Source: Antedon bifida (Eukaryota; Echinodermata; Crinoidea; Comatulida; Antedonidae). Taken from it: DNA of 64,000 bases. Where the stretch lies: NCBI GenBank assembly GCA_963402885.1, contig OY727094.1, positions 17,176,501-17,240,500 of the forward strand, given 5' to 3'. The number at the start of each line of letters is the position of its first letter. Within the stretch, counting starts at the first letter, position 1. Position numbers and translations under genes: made by a program. The notes under the pieces were generated by a model that had not been told where the DNA came from, did no database searches, and saw nothing but the letters and a program-made list of their open reading frames with translations. Below are positions 1 through 64,000 of this stretch, piece after piece.

Positions 1-2132
1 GTGTATAAAGACATGGATACACTGAGGCGTGTATAAAGACAAGGATACACTGAGGCGTGTATAAAGACAAGGATACACTGAGGCGTGTATAAAGACAAGG
101 ATACACTGAGGCGTGTATAAAGACATGGATACACTGAGGCGTGTATCAAGACAAGGATACACTGAGGCGTGTATAAAGACAAGGATACACTGAGGCGTGT
201 ATCAAGACAAGGATACACTGAGGCGTGTATAAAGACAAGGATACACTGAGGCGTGTATAAAGACAAGGATACACTGAGGCGTGTATAAAGACAAGGATAC
301 ACTGAGGCGTGTATAAAGACAAGGATACACTGAGGCGTGTATAATGACAAGGATACACTGAGGCGTGTATAAAGACATGGATACACTGAGGCGTGTATAA
401 AGACAAGGATACACTGAGGCGTGTATAAAGACAAGGATACACTGAGGCGTGTATAAAGACAAGGATACACTGAGGCGTGTATCAAGACAAGGATACACTG
501 AGGCGTGTATAAAGACAAGGATACACTGAGGCGTGTATAAAGAAGAGGATACACTGAGGCGTGTATAAAGACAAGGATACACTGAGGCGTGTATCAAGAC
601 ATGGATACACTGAGGCGTGTATAAAGACAAGGATACACTGAGGCGTGTATAATGAAAAGGATACACTGAGGCGTGTATAAAGACAAGGATACACTGAGGC
701 GTGTATAAAGACAAGGATACACTGAGGCGTGTATAAAGACAAGGATACACTGAGGCGTGTATAAAGACAAGGATACACTGAGGCGTGTATAAAGACAAGG
801 ATACACTGAGGCGTGTATCAAGACAAGGATACACTGAGGCGTGTATAAAGACAAGGATACACTGAGGCGTGTATAAAGACAAGGATACACTGAGGCGTGT
901 ATAAAGACATGGATACACGGAGGCGTGTATAAAGACAAGGATACACTGAGGCGTGTATAAAGACAAGGATACACTGAGGCGTGTATAAAGACAAGGATAC
1001 ACTGAGGCGTGTATAAAGACATGGATACACTGAGGCGTGTATAAAGACATGGATACACTGAGGCGTGTATAAAGACAAGGATACACTGAGGCGTGTATAA
1101 AGACAAGGATACACTGAGGCGTGTATAAAGACAAGGATACACTGAGGCGTGTATAAAGACATGGATACACGGAGGCGTGTATAAAGACAAGGATACACTG
1201 AGGCGTGTATAAAGACAAGGATACACTGAGGCGTGTATAAAGACAAGGATACACTGAGGCGTGTATAAAGACATGGATACACTGAGGCGTGTATAAAGAC
1301 ATGGATACACTGAGGCGTGTATAAAGACAAGGATACACTGAGGCGTGTATCAAGACAAGGATACACTGAGGCGTGTATAAAGACAAGGATACACTGAGGC
1401 GTGTATAAAGACAAGGATACACTGAGGCGTGTATAAAGACAAGGATACACTGAGGCGTGTATAAAGACAAGGATACACTGAGGCGTGTATAAAGACAAGG
1501 ATACACTGAGGCGTGTATAAAGACAAGGATACACTGAGGCGTGTATAAAGACAAGGATACACTGAGGCGTGTATAAAGACAAGGATACACTGAGGCGTGT
1601 ATAAAGACAAGAATACACTGAGGCGTGTATAAAGACAAGGATACACTGAGGCGTGTATAAAGACAAGGATACACTGAGGCGTGTATAAAGACATGGATAC
1701 ACTGAGGTGTGTATAAAGACATGGATACACTGAGGCGTGTATAAAGACATGGATAAACTGAGGCGTGTATAAAGACAAGGATACACTGAGGCATGTATAA
1801 AGACAAGAATACACTGAGGCGTGTATAAAGACAAGGATACACTGAGGCGTGTATAAAGACAAGGATACACTGAGGCGTGTATAAAGACATGGATACACTG
1901 AGGCGTGTATAAAGACATGGATACACTGAGGCGTGTATAAAGACAAGGATACACTGAGGCGTGTATCAAGACAAGGATACACGAAGGCGTGTATAAAGAC
2001 AAGGATACACTGAGGCGTGTATAAAGACAAGGATACACTGAGGCGTGTATAAAGACAAGGATACACTGAGGCGTGTATAAAGACAAGGATACACTGAGGC
2101 GTGTAGAAAGACAAGTTCACGAAGGCGTGTAT
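1..2132. repeat. 28-bp tandem satellite, about 76 copies
   Basis: A 28-bp unit beginning GTGTATAAAGACAAGG and ending CACTGAGGC is repeated head to tail from the first base, so the array continues beyond the left edge. Copies differ mainly at two sites (ACAAGG or ACATGG; ATAAAG or ATCAAG). The last units, about 2097-2132, are degraded, as expected at an array edge. Because 28 is not a multiple of 3, three units make an 84-nt, 28-codon period without stops on the minus strand. The long minus-strand frames here are therefore a by-product of the repeat and not a gene. Confidence 0.97.
841..1344. repeat. Duplicated 9-unit higher-order block in the satellite
   Basis: The order of unit variants from 841 to 1092 recurs from 1093 to 1344, exactly 252 bp (9 units) later. 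Both blocks share a rare CGGAGG variant in an ACATGG unit (units starting at 897 and 1149), then three ACAAGG units, then two ACATGG units. This is a local higher-order duplication, the usual product of unequal exchange. Confidence 0.75.
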
Positions 2133-2506
2133 AACTGCAAATAAAATAAATTGTGTGCATAGTTTTTATAATAGAAATATAATGAGTAAAGTTATTTCTT
2201 GAATAAAACAAAATGGTGTTGTTATTATGCTAATCAACAACATAAAACATCTAACCAGTAGTTCTTTGAACTTTTGATAAAGAATTTTCTGAAGCGGTTT
2301 TTCTTTTCTTTATAGAAGGTTGGTCAGTGTCAGATTTTGAGGTAGAAGCTAAATACAAATGATAAAACATCATTAAGCAAAGGTATTTTTTACATGTAAC
2401 ATAAAAACTAGAGATAAAGGATAAAATGCATCAACTGAAAATTTGAGGTTTGGAATATCATTAGTTAAAGAACAAAAATAAGAATGTTTGAATTTTTTTT
2501 TATGTC
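2133..2506. other. 3' flank of the ROCO gene
   Basis: AT-rich sequence lies between the satellite and the stop codon of the minus-strand gene. It should hold the 3' UTR. I did not find a clear AATAAA on the minus strand, so the polyadenylation site is unassigned. Confidence 0.4.
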
Positions 2507-2752
2507 TTATGGATTATGGATTATTAGTCCTATACCTTGTTCATCTTTTATTTCTCCAAACAGTTTACGGTAACGTTTCACGTCCATTCCTCTGCTTCTA
2601 CATGGCAACACATCTTGGTCAAATTTGCGAACAACCTGCATATGAGTATGTTCACTATTTGAACATGCACAACGGATGTACATCTTTACTTCAACACCAC
2701 GTGCACCATTCTGACTTAAAACTTGCAATTCTTTTTCAAGGAAATTAAGGGC
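2507..2752 (-). CDS. ROCO gene last exon with stop
   Basis: This exon opens after CTAG with ALNFLEKELQVLSQNGARG, continues VEVKMYIRCACSNSEHTH, and ends IIHNP followed by TAA at 2507-2509. The amphipathic helix followed by a strand ending in YIRC matches the end of COR domains. No kinase, WD40 or second Death domain follows. Confidence 0.85.
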   Translation of the reverse strand, partial: ALNFLEKELQVLSQNGARGVEVKMYIRCACSNSEHTHMQVVRKFDQDVLPCRSRGMDVKRYRKLFGEIKDEQGIGLIIHNP

Positions 2753-5700
2753 CTAGAAAAAATAAAAAATATTTCAAATAATCTCAATAAAATGACTTTA
2801 CTACATTTAAAATGATTTAAAGAGAAAAATAATAATACTTATATCTAATTGTCTTATCTTATATCTTATATTACATATTTACACAGACATTTATAATCAT
2901 TCAAAAATAACCCAGGAGCTTATAAATTTACACTGACAAAACAAGCAAAATTATACTATTAACATTAGTTTATTTGGTACTTATAGTTTACCTTCTTACA
3001 GATGCTAGGTTGTGGATCATCATCTTCAGGAGAGCTACTTTCTGATTCAGTGTTAATGATTGTCGTTCTGACAATTGTTGTCTGCAATATAAAAAACAAA
3101 TCAATTCCAAAGTGATTACCACTGATATCATTCCAGAAATGGCAATAAACCAAGTAAATTTAAAGTTACTGACAGTGTATATTTTAATATCTGTTATATC
3201 CAGAAGTGGTGACCAACAAAAACAGAGAATGGTTTAATAAACATATATAAACAACATAAGAACAATCCCCCAATATAATACTTGTGATTTTACTGGCATT
3301 CAAGGCATGATTGCATTATCAAGTTTACCTGGAACAAACGGCAATTGTTGATGGTAGCTACATTTAGAATGACAAGATGATGGCCATCAATGTTCAGTTC
3401 TACATGCTCGTAAGATAATCTAGGCTCATCATCTTCCATTTGAAATTCCTCGATAAATTTAGTTGCAACACGTTGAAAGAGATCATCTGGTAGGTAGCCA
3501 TCAAAGTCATGAAAGAGAGAAACAGCACGCTTCTCTTCATATTCAACTCTTGTTGAATCATCCCGTTGGGGCTTCAGGCGTGAAAGAACATAGAATATTC
3601 GCCCAACATTCTGCAAAAAATAAAATAAATGTTTATTAGATTGACAACAAATAATTCCATTACTGTACAAAATTTAACACAACTTAAATACCCTTTCACA
3701 CTTTTTTTTCACACATTAACCCAAAAGTTTGCATGAGAGACACAAAGAAGCTAATTATCTCATTTGACTCATCCTTCCATTATTATGCTGCAACAGTTTT
3801 TTATCCAATTTACCTCTGTTTAAATTGTATTATTTATTTTATAAACATGTGTAAACAACAGCTAAACTAATGAAATTCAAAGTTTGTGCTAATTCAATGT
3901 AGCATAAAGTATTTTAGTTTATTTGGTACTTATAGCTTACCTTCTTACAGATGCTAGGTTGTGGATCATCATCTTCAGGAGAGCTGCTTCCTGATTCTGT
4001 GTTCATGATTGTCGTTCTGACAATTGTTGTCTGCAATTACAAAAAAAAACAAATCAATTCCAAAGTGATTACCACTGATATCATTCCAGTTGATGATCTC
4101 ATCTTACTCATCCTTCCATATATGCTGTAACAGTTTTCCATTAAAAAAATAAAATAAGATGTTTATTAGATTGAACATCCAACAAATAATTCCATTACTG
4201 TACAAAATTAACACAATTTAAATACCTTTTTACTCTTTTTTTCACACATTAATCCAAAAGTTTGCATGAGAGACACAAAGAAGATAATCATCTCATCTGA
4301 CTCATCCTTCCATATATGCTGCAACAGTTTTTCATCTAATTTACCCCTGTTTAAATTTCTCCAAAGCTGTTTCAGAGATGGCTAAAAAAATACAAACAAC
4401 ACATTTTTTTAATATCTGTTAATGTAACTATACTGTAATTAGTAATTCTTCTAGTCATTTGTCACACTCACAAACTAAGTTTTTATTTTTTAGGTATCTC
4501 TATATTTTCTGCATTTTGTTATTTGAGAGCAGGTGACTCATCCTTATGCTAAACTAGACATTTGTTCTCAAGATCTTTAGTTCACATGGTCTCTTAATAC
4601 ACTACTGCACCCACTTTGGTTAATACAACTTAACAAGGGTATCTATTTAAAATGTCTTATACAGAACCTCCTGTAAGCGGCCACCCTCAGGACCGGGAAA
4701 AGTGGCTGCATACAGGAGGTGACCGCTTACGTGAGGTTCTGCCGATAGGAGGCCAAAATCACATATTATGGTTATGCACAATGTTTTTCGGCGTTCTTAA
4801 CGCAACAGGCCTCTAAATTCTCCAGCTAATTGTATTTTATTGTTTATGATCAGGTATCATTAGTATTGTTTATGATTTTCAGACAAATTTTAAAAGCTTT
4901 TATGCATGAAAATGGTCGGTCAAAAACACAGGAATGTTCTTCATACATACAAAAATCATTACATAGTCACAACAATTTTCTTTTTCTATTTGCAGAGTTT
5001 ATTGTCAAAACCCCCGAAAACAAAATAACAGTAGGCTTATTAAAAACATCAGGTGTAGGCCAAGTTTGTCTCACTCTTATACACAGCAATAAGTCGTGCT
5101 TCTTCCATCATCAGTTGATTAGAACATTCGACTGTCCTGCCCGTAAATACCATTCCCACAGTAATGTGTTAAGCTCAGCAAATGTCTCAGCATTGGACCT
5201 TTTCTGCATCATAGTGCAATCTTGTTTAGTCCACATCTCTAAAATGTTTTCTTTATACTTTAAAATTTTGCTTATCTGCTAATTTTCTTGCGCTGGTTCT
5301 CTCATTACTAAATAGTTGGATAACTTCTACTTTTTGAGACAAAGTAAGACAGACAAAGAATTAAGACATACTCTTTCACAACTGGCATCTGAAGACAACG
5401 GACTTGATTTGATAGCAGGCATCGCGCCCTCTCTTTTTACTAGGGACCAGGCTAGGGGCACAGCAAATGATAGACTTAAAATAGACCAGTTCATTTACTG
5501 TTGTAAAAACGCTTAGCAACAGCAATCAAAGCTGGGTAGGCGTTTATTCAAAGATAGTTGGTTTATTCATACCACATCAGACAGTACGAACCCTCTCAGA
5601 TATATACAGACGGTACACAGTGATGAACACTTGAGTAAACTTTTCGAAATTCTTCATTGAATCCTTAATTCGCGGATATTATTTCTACAAAGATGAGACC

Positions 5701-8700
5701 ACATGGGATCCAGAAATAGAGAGAAAAAAGAGATTTAAAGCGAGAACCTAATAGCATAAAAGATAATAATAATAATAATAACATAAACGACAACAAATAT
5801 AATAATAATATCATAATAATAATAAAATCTTTATTTTAAAACACAACAAAATGTGTTCTTCCACAAGGCCGTATCTATATATAAATTATGGTTAATTCTG
5901 ACATAGGCGAGCACAATGGAAAACTTCGGTACAAATCTCTGCCTTGGATACCTACCTGATCTATCTCAGATGTACCACGAAATGTAAATTTGATAACATT
6001 AGTTTTCACTATTACGATATTGTTCCATATTTCTATCTTAGGAAGATATTATAAAGAATTTTTTTAGCAAAATTTATGATTTCAACGGTAGATTTTCAAC
6101 TCAATTTCAATTCTACGCGGGTCGAAGTAATTTCCGGGTTCACGATAAGTTCACATGTTGCAACTTCCTGGTTTCAACTAGGTTGGCTGTTAGGGACTAT
6201 AGCCATTTTAGTTTTTTGTTTATTTTCGGATCGGACCGCGCATGTGAAGGTACGGTAGTTCAAAAACAAAAATTTTTTTGCAAATTAATAAAGATCAAAT
6301 TGAATATACGTCATAAAGCATCGGAATATATTGTGTGGGGAATAGTATTATAAAATTACATAGGGAGATCTGATGATAAGATCTGATGATAAGTCATTTT
6401 GTTTAAAATCGAGTGAAATCCCGATAGCCGAGTTTTATTGAGAAAAGCTGGCAGGAATAACTGTAGGCTATCTGTGTCCTGTTAGGTTCGGGATGTCTGC
6501 CCATGTTGCAAGCCGTCTAAAACGTCTTCCTTCTTGGGCCGAAACGGTCCACTTTGTCGTGGAAGTTAGTTTCAAAAGATGTTTAAATTAAATAATGCAT
6601 TAATTATTAGGATGACATTTATTTGAATAAACATATCCCTTGAATAAGCACCTCCCTCAAATGAACTCCACCTCCCCTCCCCACCTCAGTCCTATAAGGG
6701 CCCTACCAAACAATGCACACTATAGGCCTACTTTAAAATGTTATTAATCATCTAAAACACTGTGAAACAGAGTAGGTTTAGTTTTACGAATGTCAAGCAT
6801 TTTCAATAATGGTAACTGACAGAAAACGTACAAGGAAAATGTCCTTTTTACCCGAGTTATATCATTCCGAGAACCATCGTCTACACTTCCTAGAGGGGGA
6901 GCGAGCGAAGCGAGCTCACCCTCTAGTGAAAGAAATAAAACTACAATATCACAATTATCAAACTGATGAACAAACAAGAAAATTATACATTGAAAAAGAA
7001 TAAAAGTATAAAACATTTATATTAATGAATTAATAGATTTTCTAATTGGTAGATAAAATTAAAACTCACAACAACAAAACAGGCTTAAATTAAGAAGAAA
7101 TCAATCTTTTGAAATTGTTTAGGGAAAGAGCATTTTTTTGTGTCAAGGTATTTACCCCCTATCGCAGGGTAAATCAGAAAGTGATGAAGATCATCTATAA
7201 ACACCGATAAAGATAATGACAGTAGGCCTACATCAACTTCACTACAACTCAATTCGAACACCTTAAATGAACATCATGAAATAATTGGCCACATTCCTCT
7301 GCGAATGTCGCCCTATGTTAGCAGGATTTTAAAGAGGAAGACAAATACAGGTACTATGACAGTAACCTGAAAGCAAGTGAACAGGGGAGCTGGATAGAAA
7401 TACTCATTTTGTGGGGACACAAAAACATCAGTTCCATGGTTATGTGCAAAACTTTCAAGTAATGGATATATGCAAGAATGATTAAAAACTATTAAATACA
7501 ATAATCAAACAAGATTTTTCACACAAGCCTTGAAATAAAGCTAATAATAATTAAGCACAATAAAGTATCAAAATTGTATTTTTGTTGTTAAATCAATACA
7601 ATTTTTTCGGGTTAAAAAATACATTTTTGTTAAAAATATCTGATGTTTTGAGATATAATTATCATATTTTATAGGGTGTAATTAAATGACCTTTAACCTT
7701 GACCCCTCATACAACTCAATTGCATTATTCTGAATCTTTAGGTTCATGATAATATTTGTAATAATAGTTTATACTATTCTTATCCAAAATACAGTACATA
7801 ATGGAAAAAGAGATAATATTTTAGAGGCCGTACTGAGACGTTTGACCTTGACCCAAAGAAAAATCAAATACATTATGATGAATCTTAAGGGTCACATGTT
7901 TGTTTAATATATTCTTATACCAAATTCTTTATGGTTTAAAAGATAATTGCGGTCAAAGTTGTAAAATGGTAGCTATTTTGATTTTATGCAAATTAGTTCA
8001 TTTAAAATGGGCAGATCAGCGTAGATTTTGGAAATAATAATATGTAATATAATATATGTATATAGTTGAGCATGTTTCAGCAAAAAAACTAACTTTTGGC
8101 TATTTGTTTGACTCAAATGGCTGTTTCCACCCATCTAATTCTTGAAATCTTCTGACAACTTCTAAAAATGAATTAGTCTTTTATAACCTAGGGGTTGGCA
8201 GGTCTGAATAAATTCAATTTCATTTTTGAATGACTGACATTAGGTTTCAATATGATATATTACAGACATAATACACCCTGCATGGTAGACATTTTGTTAT
8301 AGTTTATGGCAGATTATTATTAACAATTTATTGACACCACTCAAAATATAGCTCATGATGCTAACCTTAAGCTTAGGATCTATAACTGTGATGATTGTCT
8401 TAAACTTGTCAACTACTCCCATCAAATCTATAACAATTTTTTCTTTGAGGATCTTGTCATCTGGGTAGAACAGAATCTCACCGATGTCATGTAAGTACTC
8501 AAGAAGAACTTTGTTATTGGTTATCTTACAACGGACAAGTAAATCATTTATCTAGAAGGCAAATAAACATCACAATTAAATAAAATTTAACTCTAAAAAA
8601 AATGTTGCATTCTTGAAAGTTTTACCTAAATTTTAACCTGTGCTACTGTGTTAAATGTTAAACAGCATATTGGAAATAATACTAATAATACTACAATAAC

Positions 8701-11700
8701 CTGTATAGATAATTAATTGAGATCAATCTGAAAGAAAGAAAAATATATCTGTTCTAACCTCAGAAGTTGGTAGATATAGTTTGTCTTTTCGTAACTGTTG
8801 CATTTCCTGTAGTATTTGCAGCCATTTGATTGGCAAAATGCGAACCATTGTCTGGACTAATTTTTGTATTTGGCGAATTATTTTAGAAGCACCACTCTTT
8901 TCAAATGGGACACTGTTTTCAATGGTAAATAGCTCTCCTTGATACACCATGTCCTCAAATGGTTTTCCCTCCAGGGCTTTCCAAATTTTATTCTCTATTT
9001 CTTCTACCTAAAATAAAAAATAACATGGGCTATCTTAGGACATGCTTATGTATACTTCTCGATATTAGTGATATGTGATATATATTACTATTAAGTTTTC
9101 AAGGTTTTTAATCTGTTTCCTTATGCTGTTTTCTAGTTTTCATTTTCAAACACAACTGCTGTTGTTTAGCTTTATAATACATCTATAATTTATATCCATA
9201 ATGATTTCTTATAATATTGTCCTTTAATTACTCTATCCAATTATTAAATTTATTTAACATTATTTATATCCCAGTATATTTATTTATTCATTAACAAACA
9301 TATAAATATAGAACAGATGCAAAAATGATAAAAAAGAGCTGAATTGCAGTAATAATAATAATATTAGTTGCAACATCAACCTAATAACAGTTACGAAAAC
9401 GAACATGAAAATACAATATACTATAAACGCACCCTGATAACAAATTAAAAACTATGGCATACATAAGAAAATGCTAAATATTGTGTATGAATCCAGATAT
9501 TGTCAATAAATCATAAGCAATAATTACAATACACAATTTTATAATGTTTAATGAAACAAAATGTGATGACATATGTACCCTTTGTTGTCTTTCTTGTTCA
9601 GTTTTACCAAGGCTCTCATAATGTGTACCAATCAGCAATATCTTGTTATTTTGTCCTTTTCTTACGTTTACAAAAACTGAACGAATCCAAAACAGAATGA
9701 ACTCAAGATTTGTCATTCGATGTCCATACACATTTCCCTATATTACAGGCATAAATCAAATTTAAAAAATTATGAACGACACTAAAAAGTTTATAAATCT
9801 AATTAGGCTTTAAACTAATTGTGCATAATTTTCTTTTATGAATATAGTAAATAAAAACTAATACTATCATAGAAGTAGAATTAAGTTATAAATTTTGGTG
9901 TAAACATACTGCTATTTGAACAATGTGATGATAAAGTAAGGAAAACCAAGAAGGAAACTTTATGATTACATACAACATACAAGTGTTACTCATATTTTTA
10001 AAAAAATGATTACCGTTGTTGGATCACAAACTTTAGCTGGGGCATTAAGATCTTCATTCAGGTTAAATACCACACATACAACAGCAAAAGATACCATGAA
10101 TATCTAGTAAACATTGATAAAACAACCATAGATTATTAATATTAAAAACTGTTTATACACCTGTGTTACAGTATATACTGGCACAATTGGTCTAATCATT
10201 TGATACTCATTGTTTTCCTCCCACAATGCACATATACATTTACATCAATAATCATTAGTTATGGTAGACATCAATGAATACTACTGTAGTACTCCCAGCA
10301 CAAGACATCCTCCGGCTGGCATAATATGTCAGGTTTTACAGAAATTCTGGTATTCCAAATGTATTTTGGGAACTTTTTTTGACTGAAGAAAAAGTCTGGT
10401 TTTGGGATAGGTTTTTCTGATTTTGAGCGAGTTTAGCATTGGTTGTACTAAATTGTAAGAAGAAAATGTTTATAATACATTGCAATAATAATTGTATTTT
10501 ATATCTGATACTGACATACTGTTACCATATTAGATCCACATATGATAACATTTTATTTTATAAGGAAGGTTATAGATTCTTACTTAAAATCAAGTGAGCA
10601 AACTTTTTGATTTCAGTGTTGATATTGTAACAAGGCCAAAAGACAAAGCAAAGATTCTCAACACAACCTCAAGAGGCATGTATGCTGAATATTGAAGGTA
10701 AAACTAATATCTATAAAAACAAATTAAATAAATCAATAACATTTACCCGTTGTATCACATGGTATATTGGTTGCCCTCCAAAGTCCCAGATGTTCATAAC
10801 AAACTTGTTGCTATCCACTTGAGAGTCACCACCTTCTCTTGCAAAACGAAGTTTGCTTACAACTTTGTTCAAGAACTCTTTAGGAATTTCTGGTCTCTCA
10901 AGTTTGTCTTCATACACTGGTTCTGTTGTGATAAAATAATAATACACAATACAACAGTTTAATTCAATATCATTTCAACATTTAAAAACAAAATAGAAAT
11001 CCATCATAATAAAGCTGTTCCTTTTTATTTAAATCTTGATAACTTTAAAAACAGACAAGACAGATGGAGGCAGGCTGAGTATATAGAGCAGGATGACAGG
11101 TCTCATATGTGATTACCAACTATAACTTTTTGGTTAAAAGAAAAGTATTTCCAATGCAATATTTAAGCATTCTAAACCTTATCCTTTCCAATCAATTGTT
11201 TAGTGATGAGTTTATTTAACCACATTGTACTGCAAGTTGCAGAGGTCCCAAGTTGAAAAAAACGAAATTTCGGGTAAACAATAGAGGGCATCCTATAATA
11301 ATTTTAATTATATAGAGGGCACTATATAAGCTACTATTAAGTTATACAAAAAATCTCAAGCGTACATTATCTGGGATATCCAATACCAAATTTGCTAGGC
11401 CTAGGCCTACCTGCAAGTTTATGGTGTTCAGTAATAAACAATGGGTAATGTCAGACCATGGTCAGACACCTTTCCCGTGTGTTATATAGCCTAGCCACCT
11501 AGGCCTACGATAATTTTTTTAATAAAGTAGACTTTTTGTCCACACTAGTGTTTCACAGACATTTGCATGTAAAAAAATATTTAAAGTAAAGTCCTTTTTA
11601 CTTCGTGGGTAGACACCGCCCGACTCTCTATTGACACATGGGTGACATCAATACAATAACAATACAATGTCACATGTGTGATTGGCTTGTTGGCTTGGCA

Positions 11701-14700
11701 GTTGATGGATGGCTGTTAATTTGTGAAACAAAGCCCTAATAAATGCCTTTGTTTAAATACTGGGCGTCATTATAAACAGTGCCAGGAGTGTTATTTTGTG
11801 AAAACTTTGTCTAATTTCAGTTATTTTAGATGAAAATTCTCTAGACTAGGCCTAGCTAAGCCTAGGCCTAAATCATCCAGATTTTCGGGGGGAAATAACC
11901 AATTTTCAGGTAGGCGGGGGATCTGCATAAAAAATCGGGGAAAATCGGAAAAACCCGCAAATTTCTGGGAACTTGGGACCTCTGAAGTTGATTACACAGC
12001 AGTGTCATACAATATACAAATACTAGTATTAACTAACAGAGTTCGGTATAACAACAAACGAAGAAGAGCAGGTAGAAATAATTAGCAATTTCTTTGAAAA
12101 CGTCTATCACAAATCACAAGAAAAACCTGTAAACGAAAACATTAAACCTATTGAAATGAAGTCTCCCTTTACAAGTGATGAAGTTGCCAAAGCAGCCAAA
12201 TGCTTAAAAAATAATAAAAGCCCAGGAAGTGACCAAGTATACTCTGAAATGGTAAAATATGCACCTATAGAAGTTTTTAACCACATAGCAGAAATATATA
12301 ACCAAACAGCTAAAACAGGAAACATACCTAAAGAAATCAACGAAGGCATATTGCATCCAATACCGAAACCAGGCAAGAAAAAAGGTCCACCAAAAAACAT
12401 CCGACCCATCATCCTTCTGTCGGTTCTTAGGAAAATGCTAGCAATATGCTTACTTAATAGGATAAACGACAGATTAGATGAACATGTCCCTGTAACACAG
12501 GCCGCGTATCGCAGAGGACGAAGCACTACTGAACATGTACATACATGCAAAATGAAAAGGCAATTGCGTCATCTAACTACGAAATAATATTACTACTACT
12601 TGACATGACCAGTGCTTTTGACACTGTGCGGAGGAATACTCTATTCGACATACTGACACATATATTACAAGATGATGAACTACACATGTTGAAAGTTTTG
12701 ATAAACAATGTAAAATTAAGCGTTTGAATTGGAAAACAGACAGGGAAATTGTTTACTACTACACTAGGAGTACCACAAGGTGACTGTATGTCTCCGATAC
12801 TGTTCACACTATACCTAGCAAAGGCACTCGAATCAGCAAACACAACACCATTATCCCTACAACAGCTTAATATCCAGATGCAGTATGCAGACGACATTTC
12901 ATTCATTAGCGACTCAAAAGAACACATAACTAAAATAAAGAAAAATGTAACAGAGAAATTAGCAGAATTCAATCTAAAGATAAACGAAAGTAAAACAGAA
13001 GAATACCTAATAGGAAGAAATACCGATAGCAAATGGGAAGAAAGCAAATACCTTGGTAGTAACTTGGACACAGAAAAAGACATTAAAAGAAGAAAATCAC
13101 TAGCAGCTATGGCATAATATAAGCTGAAGTCGTCGCTAGAACACAAAACGATGTCTATAGACGTGAAATCCCGTTTGTTTGACGCATACATAGCAAGTAT
13201 TTTCTTATATAACAGTGAACTCTGGGTACTAAACAAAAAATTACAAGAGAGTATAGATATATATCACAGGAAAATGTTGCGAAAGATGATAGATATTAAA
13301 TTAACAGATAGAGTGTGTAACACGAAAATATACGAGATAACAAAACAAGAAGAATAGAGTAAAAGAATTAAACGAAGGAGACTAAAATGGTATGGACACA
13401 TAATTAGATTACCGGATGATACCCCAATCAAACAAACAATGAAGGAAACTAACAGGAAAGTAAAACGACCCGTAGGAAGACCAAGAAATAACTGGATGAA
13501 TCAAATAAAGAAAGACTTACAAGGACAAGTAGACACAAACACAATAACAAACCATCCTGCCAAAAACAGAAAAAAATGGAAACAAATTGTGGAAAGCGTA
13601 ATGTCGGAAGACGGAAAATGTTAACAAGAAGAAGAGAAGATAGTATTAACTGTCAAAGTAACTTGCAAGATAATATATGTTCATTAGCAGACACTGATGA
13701 TATCATTAAATTTCCGCTCCTTTAATCATTTCAATATTTAGCACTTTAGTCTTTATTTCTAATATCATTAATATGTATGAACAGCACAATCAAATACATT
13801 TTAAAATAAATATTTACCCTCTTTTTGTGGGCTTGGCATTGGATTTGTTCTTTTTGATGTTTCACGAGATTTGGCTTCCTGTTTTGATGTTGATGCTTCT
13901 GTGGGGTTTTTCTCTTTCTCAGGTCTACTTTCTGAAAAATGTGTTGATATAATTAAAGATGCTACCTTGTTATTAGCATTCATCATTATGTTTTAGAATC
14001 AAATTAACTTGGCAACAACAAGGGTTAGTGTAATGAATCATTTTTTGTCGATTCCAACCTGATCCAATTTGCCATCATCATTATAATATGTGTATCTTTT
14101 GTATTCTCTATTTGAATTCAAATGTCACAGCAGTAATCACAGCAAAATGCTGTATAAACCTGTCTTTTATCCAAACTTTTATAATAAATTTATTTAAAAA
14201 AATCTCTTTTGTACCAATTTTATATTGATTGGTATTTTGGCCTTTATAGTTATACTTTTAAATTTATTTTACAGCAGATTACAATAACAATAAAGACATT
14301 TTTTAAGTAAATTTGAATTAACTTTCATTAAAATCTTTTACCAGATTTTGTTTCCTGCTTTGATGGTCCTGCTCTTGGTGTGTATCCTTTTGTATGGCGT
14401 GGAATTTTCAACATTTGTTTAACTGTGACATCAGTGACAGCATCCTGATACATGTCTAAAGCTTTTAAATTAAAAAATGTTAATAAAATCATGTATATAT
14501 TATTTTATTTCTTACACAGTTACATTGGTTTTTAAAAGCATAGAAATTTTGAAACCATTTTTATGATGTTGTTGCAATAATTTAAAAACTAATTTATCCT
14601 CAAATTGAATTTAAATAACTTGTATGTTTATATGGTAGTGGTTTTCTCCATGCATTTATGAAATATCAAAGTCATTTGTGTGCAAGAACTAGTCGCAAAT

Positions 14701-17700
14701 TGTCAACCAAATATTAAACCTAGAGTGTCTATTAAATTGATTTACAATGACATGAGAACAACAATTATTTGGTAAAAAAATAAAAAACAAGTTGTGACAT
14801 GACAGTGCATGAGTCAGGATGAATTTTAAATTTGGAGTGGAGTTGTGGTTTGGTGGTTATGATGCTTGGCTACCAATTCAAGGGTCCTGGGTTCAAGTCC
14901 TGTCATAAGTCAGGACAAATTACAACTCCACTCCCAAAGACTTGTAATAAGACTTTGTTTATGTAGAGCATCTTGTGTATGTTTGTCTTGTGAACATGAT
15001 TGCTACCTTTAAGAAGGATAGTGAATTAATTCGCTTATGGTTATCCTTGGCAATTTGCCTAAATAATAAAAAAAAATAAATAAATCATCTATTTTGGTAA
15101 TTGCAACATGTATCTGAATAAAGTGAATACTTACAAATATCCTGCGTTGTTTCTTTCAGTATTTCTTTATTAGTTGCATCTGGTGTACACACCGTTGTTT
15201 TAACCATTGCATCTGTTATTACATGCAATGGATTAAACCTATGACAAAATGACATTATATAATTATAAAAGAATGCTTGCATTAATAATCTAGAGGAACA
15301 AAATAGTTTGATGGTATACTGCAATTACATTGTTTTTACGTTGCATTATAATCTTATTTTAAACCCTCAACATACCCAGAACAGTCAAGGGCCAAATACT
15401 TTAATCAAACAACAATTTAATAATAGTAAATTTTAATCACCTATATTCTTACTCTTTTACATTGTGATATTTAGATTATTTATGTTTAGATTATAAGGAT
15501 CCCAATAAAAATAAGATATTTAAGCTATTTTGGCTAGCTATATGTGTATGGGTGACCAGAATACGAGCTTTGCTTTGATGGTCACTCTCATAAATATTTG
15601 CTATGTATGTTGATATTATTTTAAGATGAAAGAAATTGAAACTATTCAGAAAAAAATGTTTTAAATGGGTTATTCTAGTAATTGATCCTACAGTAACAAC
15701 TGTATGTAACAGTAGTTTAAGTGGTTGAATGAAATAGTTAAAGATGTATTGTCCCCCAAAAACATGAAAAATGAAGATTTTTTAAATCAGACTTTAAATA
15801 TGTTATTTTGTAGTTTTAATAAAGTTAATCACTTCCATAGAAAAAAAAAACGAAAAAAATTATGTTTTCACTTGTAAAATGACAGAATAAATGGTTAAAT
15901 TCAACCGAAAATCCATTGGCTGGCAGCCAATTTGACCATTTTTTGCTTTGAATTACATTTTTTTCAGGTAAATACAGTTTTTTTCGATCCAATTTTTGGT
16001 CAAAGTGGATAACTATTATGTTACATTAAAATGGAATATTCAAAATTTTTTTTTTTCAGAATTATTTTTTCAGGGGGACAATACATCTTTAAAAAAAAAA
16101 TTAAACTACTTAAAAAAAACCAGTAAGGTAACATCTATAGGCCACAATTTGACCATGGCTAAATTTTAAGCATCACCAAACTCAATGTCACCATATTTTG
16201 AGGTTCACAATATCCTGTTGAAAACAAATTGAAAGCATCTGTTAACGTTTCTATCATAGCAGCTTTCCACTTATCCTTACAGACAGTATAGACCCTCAAC
16301 AATGTGTGTTCACAGGAACTATGTGTGTACAGTTATATACCAATCAAACAAAAATACTTCTACACAATATAATATAGGACACTGTTCCCAACTGCAATTA
16401 GAAAACAATCAATCAACAAAAATTGATACGATATAATGTAATGGGCTTACTCTTTTCTTAAAATAGAATTGATAGTAGAAGTTTTTCCAACATTCTCAAG
16501 TCCTACAAAAATAGTTCTTCCTTGATTAAACTCTGTTTGTCCTTCTTCAAGTGCATTTTGAAATGCTTTCACCGCATCAGGTCCTCGTGCCAATATCTCC
16601 TCTGGAACATGCACATCTTAAAAACAAAATATAAGGTACAATAATTATTGTATAACTTCCTGATTGTTTGTATACTACTGGATAGCAATTAATACTCTTT
16701 ATAAAATTGAACAGTTTAATATGCACTAAGACTGTCTTATGAATACCTCAATCATTACTTGAAATAAATTAAGGTCATAATAGCAGAGTACAAAGATTAA
16801 GGTATACTCTATATAGAATAAAATACTTCAGCAATTCGTCACAAAAAACAGATGACTGATTTTCATCAAATGCAACAATTGGTTTGATAAATATGTGGTA
16901 CTAATAAGGTATATGCCAACACTTAAGCTTATAAGCCGATGCTCACAAATGCGACCAAAATTTAGATTTAGACATTTCTGTATATTCAAAAGTTTTTTCA
17001 TTTATTATTATAAACCCACAGAATATTGTTACAAAGCCTTTAAGAACCTTATAAATGAGAGAGTTCAGTTATTCTGAAGGCTATCTTACGGTTTTATTTA
17101 CTTACTTTCAATTTTATCAGCCACATCTTTTTCCTCAGCTTTCCTGAGAGCTGCAACAAGTTCTGAACGCATGGACTTCTTAGTAACTTTACCTGCCCAT
17201 GCGTTCAACATGTTGTAAGTCCTTTGAGGTGTGCCTTTATCTGGTAGTTCAAATGAATTTATATCTTCTTGTGTCATTCCAAGATTAGCTGCTATTAGTT
17301 TCCTTTTATTGTAGGTGTTATTGGCAATGTATAATAATTCTTTGTTTGTAATATCTAAATAAAATAAGATATATATATTATACTGTTTATAAAATATTCT
17401 AATAAATCCTAAAATATTAGTATTTTGTTTGTTTGATTCCACCTACCCTTCTCAATTTCTAGATCTAAATTACCCAAATGTAATTTTGTGAAATGTTCAC
17501 TTTGTCTATAGTTGTTTTATAATTTGTAAATAAAATTATAGTTCAATCATGATAAACTCTTTATTTTCTAAAAAAAAAAATATTTTTTTATATTTCTTAC
17601 GTAAAATAATATTTAAGTAAATTTTACAAGCAGTTTATTTATAGATATTGTGAATATCAAACTTCTCCATAACAAATAGAACATAAAAGATACCTAATGT

Positions 17701-20700
17701 TATAGACCAAGATTATTTTTTTAATTCCTTTTTTTTATTGGAAACAATAGCCCTATTGTGGGGCATTGAAATTGAAGAATATTCATACCTGACGATGTCA
17801 TTTCAATGTAAGGTAAAGGTCCACCTAAACAAGTAAATTGAATGTGTATATCAAGTTTTTCAGTGCATAATTAAAGATTGGAAATAATGTAGGATATAAA
17901 AGACAAACATATTTATTATTAAATTATTTTTGGGACGAACATATAGATATTTATAACAGAATTAGTAGCACACGAAATGGAAGACAGGATAAAATGCACA
18001 ACTGAAACCATATTACACATTGGCATGCCATGAAGTACCGTACGCCTTGTGCTAGATAACAAACCTAACACTGTGAGTCTCAACATACCCTGTACCTAGT
18101 TGAGATGAGCCTCTATTTGAATCAATCTACTTTTTTTTAATTATAAATCATATTTTTTTATTTGTTTGATTATATGACTGACTACATATACTACAGGATA
18201 AAAAGTGATCATTAATTCTATTCTTAGAAGTTCATGCTTTTATTTGAGGCACAATGTGTTTTTCAACTTACCATTCAAAATTGCAAGTATTTCTGTTTTT
18301 TTCTGTTCACCATCGTATTTATCACACACATTTTCATTATAGATATCAGATGCAGACTTTCCATTCTGACAATCAAAATGTTTGTAATTTAAAATAACAA
18401 TATTAGCAATTCTAGTTATAAGCATAAGTTATGATAAATCCCTCAGCTACCCTTTTAAAAAAAATTTAAAAATTCAGCTTAATTTCATAATTTGCAAGAA
18501 CATACTAAACCAAAAGATAAGCCAAACTAAATAATACTAATAGGTAAAATAACCCTGGCCATTAAAAAAAAATCAAATTATGACAAATATATTTCATAAT
18601 AGTTATGCAAATTCCAGATATTTCAAAGGTCAATAACTTTACTATTGGCCATATCTTGGAAAAAATATGCCACTGGACTAAATCTACTTCCACTCAGTGC
18701 GATTTTATGCATTAATATCACTAAACCCATTTTCCACGATATTTTTCCCAGGGTGCCGGACACGTTAATCCAAAGCACGATGTGAAATCAGCTGAAATAA
18801 AATATTTATGGGTTTTTTGGGCCAAAATCATTTCATAAGCCATATAATAACCACACATGCCATTAGATTTAAACTAATTAAATACATGCTCTGAAAATAA
18901 ATCATTTTTGGTCTAAATCATGTAGCTTACTAATAGTCCAAAAGTAACCTGCAACTGAAATAAATGTTATAATGATGAGCAATTAAGAAGATAAATTTAA
19001 TATCAAATGATATGTCAACTATAATTTAAAGAAATATAGAACAAATACTTAATGTAGTTTCAATATTTATATTATATGTATTTATTTATATAACGTATAC
19101 TTCAGTTTACAGTAAAATATGAGACTAAAAGTAAAAATAATGGAAGCATGCTGTTTAAACAATTCAATTTAGATTTACAATTTAACAATACAATGTGAAT
19201 ACTGTAATGAAAAAATAAAAACGAAATGTTACCGTAATAACTATAAATATATACTATATTCATTTTAATATTTCTGTAATTAATCATTCCATCAAACAAA
19301 TATACAGGAACATGTGAGGAGGTGGATGGGCAATAGACTGTTCGAGGGTCAGACAAGAAGAAAATAGCCTGTAATATTTTCAATGATAATTCTCCTGAGG
19401 ACGATCAAAGCATATTGATCGAAACGTCAAGAAACTCAACAGTTTTTTTCAGAACTAATATACATGGTGTACCGCAAACTTGATATCAACAGATAATAAT
19501 AAAAAACCTTTTTGTTTCTATTTGCTATATTTTATATAACTTTAAAAAAAAAAAGAATAGAACTAAACTTTATTATTAAAATAATTGCATTGCAGTACTT
19601 AATAACAAACTAACCTTATTTGTCTTGCAAATGTCCATACGTCCTTCCTGTATGAAGAACACAAAGGCATTTTTGTGCTCTTCATAAGTAAGCTTTGATC
19701 GAGCAATTATATGCAGAGCATTGTCTCCATTCTTGAAAAAAGTGAAAAAAAAAAACAAAGTGCACAAGCTGTACTAATACTGTGAATATTATATTTTGAT
19801 TGTACATACAACCCTTTAGTAAAAACTCTCCAATTTCATTTACGAAACATGGATGATTTATAAATGATAATCAAAACCTATTGAATGTTTACCAATACTT
19901 ATCTATCATTTGATTGATGATATTGATTGATTATATTTACTGAATACAAAATAAGCATATTTATTTAGTAAGATATCTGGAGAGAAAAAACCTTTTCATT
20001 TAAAGGACATATTTCTTTAGTGAAATTTCAATATACTTTGCAAATTGCAGACGATAAAAATAGTCAGGGATGTAATTGTGCAGGGCGGAGCCGGGCGGGG
20101 CCGCCCTGCCTAAAAGCCTCCCGCCCAGTCTAAAGCTAATTTTAAGGCCTTCCGCCCAGCGTCAGACGTACCTGTCCGCCCACCCTAAATTCCTTTTTTT
20201 TCCGTGAAATATCGGGCATATTCTAGCTAACACAAGCTAAACATCGCACAATGCAGCTAGCCTAGCACACAAAACACACAGCTTTGAAAATCAACCAAGC
20301 AGAACTGTCATGTACTTAATGCTGATTGGACGATACGCCCAAGTTCCACTTGAGTGAACATCACAACCTAGCATGCAGCTTGCTAGCTTTGCATGCTGTG
20401 CGCGATTTTCTTATCTCTGTATGAATGAATCATGGAGTTTAAAAATAGTAGTACTGTATTTAAATAATAAACGTATACCGGTAATTATAAATGTTAGCGT
20501 CAATATCCTGTTATAAAATAAAGATTAAATTTGTTGTAACTGATATTGATGTACACAAGACGCTATTGTTCCATTATTGTTATTAAAAGTACTTCTGTCT
20601 ATCTGTCAATATTTTGTTTTACACTATTAATGTAAGATTAATTCATCAGTAGTACCGCCGCATATATCTTCTCGCGGTGCCCTTTGTATACTGATTTGCA

Positions 20701-23700
20701 TAATCTTTTTTTCTTCTCAAATATTTTATTGATGGTTTAATCGGACAATGTGAAACCAGGGAGGAGTTAAATTACTTAATTAAGCCTTGTAAAACAATTC
20801 CCTAGTAGGCCCAATTTATTCTTCAAGATGTCGTCTAAGAAAGCAAAGCAATCTCAACAAGCAAAGAATATTTTTTCATATTTCTCAAAAAACGGTAAGT
20901 AAACGTACCTCTTTTTGAAACTTAAATTAAATACATATCACAATAAATATCTTGTTTGATCCATGGAGATAAATCCATGTTTGATTTACATTTAATAGAC
21001 ATTGTTACTTGTAGACGGTGTCGTGCTTCGTGGATTACAATAAGTTAAGATGTTAATATTTTGAGTAGGGCCTGTATACTGGACATATTATAAATAATAT
21101 CGATCATAAATGATTATGTATATTGTGAAAGATCTGTAGTTTAACCATTCATAAACGTACGTTCATGGTTAAACCGTGTTGGCGTACGTATTTCTAGGTA
21201 CCGTAGTTAACGCACGTTGTTTGGCGTCGCGGCACTTACCATACTCGAAAGTTATATATTATTGCGTTGCCAGCATGCCTTAGTATCGTATTTTATGAGC
21301 TAAAGACAATGTTACCGCTTAGGCCTACTTCAGCAGAATATTTCTTTGATATCTAATTTTTCTTCACATGGGGCGTCTATATGCCTAATAACAATGTTTT
21401 AAATTATTTATTTGGTTAATTTTACAGAAAATACGACCGCCCCCGATAACCGAACACCGCCTGATGATTCCATTCCGACTCCACAACCAAATGAACCTAC
21501 CCAGACAACCGCAACCGTCCCTGACGCACGAGCACCCGATGATTCGGTTATACATTTTGTGGATCCGATCATACATACCAATACCACCATCGATCAACCG
21601 ACAACGAGCGCTACCGCCCCCGACAACCGACCACCGTCTACCATCAACCAACCAACGACAATCGCCACTGCGCCCCACGTCAGCCAATCCGTAAAGAGGA
21701 AGGGTAAGCATGCCGACCATTTCGACTCTTCGTGGAAGAGGAAACGCGAATGGTTAGTGATGCAGGAGGGAGAGGGCATGTTCTGTCTGTTGTGCCAGAA
21801 ACACAACATGACACCACAGGGAGTAATAACTTGGAACAGGGCACCATGCAAACGACTTCGTCTTGAAAGCGTAAAACAGCACGAAAACGCAGAATCGCAC
21901 AGAAGCGCAGTGCAGGTTGACGCTATACAGGTAGTTACGCAGCCAATGATAGCGGAATCTATATTACCTGCCATTAACATGAAAGAAATGATAAAACTAT
22001 TCGCCTGTCTACTGTATATCACCTGGCCAAACAGAGAATAGCCCATACGACCAACTTTGCACCTCTGTTAAACTTCATGGATTTCCTGGAAGTTCAAGTT
22101 CAACAGACTGCCCGACCAGCCTACACCAGTCGCAGTCGCAGTTCAATACAAGACATGTTGATAACAATGTCCGATATTATCGAACGAGATATCTTGGATG
22201 GATTGAAAGCTGCGAACACGTTTGCATTGCTCTTTGACGAGACAACCGATGTTTCTGTCAAAGAACAGATGATTGTACGAGGGAGGTACGTAAATGAAGA
22301 TGGGAAAATTCTTGTGAAGTACCTAAAAATTATCGAACCGCTGGCCCTTGGCAGAATTGAAGGTGATGTCGTAATTAGGTTAAGTGGAAAAAACATTGCC
22401 AGAAATGTAGTACATTTTGCAGATGAGAAGGGCATTTCTTTCGACAAGCTATGTGCAATCGGAACCGATGGTGCAAGTGTAATGACGGGAAAACACAATG
22501 GCGCAGTAAAGTTGATTACAGACGAACAGATTGAGAGGCAACATGATGTTGCTGTAAAGACGAAGGCAGTGGGATGTCATTGTGCGGCACACAAACTAAA
22601 TCTAGCGGCATCCCAAGCTGGTGACAAGGTGGAGTACGTCAAAAAATTCAAAGCGATAATGCGCCAACTATACGATTTTTTTGATAATAGCGCGGTCCGA
22701 ACAGCGGGACTTGCTGAGATGCAAAGACTTTTAGAAGAAGAAGAGCTGAAAGTTCTACAACCTTCTTCAACTCGGTGGCTTAGCATAGGCAATTGCGCAT
22801 TAAGAATAAAGAAGATCATAACGAGTATACTTATGAGCATGGAGCGAGAGGCCGAAGAAAGAGGAGACGCTACTGCTTCTGGACTCTACAAAATGATGAC
22901 AGAATATAGATTCCTCGCAAGCTTTACATCAAGAATGGATGGAATTAAAGCAGTATATCGTCGACCACTATGCTGATAAAACAAGCACTGAAGTTGTGCG
23001 ATTGCTAAGTACTAACCCAATGCGACAACTGTATCCAAACATTGCGGAACTAGCCGAGGTTTATCGAACCATCCCACCACATACTGCTGACGTAGAACGC
23101 GACTTTTCTCAAATGAAAACAATTAAAAATGTCTGCGCAATAGAATGACGGAAAAAACATTAGATGCAATTATGAGAATTGTCATTGAAGGCCCTACATT
23201 AAAAGAGTACCCATTCAAAAAAGCAGTAGAGGCACGGCCATTAAAAAAAACCGGCGAATTAAACTGTAGGCTAATCAACCGTTCCACGCCGACTGCTTTG
23301 TGGAGTAACTTCCCGACTACGTGTATTTATTAAAAAAACATTGAATTGAAACATACTAATATCTTGTACTGTTATTATTTTTTATTTTGTGAATTACATC
23401 ATTAGCGCGAGTATACTGTAGTATGGCTCGGATGATTATCAATACATTTGACAGAACGACGACGATTGATACACAGTGACTAATTGAACTAGCTAGGCCT
23501 AGCCTAGATCATTCATCGCCCAGGCCGCAGACCTGGCGAAATGTACGTTCGTTCATGTAAGTACATCGTGATGTTTTTCTACGTGGTTGTTGTGCGGCAT
23601 GAATATCAATAAGAGGTTTTTATCTTGAACAAAATATTCTCGGCTAAATCGAACAAATTTATTTAATTCATGCAATCTAGCTAGGCCTAGGCGTTCTTCA

Positions 23701-26700
23701 GGGGCAAGGTAACCACAAAGGCAGTTATGTTTAGGTCCAAATGGTAGGCCTACACTTACACTGTCAAAGCATGGAGGTATAAACCGGGAGGTACGTATAA
23801 TTACGTCCATGGTAAAAGTAATGTTTTGCTTTATTAAAATCATTCACCTGAACAATGATAATATTATTAATAAAAAAAAATGTAAAAAATTACACATATA
23901 AACCATCATTAAAATGAGTCTTATAAAGGTCAATATAGCAAATTTTTTCAGGGGCCTTCGGCCCCTGAACCCCGACCCCCCGACCCCTCAACAATTCTTA
24001 GCTACAACCCTGAATAGTATATTTGGATATCAGTTATAATACTTTATGATTGATTCAGCTTAGAATTTTATTCATTATAATGCTAATATAAAAGCTTCTT
24101 GTCAGCTTTTAAAACTATTTTACATCAAATCTTTTTGAATCAAAAGATAAAACATTTGGTTTTATCTCAATATCTCTATGGTTTTATATACTTTTTGCTT
24201 TAAGATTCAATAAATAGGTTGGTGAATTTACAGTGGAATCAATAATACCTACAATAATATCATGGCACCAGCCAGGTACAGATATAAGAAGTTTGCATAG
24301 AGTGTGGTACACAAACAGAATGCACTAATTTGAGGATAACAAATATAGGCCTAAAGAACATTTAACATTCAGGATTGAATAAATGGTGCGTAGTTGATCA
24401 ACTTTGATTATAATATGGTAAAAAAAAAATCCAGATTATTCTGTCCTAGTGATGGAGCGAAAGGGTGAGGGGGTAGGTGCAGCAAATAGTATAATCCTCA
24501 CATTATTGTGTAATACCTGCATACACTGTGATATTTACAATACGATGCAATAATACATGCATAATTATATGAAATTACTAGATATACTGTGTATACAACT
24601 TACTTTGTTTTGTTGGTTCACATTAGAACCAGCATCAACTAATGTCATACAGCATGCAGTTTGACCATTGGCTGCAGCTCTCAAGAGTGGTGAATATCCA
24701 TCCTAAAAAAATAGATTATAATATGTCATACAACTATAACAAACCTCTTTAGCAATGCACAGTAGAAGCATGACCATTAATAATTGCAGTGTAATTAAAA
24801 ATATTTTTCAATATATATATTGTTATTATTTAATTTAATCATGATCATAATAAAAAGTTTACCCAGTGAAGATATACATTATTGAATATTTTGAATGTTA
24901 AATGTTCTTTAGGCCTATATTTATAATTTTTTCAAAAATAAACATATTTTAATGTTTATTGTGCAAACATGATGTTTTTCACCGCTATTATATTGTAACT
25001 ATCTATATATTTTGGTATTAATATGTTATACATAATATAAATAATCAAAACACATGACCATTGTAAAACTTTTGATGAAGTTTTATAAATTGCACTAAAT
25101 GAATCAATGGTTAAAAATGTCTAAAATGGCATTTCAACTAAGTATTAAATAGGCTGTGTACATCATAAGTTAACAGTGTTTAGTCTCATTGAGCTTTATA
25201 CTGTAGCTCCATAATTTGGTAGACTGCAATTGTATTTTTAGAACAGCACTTAAAATAAATATAATATAATATAAATACAATTGAAATATGTTAATGTAAA
25301 TGATTTTAATTAAGATAATTTACATTGTCAGATCTCACTCTGAATACATTTAACCATTTCACATTAAACATTAGTGTGGTAAAAGACCTACTTGACAAAC
25401 AATACATTATATGGACACATTTAATATTAAAAACTCATTACAATCTAGCATTTGAGCAGAGAAATATTATTGAGAAAGGTTTTCATTTAATTTTCTCTCT
25501 GTCACCTTATTCAATCAAGCTGTGACAATTGTATTTATCATGGCTCTGCACAACCATGAACATACATCAGAATGGTTGTCAATATTATAATTATTAATAA
25601 AGGACAAAATAAAATCTGATCCCATCATAATGCACTTTTATATGATGATCTAGCGAACTCAAGTAGAATAATATAGGTGGTTTCTTGTGTCTTGTGTTGG
25701 AAGGCATTGGATAATAAGACACAAAAAGGTGTACAAGGGTGTCTTTAGCTGTGATTGATAGGCTGCACTATCATAGACGGGTAGATGTTATTGTGTATTA
25801 AATAGTTTAAAAAAGAGATGATAGCATTCGGTTTATTCTATTAAAAAAAGTGGTAGGTTATATAGGTTATACGATAATGTTACTATTGTAGTTTTAATGG
25901 AATGAAACTATGTTATGGAATGAATCTACAAAGGCATAGTATTATGCGCTGTTTAAACACTGTATTCATGTTGGATAAGGTATTCAGATTAAGGTGTATG
26001 TATATTCAGATGGGTAGTGTAAATCCCATATTATTTTTTTTAAGCAATTTAATAATTATAGAAACTACTAATTCATTTTGTTTCAGTTTTGTTCAGAAAT
26101 ATATGTTTGATGTTCTTCTGAATTCAGTTTTGTGAGCATAAAATAATATCATGACTTGTTTTTGTATGCAATGTGTGACAATGCTCTATTAACACATGTA
26201 CCCAATTAATGAAAAGGGCGTTGCAAACTACAGAAAGCCACTAATCTCTTCTCTGTATTGACATCATGCTCTTATACTCTTTCATGGTTTTATACTTTAT
26301 GCACTTTGTCATTCTCTTATACACGATGTTAAATGCACCAGGGTTCTAGCACTGTCTTTTTTTCTCTTTTCTGGCTTGAACCAGCACTTTTGTTTATTCA
26401 TTCAATGACATGATTAATACAAGTTAATCAGTAATATGTAATACAGTAGTTGTCATAAATCTACAATCTTCATAATCTATTTGATCATTGTTGTCAAATA
26501 TAATCCTACTTTTTTTGTAATTGTTGTATATCTTTCTCAATGTAATATTCAAAATAAAGACCAAAAATCATTCATTCACAACAAGACACAATTCAATGAA
26601 TCCGCAATATTTGTTGTTGTTCTAAATATTGCATCTTTATAATCTGTTTAAATTGTTATTATCCAATGTAATTCTTCCCTTTTCTTTCTTTGTTTGTGTA

Positions 26701-29700
26701 TTCTTTAACCTTTTTATCCATGTATAATAATGTGTATATAAAACATTCAAAACAGCTATAATTATAAAAAAAAGCATTATATAATATAAACATTAAAAAG
26801 GCGTTAGCATTATAGGAATGTTAAATTTTTTAAGGCATTGATAATCAACTTAAATAGTATCCAGAAATTTTTGCACACTGGCTGAATATTTAATTCAGAT
26901 GGTATCGTAATATCAGGTATAGTATAGAGTCGGGGCCTGTCATCACAATCACCATGGATATGTGACTTAGTAACACATAATATTTTCCTTTTAGTATATA
27001 TATTATTTTAACTTTGAAAGAATCAAATGGAGCTCAGGAGGCCATGCTTTATTTATAATACAAAAAGAAGGATTTTATCTCTGTCCACAGCTTTACAGAC
27101 TGACACGTCTCAAACTTTTGGGATTCATTAAAAAATAAAAGATAGAACCTTGATAATATAAGTTACAATATAATAATAATAATAACTAGAATTTAATTCG
27201 TCACTTTGACGAATTATAGGTGATCATTTTTATCATTTTACTGAAATTAATTTTTTTTAAACATGCACGTACGTTAACATACGATCGGAAAATGTTGATG
27301 TATGCCATCCTATTATATGCTTATAGTGCTGAGTTGTGCCTATATGCCATATACAATATGTACAGTATATACTGTATACCTATGTGTAGTATAGGTGAAA
27401 TTACGGGACACACATGTTCTAATTTTTTGGCATGATGACGTTATCAAACTAAACTTTAAGATGACAATTTCGAAAGATAATTAATTGAGCAAAAAAATAT
27501 AAGATTTGGAAAAAAATTTGGCACGTAGAAGCACTGTGCGCGCTCTTTGAATTGTGTATAACTTAGACGAAAAATATGAAAAAACTACTTTTTCACTTCA
27601 ACTGGCCATATGTTAACGTCACAACATCCGATAGGCTTAATTTTTATATGAATTAATATATACATTTCATCAGCTTTCATAATAAATTATAATCATCAAG
27701 GTAACCTTCAATTTTGAAGAGCTGTAAGATATTCAAATTTACTGCGAAGGTGAAATTACACGGCCTACGTTATTCAAGTTTTTACGCGTGATGACGTCAT
27801 TAAAATGAAAATAGTGTCAACTCATGATAAAGATAATTAATTAAGCAAGCACATACTGAAAGTTGTGCGAAATTCGAGCACACATAACCAAGATGCGCTC
27901 TGTTGAATTTAAAAATAAGGATTTGTTATCTTTTTGTGTAGATTATCACATTCAAGTGGCCATTTGATGACGTCAAAACATTTTGTACGTAAAATGTGTA
28001 CATGAATTCATATCTACAACTCAATGGCTTCTAGAATAAGTTAAAAAAATCGGGGGTCATCTTGCATTCTGAAGAATTATTTTCATTTTAAAAAAGACCT
28101 ATTTTTCACCATTTTCAGAACTTTTGTAAAATTAATGTGCGCATTTTGTCATTCTTAACGTGCTCGTATAGCGTTATTTTAAGTCGGAACTGACTCAAAT
28201 TTGGTGAATGTACTAAGGATGGTGAGTAGAATGAGATTTGTAAAAAAAATTCATATTTTTACGCTTTTTAAGTATCGCGCGCGCAAAAAAGCATTTTTGC
28301 GCAGTAATTTTTTGAAACACGCAAATGGCCTAATTCATGCTCTAAATTGATCAAAACTTAATTTTGAGCGTTTTAATTTTTTAACGCGCGATATCACGCG
28401 CATGAACCTACGTGCGCGTGCGTTTTTATTTGCTAATATTTTACCCTTGATCTGAAGTTTACGTGTAGTGAATTTCATTAATATGTGATAATGAATTATG
28501 GAGATATGATTGATAATGTGATTTCGCAAAATGGCGTATAAATGTCGTCACGGATGAGTGATCACGCTGGAAAGCTTATTAGGATTAAGTTATATTATTT
28601 GAAAGATATTCTGAAATTTTTGTAATCATTGACATTAAACTTTTTGAGATAATTGTTACACAAAATAGTGTACAGAAACAATAAAAAGACTAGACATGAA
28701 ACTCGTCACTTTGACGAGTTTGGTTATCCGCCGCGCAAGTGGTGAAACATGGACGTTTAACAACGTACCTTTTAACATTAAGAGGATAAGTTGAGGCCAA
28801 AAGGAAGCGTTCACGTTGGCATAATGACCTACAGGCCGGACAAGCAACTGACAAACAAACCAGAAAATGTAATAGAAATCATATACCTCCTAACAACGAT
28901 GAACGGCTCTGATACGAGAAAAATATTGTTTGCCTCCCTCTATCCTGCAAAAATAACGTCTTATTTGGCCTGCTACATTATAGAAATAGGTAGGAAATAA
29001 ACGATTTTGGGCTATTCCATTACAGTCGGTATAAACAGTAAAATCTGTTTACATATTACATACAGTGTAGATTAGGTGAAATTACGGGAGCCGTCATTTA
29101 TTCCAAATTTTAACATGGCGCGGCATCAATATGAAATACAAAATAGCAATTTCGGAAGGATATTATCTCAGCAACAACATATTAACGTGTAGAAGAAATT
29201 TGAATACGTGAAATATTGATGCGCGCTCTTTTAAATGTAATGAACTATTACGCAAAAAATGAAAATACGACTTTTTTTATTTAACTGGCCATATGATAAC
29301 GTCACATCATCAGATTGGCACAATTTTTACATGACTTCGTATCTAAAATCCAATAGCTTCCAGAAAACGTTTTAATCGTGATTATCACATTTTATTCTTA
29401 CGAGCTATAACGGATTTAAATTTAATGTAAAGATGAAATTAATGCCACACGTAATTTAAATTTTTAGGCATGATGACGTCCAAAAAATTAAAATATTTTT
29501 AACTCATGCGAAAGATAGTTGATTGACCTAGACAATATCAAAATCGGGGTGAAAATGGAAAACGGATAAGTGGAGATGCGCTCTATTTAATGTGATGAGC
29601 TATGACGAAAGATACAAAAATCTTAAATTTTATATTCACGTGGCCATACGATGACGTCACAATGTCTGGTTAGCCATATTGATACATGATCTGATATCTA

Positions 29701-32700
29701 CAACTCATCAACTTCCAGAAAATGTCATCCACAAAAAGTTGACCGTGTAGTTTAGAAATTACGACTGTTTAAAAAAAGGCATAATTTTGAAGAATTTTTG
29801 AACTTTTTCATCAAAAACGCGTGCAAATTGTCCAATTCGACGTGCTCGTATGACGTAACTTTAAGTCAAAATTGTTTAAAAGTTGGTAAAATGACTAGAA
29901 GAGGCTGGAAAAACATAAATCACGCGAAAAAATAATGTTTTTAATGCTACGTGCGCACCGCACACGTAAAAATTTGCGCACGCGTGGGAATTTTTGACAT
30001 GCTTAAAATGACATGAAACGCGTAGAAAGTTGATTAGAAATTAATTTTGCGCATTTTGAAATTTTAAATGCGCGTGCGCGCGTAACTTTGTGTAAAACAC
30101 GCAATTTTTTTTTAACAGAAAGTTAGCGCATGATATAAATTAAACTTTTGCAAAGTTTCACTTTAAAATGTTATTTGGTTTTTGACAAATGTTAAATACA
30201 AGAAAATCGTTAAATCGCGCGTACGTCACGTTACGCAATTGTAAACATCATGTAAAGCTTCGCTTGACGACGTTACATAAATGTCAAAATGTTAACATAG
30301 TTAACAAAATGTTACGTTTGCAAGTTTTAGAGAAAAGCGTTACACAAAAATCATACAGAAAGAAAGAAGAGAAACTAGACATGAAACTCGTCACTTTGAC
30401 GAGTTAGTTATCCGCACGACAAACGCCACGTGCACGTCATGCGTTAGAATTTTGCACACAGAAAAAAATTATGGCATATGACCTGATCTGAAGAATATGA
30501 TATGTTGTTAGTGCTGAATTTTGTCAATTTTGTGTCATATAGTACAGTACAGTATAAACAGTATAATCTGTATACATATTACATACAGTGCGGAATAGGT
30601 GAAATTACGGGACCCGCCATTTATTCCATTTTTTAACATGGCGACGGTATCAAAATGAAACACTAAAATAATAATTTCGGAAGGATATTATCTCAGCAAC
30701 AACATATTAGCGTGTAGAAGAAATTTGGATACATAAAATATAGATGCGCGCTCTTTTAAATGTGATGAACTATGACGTAAAATATGAAAATACGACTTTT
30801 TTTATTTAACTGGCCATATGATGACGTCACCACATCCGATTGGCAAAATTTTCACATGATTTTGTATCTACAATCCAATAGCTTCAAGAAAACGTTTTAA
30901 TCGTGATTATCACATTTTATTCTTACGAGCTATAACAGATTGAAATTTACTGTAAAGATGAAATTAATGCCACACGTAACTTAAATTTTTAGGCATGATG
31001 ACGTCATAAAAATTAAAATATTTTTAACTCATGCTAAAGATAGTGGAGATGCGCTCTATTAAATGTGAGGAGTTATGACGAAAGATACAAAAATCCTAAA
31101 TTTCATATTCGCGTGGCCATACGATGACGTCACAATGTCCAGTTAGCCAAATTAATGCATGATCTGATATCTAAAACTCATCAACTTCCAGAATGTTTAT
31201 TAAAAATAATTTTTTACCGTTTAGTTTAAAAACTACGATTGTTTAAAAAAAGGCTTAATTTTGACGAATTTTTGAAGTCAAAAAAGCGCGCAAATTATCA
31301 TATTCTACGTGCTCGTATGACGTAATTTAAAGTCGAAATTGTTTAAAAGTTGGTAAAATTACTAGAAAAGGCTGGAAAAACATAAATCACTCGAAAAAAT
31401 GACGTTTTTAACGCTACGTGTGCACCACGCGCGTAAAAATTTGCGCACATGTGGGAATTTCTGACATGCTCAAAATGACATGAAACGCGTAGAAAGTTGA
31501 TTAGAAATTTATTTTTCGCATTGTAAAATTTTAAACGCGTGTGCGCGCGTAACTTCGTGTAAAACATGCCATTTTTTGTGCACAAAAAGTTAGCGCACGA
31601 TATAAATTAGACTTTTGCTAAGTTTCAATTTAAATTGTTATATGGTTTTCGATCTATGTTAAATACGCGAAATTCATAAAAATGCGCGTAAGTCATGTTG
31701 CGCAACTCTGACGTCATTCAATTATAGGAAAGCACAACTTCACGTGATTGCCCATATGTTGACAAAGTTATAAAATGTTAAATTACACGTTTTAGAGATA
31801 CGCTCTGCACAAAAATGACAGAAAGAAAGAAGAATAATACAGAAAAAAAAAAAAATAAGATGATGAAACAGGACAGTTACAAGGAGTTATCCGCCATAGT
31901 GCGGATAACTAATAAAAAGATGATGTTGATGTTGATGATTTCGTACAATCACAAGAGGTTATCAGCAACTTCGTTGCGGATAACCAACTAGACATGTAAC
32001 TCGTCACTTTGACGAGTTTGGTTTTCCGCCGCGCAAGTGGTGCAACATGAACGTGTAACGACGTACCTTACCGTACCGAACATTAAGGGGATAGGTTGAG
32101 GACAAAAGGAAGTGTCCACGTTGGCATTATGACCTGAACTGAAGAATATGATATGTTTTTATTGCTGAATTCTATTATTTTGATTCATATATAGTATACA
32201 CAGTATAATCTGTATCTATATCACATACAGTGTAGAATAGGTGAAATTACGGGACCCGCTATTTATTGCAATTTTTAACATGGCGACGGCATCAAAATGA
32301 AATACAAAGATAGCAATTTCGGAAGGATATTATCTCAGCAACAACATATTAACGTGCAAAAGAAATTTGAATACGTGAAATATTGATGCGCGCTCTTTTA
32401 AATGCAATGAATTATGACGCAAAAGATGAAAATACGACTTTTTTCATTTAACTGGCCATATGATGACGTCACAACATCCGATTGGCAAAATTTTCACATG
32501 ATTTCGTATCTAAAATCCAATAGCTTCCAGAAAACGTTTTAATCGTGATTATCAAATTTTATTCTTACGAGCTATAACAGATTAAAATTTACTATAAAGA
32601 TGAAATTAATGCCACACGTAATTTAAATTTTTAGGAATGATGACGTCAAAAAAATTAAAATATTTATAATTCATGCGAAAGACAGTTGATTGACCTAGAC

Positions 32701-35700
32701 AATATCAAAATTTGGGTGAAAATGGAAAACGGATAAGTGGAGATGCGCTCTATTAAATGTGATGAGCTATGACGAAAGAAACAAAAATCATAAATTTTAT
32801 ATTAGCGTGGCCATACGATGACGTCACAATGTCCGGTTAGCCATATTAATATATGATCCGATATCTACAACTCATTAACTTCCAGAAAATGTCATCCACA
32901 AAAAGTTGACCGTGCAGTTTAGAAATTACGACTGTTTAAAAAAAGGCATAATTTTGACAATTTTTTTAACTTTTTCAACAAAAACTCGCGCAAATTGTCC
33001 AATTCCACGTGCTCGTATGACGTTACTTTAAGTCGAAATTGTTTAAAAGTTGGTAAAATTACTAGAAAAGGCTGGAAAAACATAAATCACGCGAAAAAAA
33101 TATGTTTTTAATGCTACGTGCGCACCGCACACGTAAAAATTTGCGCACGCGTGGGAATTTTTTACATGCTTAAAACGACATGAAACGCGTAGAAACTTGA
33201 TTAGAAAATAATTTAGCGCATTTTGAAATTTTAACTGCGCGTGCGCGCGTAACTTTGTGTAAAACACGCAATTTTGGTTCGACAGAAAGTTAGCGCATGA
33301 TATAAATTAAATTTGTGCAAAGTTTCAATATAAAATGTTATTTGGTTTTTGACCTATGTTAAATACGAGAAAATCGTTAAATCGCGCGTACGTCACGTTG
33401 CGCAATTGTAAACATCATGAAAAGCTTCGCTTGACGACGTTACATAAATGTCAAAATGTTAACATAGTTCACAAAATGTTATGTTTGCAAGTTTCAGAGA
33501 AAAGCGATACACAAAAATCATACAGAAAGAAAGAAGTAACTCGTCACTTTGACGAGTTTGGTTATCCGCCGCGCAAGTGGTGCAACATTAACATTAAGGG
33601 GATAGGTTGAGGACAAAAGGAAGTGTTCACGTTGGCATTATGACCTGAACTGAAGAATATGATATCTTGTTATTGCTGAATTTTATTATTTAAATTCATA
33701 TATAGTATACACAGCATAAGCTGTATCCATATCACATACAGTGTAGAATAGGTGAAATTACGGGACCCGATATTTATTGCAATTTTTAACATGTTGACGG
33801 TTTTAAAATGAAACGCGAAGGTAGCATTTCCGAAAGGAAATTATCTCAGCAACAACGTATCAGCGTGTAGAAGAAATTTGAATACGTGAAATATTGATGC
33901 GCGCTCTTTTAAATGTAATGAATTATGATGCAAAAGATGAAAATATGACCTTTTTTATTTAACTGTAATATGATGACGTCACAACATCCGATTGGCAACA
34001 TTTTTACATATTTTCGTATCTACAATCCAATAGCTTCCAGAAAAAGTTTTAATCGTGATTATCACATTTTATTCTTACGAGCTATAACAGATTAAAATTT
34101 ACTGTAAAGATGAAATTAATGCCACACGTGATTTACATTTTTAGGCATCATGACGTCAAAAAAATTAAAATATTTTTAACTCCTGCGAAAGATAGTTGAT
34201 TGACCTAGACAATATCAAAATCCGGGTGAAAATGGAAAACGGATAAGTGGAGATGCGCTCTATTCAATGTGGTAAGCTATGACGAAAGATACAAAAATCC
34301 TAAATTTTATATTCGCGTGGCCATACGATGACGTCACAATGTCCGGTTAGCCATAATAATACCTGATACGATATCTACAACTCATCTACTTCCAGAATAT
34401 GCCATCCACAAAAAGTTGACCGTCTAGTTTAGAAATTACGACTGTTTAAAAAAAGGCATATTTTAAACGAATTTTTTAACTTTTTCAACAAAAACTCGCG
34501 CAAATTGTCCAATTCCACGTGCTCGTATGACGTTACTTTAAGTCGAAATTGTTTAAAAGTTGGTAAAATTACTAGAAAAGGCTGGAAAAACATAAATCAC
34601 GCGAAAAAAATACGTTTTCAATGCTACGTGCGCACCGCACACGTAAAAATGTGCGCACGCGTGGGAATTTTTGACATGCTTAAAACGACATGAAACGCGT
34701 AGAAAGTTGATTATAAATTAATTTTGCGCATTTTGAAATTTTAAATGCGCGTGCGCGCGTAACTTTGTGTAAAACACGCAATTTTTTTTCCACAGAAAGT
34801 TAGCGCATAATATAAATTAAACTTTTGCAAAGTTTCAAGTTGAAATGTTATTTGGTTGTCGAGCTATGTTAAATACGAGAAAATCGTTAAATCGCGCGTA
34901 CGTCACGTTGCGCAATTGTAAGCATCATGAAAAGCTTCGCTTGACGACGTTACATAAATGTCAAAATGTCAACATAGTTAAAAAAATGTTATGTTTACAA
35001 GTTTTAGAGAAAAGCGTTACACAAAAATCATACAGAAAGAAAGAAGATGAAACTAGACATGAAACTCGTCACTTTGACGAGTTAGTTATCCGCACGACAA
35101 ACGCCACGTGCACGTCATACGTTAGAATTTTGCACCCAGAAAAAGATTATGGCATTATGACCTGATCTGAAGAATATGATATGTTGTTAGTGCTGAATTC
35201 TGTCAATTTTGTGTCATATAGTATATACAGTATAAACGGTATAATCTGTATACATATTACATACAGTGTAGAATAGGTGAAATTGCGGGACCCGCCATTT
35301 ATTCCATTTTTTAACATGGCGACGGTATCAAAATGAAACACTAAAATACCAATTTCGGAAGGATATTATCTCAGCAACAACATATTAACATGTAGAAGAA
35401 ATTTGAATACGTAAAATATAGATGCGCGCTCTTTTAAATGTGATGAACTATGACGCAAAAGATGAAAATACAATTTTTTTTTTTCAACTGGCCATATGAT
35501 GACGTCACAACGTCGGATTGGAAAAATTTTGATATGAATTCGTATTTACAATACAATAGCTTCCAGAAAACGTTTTAATCATGATTACCGCTTTTTATTC
35601 TGACGAACTATAACAGATTGAAAGTTACTGTAAAGATGAAAATAAGTGACCCACGTTATTTACATTTTTAGACATGATGACGTCAAAAAAATTAAAATAT

Positions 35701-38700
35701 TTTTAACCCATGCGAAAGGTAGTTGATTGACCTAAAAAATATCAAAATCTGGGTTAAAATGAAAAACGGATAAGCGAAGATGCGCTCTATTAAATGTGAT
35801 GCTCTATGACAAAAGATACAAAAATCCTATATTTTATATTCGCATGGCCATACGATGACGTCACAATGTCCTGTTAGCAATATTGATGCATGATACGATA
35901 TCTACAACTCATCATCTTCCAGAATACGTATAAAAAATAACTTTTACCGTTTAGTTTAGAAACTACGACTGTTTTAAAAAAGGTATAATATTGACAAATT
36001 TTAAGGAATTTTTTAACTTTTTCATCAAAAACGTACGTAAATTATCCAATTCGACGTGCTGGTATGACGTTAATTTTAAGTCAAAATTGTTTAAAAGTTG
36101 GTAAAATTACTTGAAAAGGCTGGAAAAACATAAATCACGCGGAAAAAATTGTTTTTAACGCTACGTGCGCACCGCGCGCATAAAAATATGCGCGCGTGTG
36201 GGAATTTTTGACATGCTCAAAAACGCGTAGAAAGTTGATTAGAAATTGATTTTTCGCATTTTGAAATTTTAAACGCGCGTGCGCGCGTAACTTCGTGTAA
36301 AACATGCCATTTTTTCCTCACAGTCAGTTAGCGCAAGATATAACTTAAACTTTTTCTAAGTTTCAAATTAAAATGTTATATGGTTTTCGATCTATGTTAA
36401 ATACGCGAAATTCATAAAAACGCGCGTAAGTCATGTTGCGCAACTCTGACGTCATTCACAATAGCGGGTGCACAACTTCACGTGAACGCCCACATGTTGA
36501 CAAAGTTATAAAATGTTATGTTTACACGTTTTTGAGTTACGCGTGACACAAAAATGACAGAAAGAAAGAAGAATACAGAAAAAAAAAAAAGATGATGAAA
36601 CAGGACAGTTACAAGGAGTTATCCGCTACTAAGCGGATAACTAACTAGACATGAAACTCGTCACTTTGACGAGTTAGTTATCCGCACCACGACAAACGCC
36701 ATGTGCACGTAATACGTTGGAATATTGCACACAGATAAAGATTATGGCATTATGACAAGAACTGAAAAAATCAAAAGAAAAGAAGAAATTTGAATACGTA
36801 AAATATAGATGCGCACCCTTTTAAATGTGATGAACTATTACGCAAAATATGAAAATACGTCTTTTTTTATTCAACTGGCCATATGATGACGTCACAACGT
36901 CCGATTGGCAAAATGTTTACATGAATTTGTATCTACAATCCAATAGCTTCCAGAAAACGTTTTGATCATGATTATCACGTTTTATTCTGACGAGCTATAA
37001 CAGATTGAAATTTCCTGTAAAGATAAAATTAATGACCCACGTAATTAAAATTTTTAGGCATGATGACGTCATAAAAATGAAAATATTTTTAACTCATGCG
37101 GAAGATAGTTGATTGACCTAGATAATATAAAAATCGGGGTAAAAATGGAAAACAGATAATTGGAGATGCGCTCTATTAAATTTCATGCGCTATGATGAAA
37201 GATACAAAAATCCTATATTTTATATTCGCGTGGCAATACGGTGACGTCACAATGTCCGGTTAGCCATATTAATGCATGATCCAAAATCTACAACTCATCA
37301 ACTTCCAGAATGTGTAATAAAAATAACTTTCACCGTTTAGTTTAGGAACTACGAATGTTTAAAAAAGGGCATAATTTTGACAAATTTTGACGATTTTTTG
37401 AACTTTTTCATCAAAAATGCACGTAAATTATCCAATTCGAAGTGCCCGTATGACGTAATTTTAAGTCGAAATTGTTCAAAAGTTGGTAAAATTACTAGAA
37501 AAGGATGGAAAAACATAAATCACGTGAAAAAAATTGTTTTCAACGCTACGTGCGCACCACGCGCGTAAAAAAATGCGCGCACCTGGGAATTTTTTACATG
37601 CTCAAAATGACATGAAACGCGTAGAAAGTTGATTAGAAATTAATTTTTCGCATTATAAAATTTTAAACCCGCGTGCGCGCGTAACTTCGTGTGAAACATG
37701 CCATTTTTTTTTCACAGTCAGTTAGCGCAAGATATAACTTAAACTTTTGTTAAGTTTCAATTTAAATTGTTATATGGTTTTTGATCTACGTTAAATACGC
37801 AAAATTCGTAAAAACGCGCGTAAGTCATGTTACGCAACTCTGACGTCATTTACAATAGCAGGTGCACAACTTCACGTGAACGCTCATATGTTGACAAAGT
37901 TATGAAATGTTATGTTAACACGTTTTAGAGATACGCTCTGCACAAAAATGACAGAAAGAAAGAAGAATACAGACTAGACATGAAACTCGTCACTTTGACG
38001 AGTTAGTTATCCGCACCACGACAAACGCCACGTGCACGTCATACGTTGGAATATTGCACACAGATAAAGATTATGGCATTATGACAAGAACTGAAAAATA
38101 TGATATGCTGTTAGTGCTGAATTCTGTCAATTTTGTGTCATATAGTATATACATGCAAACAGTATAATCTGTATACATATTACATACAGTGTAGAATAGG
38201 TGAAATTACGGGACCCGCCATTTATTCCAATTTTTAACATGGCGACGGTATCAAAATGAAACACTTAGATAGCAATTTCAGAAGAAAATTATCTCAGGAA
38301 CAACATATTAACGTGTAGAAGAAATTTGAATACTTAAAATATAGATGCGCACCCTTTTAAATGTGATGAACTATTACGCAAAATATGAAAATACGACTTT
38401 TTTTATTCAACTGGCCATATGATGACGTCACAACATCCGATTGGCAAAATGTTTACATGAATTCGTATCTACAATCCAATAGCTACCAGAAAACGTTTTA
38501 ATCGTGATTATCACGTTTTATTTTTACGAGCCATTACATATTAAAATTCACTGTAAAGATGAAATTAATGAACCACGTAATTAACATTTTTAGACATGAT
38601 GACGTCATAAAAATTAAAATATTTTTAACTCATGCGGAAGATAGTTGATTGACCTAGATAATATAAAAATCGGGGTAAAAATGGAAAACAGATAATTGGA

Positions 38701-41700
38701 GATGCGCTCTATTAAATGTCATGCGCTATGATGAAAGATACAAAAATCCTATATTTTATATTCGCGTGGCAATACGGTGACGTCACAATGTCCGGTTAGC
38801 CATATTAATGCATGATCCAAAATCTACAACTCATCAACTTCCAGAATGTGCAATAAAAATAACTTTCACCGTTTAGTTTAGGAACTACGAATGTTTAAAA
38901 AAGGGCATAATTTTGACAAATTTTGACGATTTTTTGAACTTTTTCATCAAAAATGCACGTAAATTATCCAATTCGAAGTGCCCGTATGACGTAATTTTAA
39001 GTCGAAATTGTTCAAAAGTTGGTAAAATTACTAGAAAAGGATGGAAAAACATAAATCACGAGAAAAAAATTGTTTTCAACGCTACGTGCGCACCACGCGC
39101 GTAAAAAAATGCGCGCACGTGGGAATTTTTTACATGCTCAAAATGACATGAAACGCGTAGAAAGTTGATTAGAAATTAATTTTTCGCATTATAAAATTTT
39201 AAACCCGCGGGCGCGCGTAACTTCGTGTGAAACATGCTTTTTTTTTTTCACAGTCAGTTAGCGCAAGATATAACTTAAACTTTTGTTAAGTTTCAATTTA
39301 AATTGTTATATGGTTTTTGATCTACGTTAAATACGCGAAATTCGTAAAAACGCGCGTAAGTCATGTTACGCAACTCTGACGTCATTTACAATAGCAGGTG
39401 CACAACTTCACGTGAACGCTCATATGTTGACAAAGTTATGAAATGTTATGTTAACACGTTTTAGAGATACGCTCTGCACAAAAATGACAGAAAGAAAGAA
39501 GAATACAGAAAAAAAAAAAAAAAAAAAAAAAAAGATGATGAAACAGGACAGTTACAAGGAGTTATCCGCTGAATGCGGATAACTAAAAAAAAAAAAAAAA
39601 AAAAAAGATGATGAAACAGGACAGTTACAAGGAGTTATCCGCTGAATGCGGATAACTAAAAAAAAAAAAAAAAGATGATGAAACAGGACAGTTACAAGGA
39701 GTTATCCGCTGAATGCGGATAACTAAAAAAAGAAGATGATGATGATGATTTCGTACAATCACAAGAGGTTTTCCTGCAACTTCGTTGCGGAAAACCAAAA
39801 AAAAATAAAGATTTCATACAATAACAATAGGTGATCATTTAGAATTCTAAATGATCACCTAATAAAATCATTTTTGCAATAGAGCTTGTTCATAAACATA
39901 ATGTGTGCATAAAACATATGCAAAATAAAATCTAAAAATGACCACAAAAGATTACAACAGGAAAAATTGATTAATGGATTAATACAATTTAAAGAAGTTA
40001 ATAATAACACATACATGTAAATATTTTTTTTCATACTCTAAGAGTTGTAAAATAAGTTTGCAATATCGTTGATATGAATAAACTATTTGATTTGTTTTCT
40101 TAATAGTTAATAGTAATTTATAAATTCATTTCATTTCAAGTAACATTTATTACTTCTTCTTTCAAATAAAACGTTAACATTTGACAAAAATAAATAATTA
40201 AAATAAATAATAAATATACTTCTGCTTAAAAAAAAAAAAACTTTATCAAATTTTTAAAAAATGCTAAAAAGAAGAGGCTAAAGCCCTAGAAGTTATACAT
40301 CAATTGGATTACTCCAAATTGACACTTGTGGTAGGCAAGCCAGGTACAATAAATGTAAAAAATTGTGTGTAATGAAAAAAAAAAGAACAAAAAGACAGAA
40401 CAAAACACACACAAACAAAAAAACAAACAAACAGGAAGCATAAAGACTATAATGGTAATTATTGTAATTTAGTATAGCCAAAAACGGCCAACAATAATCA
40501 TTTAAAATATACAGTAACTAGAAATTGCGAGACGCCATTAGCGCCCGTTGAAAAATACAATAACAAAGCTATAAAACCTACACTAATTAAGAGCCATGTC
40601 TGTAAGAATCAAAGTAATATCAAAAATAGTGGCAGACTCAAAAAATGGATTTCTTTCAAATTTTGCACATGGCTATATATGTGTTGAGAGAAATCAAATA
40701 TGAAGTATTTTTTATTTCACACATGTATTTCCATGGCAATGGCCAAATTTGAGTTTATGCGGTTTGTTAGTTTGTTTTTTTACGAAAGAGGCAGAATATT
40801 ATATTTTTACAAATTTATAATTATATCTATTTTTTATAATGGAAAAAAGGGATTTTATATATTTAAACACATTACAGCCTCTAATATACCTATTATCATG
40901 ATGGGTTATTTATACTTTATAGTGCATTATATCGGACGCTTAATGATCTCCTAGTTTTTTTTCACAGCATTACTTGCGTGGATATCACAATACATTGCAT
41001 ATTTTGAACTATCATTCGCGATTATAATCTTAATTAGAGTAAGAACCAATCATTTAATGATAATCCATTTCGCGTATACGAAAGATACCTGTAGTACTTT
41101 CACTTTCCAAAAATTAAGAGCGTATCAAAAGGGCTGGTTTGGGATTCATCTGAATCTTTTTTTTTTTTGGTCTTTTGTGAGTTCGTCCCACTTTTATTAT
41201 CATACTCTGTTATAAATATTATATTTTTTAAGCATATTTTTTCCTTTCGTTTAAATGTAACAATGTTAAAAGGAATAAAAACATTGCATTCGTTTTTTTA
41301 CATTTAAACAAAAGTAATTTAAATATATAAAATAATTAACATAATGCCAATAAAAGACGATAAAAATTGATTAAAAACGTTTGACAGTTGTCATTATTCT
41401 ATAAAGCTCGTGTTCGTGTTCGGGTAGAGAGGCTATAAACTCAGGGGAGGAATATAAAATACCCTCCCTTTTCACCAAGACAAAAATGAATAAGATGAGT
41501 AAGAAGAATGCAAAAGTTTGAAAAATAAGGTATTTAGACTGGATAGCATGGAATGATCTATTTAATGAAAACCGTAAGGTTAGAGTCCATACACTGTGCA
41601 AGTCCAAAATAGTATTTTGGCTCTGTGTGTATGTGAGACGCTTCATACCCGGATGTAAAACTTCGAAACCGGAACAGTTTGTTTGATATGCAGATTTTTC

Positions 41701-44700
41701 TTAACCTTTAGACCACTGGGGTTTTTATGGTATTTTTCAACTTCAATTGGATAGCAAATCTTTTTCATCCTCGTCGTATTACGGAGGAGCATAGATATAT
41801 GTTTATAACTATCAAAACGTACTAAAAAAGTCTAACAGTTTTTCTTTTACGTTAGCCCATTTTTGTTCAGCTTTGATAAAGTTACATGCGTTTTCATATT
41901 TGATTAAATTGGAAAGTTCCGTTTTGTATACGTTCCATATTGTTTGTGAAACATTTTCTTCCTTTAATAAATTATTATAGGTAAAACATGACTTATTAAT
42001 ACAAAAATAGAAAATAGAAATAAGTTCATTTATGAGTTTGCTGTTAGTATTCCCTGTAACAATTTTATATCCAACTGGAAAATTGACGGCATGTTTCGTT
42101 TGCAGGGAAACACGTTACAATCATTAAATCAAACTTTCTCCAGACTGGTTGGATTGTTTTACAAAGAAATATCATATGTTTTTCATTTTAAATTTCAATT
42201 TTACCTTTTTTGCATAGGTCAGTTTCCACTAACTTCCATAATTTCAGCTTTACACTACATGCTAGAATTCTGTGCAACAGCTTGAAATTAAATCATCATT
42301 TAATTCATCTGAATCTTATCAACATTTTTCATTTTTCCCTTTCATCCGCCGCCACCCACTGCTTCCCCCACTGCCAATGGGGAGGAGGAGCCGTTTTGAT
42401 CCTCTCTGAATCCATCTGGCCTCCACATCGTACCGATGTGTGAAGTTTATGAGCCAATAAACGTCATCCATGAAGATTCTTTAAATTCGAAGTCATCTCC
42501 CAAAATGTTGGGTATTCTAAAGTTAAAGTATTTTCCCGTTTTTCCATTCACATTTCACTAAATAAAAGTGTGATGTAAGATTCGCGACAACACGACATAT
42601 TACCCAATTCTCCTTTTTATAAGACGTGACATATTAAATACATTCTAATATAAAGTTTTTTGGTGGAGAGTAGTCCTACAATGATAATTATTATTAGACA
42701 TTTTATACAAAAAAACATCTCATAAATGATCGGTTCACCTCCACGACCTGAAAGTTCTCATTTGGGACGAGAAAGTAAAGCCCAGAACAAAAGTTTTATA
42801 TGCATTTTCAAATATTTTTCGTTATTCGAGTACAACTGTTTATTTTGGTCAGAAGAAAAGATTGATGCATTTAAACAATATTTAACAAGGCCATATACAT
42901 GGCTGCAGTTGCGTGCTAAAATTTGAGTTAGTGTTTACCAACCGACCGACTGACCATCTGACCGACCGACATAGTTAGCTGTAGAGTCGCGTTGCACACG
43001 CCTACTAAAAAGGTTTGGGAGAATTAACACATTAGTTTAATTCAACCTAAACCCCATTGGCTGGCAGCCAATTTGACTATTTTTTGCTTTAAATTACTTT
43101 AAAATGACTTACTCAACAAAGAACTGTATAAGAATTATTTATTCAGGAAGACAATATATCTTTCAGAGAAAATCAGTTTTGTGTCTCGATAGTCATCATC
43201 GGTCGGTGGGTTACGATAGCTGTGTAAAATAATAACACAGTGTTCTCTCGAAAATTAGAATACTATATCCGTCAGACGTCTTCTAACTTTATATAAAAAA
43301 TCTTCAGGGGAGGATTACATTTTCTAAAACACGACATTGTCACATTATACGATATGGATGTCAATAGACAATTCAAAGAAAATTTAACAAAAATGAGAAA
43401 ATATTTCAGACGACTTTATTCATTTCATCTTTATATATCGTATACGCGAAATGGATTGTCATTTAAATGATTCTTACTCTAATTAACATTGATTATAATC
43501 GCGAATGACAGTTCAAAATATGCAATGCATTGTGATATTCACGCAAGTAATGCAGTAAAAAAAAAGAGAATGTCCCGAATAAAACCAGATATTAGAGATC
43601 ATTACGTGTTAGCAGATATTCAATATGCAGATAATCCATCATGATGGTATACTGGAGGTTGTAATGTGTTTAAATATATAAAATCCTTATTTTCCATGAT
43701 AAAAATTAGAAATAAATTAGAAAAGTATATTCTGCCACTTGCGTTTAAAAAAAAGAGGCAATAAACTAACAAACCGCATCAGGTTTCGTATTATAATCTA
43801 TATTTAATTCATTGAGGTACAGTTAAAATTGTTCGATAAAAATATGACGGGTGAGGGCGCACTTTATTATATGGAATATTGTATTTGAACATTTTTAAAC
43901 ATATATCTGTAAACATTTTAGTTTATACTTTGGTTTTCTTTATATGTTATGTATTTTATTATATAATTTATTGTAAACTATACTTAAATTATTGTAGAAA
44001 CTGTTAATGTCGTAGGTTTTATAGCTTTGTTATTGTATTTTTCAACTGTCGGTAACGGCATCTCGTAATGTCAGTCACGCTTTGTACGCATTTGCTGTAC
44101 ACAATAATACGACATGAGGCGGTTATAAATTGGGTATAAAAAAGTCTAATTTTCTCAAGACGCAACATCAAGAAATGTTATTACCAATATACATAGGACC
44201 TACGGATGAAATTTTGTTAGGGTAAGTTCTTATACCATGGTGAGGGTAATTTTTGACCAGGCTAATATCACAAATAAAAATTTTTTTAAAATGGTGGGAC
44301 AAAATGTTTTTGATATCGAATTTTAAATAAATTCAAATCGCGAACATGATGTGCATACTGTAAAAAAGAAAGCCAAATGAAGGTAAGTTATTATGATACA
44401 AGATGCATTTTTGGATTAAAAAACAGTTATAGGACAAGCCAATTGTCTGCAGATAACAACAAGCAAAAGCAAAGCTGTGATATTATTGTGTTAGTTAGTG
44501 ATTAGGGGGACCTATTTGGCTGTATAATTGTGCCATTTCTTATAAAGTATCATGCATCATGTTAATAAGTTACAATACAAATCCGAGTGAATATTCCACT
44601 TGTTATGTACATGGATGATGCTTTATTGTCTGAAAGAATTACTAAAAAGAAAGTCCAAATGTTTACCAAATCTATTTGCGAATAAGGACCATGGGTTACT

Positions 44701-47700
44701 CCTTAGGCCAGCTACTTCAAACACATGATTCATACGTCAATGTTTATTAAGCAAAGGGAAACTGTCTGAATACTTCCACTATCGTAATAAGGTCAACTGT
44801 ATAGGCTAAATCTCTTTGCAATTTCTACCCCAGAAATGTTGATCAGCTTTTCCAAAGTGACAAGTAATGTGTAATGTAATTAAGGTGTAATTTACGAGTG
44901 ACCTGTCATGGCAATCCCATGTGAATAATTGTAGTCAGCAAAATATGAAAATATTTAAAAAAATACACAAATCGGACTATCGCAAAGGTTCAAAATTTGA
45001 TGTTAACAAAGATGGCAGCCATTTTTTTTAAATACTAGTAACCGCTTGTCGTAGACAGCTGTATTTGGTGTCAAATTATTCAAAATATATTTGTTTGTTA
45101 AGTATCAGCTGCTGCTTTTACAGATTTTTTCGAGATCTTTTTCAACTTTCGTAAGTCCTTGATTGTGTGTTGATAATTTTGAAATTTTCTTTGCTGCATT
45201 GATCTAGACAATTCCGATTGTTGATAATATGTTTGTATTTATGTGAATTTTTATCCCTACCCATATGTTCTTGAATACTTGTCTTTAGATAGACGATCAA
45301 AAGGAATGAATAAATTAGATAATATTGGTGCTAGTGGCAAACCCATACTTACACCATAGATTTGTTGATAATATGCATTATCATTGTAAACGAAATGAGT
45401 GGTTGAATTAATTTGCTTAAATGCTTTGTTATTATAGTTATATGTTCCTATTCAAGAGATGATTGGTCTTGTTTTTGGTGATCCATCACTGTCAAAGTCC
45501 ATGTGATTTTTGGTATTAAAACCATAATAATCTTGCGGGTGCGAACATTTTGGGTAGATATTTTTTAGGTCGCTTCATTCAAGAATTGTTGTAAAGATCC
45601 CTCTCTTTTGATTCTAGAGTCTAATACATGGAGTTTTGTAAATTTTGTTGGGTCGTCAATAATTCTGTACATTGCTCGATAATCATAATGTTAACTTTGG
45701 CGCCTTTATTCGTTCTAATTATAATAATATCTTTGTTTTTCTTTAAACCAATTGAGGTCTTAATCGTGTCCATGTCCTTTCTTGATGGTTTGTAGGTATT
45801 ATTAAACATGTGTGTGCAATCTTCTGCCTTGTTGTTATCAATAATTTCTTGTAGCATTTTATAACCGATCAATTTAAAGCAAGCAAATTACTGTTTTGTT
45901 TTAAGATAGTAGGCCTATTGTACATTGTATTGTATATTGTATGGACAAAAAAATGCATTTTGAAAAACAATTGTTTTTTTTCCTGCCAAATTGCAGGCCA
46001 TATTGGATTCTGTCATGACGATGTCATTGTATTGACTTGATTCATCAACTACTATGAGATGTAAAAAGTAAACCTCTGCTAATTTTAATCATCATAACAC
46101 AACTCCAAGTAACAAACCGTGAATTGGTTTTCCATATCTCCTATATATAGGAGTGAGTGAGTGGACATTTGTATATTGTAAACAATGTACTACTACAGTA
46201 ATGGATTTAATATTTCATATGAAAGAAACAAAAAAAAAGCAGTGCAACCTACTACTACAAGAAATACTTTGCCTTATCAACGACCAAATAACCTACAATT
46301 CAAATACTAAATAGAAATGTTATAGTTGATATCATGTAAAAAGTCAAGAAAAATATGCATTATGCCTGCAGAAATGCAGTACAACCTATAGTCTGGGCTC
46401 CAGATGGAGTTTTGTGAAAATATAAATATTTTTGCACATATGGAGTTTGGATACTCCGTCTGGGGAAACACGCATAAGTCACGTGGTTTGACACCAAGAA
46501 TTCTTGGTGCATAAATTATCCAGTTGACTAGTTTCAGCCGCATGCCATTGGCTACTCACTCGTACGTCGTTTTAATATTCATATTTCAGACTTTCAAAGA
46601 CTCAACATCTAAGACGATGCGCATGCGCTACTGTATGTTACGTTTAGACAATGTGTACTTGGTTGGGTACATTGATGAAAGTTTCTGAAGGCTAGAAATG
46701 ATTTTATATGCCTAGTAGTCTGGTAAACATTTGATGAAATTTTTCCTAAGAACATGAAAACTCGTCTTGATATGATAGGCTAGCTTCTCCGCCAAATCAA
46801 ACTTTGAATGGATCATTTATTATGCGGAGAAAATTTGATTTAATTCCCACCCAGACCCTGTCCTGTTCTGTGTGGTGGTGTAGCCATGTTGTGTGCCGGT
46901 CGGTAGTGGTATGTACCTTATTGGCATTTTATTTGGAAGGTCATACGTACGAGTTGAGTAGCCCTACGAAGGAGGCCTAGGCCAGGACTAAACAATTAAT
47001 AAACAAAACAACTTGGTAACACGATTTTATATTTCAACAGTTGTTCAGTCTCGATCATACATTCAGCACTGTACGTACGTACTCGATCTTTTTCATTTTG
47101 AAACAAAATGATCATTGGTTGATTCGAAATCCATATTTACATACCGCCCGTCCCATATAGCCAAATACGGTATGATAATCTACGTCATTCTTATCGGATG
47201 TTTGCGGTCTGCAAATCGATTTCTATACGTGTTTCACAAGTCTGTATTTTCAGACAAAAATCGCGGTCGAAATAAAAACAAATAAATAAAAAAAAAAAGA
47301 AAAGACAATAAATACAGACTTGGGGCAAGTCTATACAACCTACTACATAAGACCGAAAAATTTGTACAATTCAAATACTAAAATGGTGCTATCCTGTACA
47401 TAAATGCACAAGTCAGATGTAATAATTTAACAAATTTATAAAAAAAGAGACAGCAGGTACCAATCCTCTGGTCATGTTGATATCTTTACCCCAACCCCAT
47501 CATTCATAGACACAGTATCATGAATGCTGATAATACTATCGATTGACAGTAGGTAAATTTATGTGAACCAAAAGATTATTTACTGCCGAAAATAAGAAAA
47601 AATATGAAGGTATTATTCAAGTAGCCTCTATACCGTAATAAAATATATACATTCTTTAGGAATGCATTTTGTGCAATTCTGTTTCAGGAACAAGCATTTT

Positions 47701-47873
47701 AATCTAAAATTAATAAGTACAAAATTTAGGATTCTGATCATGAATGCGATTACAAAAATTAATTTATGACTTACATTATTTTGTTGGTCCACTGCTGCTG
47801 CCATGTCTACCAATGTTTGGCAGACATTGACGAGACCACATGCTGCACCCACATGCAATGCTGTATCGCCATC
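2507..47873 (-). CDS. ROCO-family protein: ankyrin - Death - Roc - COR (20 exons, 5' end missing)
   Basis: This is the host gene of the window. Twenty minus-strand exons with AG acceptors and GT donors join in consistent phase into 2916 nt (971 codons plus stop). In the assembled protein, ankyrin repeats occupy about 1-137, a Death domain about 149-231, a Roc GTPase about 232-540 and a COR domain from about 540 to the end. Roc motifs visible are GLENVGKTS (G1), DFGGQ (G3) and THYE at the G4 position. ROCO proteins are GTPases that dimerise through COR; ankyrin and Death modules also occur in the ROCO kinase DAPK1, but in another order and with a kinase that is not seen here. A role in death-domain or innate signalling is an inference. 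The first exon visible is an internal ankyrin exon, so the N-terminus lies upstream or is unrecognised. The intron between the first two exons spans about 23 kb and is full of mobile DNA. Confidence 0.85.
2992..3081 (-). CDS. ROCO gene exon: acidic linker (original copy)
   Basis: This 90-nt exon encodes 30 residues (TTIVRTTIINTES, then an acidic SSPEDDD run). It lies in the expected place before the last COR segment. A second copy sits at 3941-4030. Confidence 0.75.
3329..3610 (-). CDS. ROCO gene exon: COR domain, C-terminal lobe
   Basis: This 282-nt exon encodes 94 residues: GRIFYVLSRLKPQRDD, LFHDFDGYLPDDLFQRVATK, then a beta-rich stretch ending INNCRLFQ. The FYVxSRL and LPxxLFQR motifs are hallmarks of COR. 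Confidence 0.88.
3691..3830 (-). pseudogene. Broken copy of the COR exon
   Basis: This stretch resembles the exon at 4226-4381, including the shared run over TTTGCATGAGAGACACAAAG on the plus strand. It has a two-base insertion relative to the intact copy (ATAATAATGG for ATATATGG) and other indels, so it cannot be used as an exon. The intron next to it (3612-3690) is also duplicated at about 4147-4220. Confidence 0.75.
3941..4030 (-). CDS. ROCO gene exon: duplicated 90-nt exon (possibly skipped)
   Basis: This exon is a near copy of the exon at 2992-3081, with the same length, phase and splice borders. Its position between FGLMCEKKSKK and NVGRIFYVLSRL interrupts what would normally be a continuous COR segment. 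It keeps the frame whether included or skipped, so it may be alternatively spliced or ignored. Confidence 0.55.
4092..4141 (-). pseudogene. Short fragment of the COR exon
   Basis: About 50 bp match the middle of the intact exon (plus-strand CTCATCCTTCCATATATGCT). It abuts the copied intron sequence. It is a third partial copy left by the local duplication. Confidence 0.6.
4226..4381 (-). CDS. ROCO gene exon: COR domain, second part
   Basis: This 156-nt exon encodes 52 residues (LKQLWRNLNRGKLDEKLL, then FFVSLMQTFGLMCEKKSKK), a typical COR segment. It is the only intact copy. A frameshifted copy lies at about 3691-3830 and a short fragment at about 4092-4141. Confidence 0.85.
4662..4745. repeat. 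Foldback repeat (CAGAACCTCCTGTAAGCGG type)
   Basis: The left part has CAGAACCTCCTGTAAGCGG and the right part has AGGTGACCGCTTACGTGAGGTTCTG. The outer AGAACCTC and GAGGTTCT are inverted, and CTGTAAGCGG pairs imperfectly with CCGCTTAC. It resembles a short dispersed hairpin repeat of marine animals; the class is not assigned. Confidence 0.6.
5759..5830. repeat. AAT-rich microsatellite
   Basis: Interrupted runs of (AAT)n and related triplets, ending in AATAAAATCTTTATTTTA. No other function is visible. Confidence 0.85.
6870..6927. repeat. Short palindromic repeat
   Basis: The sequence CTAGAGGG with GAGCGAGCGAAGCGAGCTC inside and CCCTCTAG at the end forms nested inverted repeats. It is a possible small foldback element, with no coding content. 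Confidence 0.55.
8366..8551 (-). CDS. ROCO gene exon: COR domain, first part
   Basis: This 186-nt exon encodes 62 residues. It contains NKVLLEYLHDIGEILFYPDD, which matches the characteristic 'LxFLHxxGxILYF' core of COR domains, then KEKIVIDLMGVVDKF. Confidence 0.88.
8759..9007 (-). CDS. ROCO gene exon: Roc-COR junction
   Basis: This 249-nt exon encodes 83 residues starting VEEIENKIWKALEGK and including VRILPIKWLQILQEM, the LPxxW motif typical of the end of Roc and start of COR. Confidence 0.85.
9579..9737 (-). CDS. ROCO gene exon: Roc G4 region (THYE)
   Basis: This 159-nt exon encodes 53 residues: NLEFILFWIRSVF, then NNKILLIGTHYESL. The strand plus GTH is the Roc version of G4 (usually THxD). 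Here the aspartate position is glutamate, a conservative departure that could affect guanine specificity. Confidence 0.85.
10014..10103 (-). CDS. ROCO gene exon: Roc beta strand
   Basis: This 90-nt, phase-0 exon encodes 30 residues (IFMVSFAVVCVVFNLNEDLN...), the hydrophobic strand after switch II. The acceptor is TACTAG and the donor GTAATC. Confidence 0.8.
10747..10922 (-). CDS. ROCO gene exon: Roc switch II (G3, DFGGQ)
   Basis: This 176-nt exon encodes about 59 residues including RPEIPKEFLNKVVSKLRFA and FVMNIWDFGGQPIYHVIQR. WDFGGQ is the G3/switch II signature of Roc domains. Phase restores to 0 at its end. Confidence 0.88.
11240..11984. mobile_element. Non-autonomous hAT-like element, 745 bp, 6-bp target duplication
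   Basis: Ends are inverted: the left starts CAGAGGTCCCAAGTT and the right end is the reverse complement of the same 15 bases. Both flanks carry the 6-mer AAGTTG (11234-11239 and 11985-11990). CAGxGGT-type ends are typical of hAT elements, but the usual hAT duplication is 8 bp. The interior has no transposase. It lies in a ROCO intron. Confidence 0.85.
12033..13640 (+). mobile_element. 5'-truncated, decayed non-LTR retrotransposon (LINE)
   Basis: Plus-strand translation gives reverse-transcriptase blocks in order: KSPGSDQVYSEM, PKPGKKKGPPKNIRPIILL, TQAAYRRGRSTTEH, LLLLDMTSAFDTVRR, LGVPQGDCMSPILFTLYL and the catalytic YADDISF. A C-terminal WYGHIIRLPDD...GRPRNNWMNQIKKDL tail follows. One frameshift lies near 12550-12590. 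In-frame stops sit at 12725, 13115 and 13355, and the natural stop is at 13622-13624. A GAAGAAGAG-rich tail follows. There is no endonuclease domain, so it is 5'-truncated and dead. It lies opposite to the host gene within an intron. The WYGH...GRP tail is shared by several clades, so I do not name one. Confidence 0.92.
13818..13931 (-). CDS. ROCO gene exon: inserted basic linker in Roc, part 2
   Basis: This 114-nt exon encodes 38 residues of low complexity (ESRPEKEKNPTEAS, TSKQEAKSRETSKR). The acceptor is TTTTTCAG and the donor GTAAATA. Length and the SKQE-A/T-KS motif match the preceding exon. Confidence 0.7.
14342..14455 (-). CDS. ROCO gene exon: inserted basic linker in Roc, part 1
   Basis: This 114-nt exon (38 residues) carries VTVKQMLKIPRHTKGY and then a basic, Pro/Ser-rich stretch ending PSKQETKS. 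It lies between G1 and G3 and is probably a disordered insertion. The next exon has the same length and a similar SKQEAKS motif, suggesting exon duplication. Confidence 0.7.
14836..15085 (+). mobile_element. tRNA-derived SINE
   Basis: The head resembles a tRNA gene: an A-box-like GTGGTTTGGTGG at 14845-14856 and a B box GGTTCAAGTCC at 14890-14900, spaced as in a tRNA. A unique body of about 150 bp and an A-rich tail (AATAATAAAAAAAAATAAATAAAT) follow. It would be transcribed by RNA polymerase III and mobilised by a LINE. A related tRNA-like head occurs on the minus strand at about 51985-52070. Confidence 0.85.
15135..15238 (-). CDS. ROCO gene exon: Roc switch I region
   Basis: This 104-nt exon encodes about 35 residues (FNPLHVITDAMVKTTVCTP...), phase 2 in and phase 1 out. 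It follows the P-loop exon and should cover the switch I part. The assignment rests on splice borders and phase rather than on a strong motif. Confidence 0.75.
15742..16088. mobile_element. TTAA-flanked MITE, 347 bp
   Basis: Perfect inverted ends AGATGTATTGTCCCCC are flanked by TTAA on both sides (15738-15741 and 16089-16092). TTAA duplication is used by piggyBac- and Kolobok-type transposases. There is no coding content. A diverged, partial relative sharing the TTGGCTGGCAGCCAATTTGA segment lies at about 43015-43165. Confidence 0.88.
16451..16616 (-). CDS. ROCO gene exon: Roc P-loop (G1)
   Basis: This 166-nt exon encodes 55 residues. The second half is a beta strand RTIFVGLENVGKTS followed by helix TINSILRKE, a canonical GxxxxGK[ST] nucleotide-binding loop. 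The first half (EEILARGPDAVKAFQNALEEG) is a helical lead-in seen in front of many ROCO GTPase domains. Confidence 0.88.
16617..17105. other. Intron, nothing recognised
   Basis: AT-rich intron sequence between the Roc P-loop and Death-domain exons. I see no repeat or RNA gene. Confidence 0.4.
17106..17354 (-). CDS. ROCO gene exon: Death domain
   Basis: This 249-nt exon encodes 83 residues with the six-helix pattern of a Death domain: KELLYIANN, KLIAANLGM, the DINSFEL turn, TYNMLNAWAGK, and a C-terminal LVAALRKAEEKDVADKIE. Tryptophan in the LNAWAG segment and the final LRKAEEKDVADKIE helix are typical of the fold. Death domains mediate homotypic signalling complexes. Its placement directly before the Roc P-loop exon is distinctive. 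Confidence 0.85.
17789..17824 (-). CDS. ROCO gene micro-exon (36 nt), linker before the Death domain
   Basis: This small exon between TTTAG and GTATG encodes about 12 residues (GGPLPYIEMTSS). It is supported because its phase (1 in, 1 out) exactly links the ankyrin cap exon to the Death-domain exon. Confidence 0.7.
17825..18271. other. Intron, nothing recognised
   Basis: Intron between the 36-nt micro-exon and the ankyrin cap exon. I see no structured feature. Confidence 0.4.
18272..18365 (-). CDS. ROCO gene exon: capping ankyrin repeat
   Basis: This 94-nt exon begins NGKSASDIYNEN and ends in a partial codon (phase 1). The NGKSASDI start resembles the last repeat of an ankyrin array. The donor is GTAAGTTG and the acceptor TGTCAG. 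Confidence 0.8.
18366..19614. other. Intron, nothing recognised
   Basis: AT-rich intron. The short minus-strand frame at 19102-19383 is hydrophobic and without motif; I do not support it as a gene. Confidence 0.4.
19615..19731 (-). CDS. ROCO gene exon: diverged ankyrin repeat
   Basis: This 117-nt exon encodes 39 residues beginning NGDNALHIIARSK, an ankyrin helix start with a few extra residues in the middle. The acceptor is TTTTTCAAG-type and the donor GTTAG. It is phase 0 on both sides. Confidence 0.8.
20828..20894 (+). CDS. hAT transposase exon 1
   Basis: A short first exon starts MSSKKAKQSQQAK and ends IFSYFSKN, with donor GTAAGT. The KNIFSYFSK end resembles the short 'IxxFF' motifs seen at the N-terminus of related transposases. 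Phase 1 matches the acceptor at 21427/21428. Confidence 0.75.
21428..23330 (+). pseudogene. hAT transposase, TTF zinc finger type (frameshifted)
   Basis: Exon 2 starts after TTTTACAG. It first encodes a Pro/Thr/Asp-rich linker made of repeats such as TATAPDNRPP. A TTF-type zinc-finger segment follows (FDSSWKRKREWLVM, FCLLCQKHNM, LRLESVKQHENAESH). The frame shifts near 21990-22010, then gives the hAT core: LLFDETTDVSVKEQM, LCAIGTDGASVMTGKHNG, GCHCAAHKLNLAA, RWLSIGNC. A second shift near 22940 coincides with a jump from FTSRMDG to QYIVDHYAD, where the middle of the usual transposase is missing. The dimerisation part (YPNIAELAEVYRTIP, ADVERDFSQMK, RMTEKTLDAIMRI) follows across a third shift near 23130. 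It belongs with the widespread zinc-finger hAT transposases and is inactive. Confidence 0.88.
24604..24702 (-). CDS. ROCO gene exon: ankyrin repeat
   Basis: This 99-nt phase-0 exon encodes a 33-residue ankyrin repeat (DGYSPLLRAAANG to NVNQQNK). The acceptor is TTTTTTAG and the donor GTAAGTTG. It matches the distant upstream exon in length, phase and ending. Confidence 0.85.
24703..27185. other. Start of the 23-kb intron, nothing clear
   Basis: AT-rich non-coding sequence between the ankyrin exon and the large array. Short plus-strand frames at 25325 and 25902 have no recognisable motif. The stretch about 26220-26580 looks like a transposon 3' tail (ending AATAAAGACCAAAAATCATTC), but I cannot assign it. 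Confidence 0.35.
27186..28689 (+). repeat. Array unit 1 (outermost, most diverged)
   Basis: It starts CTAGAATTT. The hairpin arms are AATTCGTCA and TGACGAATT, so both arms changed together relative to the other units. The tag TAGGTGATCATTT (27217-27229) pairs with the terminal palindrome at 39828-39861. The body is recognisable (GGTGAAATTACGGGAC at 27387, GATGACGTCA) but clearly more diverged than the rest. Confidence 0.75.
28690..30374 (+). repeat. Array unit 2
   Basis: Hairpin at 28700-28720; tag GGTTATCCGC (28722-28731), matched by the right-end hairpin at 31957-31985. It carries a stretch of about 190 bp (28830-29020) that the other units lack. Confidence 0.75.
30375..31910 (+). repeat. 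Array unit 3 with its right end
   Basis: Hairpin at 30385-30405; tag AGTTATCCGC (30406-30415). The right-end hairpin at 31885-31910 has arms AGTTATCCGC and GCGGATAACT around CATAGT. This unit is complete from left hairpin to right hairpin and is the best example of an uninterrupted element. Confidence 0.8.
31957..31985 (+). repeat. Right-end hairpin of unit 2
   Basis: Arms GGTTATC and GATAACC with inner arms GCAAC and GTTGC around TTC; one mismatch inside. It is preceded by TTTCGTACAATCACAAGA, the same lead-in as the hairpin at 39767. Confidence 0.8.
31988..33536 (+). repeat. Array unit 4
   Basis: Starts directly after the right end of unit 2. Hairpin at 31998-32018; tag GGTTTTCCGC (32020-32029), a variant seen nowhere else on a left end. 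The matching right-end hairpin is at 39767-39796. Confidence 0.75.
33537..35052 (+). repeat. Array unit 5
   Basis: Lacks the CTAGACATG lead; hairpin at 33538-33558 and tag GGTTATCCGC (33560-33569). By bracket order its partner is the right end at 39700-39724, whose arms match except for the first base (A instead of G). Confidence 0.65.
35053..36642 (+). repeat. Array unit 6 with its right end
   Basis: Hairpin at 35063-35083; tag AGTTATCCGC (35084-35093). The right-end hairpin is at 36617-36642 with loop TACTAA. Unit 7 follows after two bases. Confidence 0.8.
36645..37973 (+). repeat. Array unit 7 (5' deletion)
   Basis: Hairpin at 36655-36675; tag AGTTATCCGC (36676-36685). It lacks the GGTGAAATTACGGGAC segment found in the others, which explains its shorter 1.33-kb length. 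Its 3' half is nearly identical to that of unit 8. Confidence 0.78.
37974..39584 (+). repeat. Array unit 8 (innermost of the right block)
   Basis: Hairpin at 37984-38004; tag AGTTATCCGC (38005-38014); the first right end after it is at 39560-39584. Long stretches match unit 7 with only scattered differences, indicating a recent copy. Confidence 0.78.
39560..39724 (+). repeat. Three successive right-end hairpins
   Basis: Hairpins at 39560-39584, 39633-39657 and 39700-39724 all have arms AGTTATCCGC and GCGGATAACT around TGAAT. Each is preceded by a poly-A run and GATGATGAAACAGGACAG. They close units 8, 7 and 5 in the bracket reading, or are a local tandem duplication. Confidence 0.8.
39767..39796 (+). 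repeat. Right-end hairpin of unit 4
   Basis: Arms GGTTTTCC and GGAAAACC with inner arms GCAAC and GTTGC around TTC, and a T bulge. Both arms carry the same A-to-T type change as the unit 4 tag at 32020-32029. Confidence 0.8.
39828..39861 (+). repeat. Terminal 34-bp perfect palindrome (right end of unit 1)
   Basis: TAGGTGATCATTTAGAA is followed directly by its own reverse complement. The first 13 bases equal the unit 1 tag at 27217-27229, 12.6 kb away. This is the outermost right end of the array. Confidence 0.88.
39864..40523. other. Intron sequence between two elements
   Basis: AT-rich DNA with A-rich runs between the array and the inverted-repeat element. No gene or repeat structure is recognised. 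Confidence 0.4.
41840..42290 (-). pseudogene. LINE ORF2 C-terminal remnant
   Basis: Minus-strand translation across frames gives FNFKLLHRILAC, LKLWKLVETDLCKKGK, HMIFLCKTIQPVWRKF, then KLINELISIFYFCINKSCF and ENACNFIKAEQKW. The pattern (hxxILxC..L.LW...C..C....H.F..C..V..W) is the zinc-binding C-terminal region of non-LTR reverse transcriptases. Frames change at least once, so it is a fossil. Confidence 0.65.
43015..43165. mobile_element. Partial, diverged copy of the 15742 MITE
   Basis: It shares CCATTGGCTGGCAGCCAATT and TTTTTTGCTTT with the MITE at 15742-16088, and ends GACAATATATCTTT, close to that element's right end. The left part is missing or rearranged. Confidence 0.65.
44071..45289. 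other. Intron sequence, nothing recognised
   Basis: Non-coding sequence between the inverted-repeat element and the Penelope-like remnant. Part may be decayed Penelope 3' sequence, but I see no diagnostic motif. Confidence 0.35.
45290..45870 (-). pseudogene. Penelope-like element RT remnant
   Basis: Minus-strand pieces in order are MLQEIIDNNKAED, NKDIIIIRTNKGAKVNIMI, YRIIDDPTKFTKLHVLD, SPKTRPII and FVYNDNAYYQQIYGVSMGLP followed by LAPILSNLF. The NKG..V.IMI, RPII and QxxGxSMGLPLAPxLSNLF blocks are characteristic of Penelope-like reverse transcriptases. At least one frame change and a stop (near 45575) separate them, and the catalytic DD block is not found. Confidence 0.78.
45871..47774. other. 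Intron sequence with small palindromes
   Basis: No gene is recognised. There is a perfect 18-bp palindrome at 46492-46509 (arm CACCAAGAA). There is also a looser inverted pair CCAGATGGAGT / ACTCCGTCTGG near 46398-46465. Confidence 0.4.
47775..47873 (-). CDS. ROCO gene exon: ankyrin repeat
   Basis: This 99-nt phase-0 exon encodes one complete 33-residue ankyrin repeat starting DGDTALHVGAACG and ending VDQQNN. The borders are TAG acceptor and GTAAG donor. It is separated from the next exon by about 23 kb, but the same one-repeat-per-exon layout and phase make joining them reasonable. It could instead belong to another ankyrin gene if the intron hides a gene end. Confidence 0.75.
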
Positions 47874-48190
47874 CTATTTAACATTTAAAAAATAAATATG
47901 TTAGAAATATGCACATTTTTGTTAATAAAAAAAAACAAAACAACAAGAATCTTTTTACAATAATATATCACAGTTGAATAAAAGTATATCTCAAACTAGT
48001 AAGTGTACTTGCCCAAGGGCAAGTTTCAATTATAGTTTAAAACACAGTACAATTGCAATCAAGTAAAGTTTGATACCTCATTAATACCCCATGCTCTCCC
48101 TAATTGTGGCAATTTTTATTCACCATATGTATGGATGCATGCAATAACAAAAAACAGACAAATATACAAAAAGTGGTGAATTTCCACCCC

Positions 48191-48611
48191 TGTCATAATA
48201 TTATGTTTCTCGGTTCCTGTGGTTAGATAAAGAATGTCTTAGACGAGGTCTGCTAAATTTATTAGCCAATCAAAAATCGTATAATTTTGGTGGGAAACTT
48301 TGGAGGGAAAATGTTATCCTCCTCTGAAGCCCCTAATTTGCATGTTCAGTATAAGTAGTAAAATGTTATAGATATTAGGGGAGAAGAGAAAATAAGATCA
48401 TAGTAGACAGACGTATAGAGTATAGAGAAGAAAGGTTTAGACTGGTAGAAAGTTGTATTTAATACTGAGTTACAAGAAATAAAAGTTTTAGTTGAATACG
48501 GTATACTTTTTGTATGAGAAATCATTCAGTGTCAGTGTCAGTGTACGTCGCGTGGATTTAAATACGCTAGAGAACGCATACGCTCGGAACCGACTCTATA
48601 TATTCACTACA
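48191..48611. mobile_element. Solo LTR, 421 bp
   Basis: It starts TGTCATAATA and ends CACTACA (TG...CA), flanked on both sides by ACCCC (48186-48190 and 48612-48616), a 5-bp target duplication. Internally there is an AATAAAAG polyadenylation-like signal at about 48478. No internal retroelement sequence adjoins it, so it is a recombined solo LTR. It is not the same family as the LTR at 52113. Confidence 0.75.
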
Positions 48612-48616
48612 ACCCC

Positions 48617-49127
48617 ATTGACCACAATATTGGATCAAAGATGTTGGATAATGTTGAAACTACATATAACATTCCTAGTACAATTGGGTCATTTTGATAC
48701 CCTGTATGTATAGATGCATGCAATGGGAAAAATGTATAATTATAAACAAACTCTCTATTAGGCCTATAATAAAGATGTTATGGTTAGATTGTATTAAAGT
48801 CTCCTTTGAACATGATGCATTTGAGGAATGTGAACAATTCAGATAAAATTAAAAAGGAACTAGAAGAGCAATGTTAAAATTAGTTGTATCAATTTAGAAA
48901 ATGAAATTGAAAAAGTTGCCAAACAATTATATATAGGGTACAAACCATCAGATAGAAGGCCTGACATTTAGAAAAATCAGCATCTTTTCATTTGCAATAC
49001 AATTATTGTTTTAAGAAATCTTTAGTATTAATTCAAATATTTAAATGTTAACATAATGAAGAATCAAGTTCAATAACTTTGTCACCAGACTAAAAGCAGG
49101 TCACATATACTACCATACTTTTAATTT
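48617..49127. other. Intergenic, nothing recognised
   Basis: AT-rich sequence with no visible coding or repeat structure. Confidence 0.35.
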
Positions 49128-49540
49128 TCAGCCCTATGTGAGTATGATCATACTGATGCAGCCATACTACTGTACCCACTGCACCACAAAATATAAACAG
49201 TGTGTATATTTGAATGATTTCCAGCCCTATAAGTGATTATGACCATACTGCTGTAGTATAGGAACCTCTACCACTGTACCGACTACACCACATAAAATAT
49301 AAACAGTGATTATGACCTACTGCTGTAGCTATAGGCCTACTCCTGTACGTACTACACCACACAAAATATAAACAGTGAGTATGATCATACTGCTGTAACT
49401 ATAGGCCTACTCCTGTACGTACTACACCACACAAAATATAAACAGTGATTATGACCTACTGCTGTAGCTATAGGCCTACCCCTGTACTCGTTACACCACA
49501 CAAAATATAAACAGTGAGTATGATCATACTGCTGTTACGC
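49128..49540. repeat. ~70-bp tandem repeat, about 5 copies
   Basis: Copies contain GTGATTATGACC or GTGAGTATGATCATACTGCTG, then ATAGGCCTACTCCTGTACGT, then ACACCACACAAAATATAAACA. The ATAAACA mark recurs near 49195, 49298, 49370, 49439 and 49507. The spacing settles at 69-70 bp; the first unit is longer and more diverged. Confidence 0.85.
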
Positions 49541-50001
49541 ATACTCTAATAATCTTAAGATAATGAAGCCTAGTGTATAGCTACAAATGAATATCAATAT
49601 ATTATCTACAATTGTAACTCAAAGTATTGATATGGATTGGCATGGTAAGGTCCTGGTCAAATTAATTTACAAAATTATTATTTAAAGAATATTTTAAGGC
49701 ACTGTAATCAATAACTATTTAAAAGAGTACCCATGGGACTACAGAGGTGATTACTGAGTAATAATTGCATGTAATAAGTTTGTTTGTCCCAACATTTAGT
49801 CTGTACATTTGTCTGTAGTCTATCCAATTTTTTTGTAAATTAAATCAAGCAAATTGACCAATCAATGAATCACAATGTGATGGATTATCGGAACTGTTGC
49901 TTGTTATTGGTCAACTCACTTGCGTAGCGCCTACATTGCGTTGGCAACCAAAGCTTTAGTAAACCAAGTTTTATTTCTGGTTGACTATTATTTACTTTTA
50001 A

Positions 50002-51179
50002 AGGGGGGTTCTGGGTTTAAAATAAATAGTAAAAAATGTAAAATATATTTGTTTGTCTCTTGAACGGTAAAAGTTTCAATTTATATAAGCGCCCAGTGAA
50101 GCAGAACGAAGGCTGTGAAATGAGGCCAGATTACAAGTGCAGCTACGGCGATATGACACTGTGTTACAGAATAGGAAATTTGTGAAACGACTCGTTACCA
50201 TTAACCATATCAATTACTTTTGTAAAATTATACTTATCTGATGTAATTTTAGTCAGTCTTCCCATTTATCAATTTTCTATGAAAATTCATCAAAACAGTG
50301 AAAAATTAGATATGTTTGCACTTTGTGTTTGCCGATTTTTGCACTGACTTAGGGAAAGCCTTCAAAATCATTGAAGCGTAACGTATACATTCCTGCTGAG
50401 CGAGGAGAGCAAGACGACGATACACGTGCTCTCTCTGCCTATGCCTGGCATCGTCACGTGATAAGCAGATACAGTATACAATACCAAACTGGTCGGGTCG
50501 AGTATACCCCGTCTATAATCACAACATGAACGATATACAGTATTTGATGGAAGGTCGACTCGACCTACCGGAATGGTATAGATAATATAGCTCGAATGAG
50601 AGAGTTAGAATATTTTTAAACATAAGTACAGTATCGCTAATTTTAACAAGTGTAGCTTATAGTAAAAGGCCTGGTAGTATCAATTCGCATAGGGTCTATC
50701 TACACTAGCTAGCTCAATTTTTAACTGGGCCGGATTGGCTAGGTCTCCTTCCTACTACCTGGTCTACTTGCTTGATGCAGTATCCGCTTTTTTGGAGAGT
50801 AAACTAGGCCTATTTTAGGCCTACTTAGACCTTGTTTTGCCTCAATATTTACAGCCGATTTTGTAGAATGTATGTTTTAGGTTTAGATTGTTTAGGAGTT
50901 TGGTTGATAGGATGGGCTTCGATTGGAATCCACTGAGTTTTTTGTTATTTATGGGCCAATCGTTTAGCAGTAGGCTAGCTAGGCCTATGATGAGCCCCAA
51001 TGTTTTAACGTAGCCATCGTACATGACTTTCCATGAATTTACCCTAAAATGTATATGAAATTTAATTTTTTTAATTTCTCGTTATTACTTCTTCATTCTG
51101 ACATGTCTATATTGTTATAATATTTTTTATTTAATAAATAAACGATATTTAAAAGCAATTTTAAACCCAGAATCCCCCT
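50002..51179. mobile_element. TTAA-flanked non-autonomous DNA element, 1.18 kb
   Basis: Inverted ends AGGGGG followed by (G/A)TTCTGGGTTTAAAAT are flanked by TTAA at 49998-50001 and 51180-51183. No transposase is found inside. The ends and TTAA target are compatible with piggyBac or Kolobok mobilisation. Confidence 0.8.
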
Positions 51180-51352
51180 TTAACAAAAAGCAAATAATCA
51201 CCCTCAACTAGCACTGTATGTTTGATAGGCTTTATAACAGTTTTATTATCATCATCTACATCAAAGCAAAGAACTTATAACACAAGAATCTCCTGTTCTT
51301 CAATTTGCATTTAAAACACAGTATCGGAAATACAGGGTTAAAAGGTCAAACT

Positions 51353-51529
51353 GGGCAACGCCATTTCACAGCATGGAGCAGCGCCCCCTCCAAACTAGGA
51401 AGTCAAAACTATTAATTCCTATAGAGGGCTCAGTCAATTACTCTATCCCCCCTATAGTATCCCCTCTATGATTTTGACTTTCTAATTTCATGAGGGCGCG
51501 CTACTCCATGGCTCACAATGGCGTCACCC
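51353..51529. repeat. Short foldback element, 177 bp
   Basis: The left half (GGGCAACGCCATT, GCATGGAGCAGCGC, AAGTCAAAA) is repeated inverted in the right half (TTTTGACTTTCTAAT, GCGCGCTACTCCATGGCTC, AATGGCGTCACCC). The centre is CTATAGTATCCCC-like. It could form one long hairpin. Confidence 0.78.
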
Positions 51530-51618
51530 ATTAGCTCTATTCTATCTCACAATGCCTTTCAAAATCGCTTCGGACGAACAGGAGATAGAGAAATAGTATA
51601 GAAATATACCAATTTATT

Positions 51619-51985
51619 ACCTCCGCCAAGGAGGTTATATTTTCACCCCTGTATGTTTGTGTGTGTGTGTGTGTGTGTGTCTGTCTGTGAACAGCCTGGA
51701 AGCCACAGTTTTTATCCGATTCTCACCAAATTTGGCCACAATGATCTATGCCCCAAAAGCTCGGACAAGTTCGAATTTGAGGGGAAAAGGTCATAGGTCA
51801 AGGTCACAACTAACAAAAAACTATTTTACTGCCTGGAGACCACAGTTTTTATCCGATTCTCACCAAACTTAGCCACAATGATCAATGACTCATCATATAA
51901 TTGTGGTTAAATTTGGAAGGGTCTGGGTCAAAGATCAAGGTCCACAAAAAAAAAAAAGAAATACAAAATAATAATAAAAAAAAAA
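51619..51985. repeat. Dispersed repeat with internal duplication
   Basis: Begins CCTCCGCCAAGGAGGTTAT, a short hairpin. A segment CACAGTTTTTATCCGATTCT followed by CACCAAA and CCACAATGATC occurs twice, near 51703 and 51841, about 138 bp apart. It is probably part of a known dispersed family of marine animals; I do not name it. Confidence 0.6.
51655..51682. repeat. GT microsatellite
   Basis: A run of alternating GT inside the dispersed repeat that begins CCTCCGCCAAGGAGGTTAT at 51620. Confidence 0.9.
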
Positions 51986-52070
51986 ATCTCAACGGGACTT
52001 GAACCAGCGATCTCAACTGTGAGAGGCTGGATACATAACCATTACATCCACAACTTTGTAGTGTGCAGTT
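51985..52070 (-). mobile_element. tRNA-like SINE head
   Basis: On the minus strand the sequence reads AAGTTGTGGATGTAATGGTT, then a B box GGTTCAAGTCCC, with TGTATCCAGCCTCTCACAG between. It resembles a tRNA-derived SINE head but lacks a clean tRNA fold end, so I do not call a tRNA gene. Confidence 0.6.
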
Positions 52071-52112
52071 ATCCTATTTACACTTAGTACTAATAAAAAA
52101 AATATTCAGGGG

Positions 52113-52359
52113 TGTGATGTTATGTCTTTGTTTGTACACAACAATATAATATATAAATGAACGAAGACGTTAGTTTGGTTTGGTAGATGTTTATTGTAGC
52201 TCAGCAATATAGCAAGTGGTTATGAAACATTAGTTATCATTACTAATACGTCTGGTATGTGGTTGTCATGGCTATGAGGATAGCTAACCTAGATACCAGT
52301 AAGGTGTGTGGACCTGTTGAACCTGTAAGTTCAGTCACTTGTAATGTAATATCATTACA
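52113..52359 (-). repeat. 3' LTR of the gypsy element
   Basis: 247 bp, TGTGATG...ATTACA on the plus strand. By eye no difference from the other LTR. Confidence 0.95.
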
Positions 52360-52372
52360 TCTTCCCTCTTTT
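52360..52372 (-). promoter_or_regulatory. Polypurine tract
   Basis: On the minus strand AAAAGAGGGAAGA abuts the start of the 3' LTR. This is the usual plus-strand primer of LTR retrotransposons. Confidence 0.85.
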
Positions 52373-52590
52373 GAAAGTTAAAATATTTTTCTTAGTATTC
52401 TTTTAAATCCGTTATTTATGTATCCATAGTTCATGCATAAGATTTCAAGAGTATTATACTTAGATTTTTTTTTTTTTTTTTTTAAATATTTTTATCTTGT
52501 TATTTAAATTTATTTATGTACATGCTAGCATTATTCATAAGTCGTTGCATAATTATCTATATTATTATATTTTGTCTGTAACATAGTCGT

Positions 52591-55500
52591 CTAAGTATGC
52601 TGGTCGTCGGGCTTGACGATGGGTCGGCTTTGATCGGTAGTTTGACCATTTCTGTCATTTGTAACCGGTACATCGTCATCCGAGTCATAGTCGTCATTGT
52701 CATATCTGTAAATGGATGGTATTGGCATGATGTGCCTTCTGTTCCGTCTATAGATATCATTTCCACATTTCACAAGATAAGATTTATGAGGTAGTGCTTT
52801 GTGAATTGTTCCAACTTTGTTCCACAACTTAGATGTTGTATCATATACTCTAACTTTCTGTCCGTATTGTATGGTTTCTAGAGTTTTTGAATGTTTGTTA
52901 TAGTTCCGCGCTTGTTTTTGCTTTAGCTCATCCTTCTTTTCCTTTAATTCAATAAGTTTTGGTTTTAGCGCTGACTCATTAACTGGGAGGTTTGATCTGA
53001 TTTTCCTTGAGAACATCATTTCTGCTGGACTAAGTCCATGCTTGAGTGGTGTAGCACGATATATCTGTAGTGCTAAGTATATATCTTCCTTTGTCTCTGT
53101 ACATTTCTTGATAATTCGTTTGACTATCTTTACTGTATTTTCAGCTTGTCCATTTGACTGCGCAAAATATGGACTGGAAGTTGTATGTTCAAAGTTTCAT
53201 TCGTTGGTGAATTTCCGAAATTCTTCACTGACGAATTGTGGACCATTATCAGAAAAGAGTACAAATGGTGTACCATGTATAGCAAACCATGATTTCAGTA
53301 TGTTGATTACAGCTGCTGAAGATGAACTTGTTAGTTGACGAACTTCAATGTATTGAGAATAATAGTCAACACATGTGATGTAATTGTTATTGTTTACCGT
53401 GAAAAGATCAGCCCCAATTTTTTGCCATGGTTGGGTGTTATCGGCTGCATATACCATTGGTTCCTTTGGTTGCATTGGTTGGTGTTTCTGGCATGTCGGA
53501 CAAGATTTTACTTTGTCATCTATGTCCTTGTTGATGTTTGGCCAGAATATTACTTGTCTAGCCCGTCTCCTGCATTTTTCGATACCCAAGTGTCCAGTAT
53601 GGATTTGCTTAAGCATGTCCTTTGTCATTTTAGCAGGTATTACGATTCGATCACCTTTGAATACGAGATCGCCTTTTATTGATAGCTCATCACGATAATT
53701 CCAGTAATCTCGTGTTGCTGGGTGGCATTTGTTTCGCTTGTTAGGCCATCCTTGTTGAATTGTGCGATTCAGTTCTCTTATCGCTTCATCGTTGCCTGAC
53801 TCAACTTCAATTTCCTTGAGTTTTTTGTCAGTAGTAGGTAGCGCTGCAATTATTGATTGTACATACATATCAATGTCATCATTAAATTGTTGCTCTGACG
53901 ACAGTTGGTCTGTTGCGTCAACTGCTCGTGAAAGAGTATCCGCTGTTTGGAGTGATTTTCCAGGTACATAGATTATCTTTATGTCGTACTTTTGCAGACG
54001 CAATCGCATTCTTTGTAGACGCAGAGGTCCATCCGCTAGCGGTTTCGAGAAAATTGATACAAGTGGCTTGTGATCAGTCTCGCATATAACTGATTGTCCA
54101 TAAAGAAATTGGTGGAATCTTTCACATGCAAACATTGTGGCTAGGCACTCTTTTTCAATTTGTGCGTACCTTGTTTCTGCTGAGGTCATTGCTCTTGAGG
54201 CATATGCTACTGGCGCCCATCTATCATTGTGCTGTTGGAGTAGAACAGCTCCAATGCCATCCTTTGATGCATCCGCACTGACTTTGCATTGCTTGTTTGG
54301 ATCATAGAATTGCAAAACTGGCGCAGTTGTCAACAGCTTGTTAACTTCTCTCCAAGCATTATCTTGGGATGTTTGCCATACCCAGACTATGTTATCTTTT
54401 GTCAACTCTCTTAGCGGAGCAGTTATGTTTGATAAGTCTGGTACAAACTTTGCTAGGTATGTGACCATGCCTAAGTATCGTTGCATCTCGAGCTTGGTTG
54501 AGGGTTGTGGCATATTTGTTATTGCCTTAATTTTCTCTGGATCTGGCTTTATGCCTTTATCTGTCAGTAAATCCCCAAGGAATACAACTTGCTTGACACA
54601 GAACTCACATTTTCGTTTGTTTAGCTTTATGCCGTTTTTCTCTATTATATCAAGTACTTGGCTTAGTTTGTCTCTATGTTCTTCAATTGTTTTAGATGAT
54701 ATTATGATGTCATCTTGCATTGAGTTTACTCGTGGTATGTTTTCCAACAAGTTGCTAATTGCCACTTGGAACCCTTCGCTTGCACAGTTAATTCCAAATG
54801 GTAAACGTTTGAAGATGTAACGTCCCACTGGTGTAATAAAGCATGTTAGTTGAGCACTTTCGTCATCGAGAGGTTGCTGCCAATATCCTGATGTGAAATC
54901 TAGTTTTGTAAAAAATTTAGCATCAGCGAATTCGGCCATAATTTCTTCCCTCGACGGTAGCTTGAAGTGTTCACGCTTTATGGCTTTATTGAGATTTCTA
55001 GGGTCAAGGCATAGGCGAATGTCACCATTCCGTTTGTTCACTGTAACGATGTTGCTTACCCATTCAGTTGGTTCCTGAATTTTTTCTATCACACCAAGCT
55101 GTTCCATGCGATCAAGTTCCATTTTAACTTTATCTCTTATCTTGAAGGGTATTTTCCGACAAGGACTTTGAACTGGTGGAATCGATTTGTCAGTGTGTAT
55201 GTGATACTTCCTTGGTAAGCACCCAAGACCTTTGAAGACATTATCGTGTTTGTTTACAATATCTTGTACATGATGAATGCTGTTAGTGGTGTTTCGTTCC
55301 ACTGTATTCAGTGACGCTTCCTCAAAGTTTGGTATTATTAGTTGTAGCTGCAAACATGTATCGGCACTTAATAGTGGTTTATAATTTGTCAATTCGTCAT
55401 CAACTATGTATACTGCAAATGTTCCTTTACGATCCTTACTGTACGATATGTCCAGGTTGCATTTCCCTAAAATTGGGATAGCAGCATCAGAGTAGCTTTT

Positions 55501-56553
55501 GACTGGCGTACTTACGGGAATGAGGAGTGGTTTGCTGTTCAGTTTGCTGTATTCCGTGTATGGCAATATGTTAACTTTTGCCCCACTGTCAAGTAGAAAT
55601 ACAACTTTGTTGTTGTTTATGTCAAGTTGACAGAAAAATCCATGGGAGGGTTTTGAAATGGCGTTACACTCTATTTCAATTGTGTTCAATAGAAAGGTTT
55701 CCTCCTCAGATTCCGATTCCGATGCTACAACCACATTCGCTCTTTTAAAGCTTTTGCTGTGATATTGGTGTTTATCATCTTTTGCGTGTTTCTTTGCGTA
55801 GCTTGTTTTCGTTGTGCAGCATTTTCCGAAGTGATTGCGCCCGTTGCATTTGTCACATATTTTACCAAATGCTGGACATGATTTTGGTCCATGTTTTGTG
55901 GCACACCTTCTGCAGTCAAAGTGTTTAGTAGTGCTCCTTTTTGAGTTACTATGATTATTCATGCTCAATGCATTTAGTTGACTTGCCGATGCTTGCAACG
56001 TGTCATCACTAACTTCTTGATTTTGTGCAATGCTGATTGCCTTGTCCAGGGTTAGATTGTCCCCTTCATCCATACACTTTTCCTTGACTCTGGGATGAAT
56101 GGCTTTCAGTACAATAGCATCGCGCAACATCCTTTCCTCTAGATCGCCATAGTCGCACAATTTTACAAGAATTCTAATGTCCGTCAAAAAGTCATTAAAA
56201 TTTTCACTTTTGTGCTGGCATCTTTTGTGGAAGTCTATTGTTGCCTTGATCACGTTTCGCTTGGGTTTTAGGTAATTTTCAAACTTATTTAAAATCCCAC
56301 TCAGCATCTCGTTTTCTGCAGGTATTGCTGCTTGGTCACCATTTTCGGGCTGAGCTGCGGCCCATACAAATGTCCCATATATTTCTCGTCCACGGTCCCC
56401 AATATAAGTCATTAAATAGTTAACTTTTTGTATTTCCGTCTTTGCGTCTAAAGGACCATCAAACGTGAATTGACAGTGTTGTTTGAACCGTTTAAATTCT
56501 CTCAACAAATCTGGTGATGCCCAGTCCATTGCTGGTTTATTCTTGTCGGCCAT
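52591..56553 (-). CDS. Gag-Pol polyprotein of the gypsy element (one in-frame TGA)
   Basis: A single minus-strand frame of 1321 codons runs from the ATG at 56553 to a stop at 52591, interrupted only by TGA at 53197-53199 (codon 1119). Domains in order: Gag (about 1-210) and two zinc knuckles (CRRCATKHGPKSC at 214, CDKCNGRNHFGKC at 233). Then come protease (LLDSGAKVNIL, near 321), reverse transcriptase (LDFTSGYWQQ near 551; MQDD at 612-615) and RNase H (SADASKDG near 759, ETDHKPL near 825). Integrase has a HTGH...CPTC zinc site at about 985-1021 and acidic residues at GADLF and SDNG. The TGA sits just before a typical HTTSSPYFAQSNGQAE segment that contains the third catalytic residue. It occupies a position where related proteins often have tryptophan, so a TGG-to-TGA change is likely. 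The MQDD box departs from the usual YxDD. Gag and Pol are fused with no frameshift site. Confidence 0.95.
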
Positions 56554-56708
56554 TGTTAATGTGTTATAAAATAAAGTTACTCACAGATCTTGATATTATC
56601 CACTGAAGCAAGAAGAGTCCAAAGATCCGAAGAAAACAGAGGTCTAACTTCAATATGCCAATGAAAAAATTAATCCGATGATAACATAAAATATATCCAC
56701 ATTAAATT

Positions 56709-56728
56709 GGTTCGAATTTCTGACACCA
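56709..56728 (-). promoter_or_regulatory. Primer binding site, tRNA-Leu type
   Basis: Directly after the 5' LTR on the minus strand comes TGGTGTCAGAA, complementary to the ...TTCTGACACCA 3' end of animal tRNA-Leu. ATTCGAACC follows, which resembles the T-loop complement with a short gap. Confidence 0.75.
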
Positions 56729-56975
56729 TGTGATGTTATGTCTTTGTTTGTACACAACAATATAATATATAAATGAACGAAGACGTTAGTTTGGTTTGGT
56801 AGATGTTTATTGTAGCTCAGCAATATAGCAAGTGGTTATGAAACATTAGTTATCATTACTAATACGTCTGGTATGTGGTTGTCATGGCTATGAGGATAGC
56901 TAACCTAGATACCAGTAAGGTGTGTGGACCTGTTGAACCTGTAAGTTCAGTCACTTGTAATGTAATATCATTACA
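56729..56975 (-). repeat. 5' LTR of the gypsy element
   Basis: 247 bp. As the upstream LTR on the coding strand it should hold the promoter. The right-hand duplication AGGGG follows at 56976. Confidence 0.95.
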
Positions 56976-57129
56976 AGGGGCATTTTATGTAGAGACCAGG
57001 AGCCCAGTGGGGTCAACCTAGCTGGAAAGTTAACCAATTTATGTGGCAATTATCTACGTACATATCAATGTATGGAAATGACAGTCTGGCGCGTTTCTTT
57101 TGGTGGGTGTGGCTAGGAGGGACATTGTA

Positions 57130-57960
57130 AAGGGTAAAAAAAATGAGCTAGATCAGCTGAAAAGTTAACCCCATGAAATATTTTGCAAATTGTTTGACAT
57201 AGAGTGAAATATAAGGAATGGCTATTGCCAGACGATTTTAGTGGTGGGGGTGCCTGCCAGACCCCCATTTCTGGAGGGCCAAAAATGAACTAGATCAGCT
57301 TAAAAGTTAACCCTCTGAAACTGGTGGGAAAATGTTCAATAAACTCATAACTACCATGAATGACCATTGCCAGACATTTTCAGTGGTGGATTGTGCTTGC
57401 CAGACCCCGTCAAACACCCAACCCGCAAAAAATTGAGCTAGATCAGCTGAAAAGTTAACCCCATGAAATATTTTGCAAATTGTTTGACATAGAGTGAAAT
57501 ATAATGAATGGACATTGCCAGACGATTTTAGTGGTGGGGGGTGCCTGCCAGACCCCCATTTCTGGAGGGCCAAAAATGAGCTAGATCAGCTTAAAAGTTA
57601 ACCCTCTAAAACTGGTGGGAAAATGTTCAATGTACTCATAACTATTATGAATGACCATTGCCAGACATTTTCAGTGGTGGATTGTGCCCGCCAGACCCCA
57701 AAAATGAGCTAGATCAGCTGAAAAGCTAACCTTTTAAAACATGCTGTAGAATGTTCAGCATGATCCCTAGTATAATAAATGACCATTGCCAGACATTTTA
57801 AGTGGTGGGTTGTGTCCACCAGGCCCCCTCAAACACCCCACCCCCAAAAATGACCCAGATTAGGCCAAGGGTTAACCACTGTAAAACTGGTGGGAAAATG
57901 TGTAGTATACTGTCAAGAATATGAATTGTCATTACCAGACATTTTTATTTGCTCATTATA
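57130..57960. repeat. Left-arm subrepeats (~140 bp)
   Basis: GAGCTAGATCAGCT followed by AAAAGTTAACC (or a close variant) recurs near 57147, 57288, 57434, 57578 and 57705. Two unit types alternate. One contains ATTTTGCAAATTGTTTGACA, the other CTGGTGGGAAAATGTTCA. The right arm repeats this alternation in inverse order. Confidence 0.85.
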
Positions 57961-58787
57961 GAACCACCCCATCCATCCAACCCCTTACCTAATTCACAAA
58001 TGTGCCACTATGGTATATAAGTTCAACATAGTGTAAAATAGGTATTCAGAACAGGACTTCTTTGTCTTTTTGTGGTGTGGAAAAAAGTAAATCAATTAGT
58101 CAATTGGTTTATGCAGTTAAAGGACATATTTAGAAACTGACTTATCTTCTAAAATGGTTCCCTAGAGAATAATGTTGTTGATTATCATCAACATTTCAAA
58201 ACAAAGGCTGATTTTATTAAATGCATTTTGATTATGATAGAGAGTGGTACATCTTTAAATCAAGGTAAGTGTCCAGCTATGATTTTTTTAAATTGTGTAT
58301 CTTAACAGTAATACTAAACAAATACAATTAGGCCTAGGCTATGTATGGCTCATTGATAGATATTCCACAGCGTTCAGTGGCGTAACAGCATGAGCGCTCA
58401 CTGGCCTATTGCTTAATATAAGGGGCCCAGTGAACAGCCTAATTCAACTATGAACCCAGGCGTTGACACATTTATGTTAATATTCATGTTTTACTTGTTA
58501 GAAGTATACGATTGATTACCATTAGGAATGTTGTTTCCTAATTTCTAATATTGTGGTTAGGAAGTCAGTGCCATGTCATTAATTAAGCTTTAGGCAAGTC
58601 TAAGTATTATTTATATGTGTTGGTTTAATTATATTGTTTGAGATTAGGATACAGTGTAATTAAGAAAGACCTGGACAATGCTTTATTAGGTTGTAAGCAC
58701 TAGTAAGGGGTATGGTGTTTATATAGTTACAGTTAATTAAAGTAGTGCAATAATATAATATTAATTCACTAATTGTAGAGTTGTGTT

Positions 58788-61700
58788 TTGTTCAATGTTT
58801 ATGACAGCCATAATGAATCTAAAAGAAAAGCAAACAGTACCAAAAGAGCGAGACAAAGTATCTGTAAGGATAAATCAAGAGGAAACACATTCAGAAGAAA
58901 CATCAATAACCTTGGAAAAGTCACAAAGTTGTGCAGAGAAAACGCATGTATGTACAGTACAACTACAGAAGAGCAAGGAGATAAAGAATTACAACATAGT
59001 AAAACTCAAGAAAAAACCTCTGAAACTACAGAAGAACAGGATATAAGTGAAGCAGTTGGACCAGCAGCACCAAGTATTTTACCTGTATCTGTTAGTAAAG
59101 AGGTATAATGTGATCATTAATTTTAAATAGCCTATGTTTTTTCTCTTTGAAAATGTATTCTACATTCCATATTACTTTTATTTGTAGTTTAATTTAAAGT
59201 TTGAGGTTTAAATTTAAATATGCTTGACTTGGGACATTACATTTCTTTCAGAACACTGACCATGTTTCAAAGTGCTACATCTGCCAAACGGTAACGGCGG
59301 ACAACGATTGTAAATTAAGAGCGTTCAGTGAAATGAAATGTTCAACTGTAAAGAATGCTGCTGCATTACGTAAGAAAATGAAGTCTGAAAATATGCTGAT
59401 ACAACAAACAAGGTTTTTCTTATGAAACAACATGAAAATTCAATCAGCTATCACCCTTTATGTCATAGGTATTACACTGCCGTGAAACAAGACAAAGTAG
59501 TGTCCTTCAGAAATCATATGAATGTGGCATGTTAAAGGGAACTTGCATATTTTGTGGAAAAGGCCGAAAAAATGGGAAAGAAGAGAAAAGGCTTAAGATA
59601 GCAACTGTTTCTGGGTGCAAGTCACTTTCCCAGCGGGTAAAATTTTCAAAAAACCAACGTATCAATAGTCTAATTCGGTGTGGCGTTGATCTGCCGAGTT
59701 CAGTTTCTTCTAGAAACTGATAAACATGATGGTTCAACAGCAGAGCATTCATCTTATTGAAGTAACACATCTTATGGGAGTCACAAAAGGGCATTTTCAT
59801 CCCTACTGAAACATATTGAATTATTATTAAGTATTGGGAAAACAACGAGCTATACTTGTCTCTGATTTGCTAAGCTTTTACAAAATCGAATTTGTCAATA
59901 ATGGAGGAAATCAAACTGATATCAACTCATATTCGTCCCAAAATCTTACAAGGAAAATTCAATAAAAATTTAAAGATGAAATCAAAGTAAAACCTGCAGA
60001 CAGACGAAGAGGTAACTTCATTTATAGTTCAGTTCTTCTAGGAGAAGAAGCCACTGCTCGACTTTATGATAATTCTGAACAATATGTACAGGATAATAAA
60101 ATAAAATGGGCTGCTCTTCATCTTAGATCTATAATCATGCAGCTCCCAAAGACAAAGACCCCAAATCCTGCTACAGTTCATAACTTAAAAGAGTGTGCTG
60201 CCAAGATACCATCACAGTTAGAATTATTCTTTAGGAGTCTTCTTGGTGGCATCGACCAAAATGCCAATGATGCAAACAAAGACAAGTTTGATAGAAAGGT
60301 TATTTCCATTGCATCTGATGCCATCTATAATGTATCTCGTGGAACTGTGAAACCATGGAAACACACTGTCGTTGGTTTAGGTTTTACATCTCTGACAGGA
60401 TCAAAACTGGCTATGCAAATTTTGGACAGGACATTGTAATAGCTATAGTGAAAGCAAGGCCTTGAGACTGCCTATTCAGTTCAAGATGATGAACGCAACG
60501 CCCCAGATGGTATCCGGCTTGACCCAACCTTGGCCACTGCATGTGTATGGGATAATAATGATGCAAATGTAGAAACACTTGATGGTATTAAGAAACTCTA
60601 CACGCTACAGTTGGACATACATATCAGAATATATTGCATGACGACCAACTGCTCAATAGGAATACTATTGGATTTCGGGATGGTAGAAACAGGCGGAAAT
60701 TTGTTGGAGTTGAAAGAGAAATACCACCTTTTGGGATAGGTATAAATAAAGCTTTGTTTATAAGTTCCAATGCCACATCAACTACAAATGTTAGAGAATG
60801 TAGTACAATCACTGACAAACCAATGGAATACCAAATACCACTGAAGGCATTGGATATGTATTGGTTTTGGAAACTGAATGATGGAGATACACCCCTACAT
60901 GCCGAATTCATGAGCAAGTATATCAATGATCATTTACCAGTTCAGCGCATTTGCTACATGGATCCTATATCAAAATCCCCAACAAACAATGATGTGGTTA
61001 GAGAGACAATGATCCGGACTATGGCTATTGCCAAGGAAGCTGGCCAAGACTATGCAGACAAGACTATGTATGCAGTTGTGACATATGATTTGGCAGTAGC
61101 ATTAAAAGCTTACTCCATACAAACAATACAATCCCCCTATTTGATAAGCTTTTAGTATTACAGGGCAATTTTCACACAGAGTTGGCGTTCTACGGAGCAG
61201 TTGGAACGTACATTAACGACAGCGGTATCGAATATATTCTCCAAGAAGCAGATATCTTGGCTGAGGGGTCAATGATGGGTTTCATCAAAGGAAAGTTTTA
61301 CAACAGGTGCACTAGAATTCACCAATTGCTTGCCAATGTCTTGGAGCAAACAAACTTGCGGCCAACACTTTATTCATATAAATGGACCTAAACTTTGGAA
61401 CTATTTCTGTAATAAAATTCCAAGCATGGTGCATAAGCATGGTAAAAGTTTAAAAAGGTCCATTAAAGAATATCTTTTATTAAAGTATACCTCAGATGGT
61501 TACCTAATTAATTAAGATACTGTATTCTTTTTTTTTTTTTACTGATATAATGTACGTAACGGCTAATTAAGATTAGCCTAAGTGTTGTATTATTATTATT
61601 ATTTGTATTTGTATGTTTACTTGTATAATGTAAAGAGGGACTACAGTGACAGGCCCATCGGGCCTTTTGTAGTCTCTCGACTATATATATTATATGCTAA

Positions 61701-62536
61701 CCATTGTTAATGTTATGCTAAAATATGGTCAATAAATGTTTCTTGAATTGAATTGAATTGAAAAAAGTTGTATAAACGCTTTCTTCAAGAAATAAATGCA
61801 GAAGATCATCACACATTTCAAGAAATAATGTCAACTGCACCTTTGGACCCATCATTGATTGAGAGCATATATCGGATCCTGTTGTAATTAATCACCTGCA
61901 GAAGTACGAGAATTACTTCCAGTCAGTGCTTACTGGAAATATAGGTTCAACAGTACAATTCTGGGCTATTTACATTTTTCTTATTAATCGACTCCATAGA
62001 GAACTTCAGAGATGTGTGAAAACAAATGATGTCACTGGCTACATTAATGTATTTCCAACCATATTATCTGTTTACTTTGCCCTGAACCGACCTAACTACG
62101 TCAGATGGGGAACTCTATTCATACAGAAACTGAAAAACGCTGACCCAAAGTTGCTTGAAGTACTGGAAAAAGGAGCATTTTCCATCAGACGTACAAATAA
62201 GCACTACAGTAGATCAGCTGTTGACCTTTCCTTAGAACAGACGGTCAATCGTGATTCTTCTTCAAGTATGAGAGGGATTGTTGCCTTTCCTAATTCGGAA
62301 AATGGTCATTGACTATGACTCAACGAGCCATGGCAGTCACGAAGCTGAGAACATTTGCTGGTCTTGAATTGGGGGCAACTGCAACAGATCAATGCCGTCC
62401 ATCAAGAATAAAAAAGGACAAATTGACAGTGAAACGGAAGAAACAGAGATCGAAGAATCAAGTGATTCTTATGGCGATGATGCATGGAGTGAAGACTCTG
62501 ATTCAGAAGAGGAATATATGGATTAATTTAAAATAA
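58788..62536 (+). pseudogene. Transposase-like gene of the 6.7-kb element (decayed, interrupted)
   Basis: A first exon (58788-59102, basic, Ser/Thr-rich) is followed by a 149-nt intron (GTATAA...TTTCAG) and an exon from 59252 with CYICQTVTADNDCKL. Further in-order blocks in shifting frames are GTCIFCGKGRKNGKEEKRL, RKVISIASDAIYNVSRG, KHTVVGLGFTSLTGSKLAM, VWDNNDANVETLDG, LAFYGAVGTYINDSGIEYIL and GKFYNRCTRIHQLL. After a LINE insertion come LYKRFLQEINAED, FALNRPNYVRWGTLF and KGAFSIRRTNKHYSRSAVDL followed by SLEQTVN. The FALNxPNYxRW and FSIRRT...DLSLEQT motifs mark a protein family I have seen only as uncharacterised, repeat-associated proteins of marine invertebrates. I infer a transposase but do not assign the superfamily (Academ or KDZ-like are possibilities). 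Several stops and shifts make it inactive. Confidence 0.72.
61350..61762 (+). mobile_element. 5'-truncated LINE 3' end inside the transposase gene
   Basis: The end of an RT frame (INGPKLWNYFCNKIPS, SLKRSIKEYLLLKYTSDG, stop at 61515) is followed by a 3' UTR and a TTGAATTGAATTGAATTGAA tail. GP.LWN..P plus a short-repeat tail is typical of CR1/L2-group LINEs. The transposase reading continues on both sides, so this is a later insertion. A GC hairpin, AGGCCCATCGGGCCTT, lies in the 3' UTR. Confidence 0.8.
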
Positions 62537-63656
62537 TTTGTGCAAAAAAGTCATAACTTATTAAATAAGACTGTTTTTTGTTGTAACTAGTGAAAACTAC
62601 TGTAGATAGAATAAGGTACTATATAAAGTATCATATGCTAAAATGTCGGGTGTTGGGATATTTGATGTAGTTCTCATTTTAGTCATTCATGCTGTTTTTC
62701 AGTGTACTTAATTGCTCCATATATTTTGTTTTATAAGTTTAGGTTTTGAGTTGATCTAGTTCATGTTTTTTTTTTGGGTGGGGGAGGGGGGTGTTTAATG
62801 GGTGTCTGGCGGACACAACCCACCACTTTAAATGTCTAGCAATGGTCATTTATTATACTAGGGATCATGCTGAACATTTTACAGCATGTTTTAAAAGGTT
62901 AGCTTTTCAGCTGATCTAGCTCATTTTTGGGAGTGGGGGTGTTTGACGGGGTCTGGCGGGCACAATCCACCACTGAAAATGTCTGGCAATGGTCATTCAT
63001 AATAGTAATGAGTACATTGAACATTTTCCCACCAGTTTTAAGGTGATCTAGCTCATTTTTCGCCCTCCAGAAATGGGGGTCTGGCAGGCACCCCCCACCA
63101 CTAAAATCGTCTGGCAATGTCCATTCATTATATTTCACTTTATGTCAAACAATTTGCAAAATATTTCATGGGGTTAACTTTTCAGCTGATCTAGCTCAAT
63201 TTTTGGGAGGTTGGGTGTTTGACGGGGTCTGGCGGGCGCAATCCACCACTGAAAATGTCTGGCAATGGTCATTCATGATAATTATGAGTTTATTGAACAT
63301 TTTCCCACCAGTTTCAGAGGGTTAACTTTTAAGCTGATCTAGCTCATTTTTGGCCCCCCCAGAAATGGGGGTCTGGCAGGCACCCCCCACCACTAAAATC
63401 GTCTGGCAATGGCCATTCCTTATATTTCACTCTGTCAAACAATTTGCAAAATATTTCATGGGGTTAACTTTTCAGCTGATCTAGCTCATTTCTTTTACCC
63501 TTTACAATGTCCCTCATAGCCACACCCACCAAAAGAAACGCGCCAGACTGTCATTTCCATACATTGATATGTACGTAGATAATTGCCACATGCATAGAAA
63601 TTGGTTAACTTTCCAGCTAGGTTGACCCCTCTGGGCTCCTGCTCTTGTACCCTCTA

Positions 63657-64000
63657 GTTTGTATTTTAGTTATTCGGTTTTTTTGTTTTTTTAGGCTTCA
63701 TCATTCAAATGTATTTATTCTGAATTAATTTGAATGTTAATGTAAGAGGCTGAATGTAATGACAAAGAGAGTATTATTGTTTTACAGTAGAATGAAACTA
63801 TAAGTCATAAATGAATAATATATGATGGAAAGAAAAACATTTTAAAAATCCAAAATTTTTGTTAAAGGGTGGATAAGTAGAATGTATGACTGACTGATTC
63901 TAAGAGGTATCTGTTGACTATTAATTTACAATAGAAATGAAAATACTGACAATGATTAGTACTACTATTTAGTATAGCTGTTAATTTACAATAAAACCTA
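63657..64000. other. Right flank, nothing recognised
   Basis: AT-rich sequence after the transposon end, with no visible gene or repeat. Confidence 0.4.

Follow-up and report, generated by a model that had tools for sequence, protein, structure and literature searches.

Helitron2 elements carry a 5' hairpin formed from the 5' asymmetric inverted repeat (ATIR) at their extreme 5' end, and a 3' ATIR that immediately precedes the 3' hairpin (Bao and Jurka 2013, PMC3627910). The same account reports a T at the 5' end, T-rich insertion sites without duplication, compensatory changes in the ATIRs, and a RepHel gene that is sometimes in the opposite coding orientation. The elements of Antedon bifida presented here share this end structure and the T-rich, duplication-free insertion; however, the relevant parts of that account describe single elements, whereas deep nesting in the elements' own 5'-subterminal zone is a feature of A. 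bifida. Set beside the Helentrons, HINEs and DINE-1 elements treated by Thomas et al. 2014 (PMC4067079), the features found here are five subTIR classes and nested arrays; tandem clusters are reported there for Helitrons, while a similar pattern is merely suggested for Helentrons. FoHeli elements of Fusarium (PMC5148889) also insert into or beside the 5' end of another copy, giving nested and tandem copies with repeated 5' termini, but the cases given are few (one nested, one 2 bp upstream, and one triple in Metarhizium) compared to the hundreds of junctions found here. Cg_HINE of Crassostrea (PMC7492417) has HINE substructures, T-rich targets and internal repeats in common with the present elements, although its arrays are internal satellite-like repeats and not whole elements stacked upon one another. 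A search of the open-licence PMC literature found no paper on such arrays, which is weak evidence of absence. While the element type is already known, stacking of such depth and regularity is unusual.

Type and ends of the elements

The window, a 64,000-nucleotide stretch of one contig, contains non-autonomous Helitron2/Helentron elements (HINEs) of approximately 1.5-1.75 kb on the minus strand. The 5' part of each element comprises T^TA and a 5' hairpin containing the 5' ATIR, followed by an oligo-T-rich zone about 44-75 nt in. The 3' part has the 3' ATIR directly before the 3' hairpin and then CTAG^T, and the body holds no recognised gene. A preliminary description of the locus had the elements targeting their own 3'-subterminal region. 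This orientation is reversed: under the Helitron2/Helentron convention the elements occupy the minus strand, and therefore the landing zone is 5'-subterminal.

All eight right ends of the window fold into a 5' hairpin with the 5' ATIR/subTIR, and such hairpins occur in the other arrays as well; of 20 isolated copies, 17 have one. In all eight window units, the 3' ATIR, consisting of GCGGATAAC(T/C) or TGATCACCTA, stands directly upstream of the 3' hairpin, right before AACTCGTCAAAGTGACGAGTT. The flanks of complete copies and the restored sites reveal T-T insertion without target-site duplication. Read on the plus strand, the CTAG on the left side is preceded by A in all 52 complete elements, and 51 of them have an A after the 5' end, the exception being an A-class copy of array A6 that has a T. 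Across the genome, the subTIR sequence falls into five classes that share one common 3' hairpin type.

The "tag" of the preliminary description is a feature already described for Helitron2/Helentron elements, the asymmetric inverted repeat (ATIR/subTIR), so matching tags are their normal appearance; a new recognition code was considered and rejected for this reason (PMC3627910, PMC4067079). Canonical Helitron1 elements, with a 5'-TC start, no 5' hairpin and A^T insertion, were also rejected, since the present elements have a 5' hairpin, a TA(G) start and T^T insertion. Likeness to Helitron1 is limited to the 3' CTAG, which resembles CTRR. RepHel genes are present in the genome (39 PF14214 matches, 38 over the cut-off), and one copy linked to RepHel on contig C11 (L060) has a HINE-like 5' end. 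A RepHel element with both ends of the array type was not recovered, just a 5' end; the 3' end was not found.

Nested units of the window

Left hairpins with the core CGTCACTTTGACGA are found at 27199, 28704, 30389, 32002, 33542, 35067, 36659 and 37988, and the core occurs nowhere else on either strand of the whole window with up to two mismatches. Right hairpins are found at 31885, 31957, 36617, 39560, 39633, 39700, 39767 and 39828. The hairpin search thus bears out the eight left and eight right ends originally counted, all within 27186-39861; their order was also given correctly as L1 L2 L3 R3 R2 L4 L5 L6 R6 L7 L8 R R R R4 R1, a bracket string that closes. The resulting units and associated features are as follows.

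27186-39861, minus strand: U1, outer element, class B with tag TAGGTGATCA; runs from its 3' end (27186) to its 5' end (39861); contains all other units
28690-31986, minus strand: U2, class G; sits in U1, 66 nt from the U1 5' end; split by U3
30375-31911, minus strand: U3, class A, complete; sits in U2
31819-31858, minus strand: uninterrupted landing zone in U3; CAGAAAGAAAGAAGA and oligo-A on the plus strand, which is oligo-T in element orientation
31988-39797, minus strand: U4, class T, tag GGTTTTCC at both ends; adjoins the U2 5' end; split by U5-U8
33537-35052, minus strand: U5, tag class G, body nearest a T-class copy; 3' end without CTAGACATG; own 5' end not found
35053-36643, minus strand: U6, class A, complete; sits in the 5'-subterminal zone of U5
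36645-39658, minus strand: U7, class A; adjoins the U6 5' end; split by U8
37974-39585, minus strand: U8, class A, complete; sits in U7
39512-39731, minus strand: tandem repeat (period 67-73) of a nearly identical A-type 5' end in three copies, namely R8, R7 and a surplus one

The tags of the window were sorted into classes A, G, T and B; right ends bearing GGTTATCA, namely window R2 and another in array A1, were counted in class G. Tag agreement had been claimed for every pair; it holds by class for seven of the eight, while pair 5 is mismatched. When the right-end classes were shuffled within the window, at least seven matches arose with P = 0.0059, and when all 16 ends were shuffled, closure with at least seven matches arose with P = 0.0007 (200,000 shuffles).

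Joining the flanks of U3 restores a G-class copy (96.6% over 119 nt), and joining those of U8 restores an uninterrupted form (97.6% over 120 nt). The claim that each unit starts at the same place in its host stands for L2, L3, L5, L6 and L8, which lie 66-69 nt from the host 5' end, but not for L4 and L7, which abut the end of the previous unit (at R2 and R6, respectively). The tag of U1 at 27217 matches the 5' hairpin at 39828-39861, and the unit is bordered by an A on each side (27185 and 39862). As described previously, this outermost unit is the most diverged, at about 60% identity to the remaining units. Its divergence follows from membership of another abundant family, with 1629 exact matches of the U1 3'-end pattern, so the greater age predicted by serial insertion is not thereby demonstrated. 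Either of the outer A-type ends, at 39658 and at 39725, could be the 5' end of U7.

Pair 5 is not a true pair. L5 has the tag TGGTTATCC and lacks the terminal CTAGACATG. The unit-5 flank at the L6 site is 99% identical to a T-class copy, and the closest sampled relative of the U5 body is also a T-class copy (98.2%), but the right end that the bracket order assigns to L5 is one of the three near-identical A-type ends (39554-39725). In the window, A-type ends number four left versus five right and G/T-type ends three left versus two right, leaving one G/T-type right end missing and one A-type right end in excess. The third A-type 5' end may be a product of local duplication, accompanied by the loss of the U5 end.

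Arrays across the genome and their origin

Nine arrays, selected because their spacing is regular, were taken from among the first places listed on one contig. Together they contain 77 left and 78 right ends, of which nine are unpaired (five right ends unopened and four left ends unclosed). Class matching is seen in 67 of 73 closed pairs, compared to a mean of 32.9 and a maximum of 45 over 1000 shuffles; the six mismatches are pair 5 of the window and five others. In array A2, all 12 pairs match with four classes intermixed, while array A3 has one class only and therefore carries no information on tag matching. A check independent of the tags gave a similar outcome: in eight of nine interrupted A-class units, the bracket partner has the same tail type as the complete relative nearest to the body, and the ninth fails. 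One array alternates tail types in the order y-x-y-x.

Single copies with matching ends, a check named in the preliminary description, were also found, and none of the mismatched single copies that it had named as contrary to nesting was seen. A right end was located for 17 of 20 isolated copies, class-matched in all 17, and none was found for the other three; for L001-L010, one side was too short to contain a right end. Two isolated copies, S036 and S050, were considered as owners of two 5' ends and rejected: the left flank in each case falls within a diverged host copy, to which the second right end belongs. Genome-wide, junction patterns comprise 302 flush B-type and 171 nested cases, with none in reversed controls, and exact end matches (2416 and 1629) indicate roughly 4000 copies.

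Elements land in two ways, either within the oligo-T zone or flush with the 5' end. Half of the 80 left ends in arrays (40) are found 44-75 nt inward from the 5' end of the host copy and 23 at the host 5' end (19 flush and four at 5-19 nt outside); one lies at 136 nt and 16 are outside any copy. The landing positions cluster more tightly than expected from where AA, AAAA or A6 occur. Joined flanks yield an uninterrupted host copy for 17 of the 52 complete elements, 11 of them with at least 90% identity over at least 109 nt. Orientation is strongly biased: the first 16.8 Mb of contig C1 holds 164 left ends and 83 neighbour pairs less than 6 kb apart, 76 on the same strand versus seven on opposite strands, with 59 of the 76 spaced 1.25-1.75 kb. 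By chance, a same-strand neighbour would be expected for about 3.8% of copies in this region.

The best explanation, and a very probable one, is that non-autonomous Helentrons (HINEs) inserted serially and strand-specifically between T and T in the 5' oligo-T zone of copies of their own kind. The original proposal of a non-autonomous rolling-circle element nesting serially in its own copies is supported by the typed brackets, the restored hosts, the isolated matched copies and the closest sampled relatives outside the window. One alternative is composite transposition, in which nested pairs moved as one unit, so that many of the nestings would trace back to a small number of original events. 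Self-insertion and composite movement have been proposed for Fusarium Helitrons (PMC5148889), and identical nested junctions recur among the matches listed, as with a B-class host and T-class guest at A1:1986 and A2:2175 that are 99.4% and 99.2% identical. T-class copies, however, are often 99% identical in any case. The same junction also occurs with hosts just 90% and guests 99.1% identical (A1:1986 versus A1:27999), and in array A7 with hosts 99.4% and guests 95.8% identical; such unlike identities at one junction require separate insertions, and we regard composite movement as rather improbable.

Tandem amplification, either by a rolling-circle concatemer with bypassed ends or by unequal crossing-over, would make the bracket order a by-product. 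Helitron tandem arrays formed by bypass have been described (PMC4067079, PMC12628747), and the nine arrays contain 22 flush right-left junctions, 16 of them same-class, including two at 99.0% and 99.65% body identity. The remaining six flush neighbours, however, differ in class, and identity between the same-class ones is mostly 78-97%. In bypass arrays, 5' ends and 3' ends differ in number, unlike the near-equal counts here, and the several 5' ends per single 3' end and truncated units that mark them are not the pattern observed. Host halves also rejoin. Moreover, the window units do not group as plain tandem neighbours, an outcome named beforehand as contrary to nesting: all eight have their closest sampled relative outside the window, that of U4 being in another array at 99.4%. 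Across the arrays, 23 of 79 units have their nearest relative in their own array, whereas shuffling gave a mean of 14.3 and a maximum of 25. This modest excess over the mean makes a degree of local duplication or recombination likely. As the main cause, tandem amplification is largely refuted, and we consider it very unlikely. That the left-right fit is mere chance, with so few tag types that any order would look closed, is next to impossible: in the window alone, where five of eight right ends are A-type, the probability of seven matches at fixed positions is not vanishing, and array A3 is uninformative, but the pooled matching of the nine arrays refutes it and the tail types agree independently.

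Under serial insertion, elements would arrive one by one between T and T, with no visible target duplication. One favoured site is the oligo-T zone just inside the 5' end of a resident, giving rise to nesting; the other is the T-T at the resident's 5' terminus, giving rise to head-to-tail neighbours. Insertion presumably proceeds by a rolling-circle process carried out by a RepHel protein, an enzyme that may also make the strand choice. Newcomers would share an orientation because T-rich targets occupy one strand of the resident copy, and an array could go on growing because each newcomer carries its own landing zone. The 5'-subterminal oligo-T tract might even be a maintained landing pad that offers the element's own preferred target at a fixed, harmless place, a suggestion we put forward tentatively and hold to be doubtful. 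If true, newcomers of the whole family would be drawn to residents in one orientation and arrays would seed their own growth.

A guest is necessarily younger than the host it entered, and each array can therefore be read as the order of arrival of elements from five tag classes; for a rolling-circle family, an internal clock of this kind is rare. The presence of five matched-end classes in one genome makes the proposed pairing of both ATIRs testable. Finally, serial insertion is one concrete way in which HINEs could turn into array-like repeats with no need for unequal exchange.

Anatomy and pairing of the nested elements

Eight left-end and eight right-end hairpins lie in a single orientation at 27186-39861 of the window. 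In the reverse-complement reading, the left ends prove to be 3' ends of Helitron type, each comprising the asymmetric inverted repeat (ATIR, here the tag), the hairpin AACTCGTCAAAGTGACGAGTT, about 10 nt and CTAG|T; the final stretch is absent in U5 alone (units U1 to U8, U1 outermost). Every right end is a 5' end consisting of T|TA and a hairpin with the ATIR inside its stem, so that by Helitron convention the elements lie on the minus strand. The distant tag and both hairpin arms covary (GGTTTTCC...GGAAAACC versus GGTTATCC...GGATAACC). Helitron2 (PMC3627910) and HINE/Helentron elements (PMC4067079) have the same anatomy. Five tag classes are distinguished:

Class A tag: AGTTATCC
Class G tag: TGGTTATCC
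Class T tag: TGGTTTTCC
Class B tag: TAGGTGATCA
Class Q tag: GGGTTATCC, seen outside the window

As the preliminary description held, the bracket order of the ends closes. Its claim that tags agree for every pair stands by class for seven of eight (P = 0.0059 when shuffling is confined to right-end classes, 0.0007 when it extends to all ends) and fails for pair 5, the U5 left end and the right end that bracket order gives it. G/T-type ends number three left versus two right, and A-type ends four versus five. At 98.2% the nearest relative of the U5 body is of class T, and the flank at its landing site also resembles class T (99%); the A-type 5' end is therefore not U5's own. Three A-type ends at 39554-39725 form a tandem repeat of period 67-73. 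The simplest reading is that U5's own end was lost and an A-type end duplicated.

Body identities are 90-93% among U2, U4 and U5, 89-98% among U3, U6, U7 and U8, and 82-84% between these groups. The outermost unit is indeed the most diverged (U1, ~60% to every other unit) and inner units 7 and 8 are nearly identical (97.6%). The comparison speaks against grouping by tandem neighbour: among 99 units compared, all eight window units are nearest to copies that lie outside the window (94.7-99.6%), and for U7 an array A5 copy (99.6%) is nearer than U8. Neighbours were therefore not made by copying one another. Across the arrays as a whole, the nearest relative sits in the same array for 23 of 79 units (a neighbour in five cases); shuffled labels average 14.3 and reach at most 25, so a local contribution is possible.

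The window also contains:

1-2134: minisatellite with 76 copies of a 28-bp unit (96% matches)
12033-12587, plus strand: frame resembling reverse transcriptase (RVT_1 E 5e-5, under the curated cut-off)
21978-22976, plus strand: DUF4371-matching frame, which we take to be hAT-like
52594-56580, minus strand: 1127-aa retroelement frame, presumably gypsy-like, that matches RVT_1, RNase H, Integrase_H2C2 and rve
57137-57827 and 62897-63491: tandem arrays sharing motif GAGCTAGATCAGCTGAAAAGTTAACC in opposite orientation (reverse complement)
59966-62312: frames without Pfam match, flanked by these two arrays

Recurrence, empty sites and landing zone

In the genome that includes the window (315.6 Mb, 27 contigs), exact matches number 2416 for the A/G/T/Q-type 3' hairpin and 1629 for the B-type 3' end, against 0 for reversed controls. 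From contig C1, eight more arrays were sampled along with 20 isolated copies. Single copies with matching tag and hairpin, as anticipated, exist: a right end lies at ~1.2-1.7 kb in 17 of 20, class-matched in all 17, and none was found in the other three. The window and eight arrays hold 77 left and 78 right ends forming 73 closed pairs, with five right ends unopened and four left ends unclosed. Classes match in 67 pairs and differ in six, while 1000 within-array shuffles of right-end classes averaged 32.9 matches and never exceeded 45. All 12 of 12 pairs close in array A2, where the classes B, T, A and Q are intermingled; A3, of a single class, is uninformative for class matching; A6 is poor (three matched, two mismatched, two unopened, one unclosed). 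A tag-independent test used two tail types of A-class copies, adjoining the 5' end. In eight of nine interrupted A-class units, the tail of the bracket partner agrees in type with the complete copy nearest to the body; one A2 unit fails, and in A7 tail types alternate in line with the nesting prediction. Separately, a ~50 kb region (L011-L015, G000:C1:15408600-15458599) contains four successive T-class copies arranged head to tail, and the L011-L016 stretch carries 25 left and 25 right family ends on one strand.

For empty sites, the 60 nt on each side of 52 complete elements were joined and aligned to uninterrupted copies. For 17 the alignment runs across the junction, including U3 in U2 (96.6%) and U8 in U7 (97.6%); 11 reach at least 90% identity over at least 109 nt, the remaining six being short or weak, and 35 joined flanks (15 isolated copies, 20 in arrays) gave no spanning alignment. 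A guest need not share the class of its host (Q in A, A in T, G in B); what the joined flanks restore is a site of host type.

To map landing positions, the 100-nt flank on the left of every left end in the arrays was aligned to complete copies (n = 80). Forty lie 44-75 nt inside the host 5' end, 23 at that end (19 flush, four within 5-19 nt outside), one at 136 nt and 16 outside any copy. Self-targeting of a subterminal zone is thus upheld (40/80), but on the 5' side rather than the proposed 3' side, the elements being on the minus strand. Of ~235 AA positions per copy, 6.2% fall in the 40-80 nt zone, as do 13.4% of AAAA and 42.6% of runs of six A; of the 41 internal landings, 40 are in this zone, which is improbable under each expectation. 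Because arrays had been picked for regular spacing, unselected sites in the initial 16.8 Mb of C1 were also analysed (all listed sites, exact end matches only). These comprise 164 left ends, 58 isolated, and 83 neighbour pairs <6 kb apart, 76 same-strand and seven opposite, with spacing of 1.25-1.75 kb in 59 of the 76. Genome-wide, flush B-type junctions have 302 exact matches and junctions in the CAGAAAGAAAGAAGA zone 171 (controls 0).

Alternative origins and known systems

Nested pairs may have moved as composites in at least one case, a pair with host at 99.4% and guest at 99.2%, but this is excluded for other nested pairs with the same junction. Bypass concatemers or unequal exchange may contribute but are disfavoured as the origin of the arrays by equal numbers of 5' and 3' ends, by class changes at six of 22 flush junctions and by the mostly 78-97% identity of the bodies that meet there.

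The elements are of a known type, on which the typed, deep, genome-wide nesting is a variant. For Fusarium Helitrons, 5'-end self-insertion is reported in few cases (PMC5148889), whereas here nesting is typed, deep and genome-wide; Drosophila elements form dimers through site preference, as cited in a review (PMC12628747). A limited check of open-licence literature found no description of such nesting.

Proposed mechanism and RepHel partner

The data establish the anatomy, T-T boundaries, typed nesting, landing zone and direction. A RepHel protein may nick T-T on a T-rich strand, and a single strand would be inserted there. Within the element itself, the 5' oligo-T zone and 5' T-T junction would serve as such targets on a fixed strand, so that guests would share the direction of their host.

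PF14214 has 39 matches in the genome, 38 exceeding the cut-off. A search for the 3' end of a RepHel element was negative, so that the RepHel partner is putative. On contig C11, RepHel-linked sequence terminates in a HINE-like 5' part (HINEs being non-autonomous Helitron2/Helentron elements) with a 5' hairpin, directly adjoined by another element's 3' end (L056, L060). Three RepHel-linked loci have a HINE-like stretch (L056, ~815; L057, 707; L058, 1148) that keeps the tag but lacks the 3' hairpin. If an inner terminator were lost, a RepHel element could use the 5' end of a HINE.
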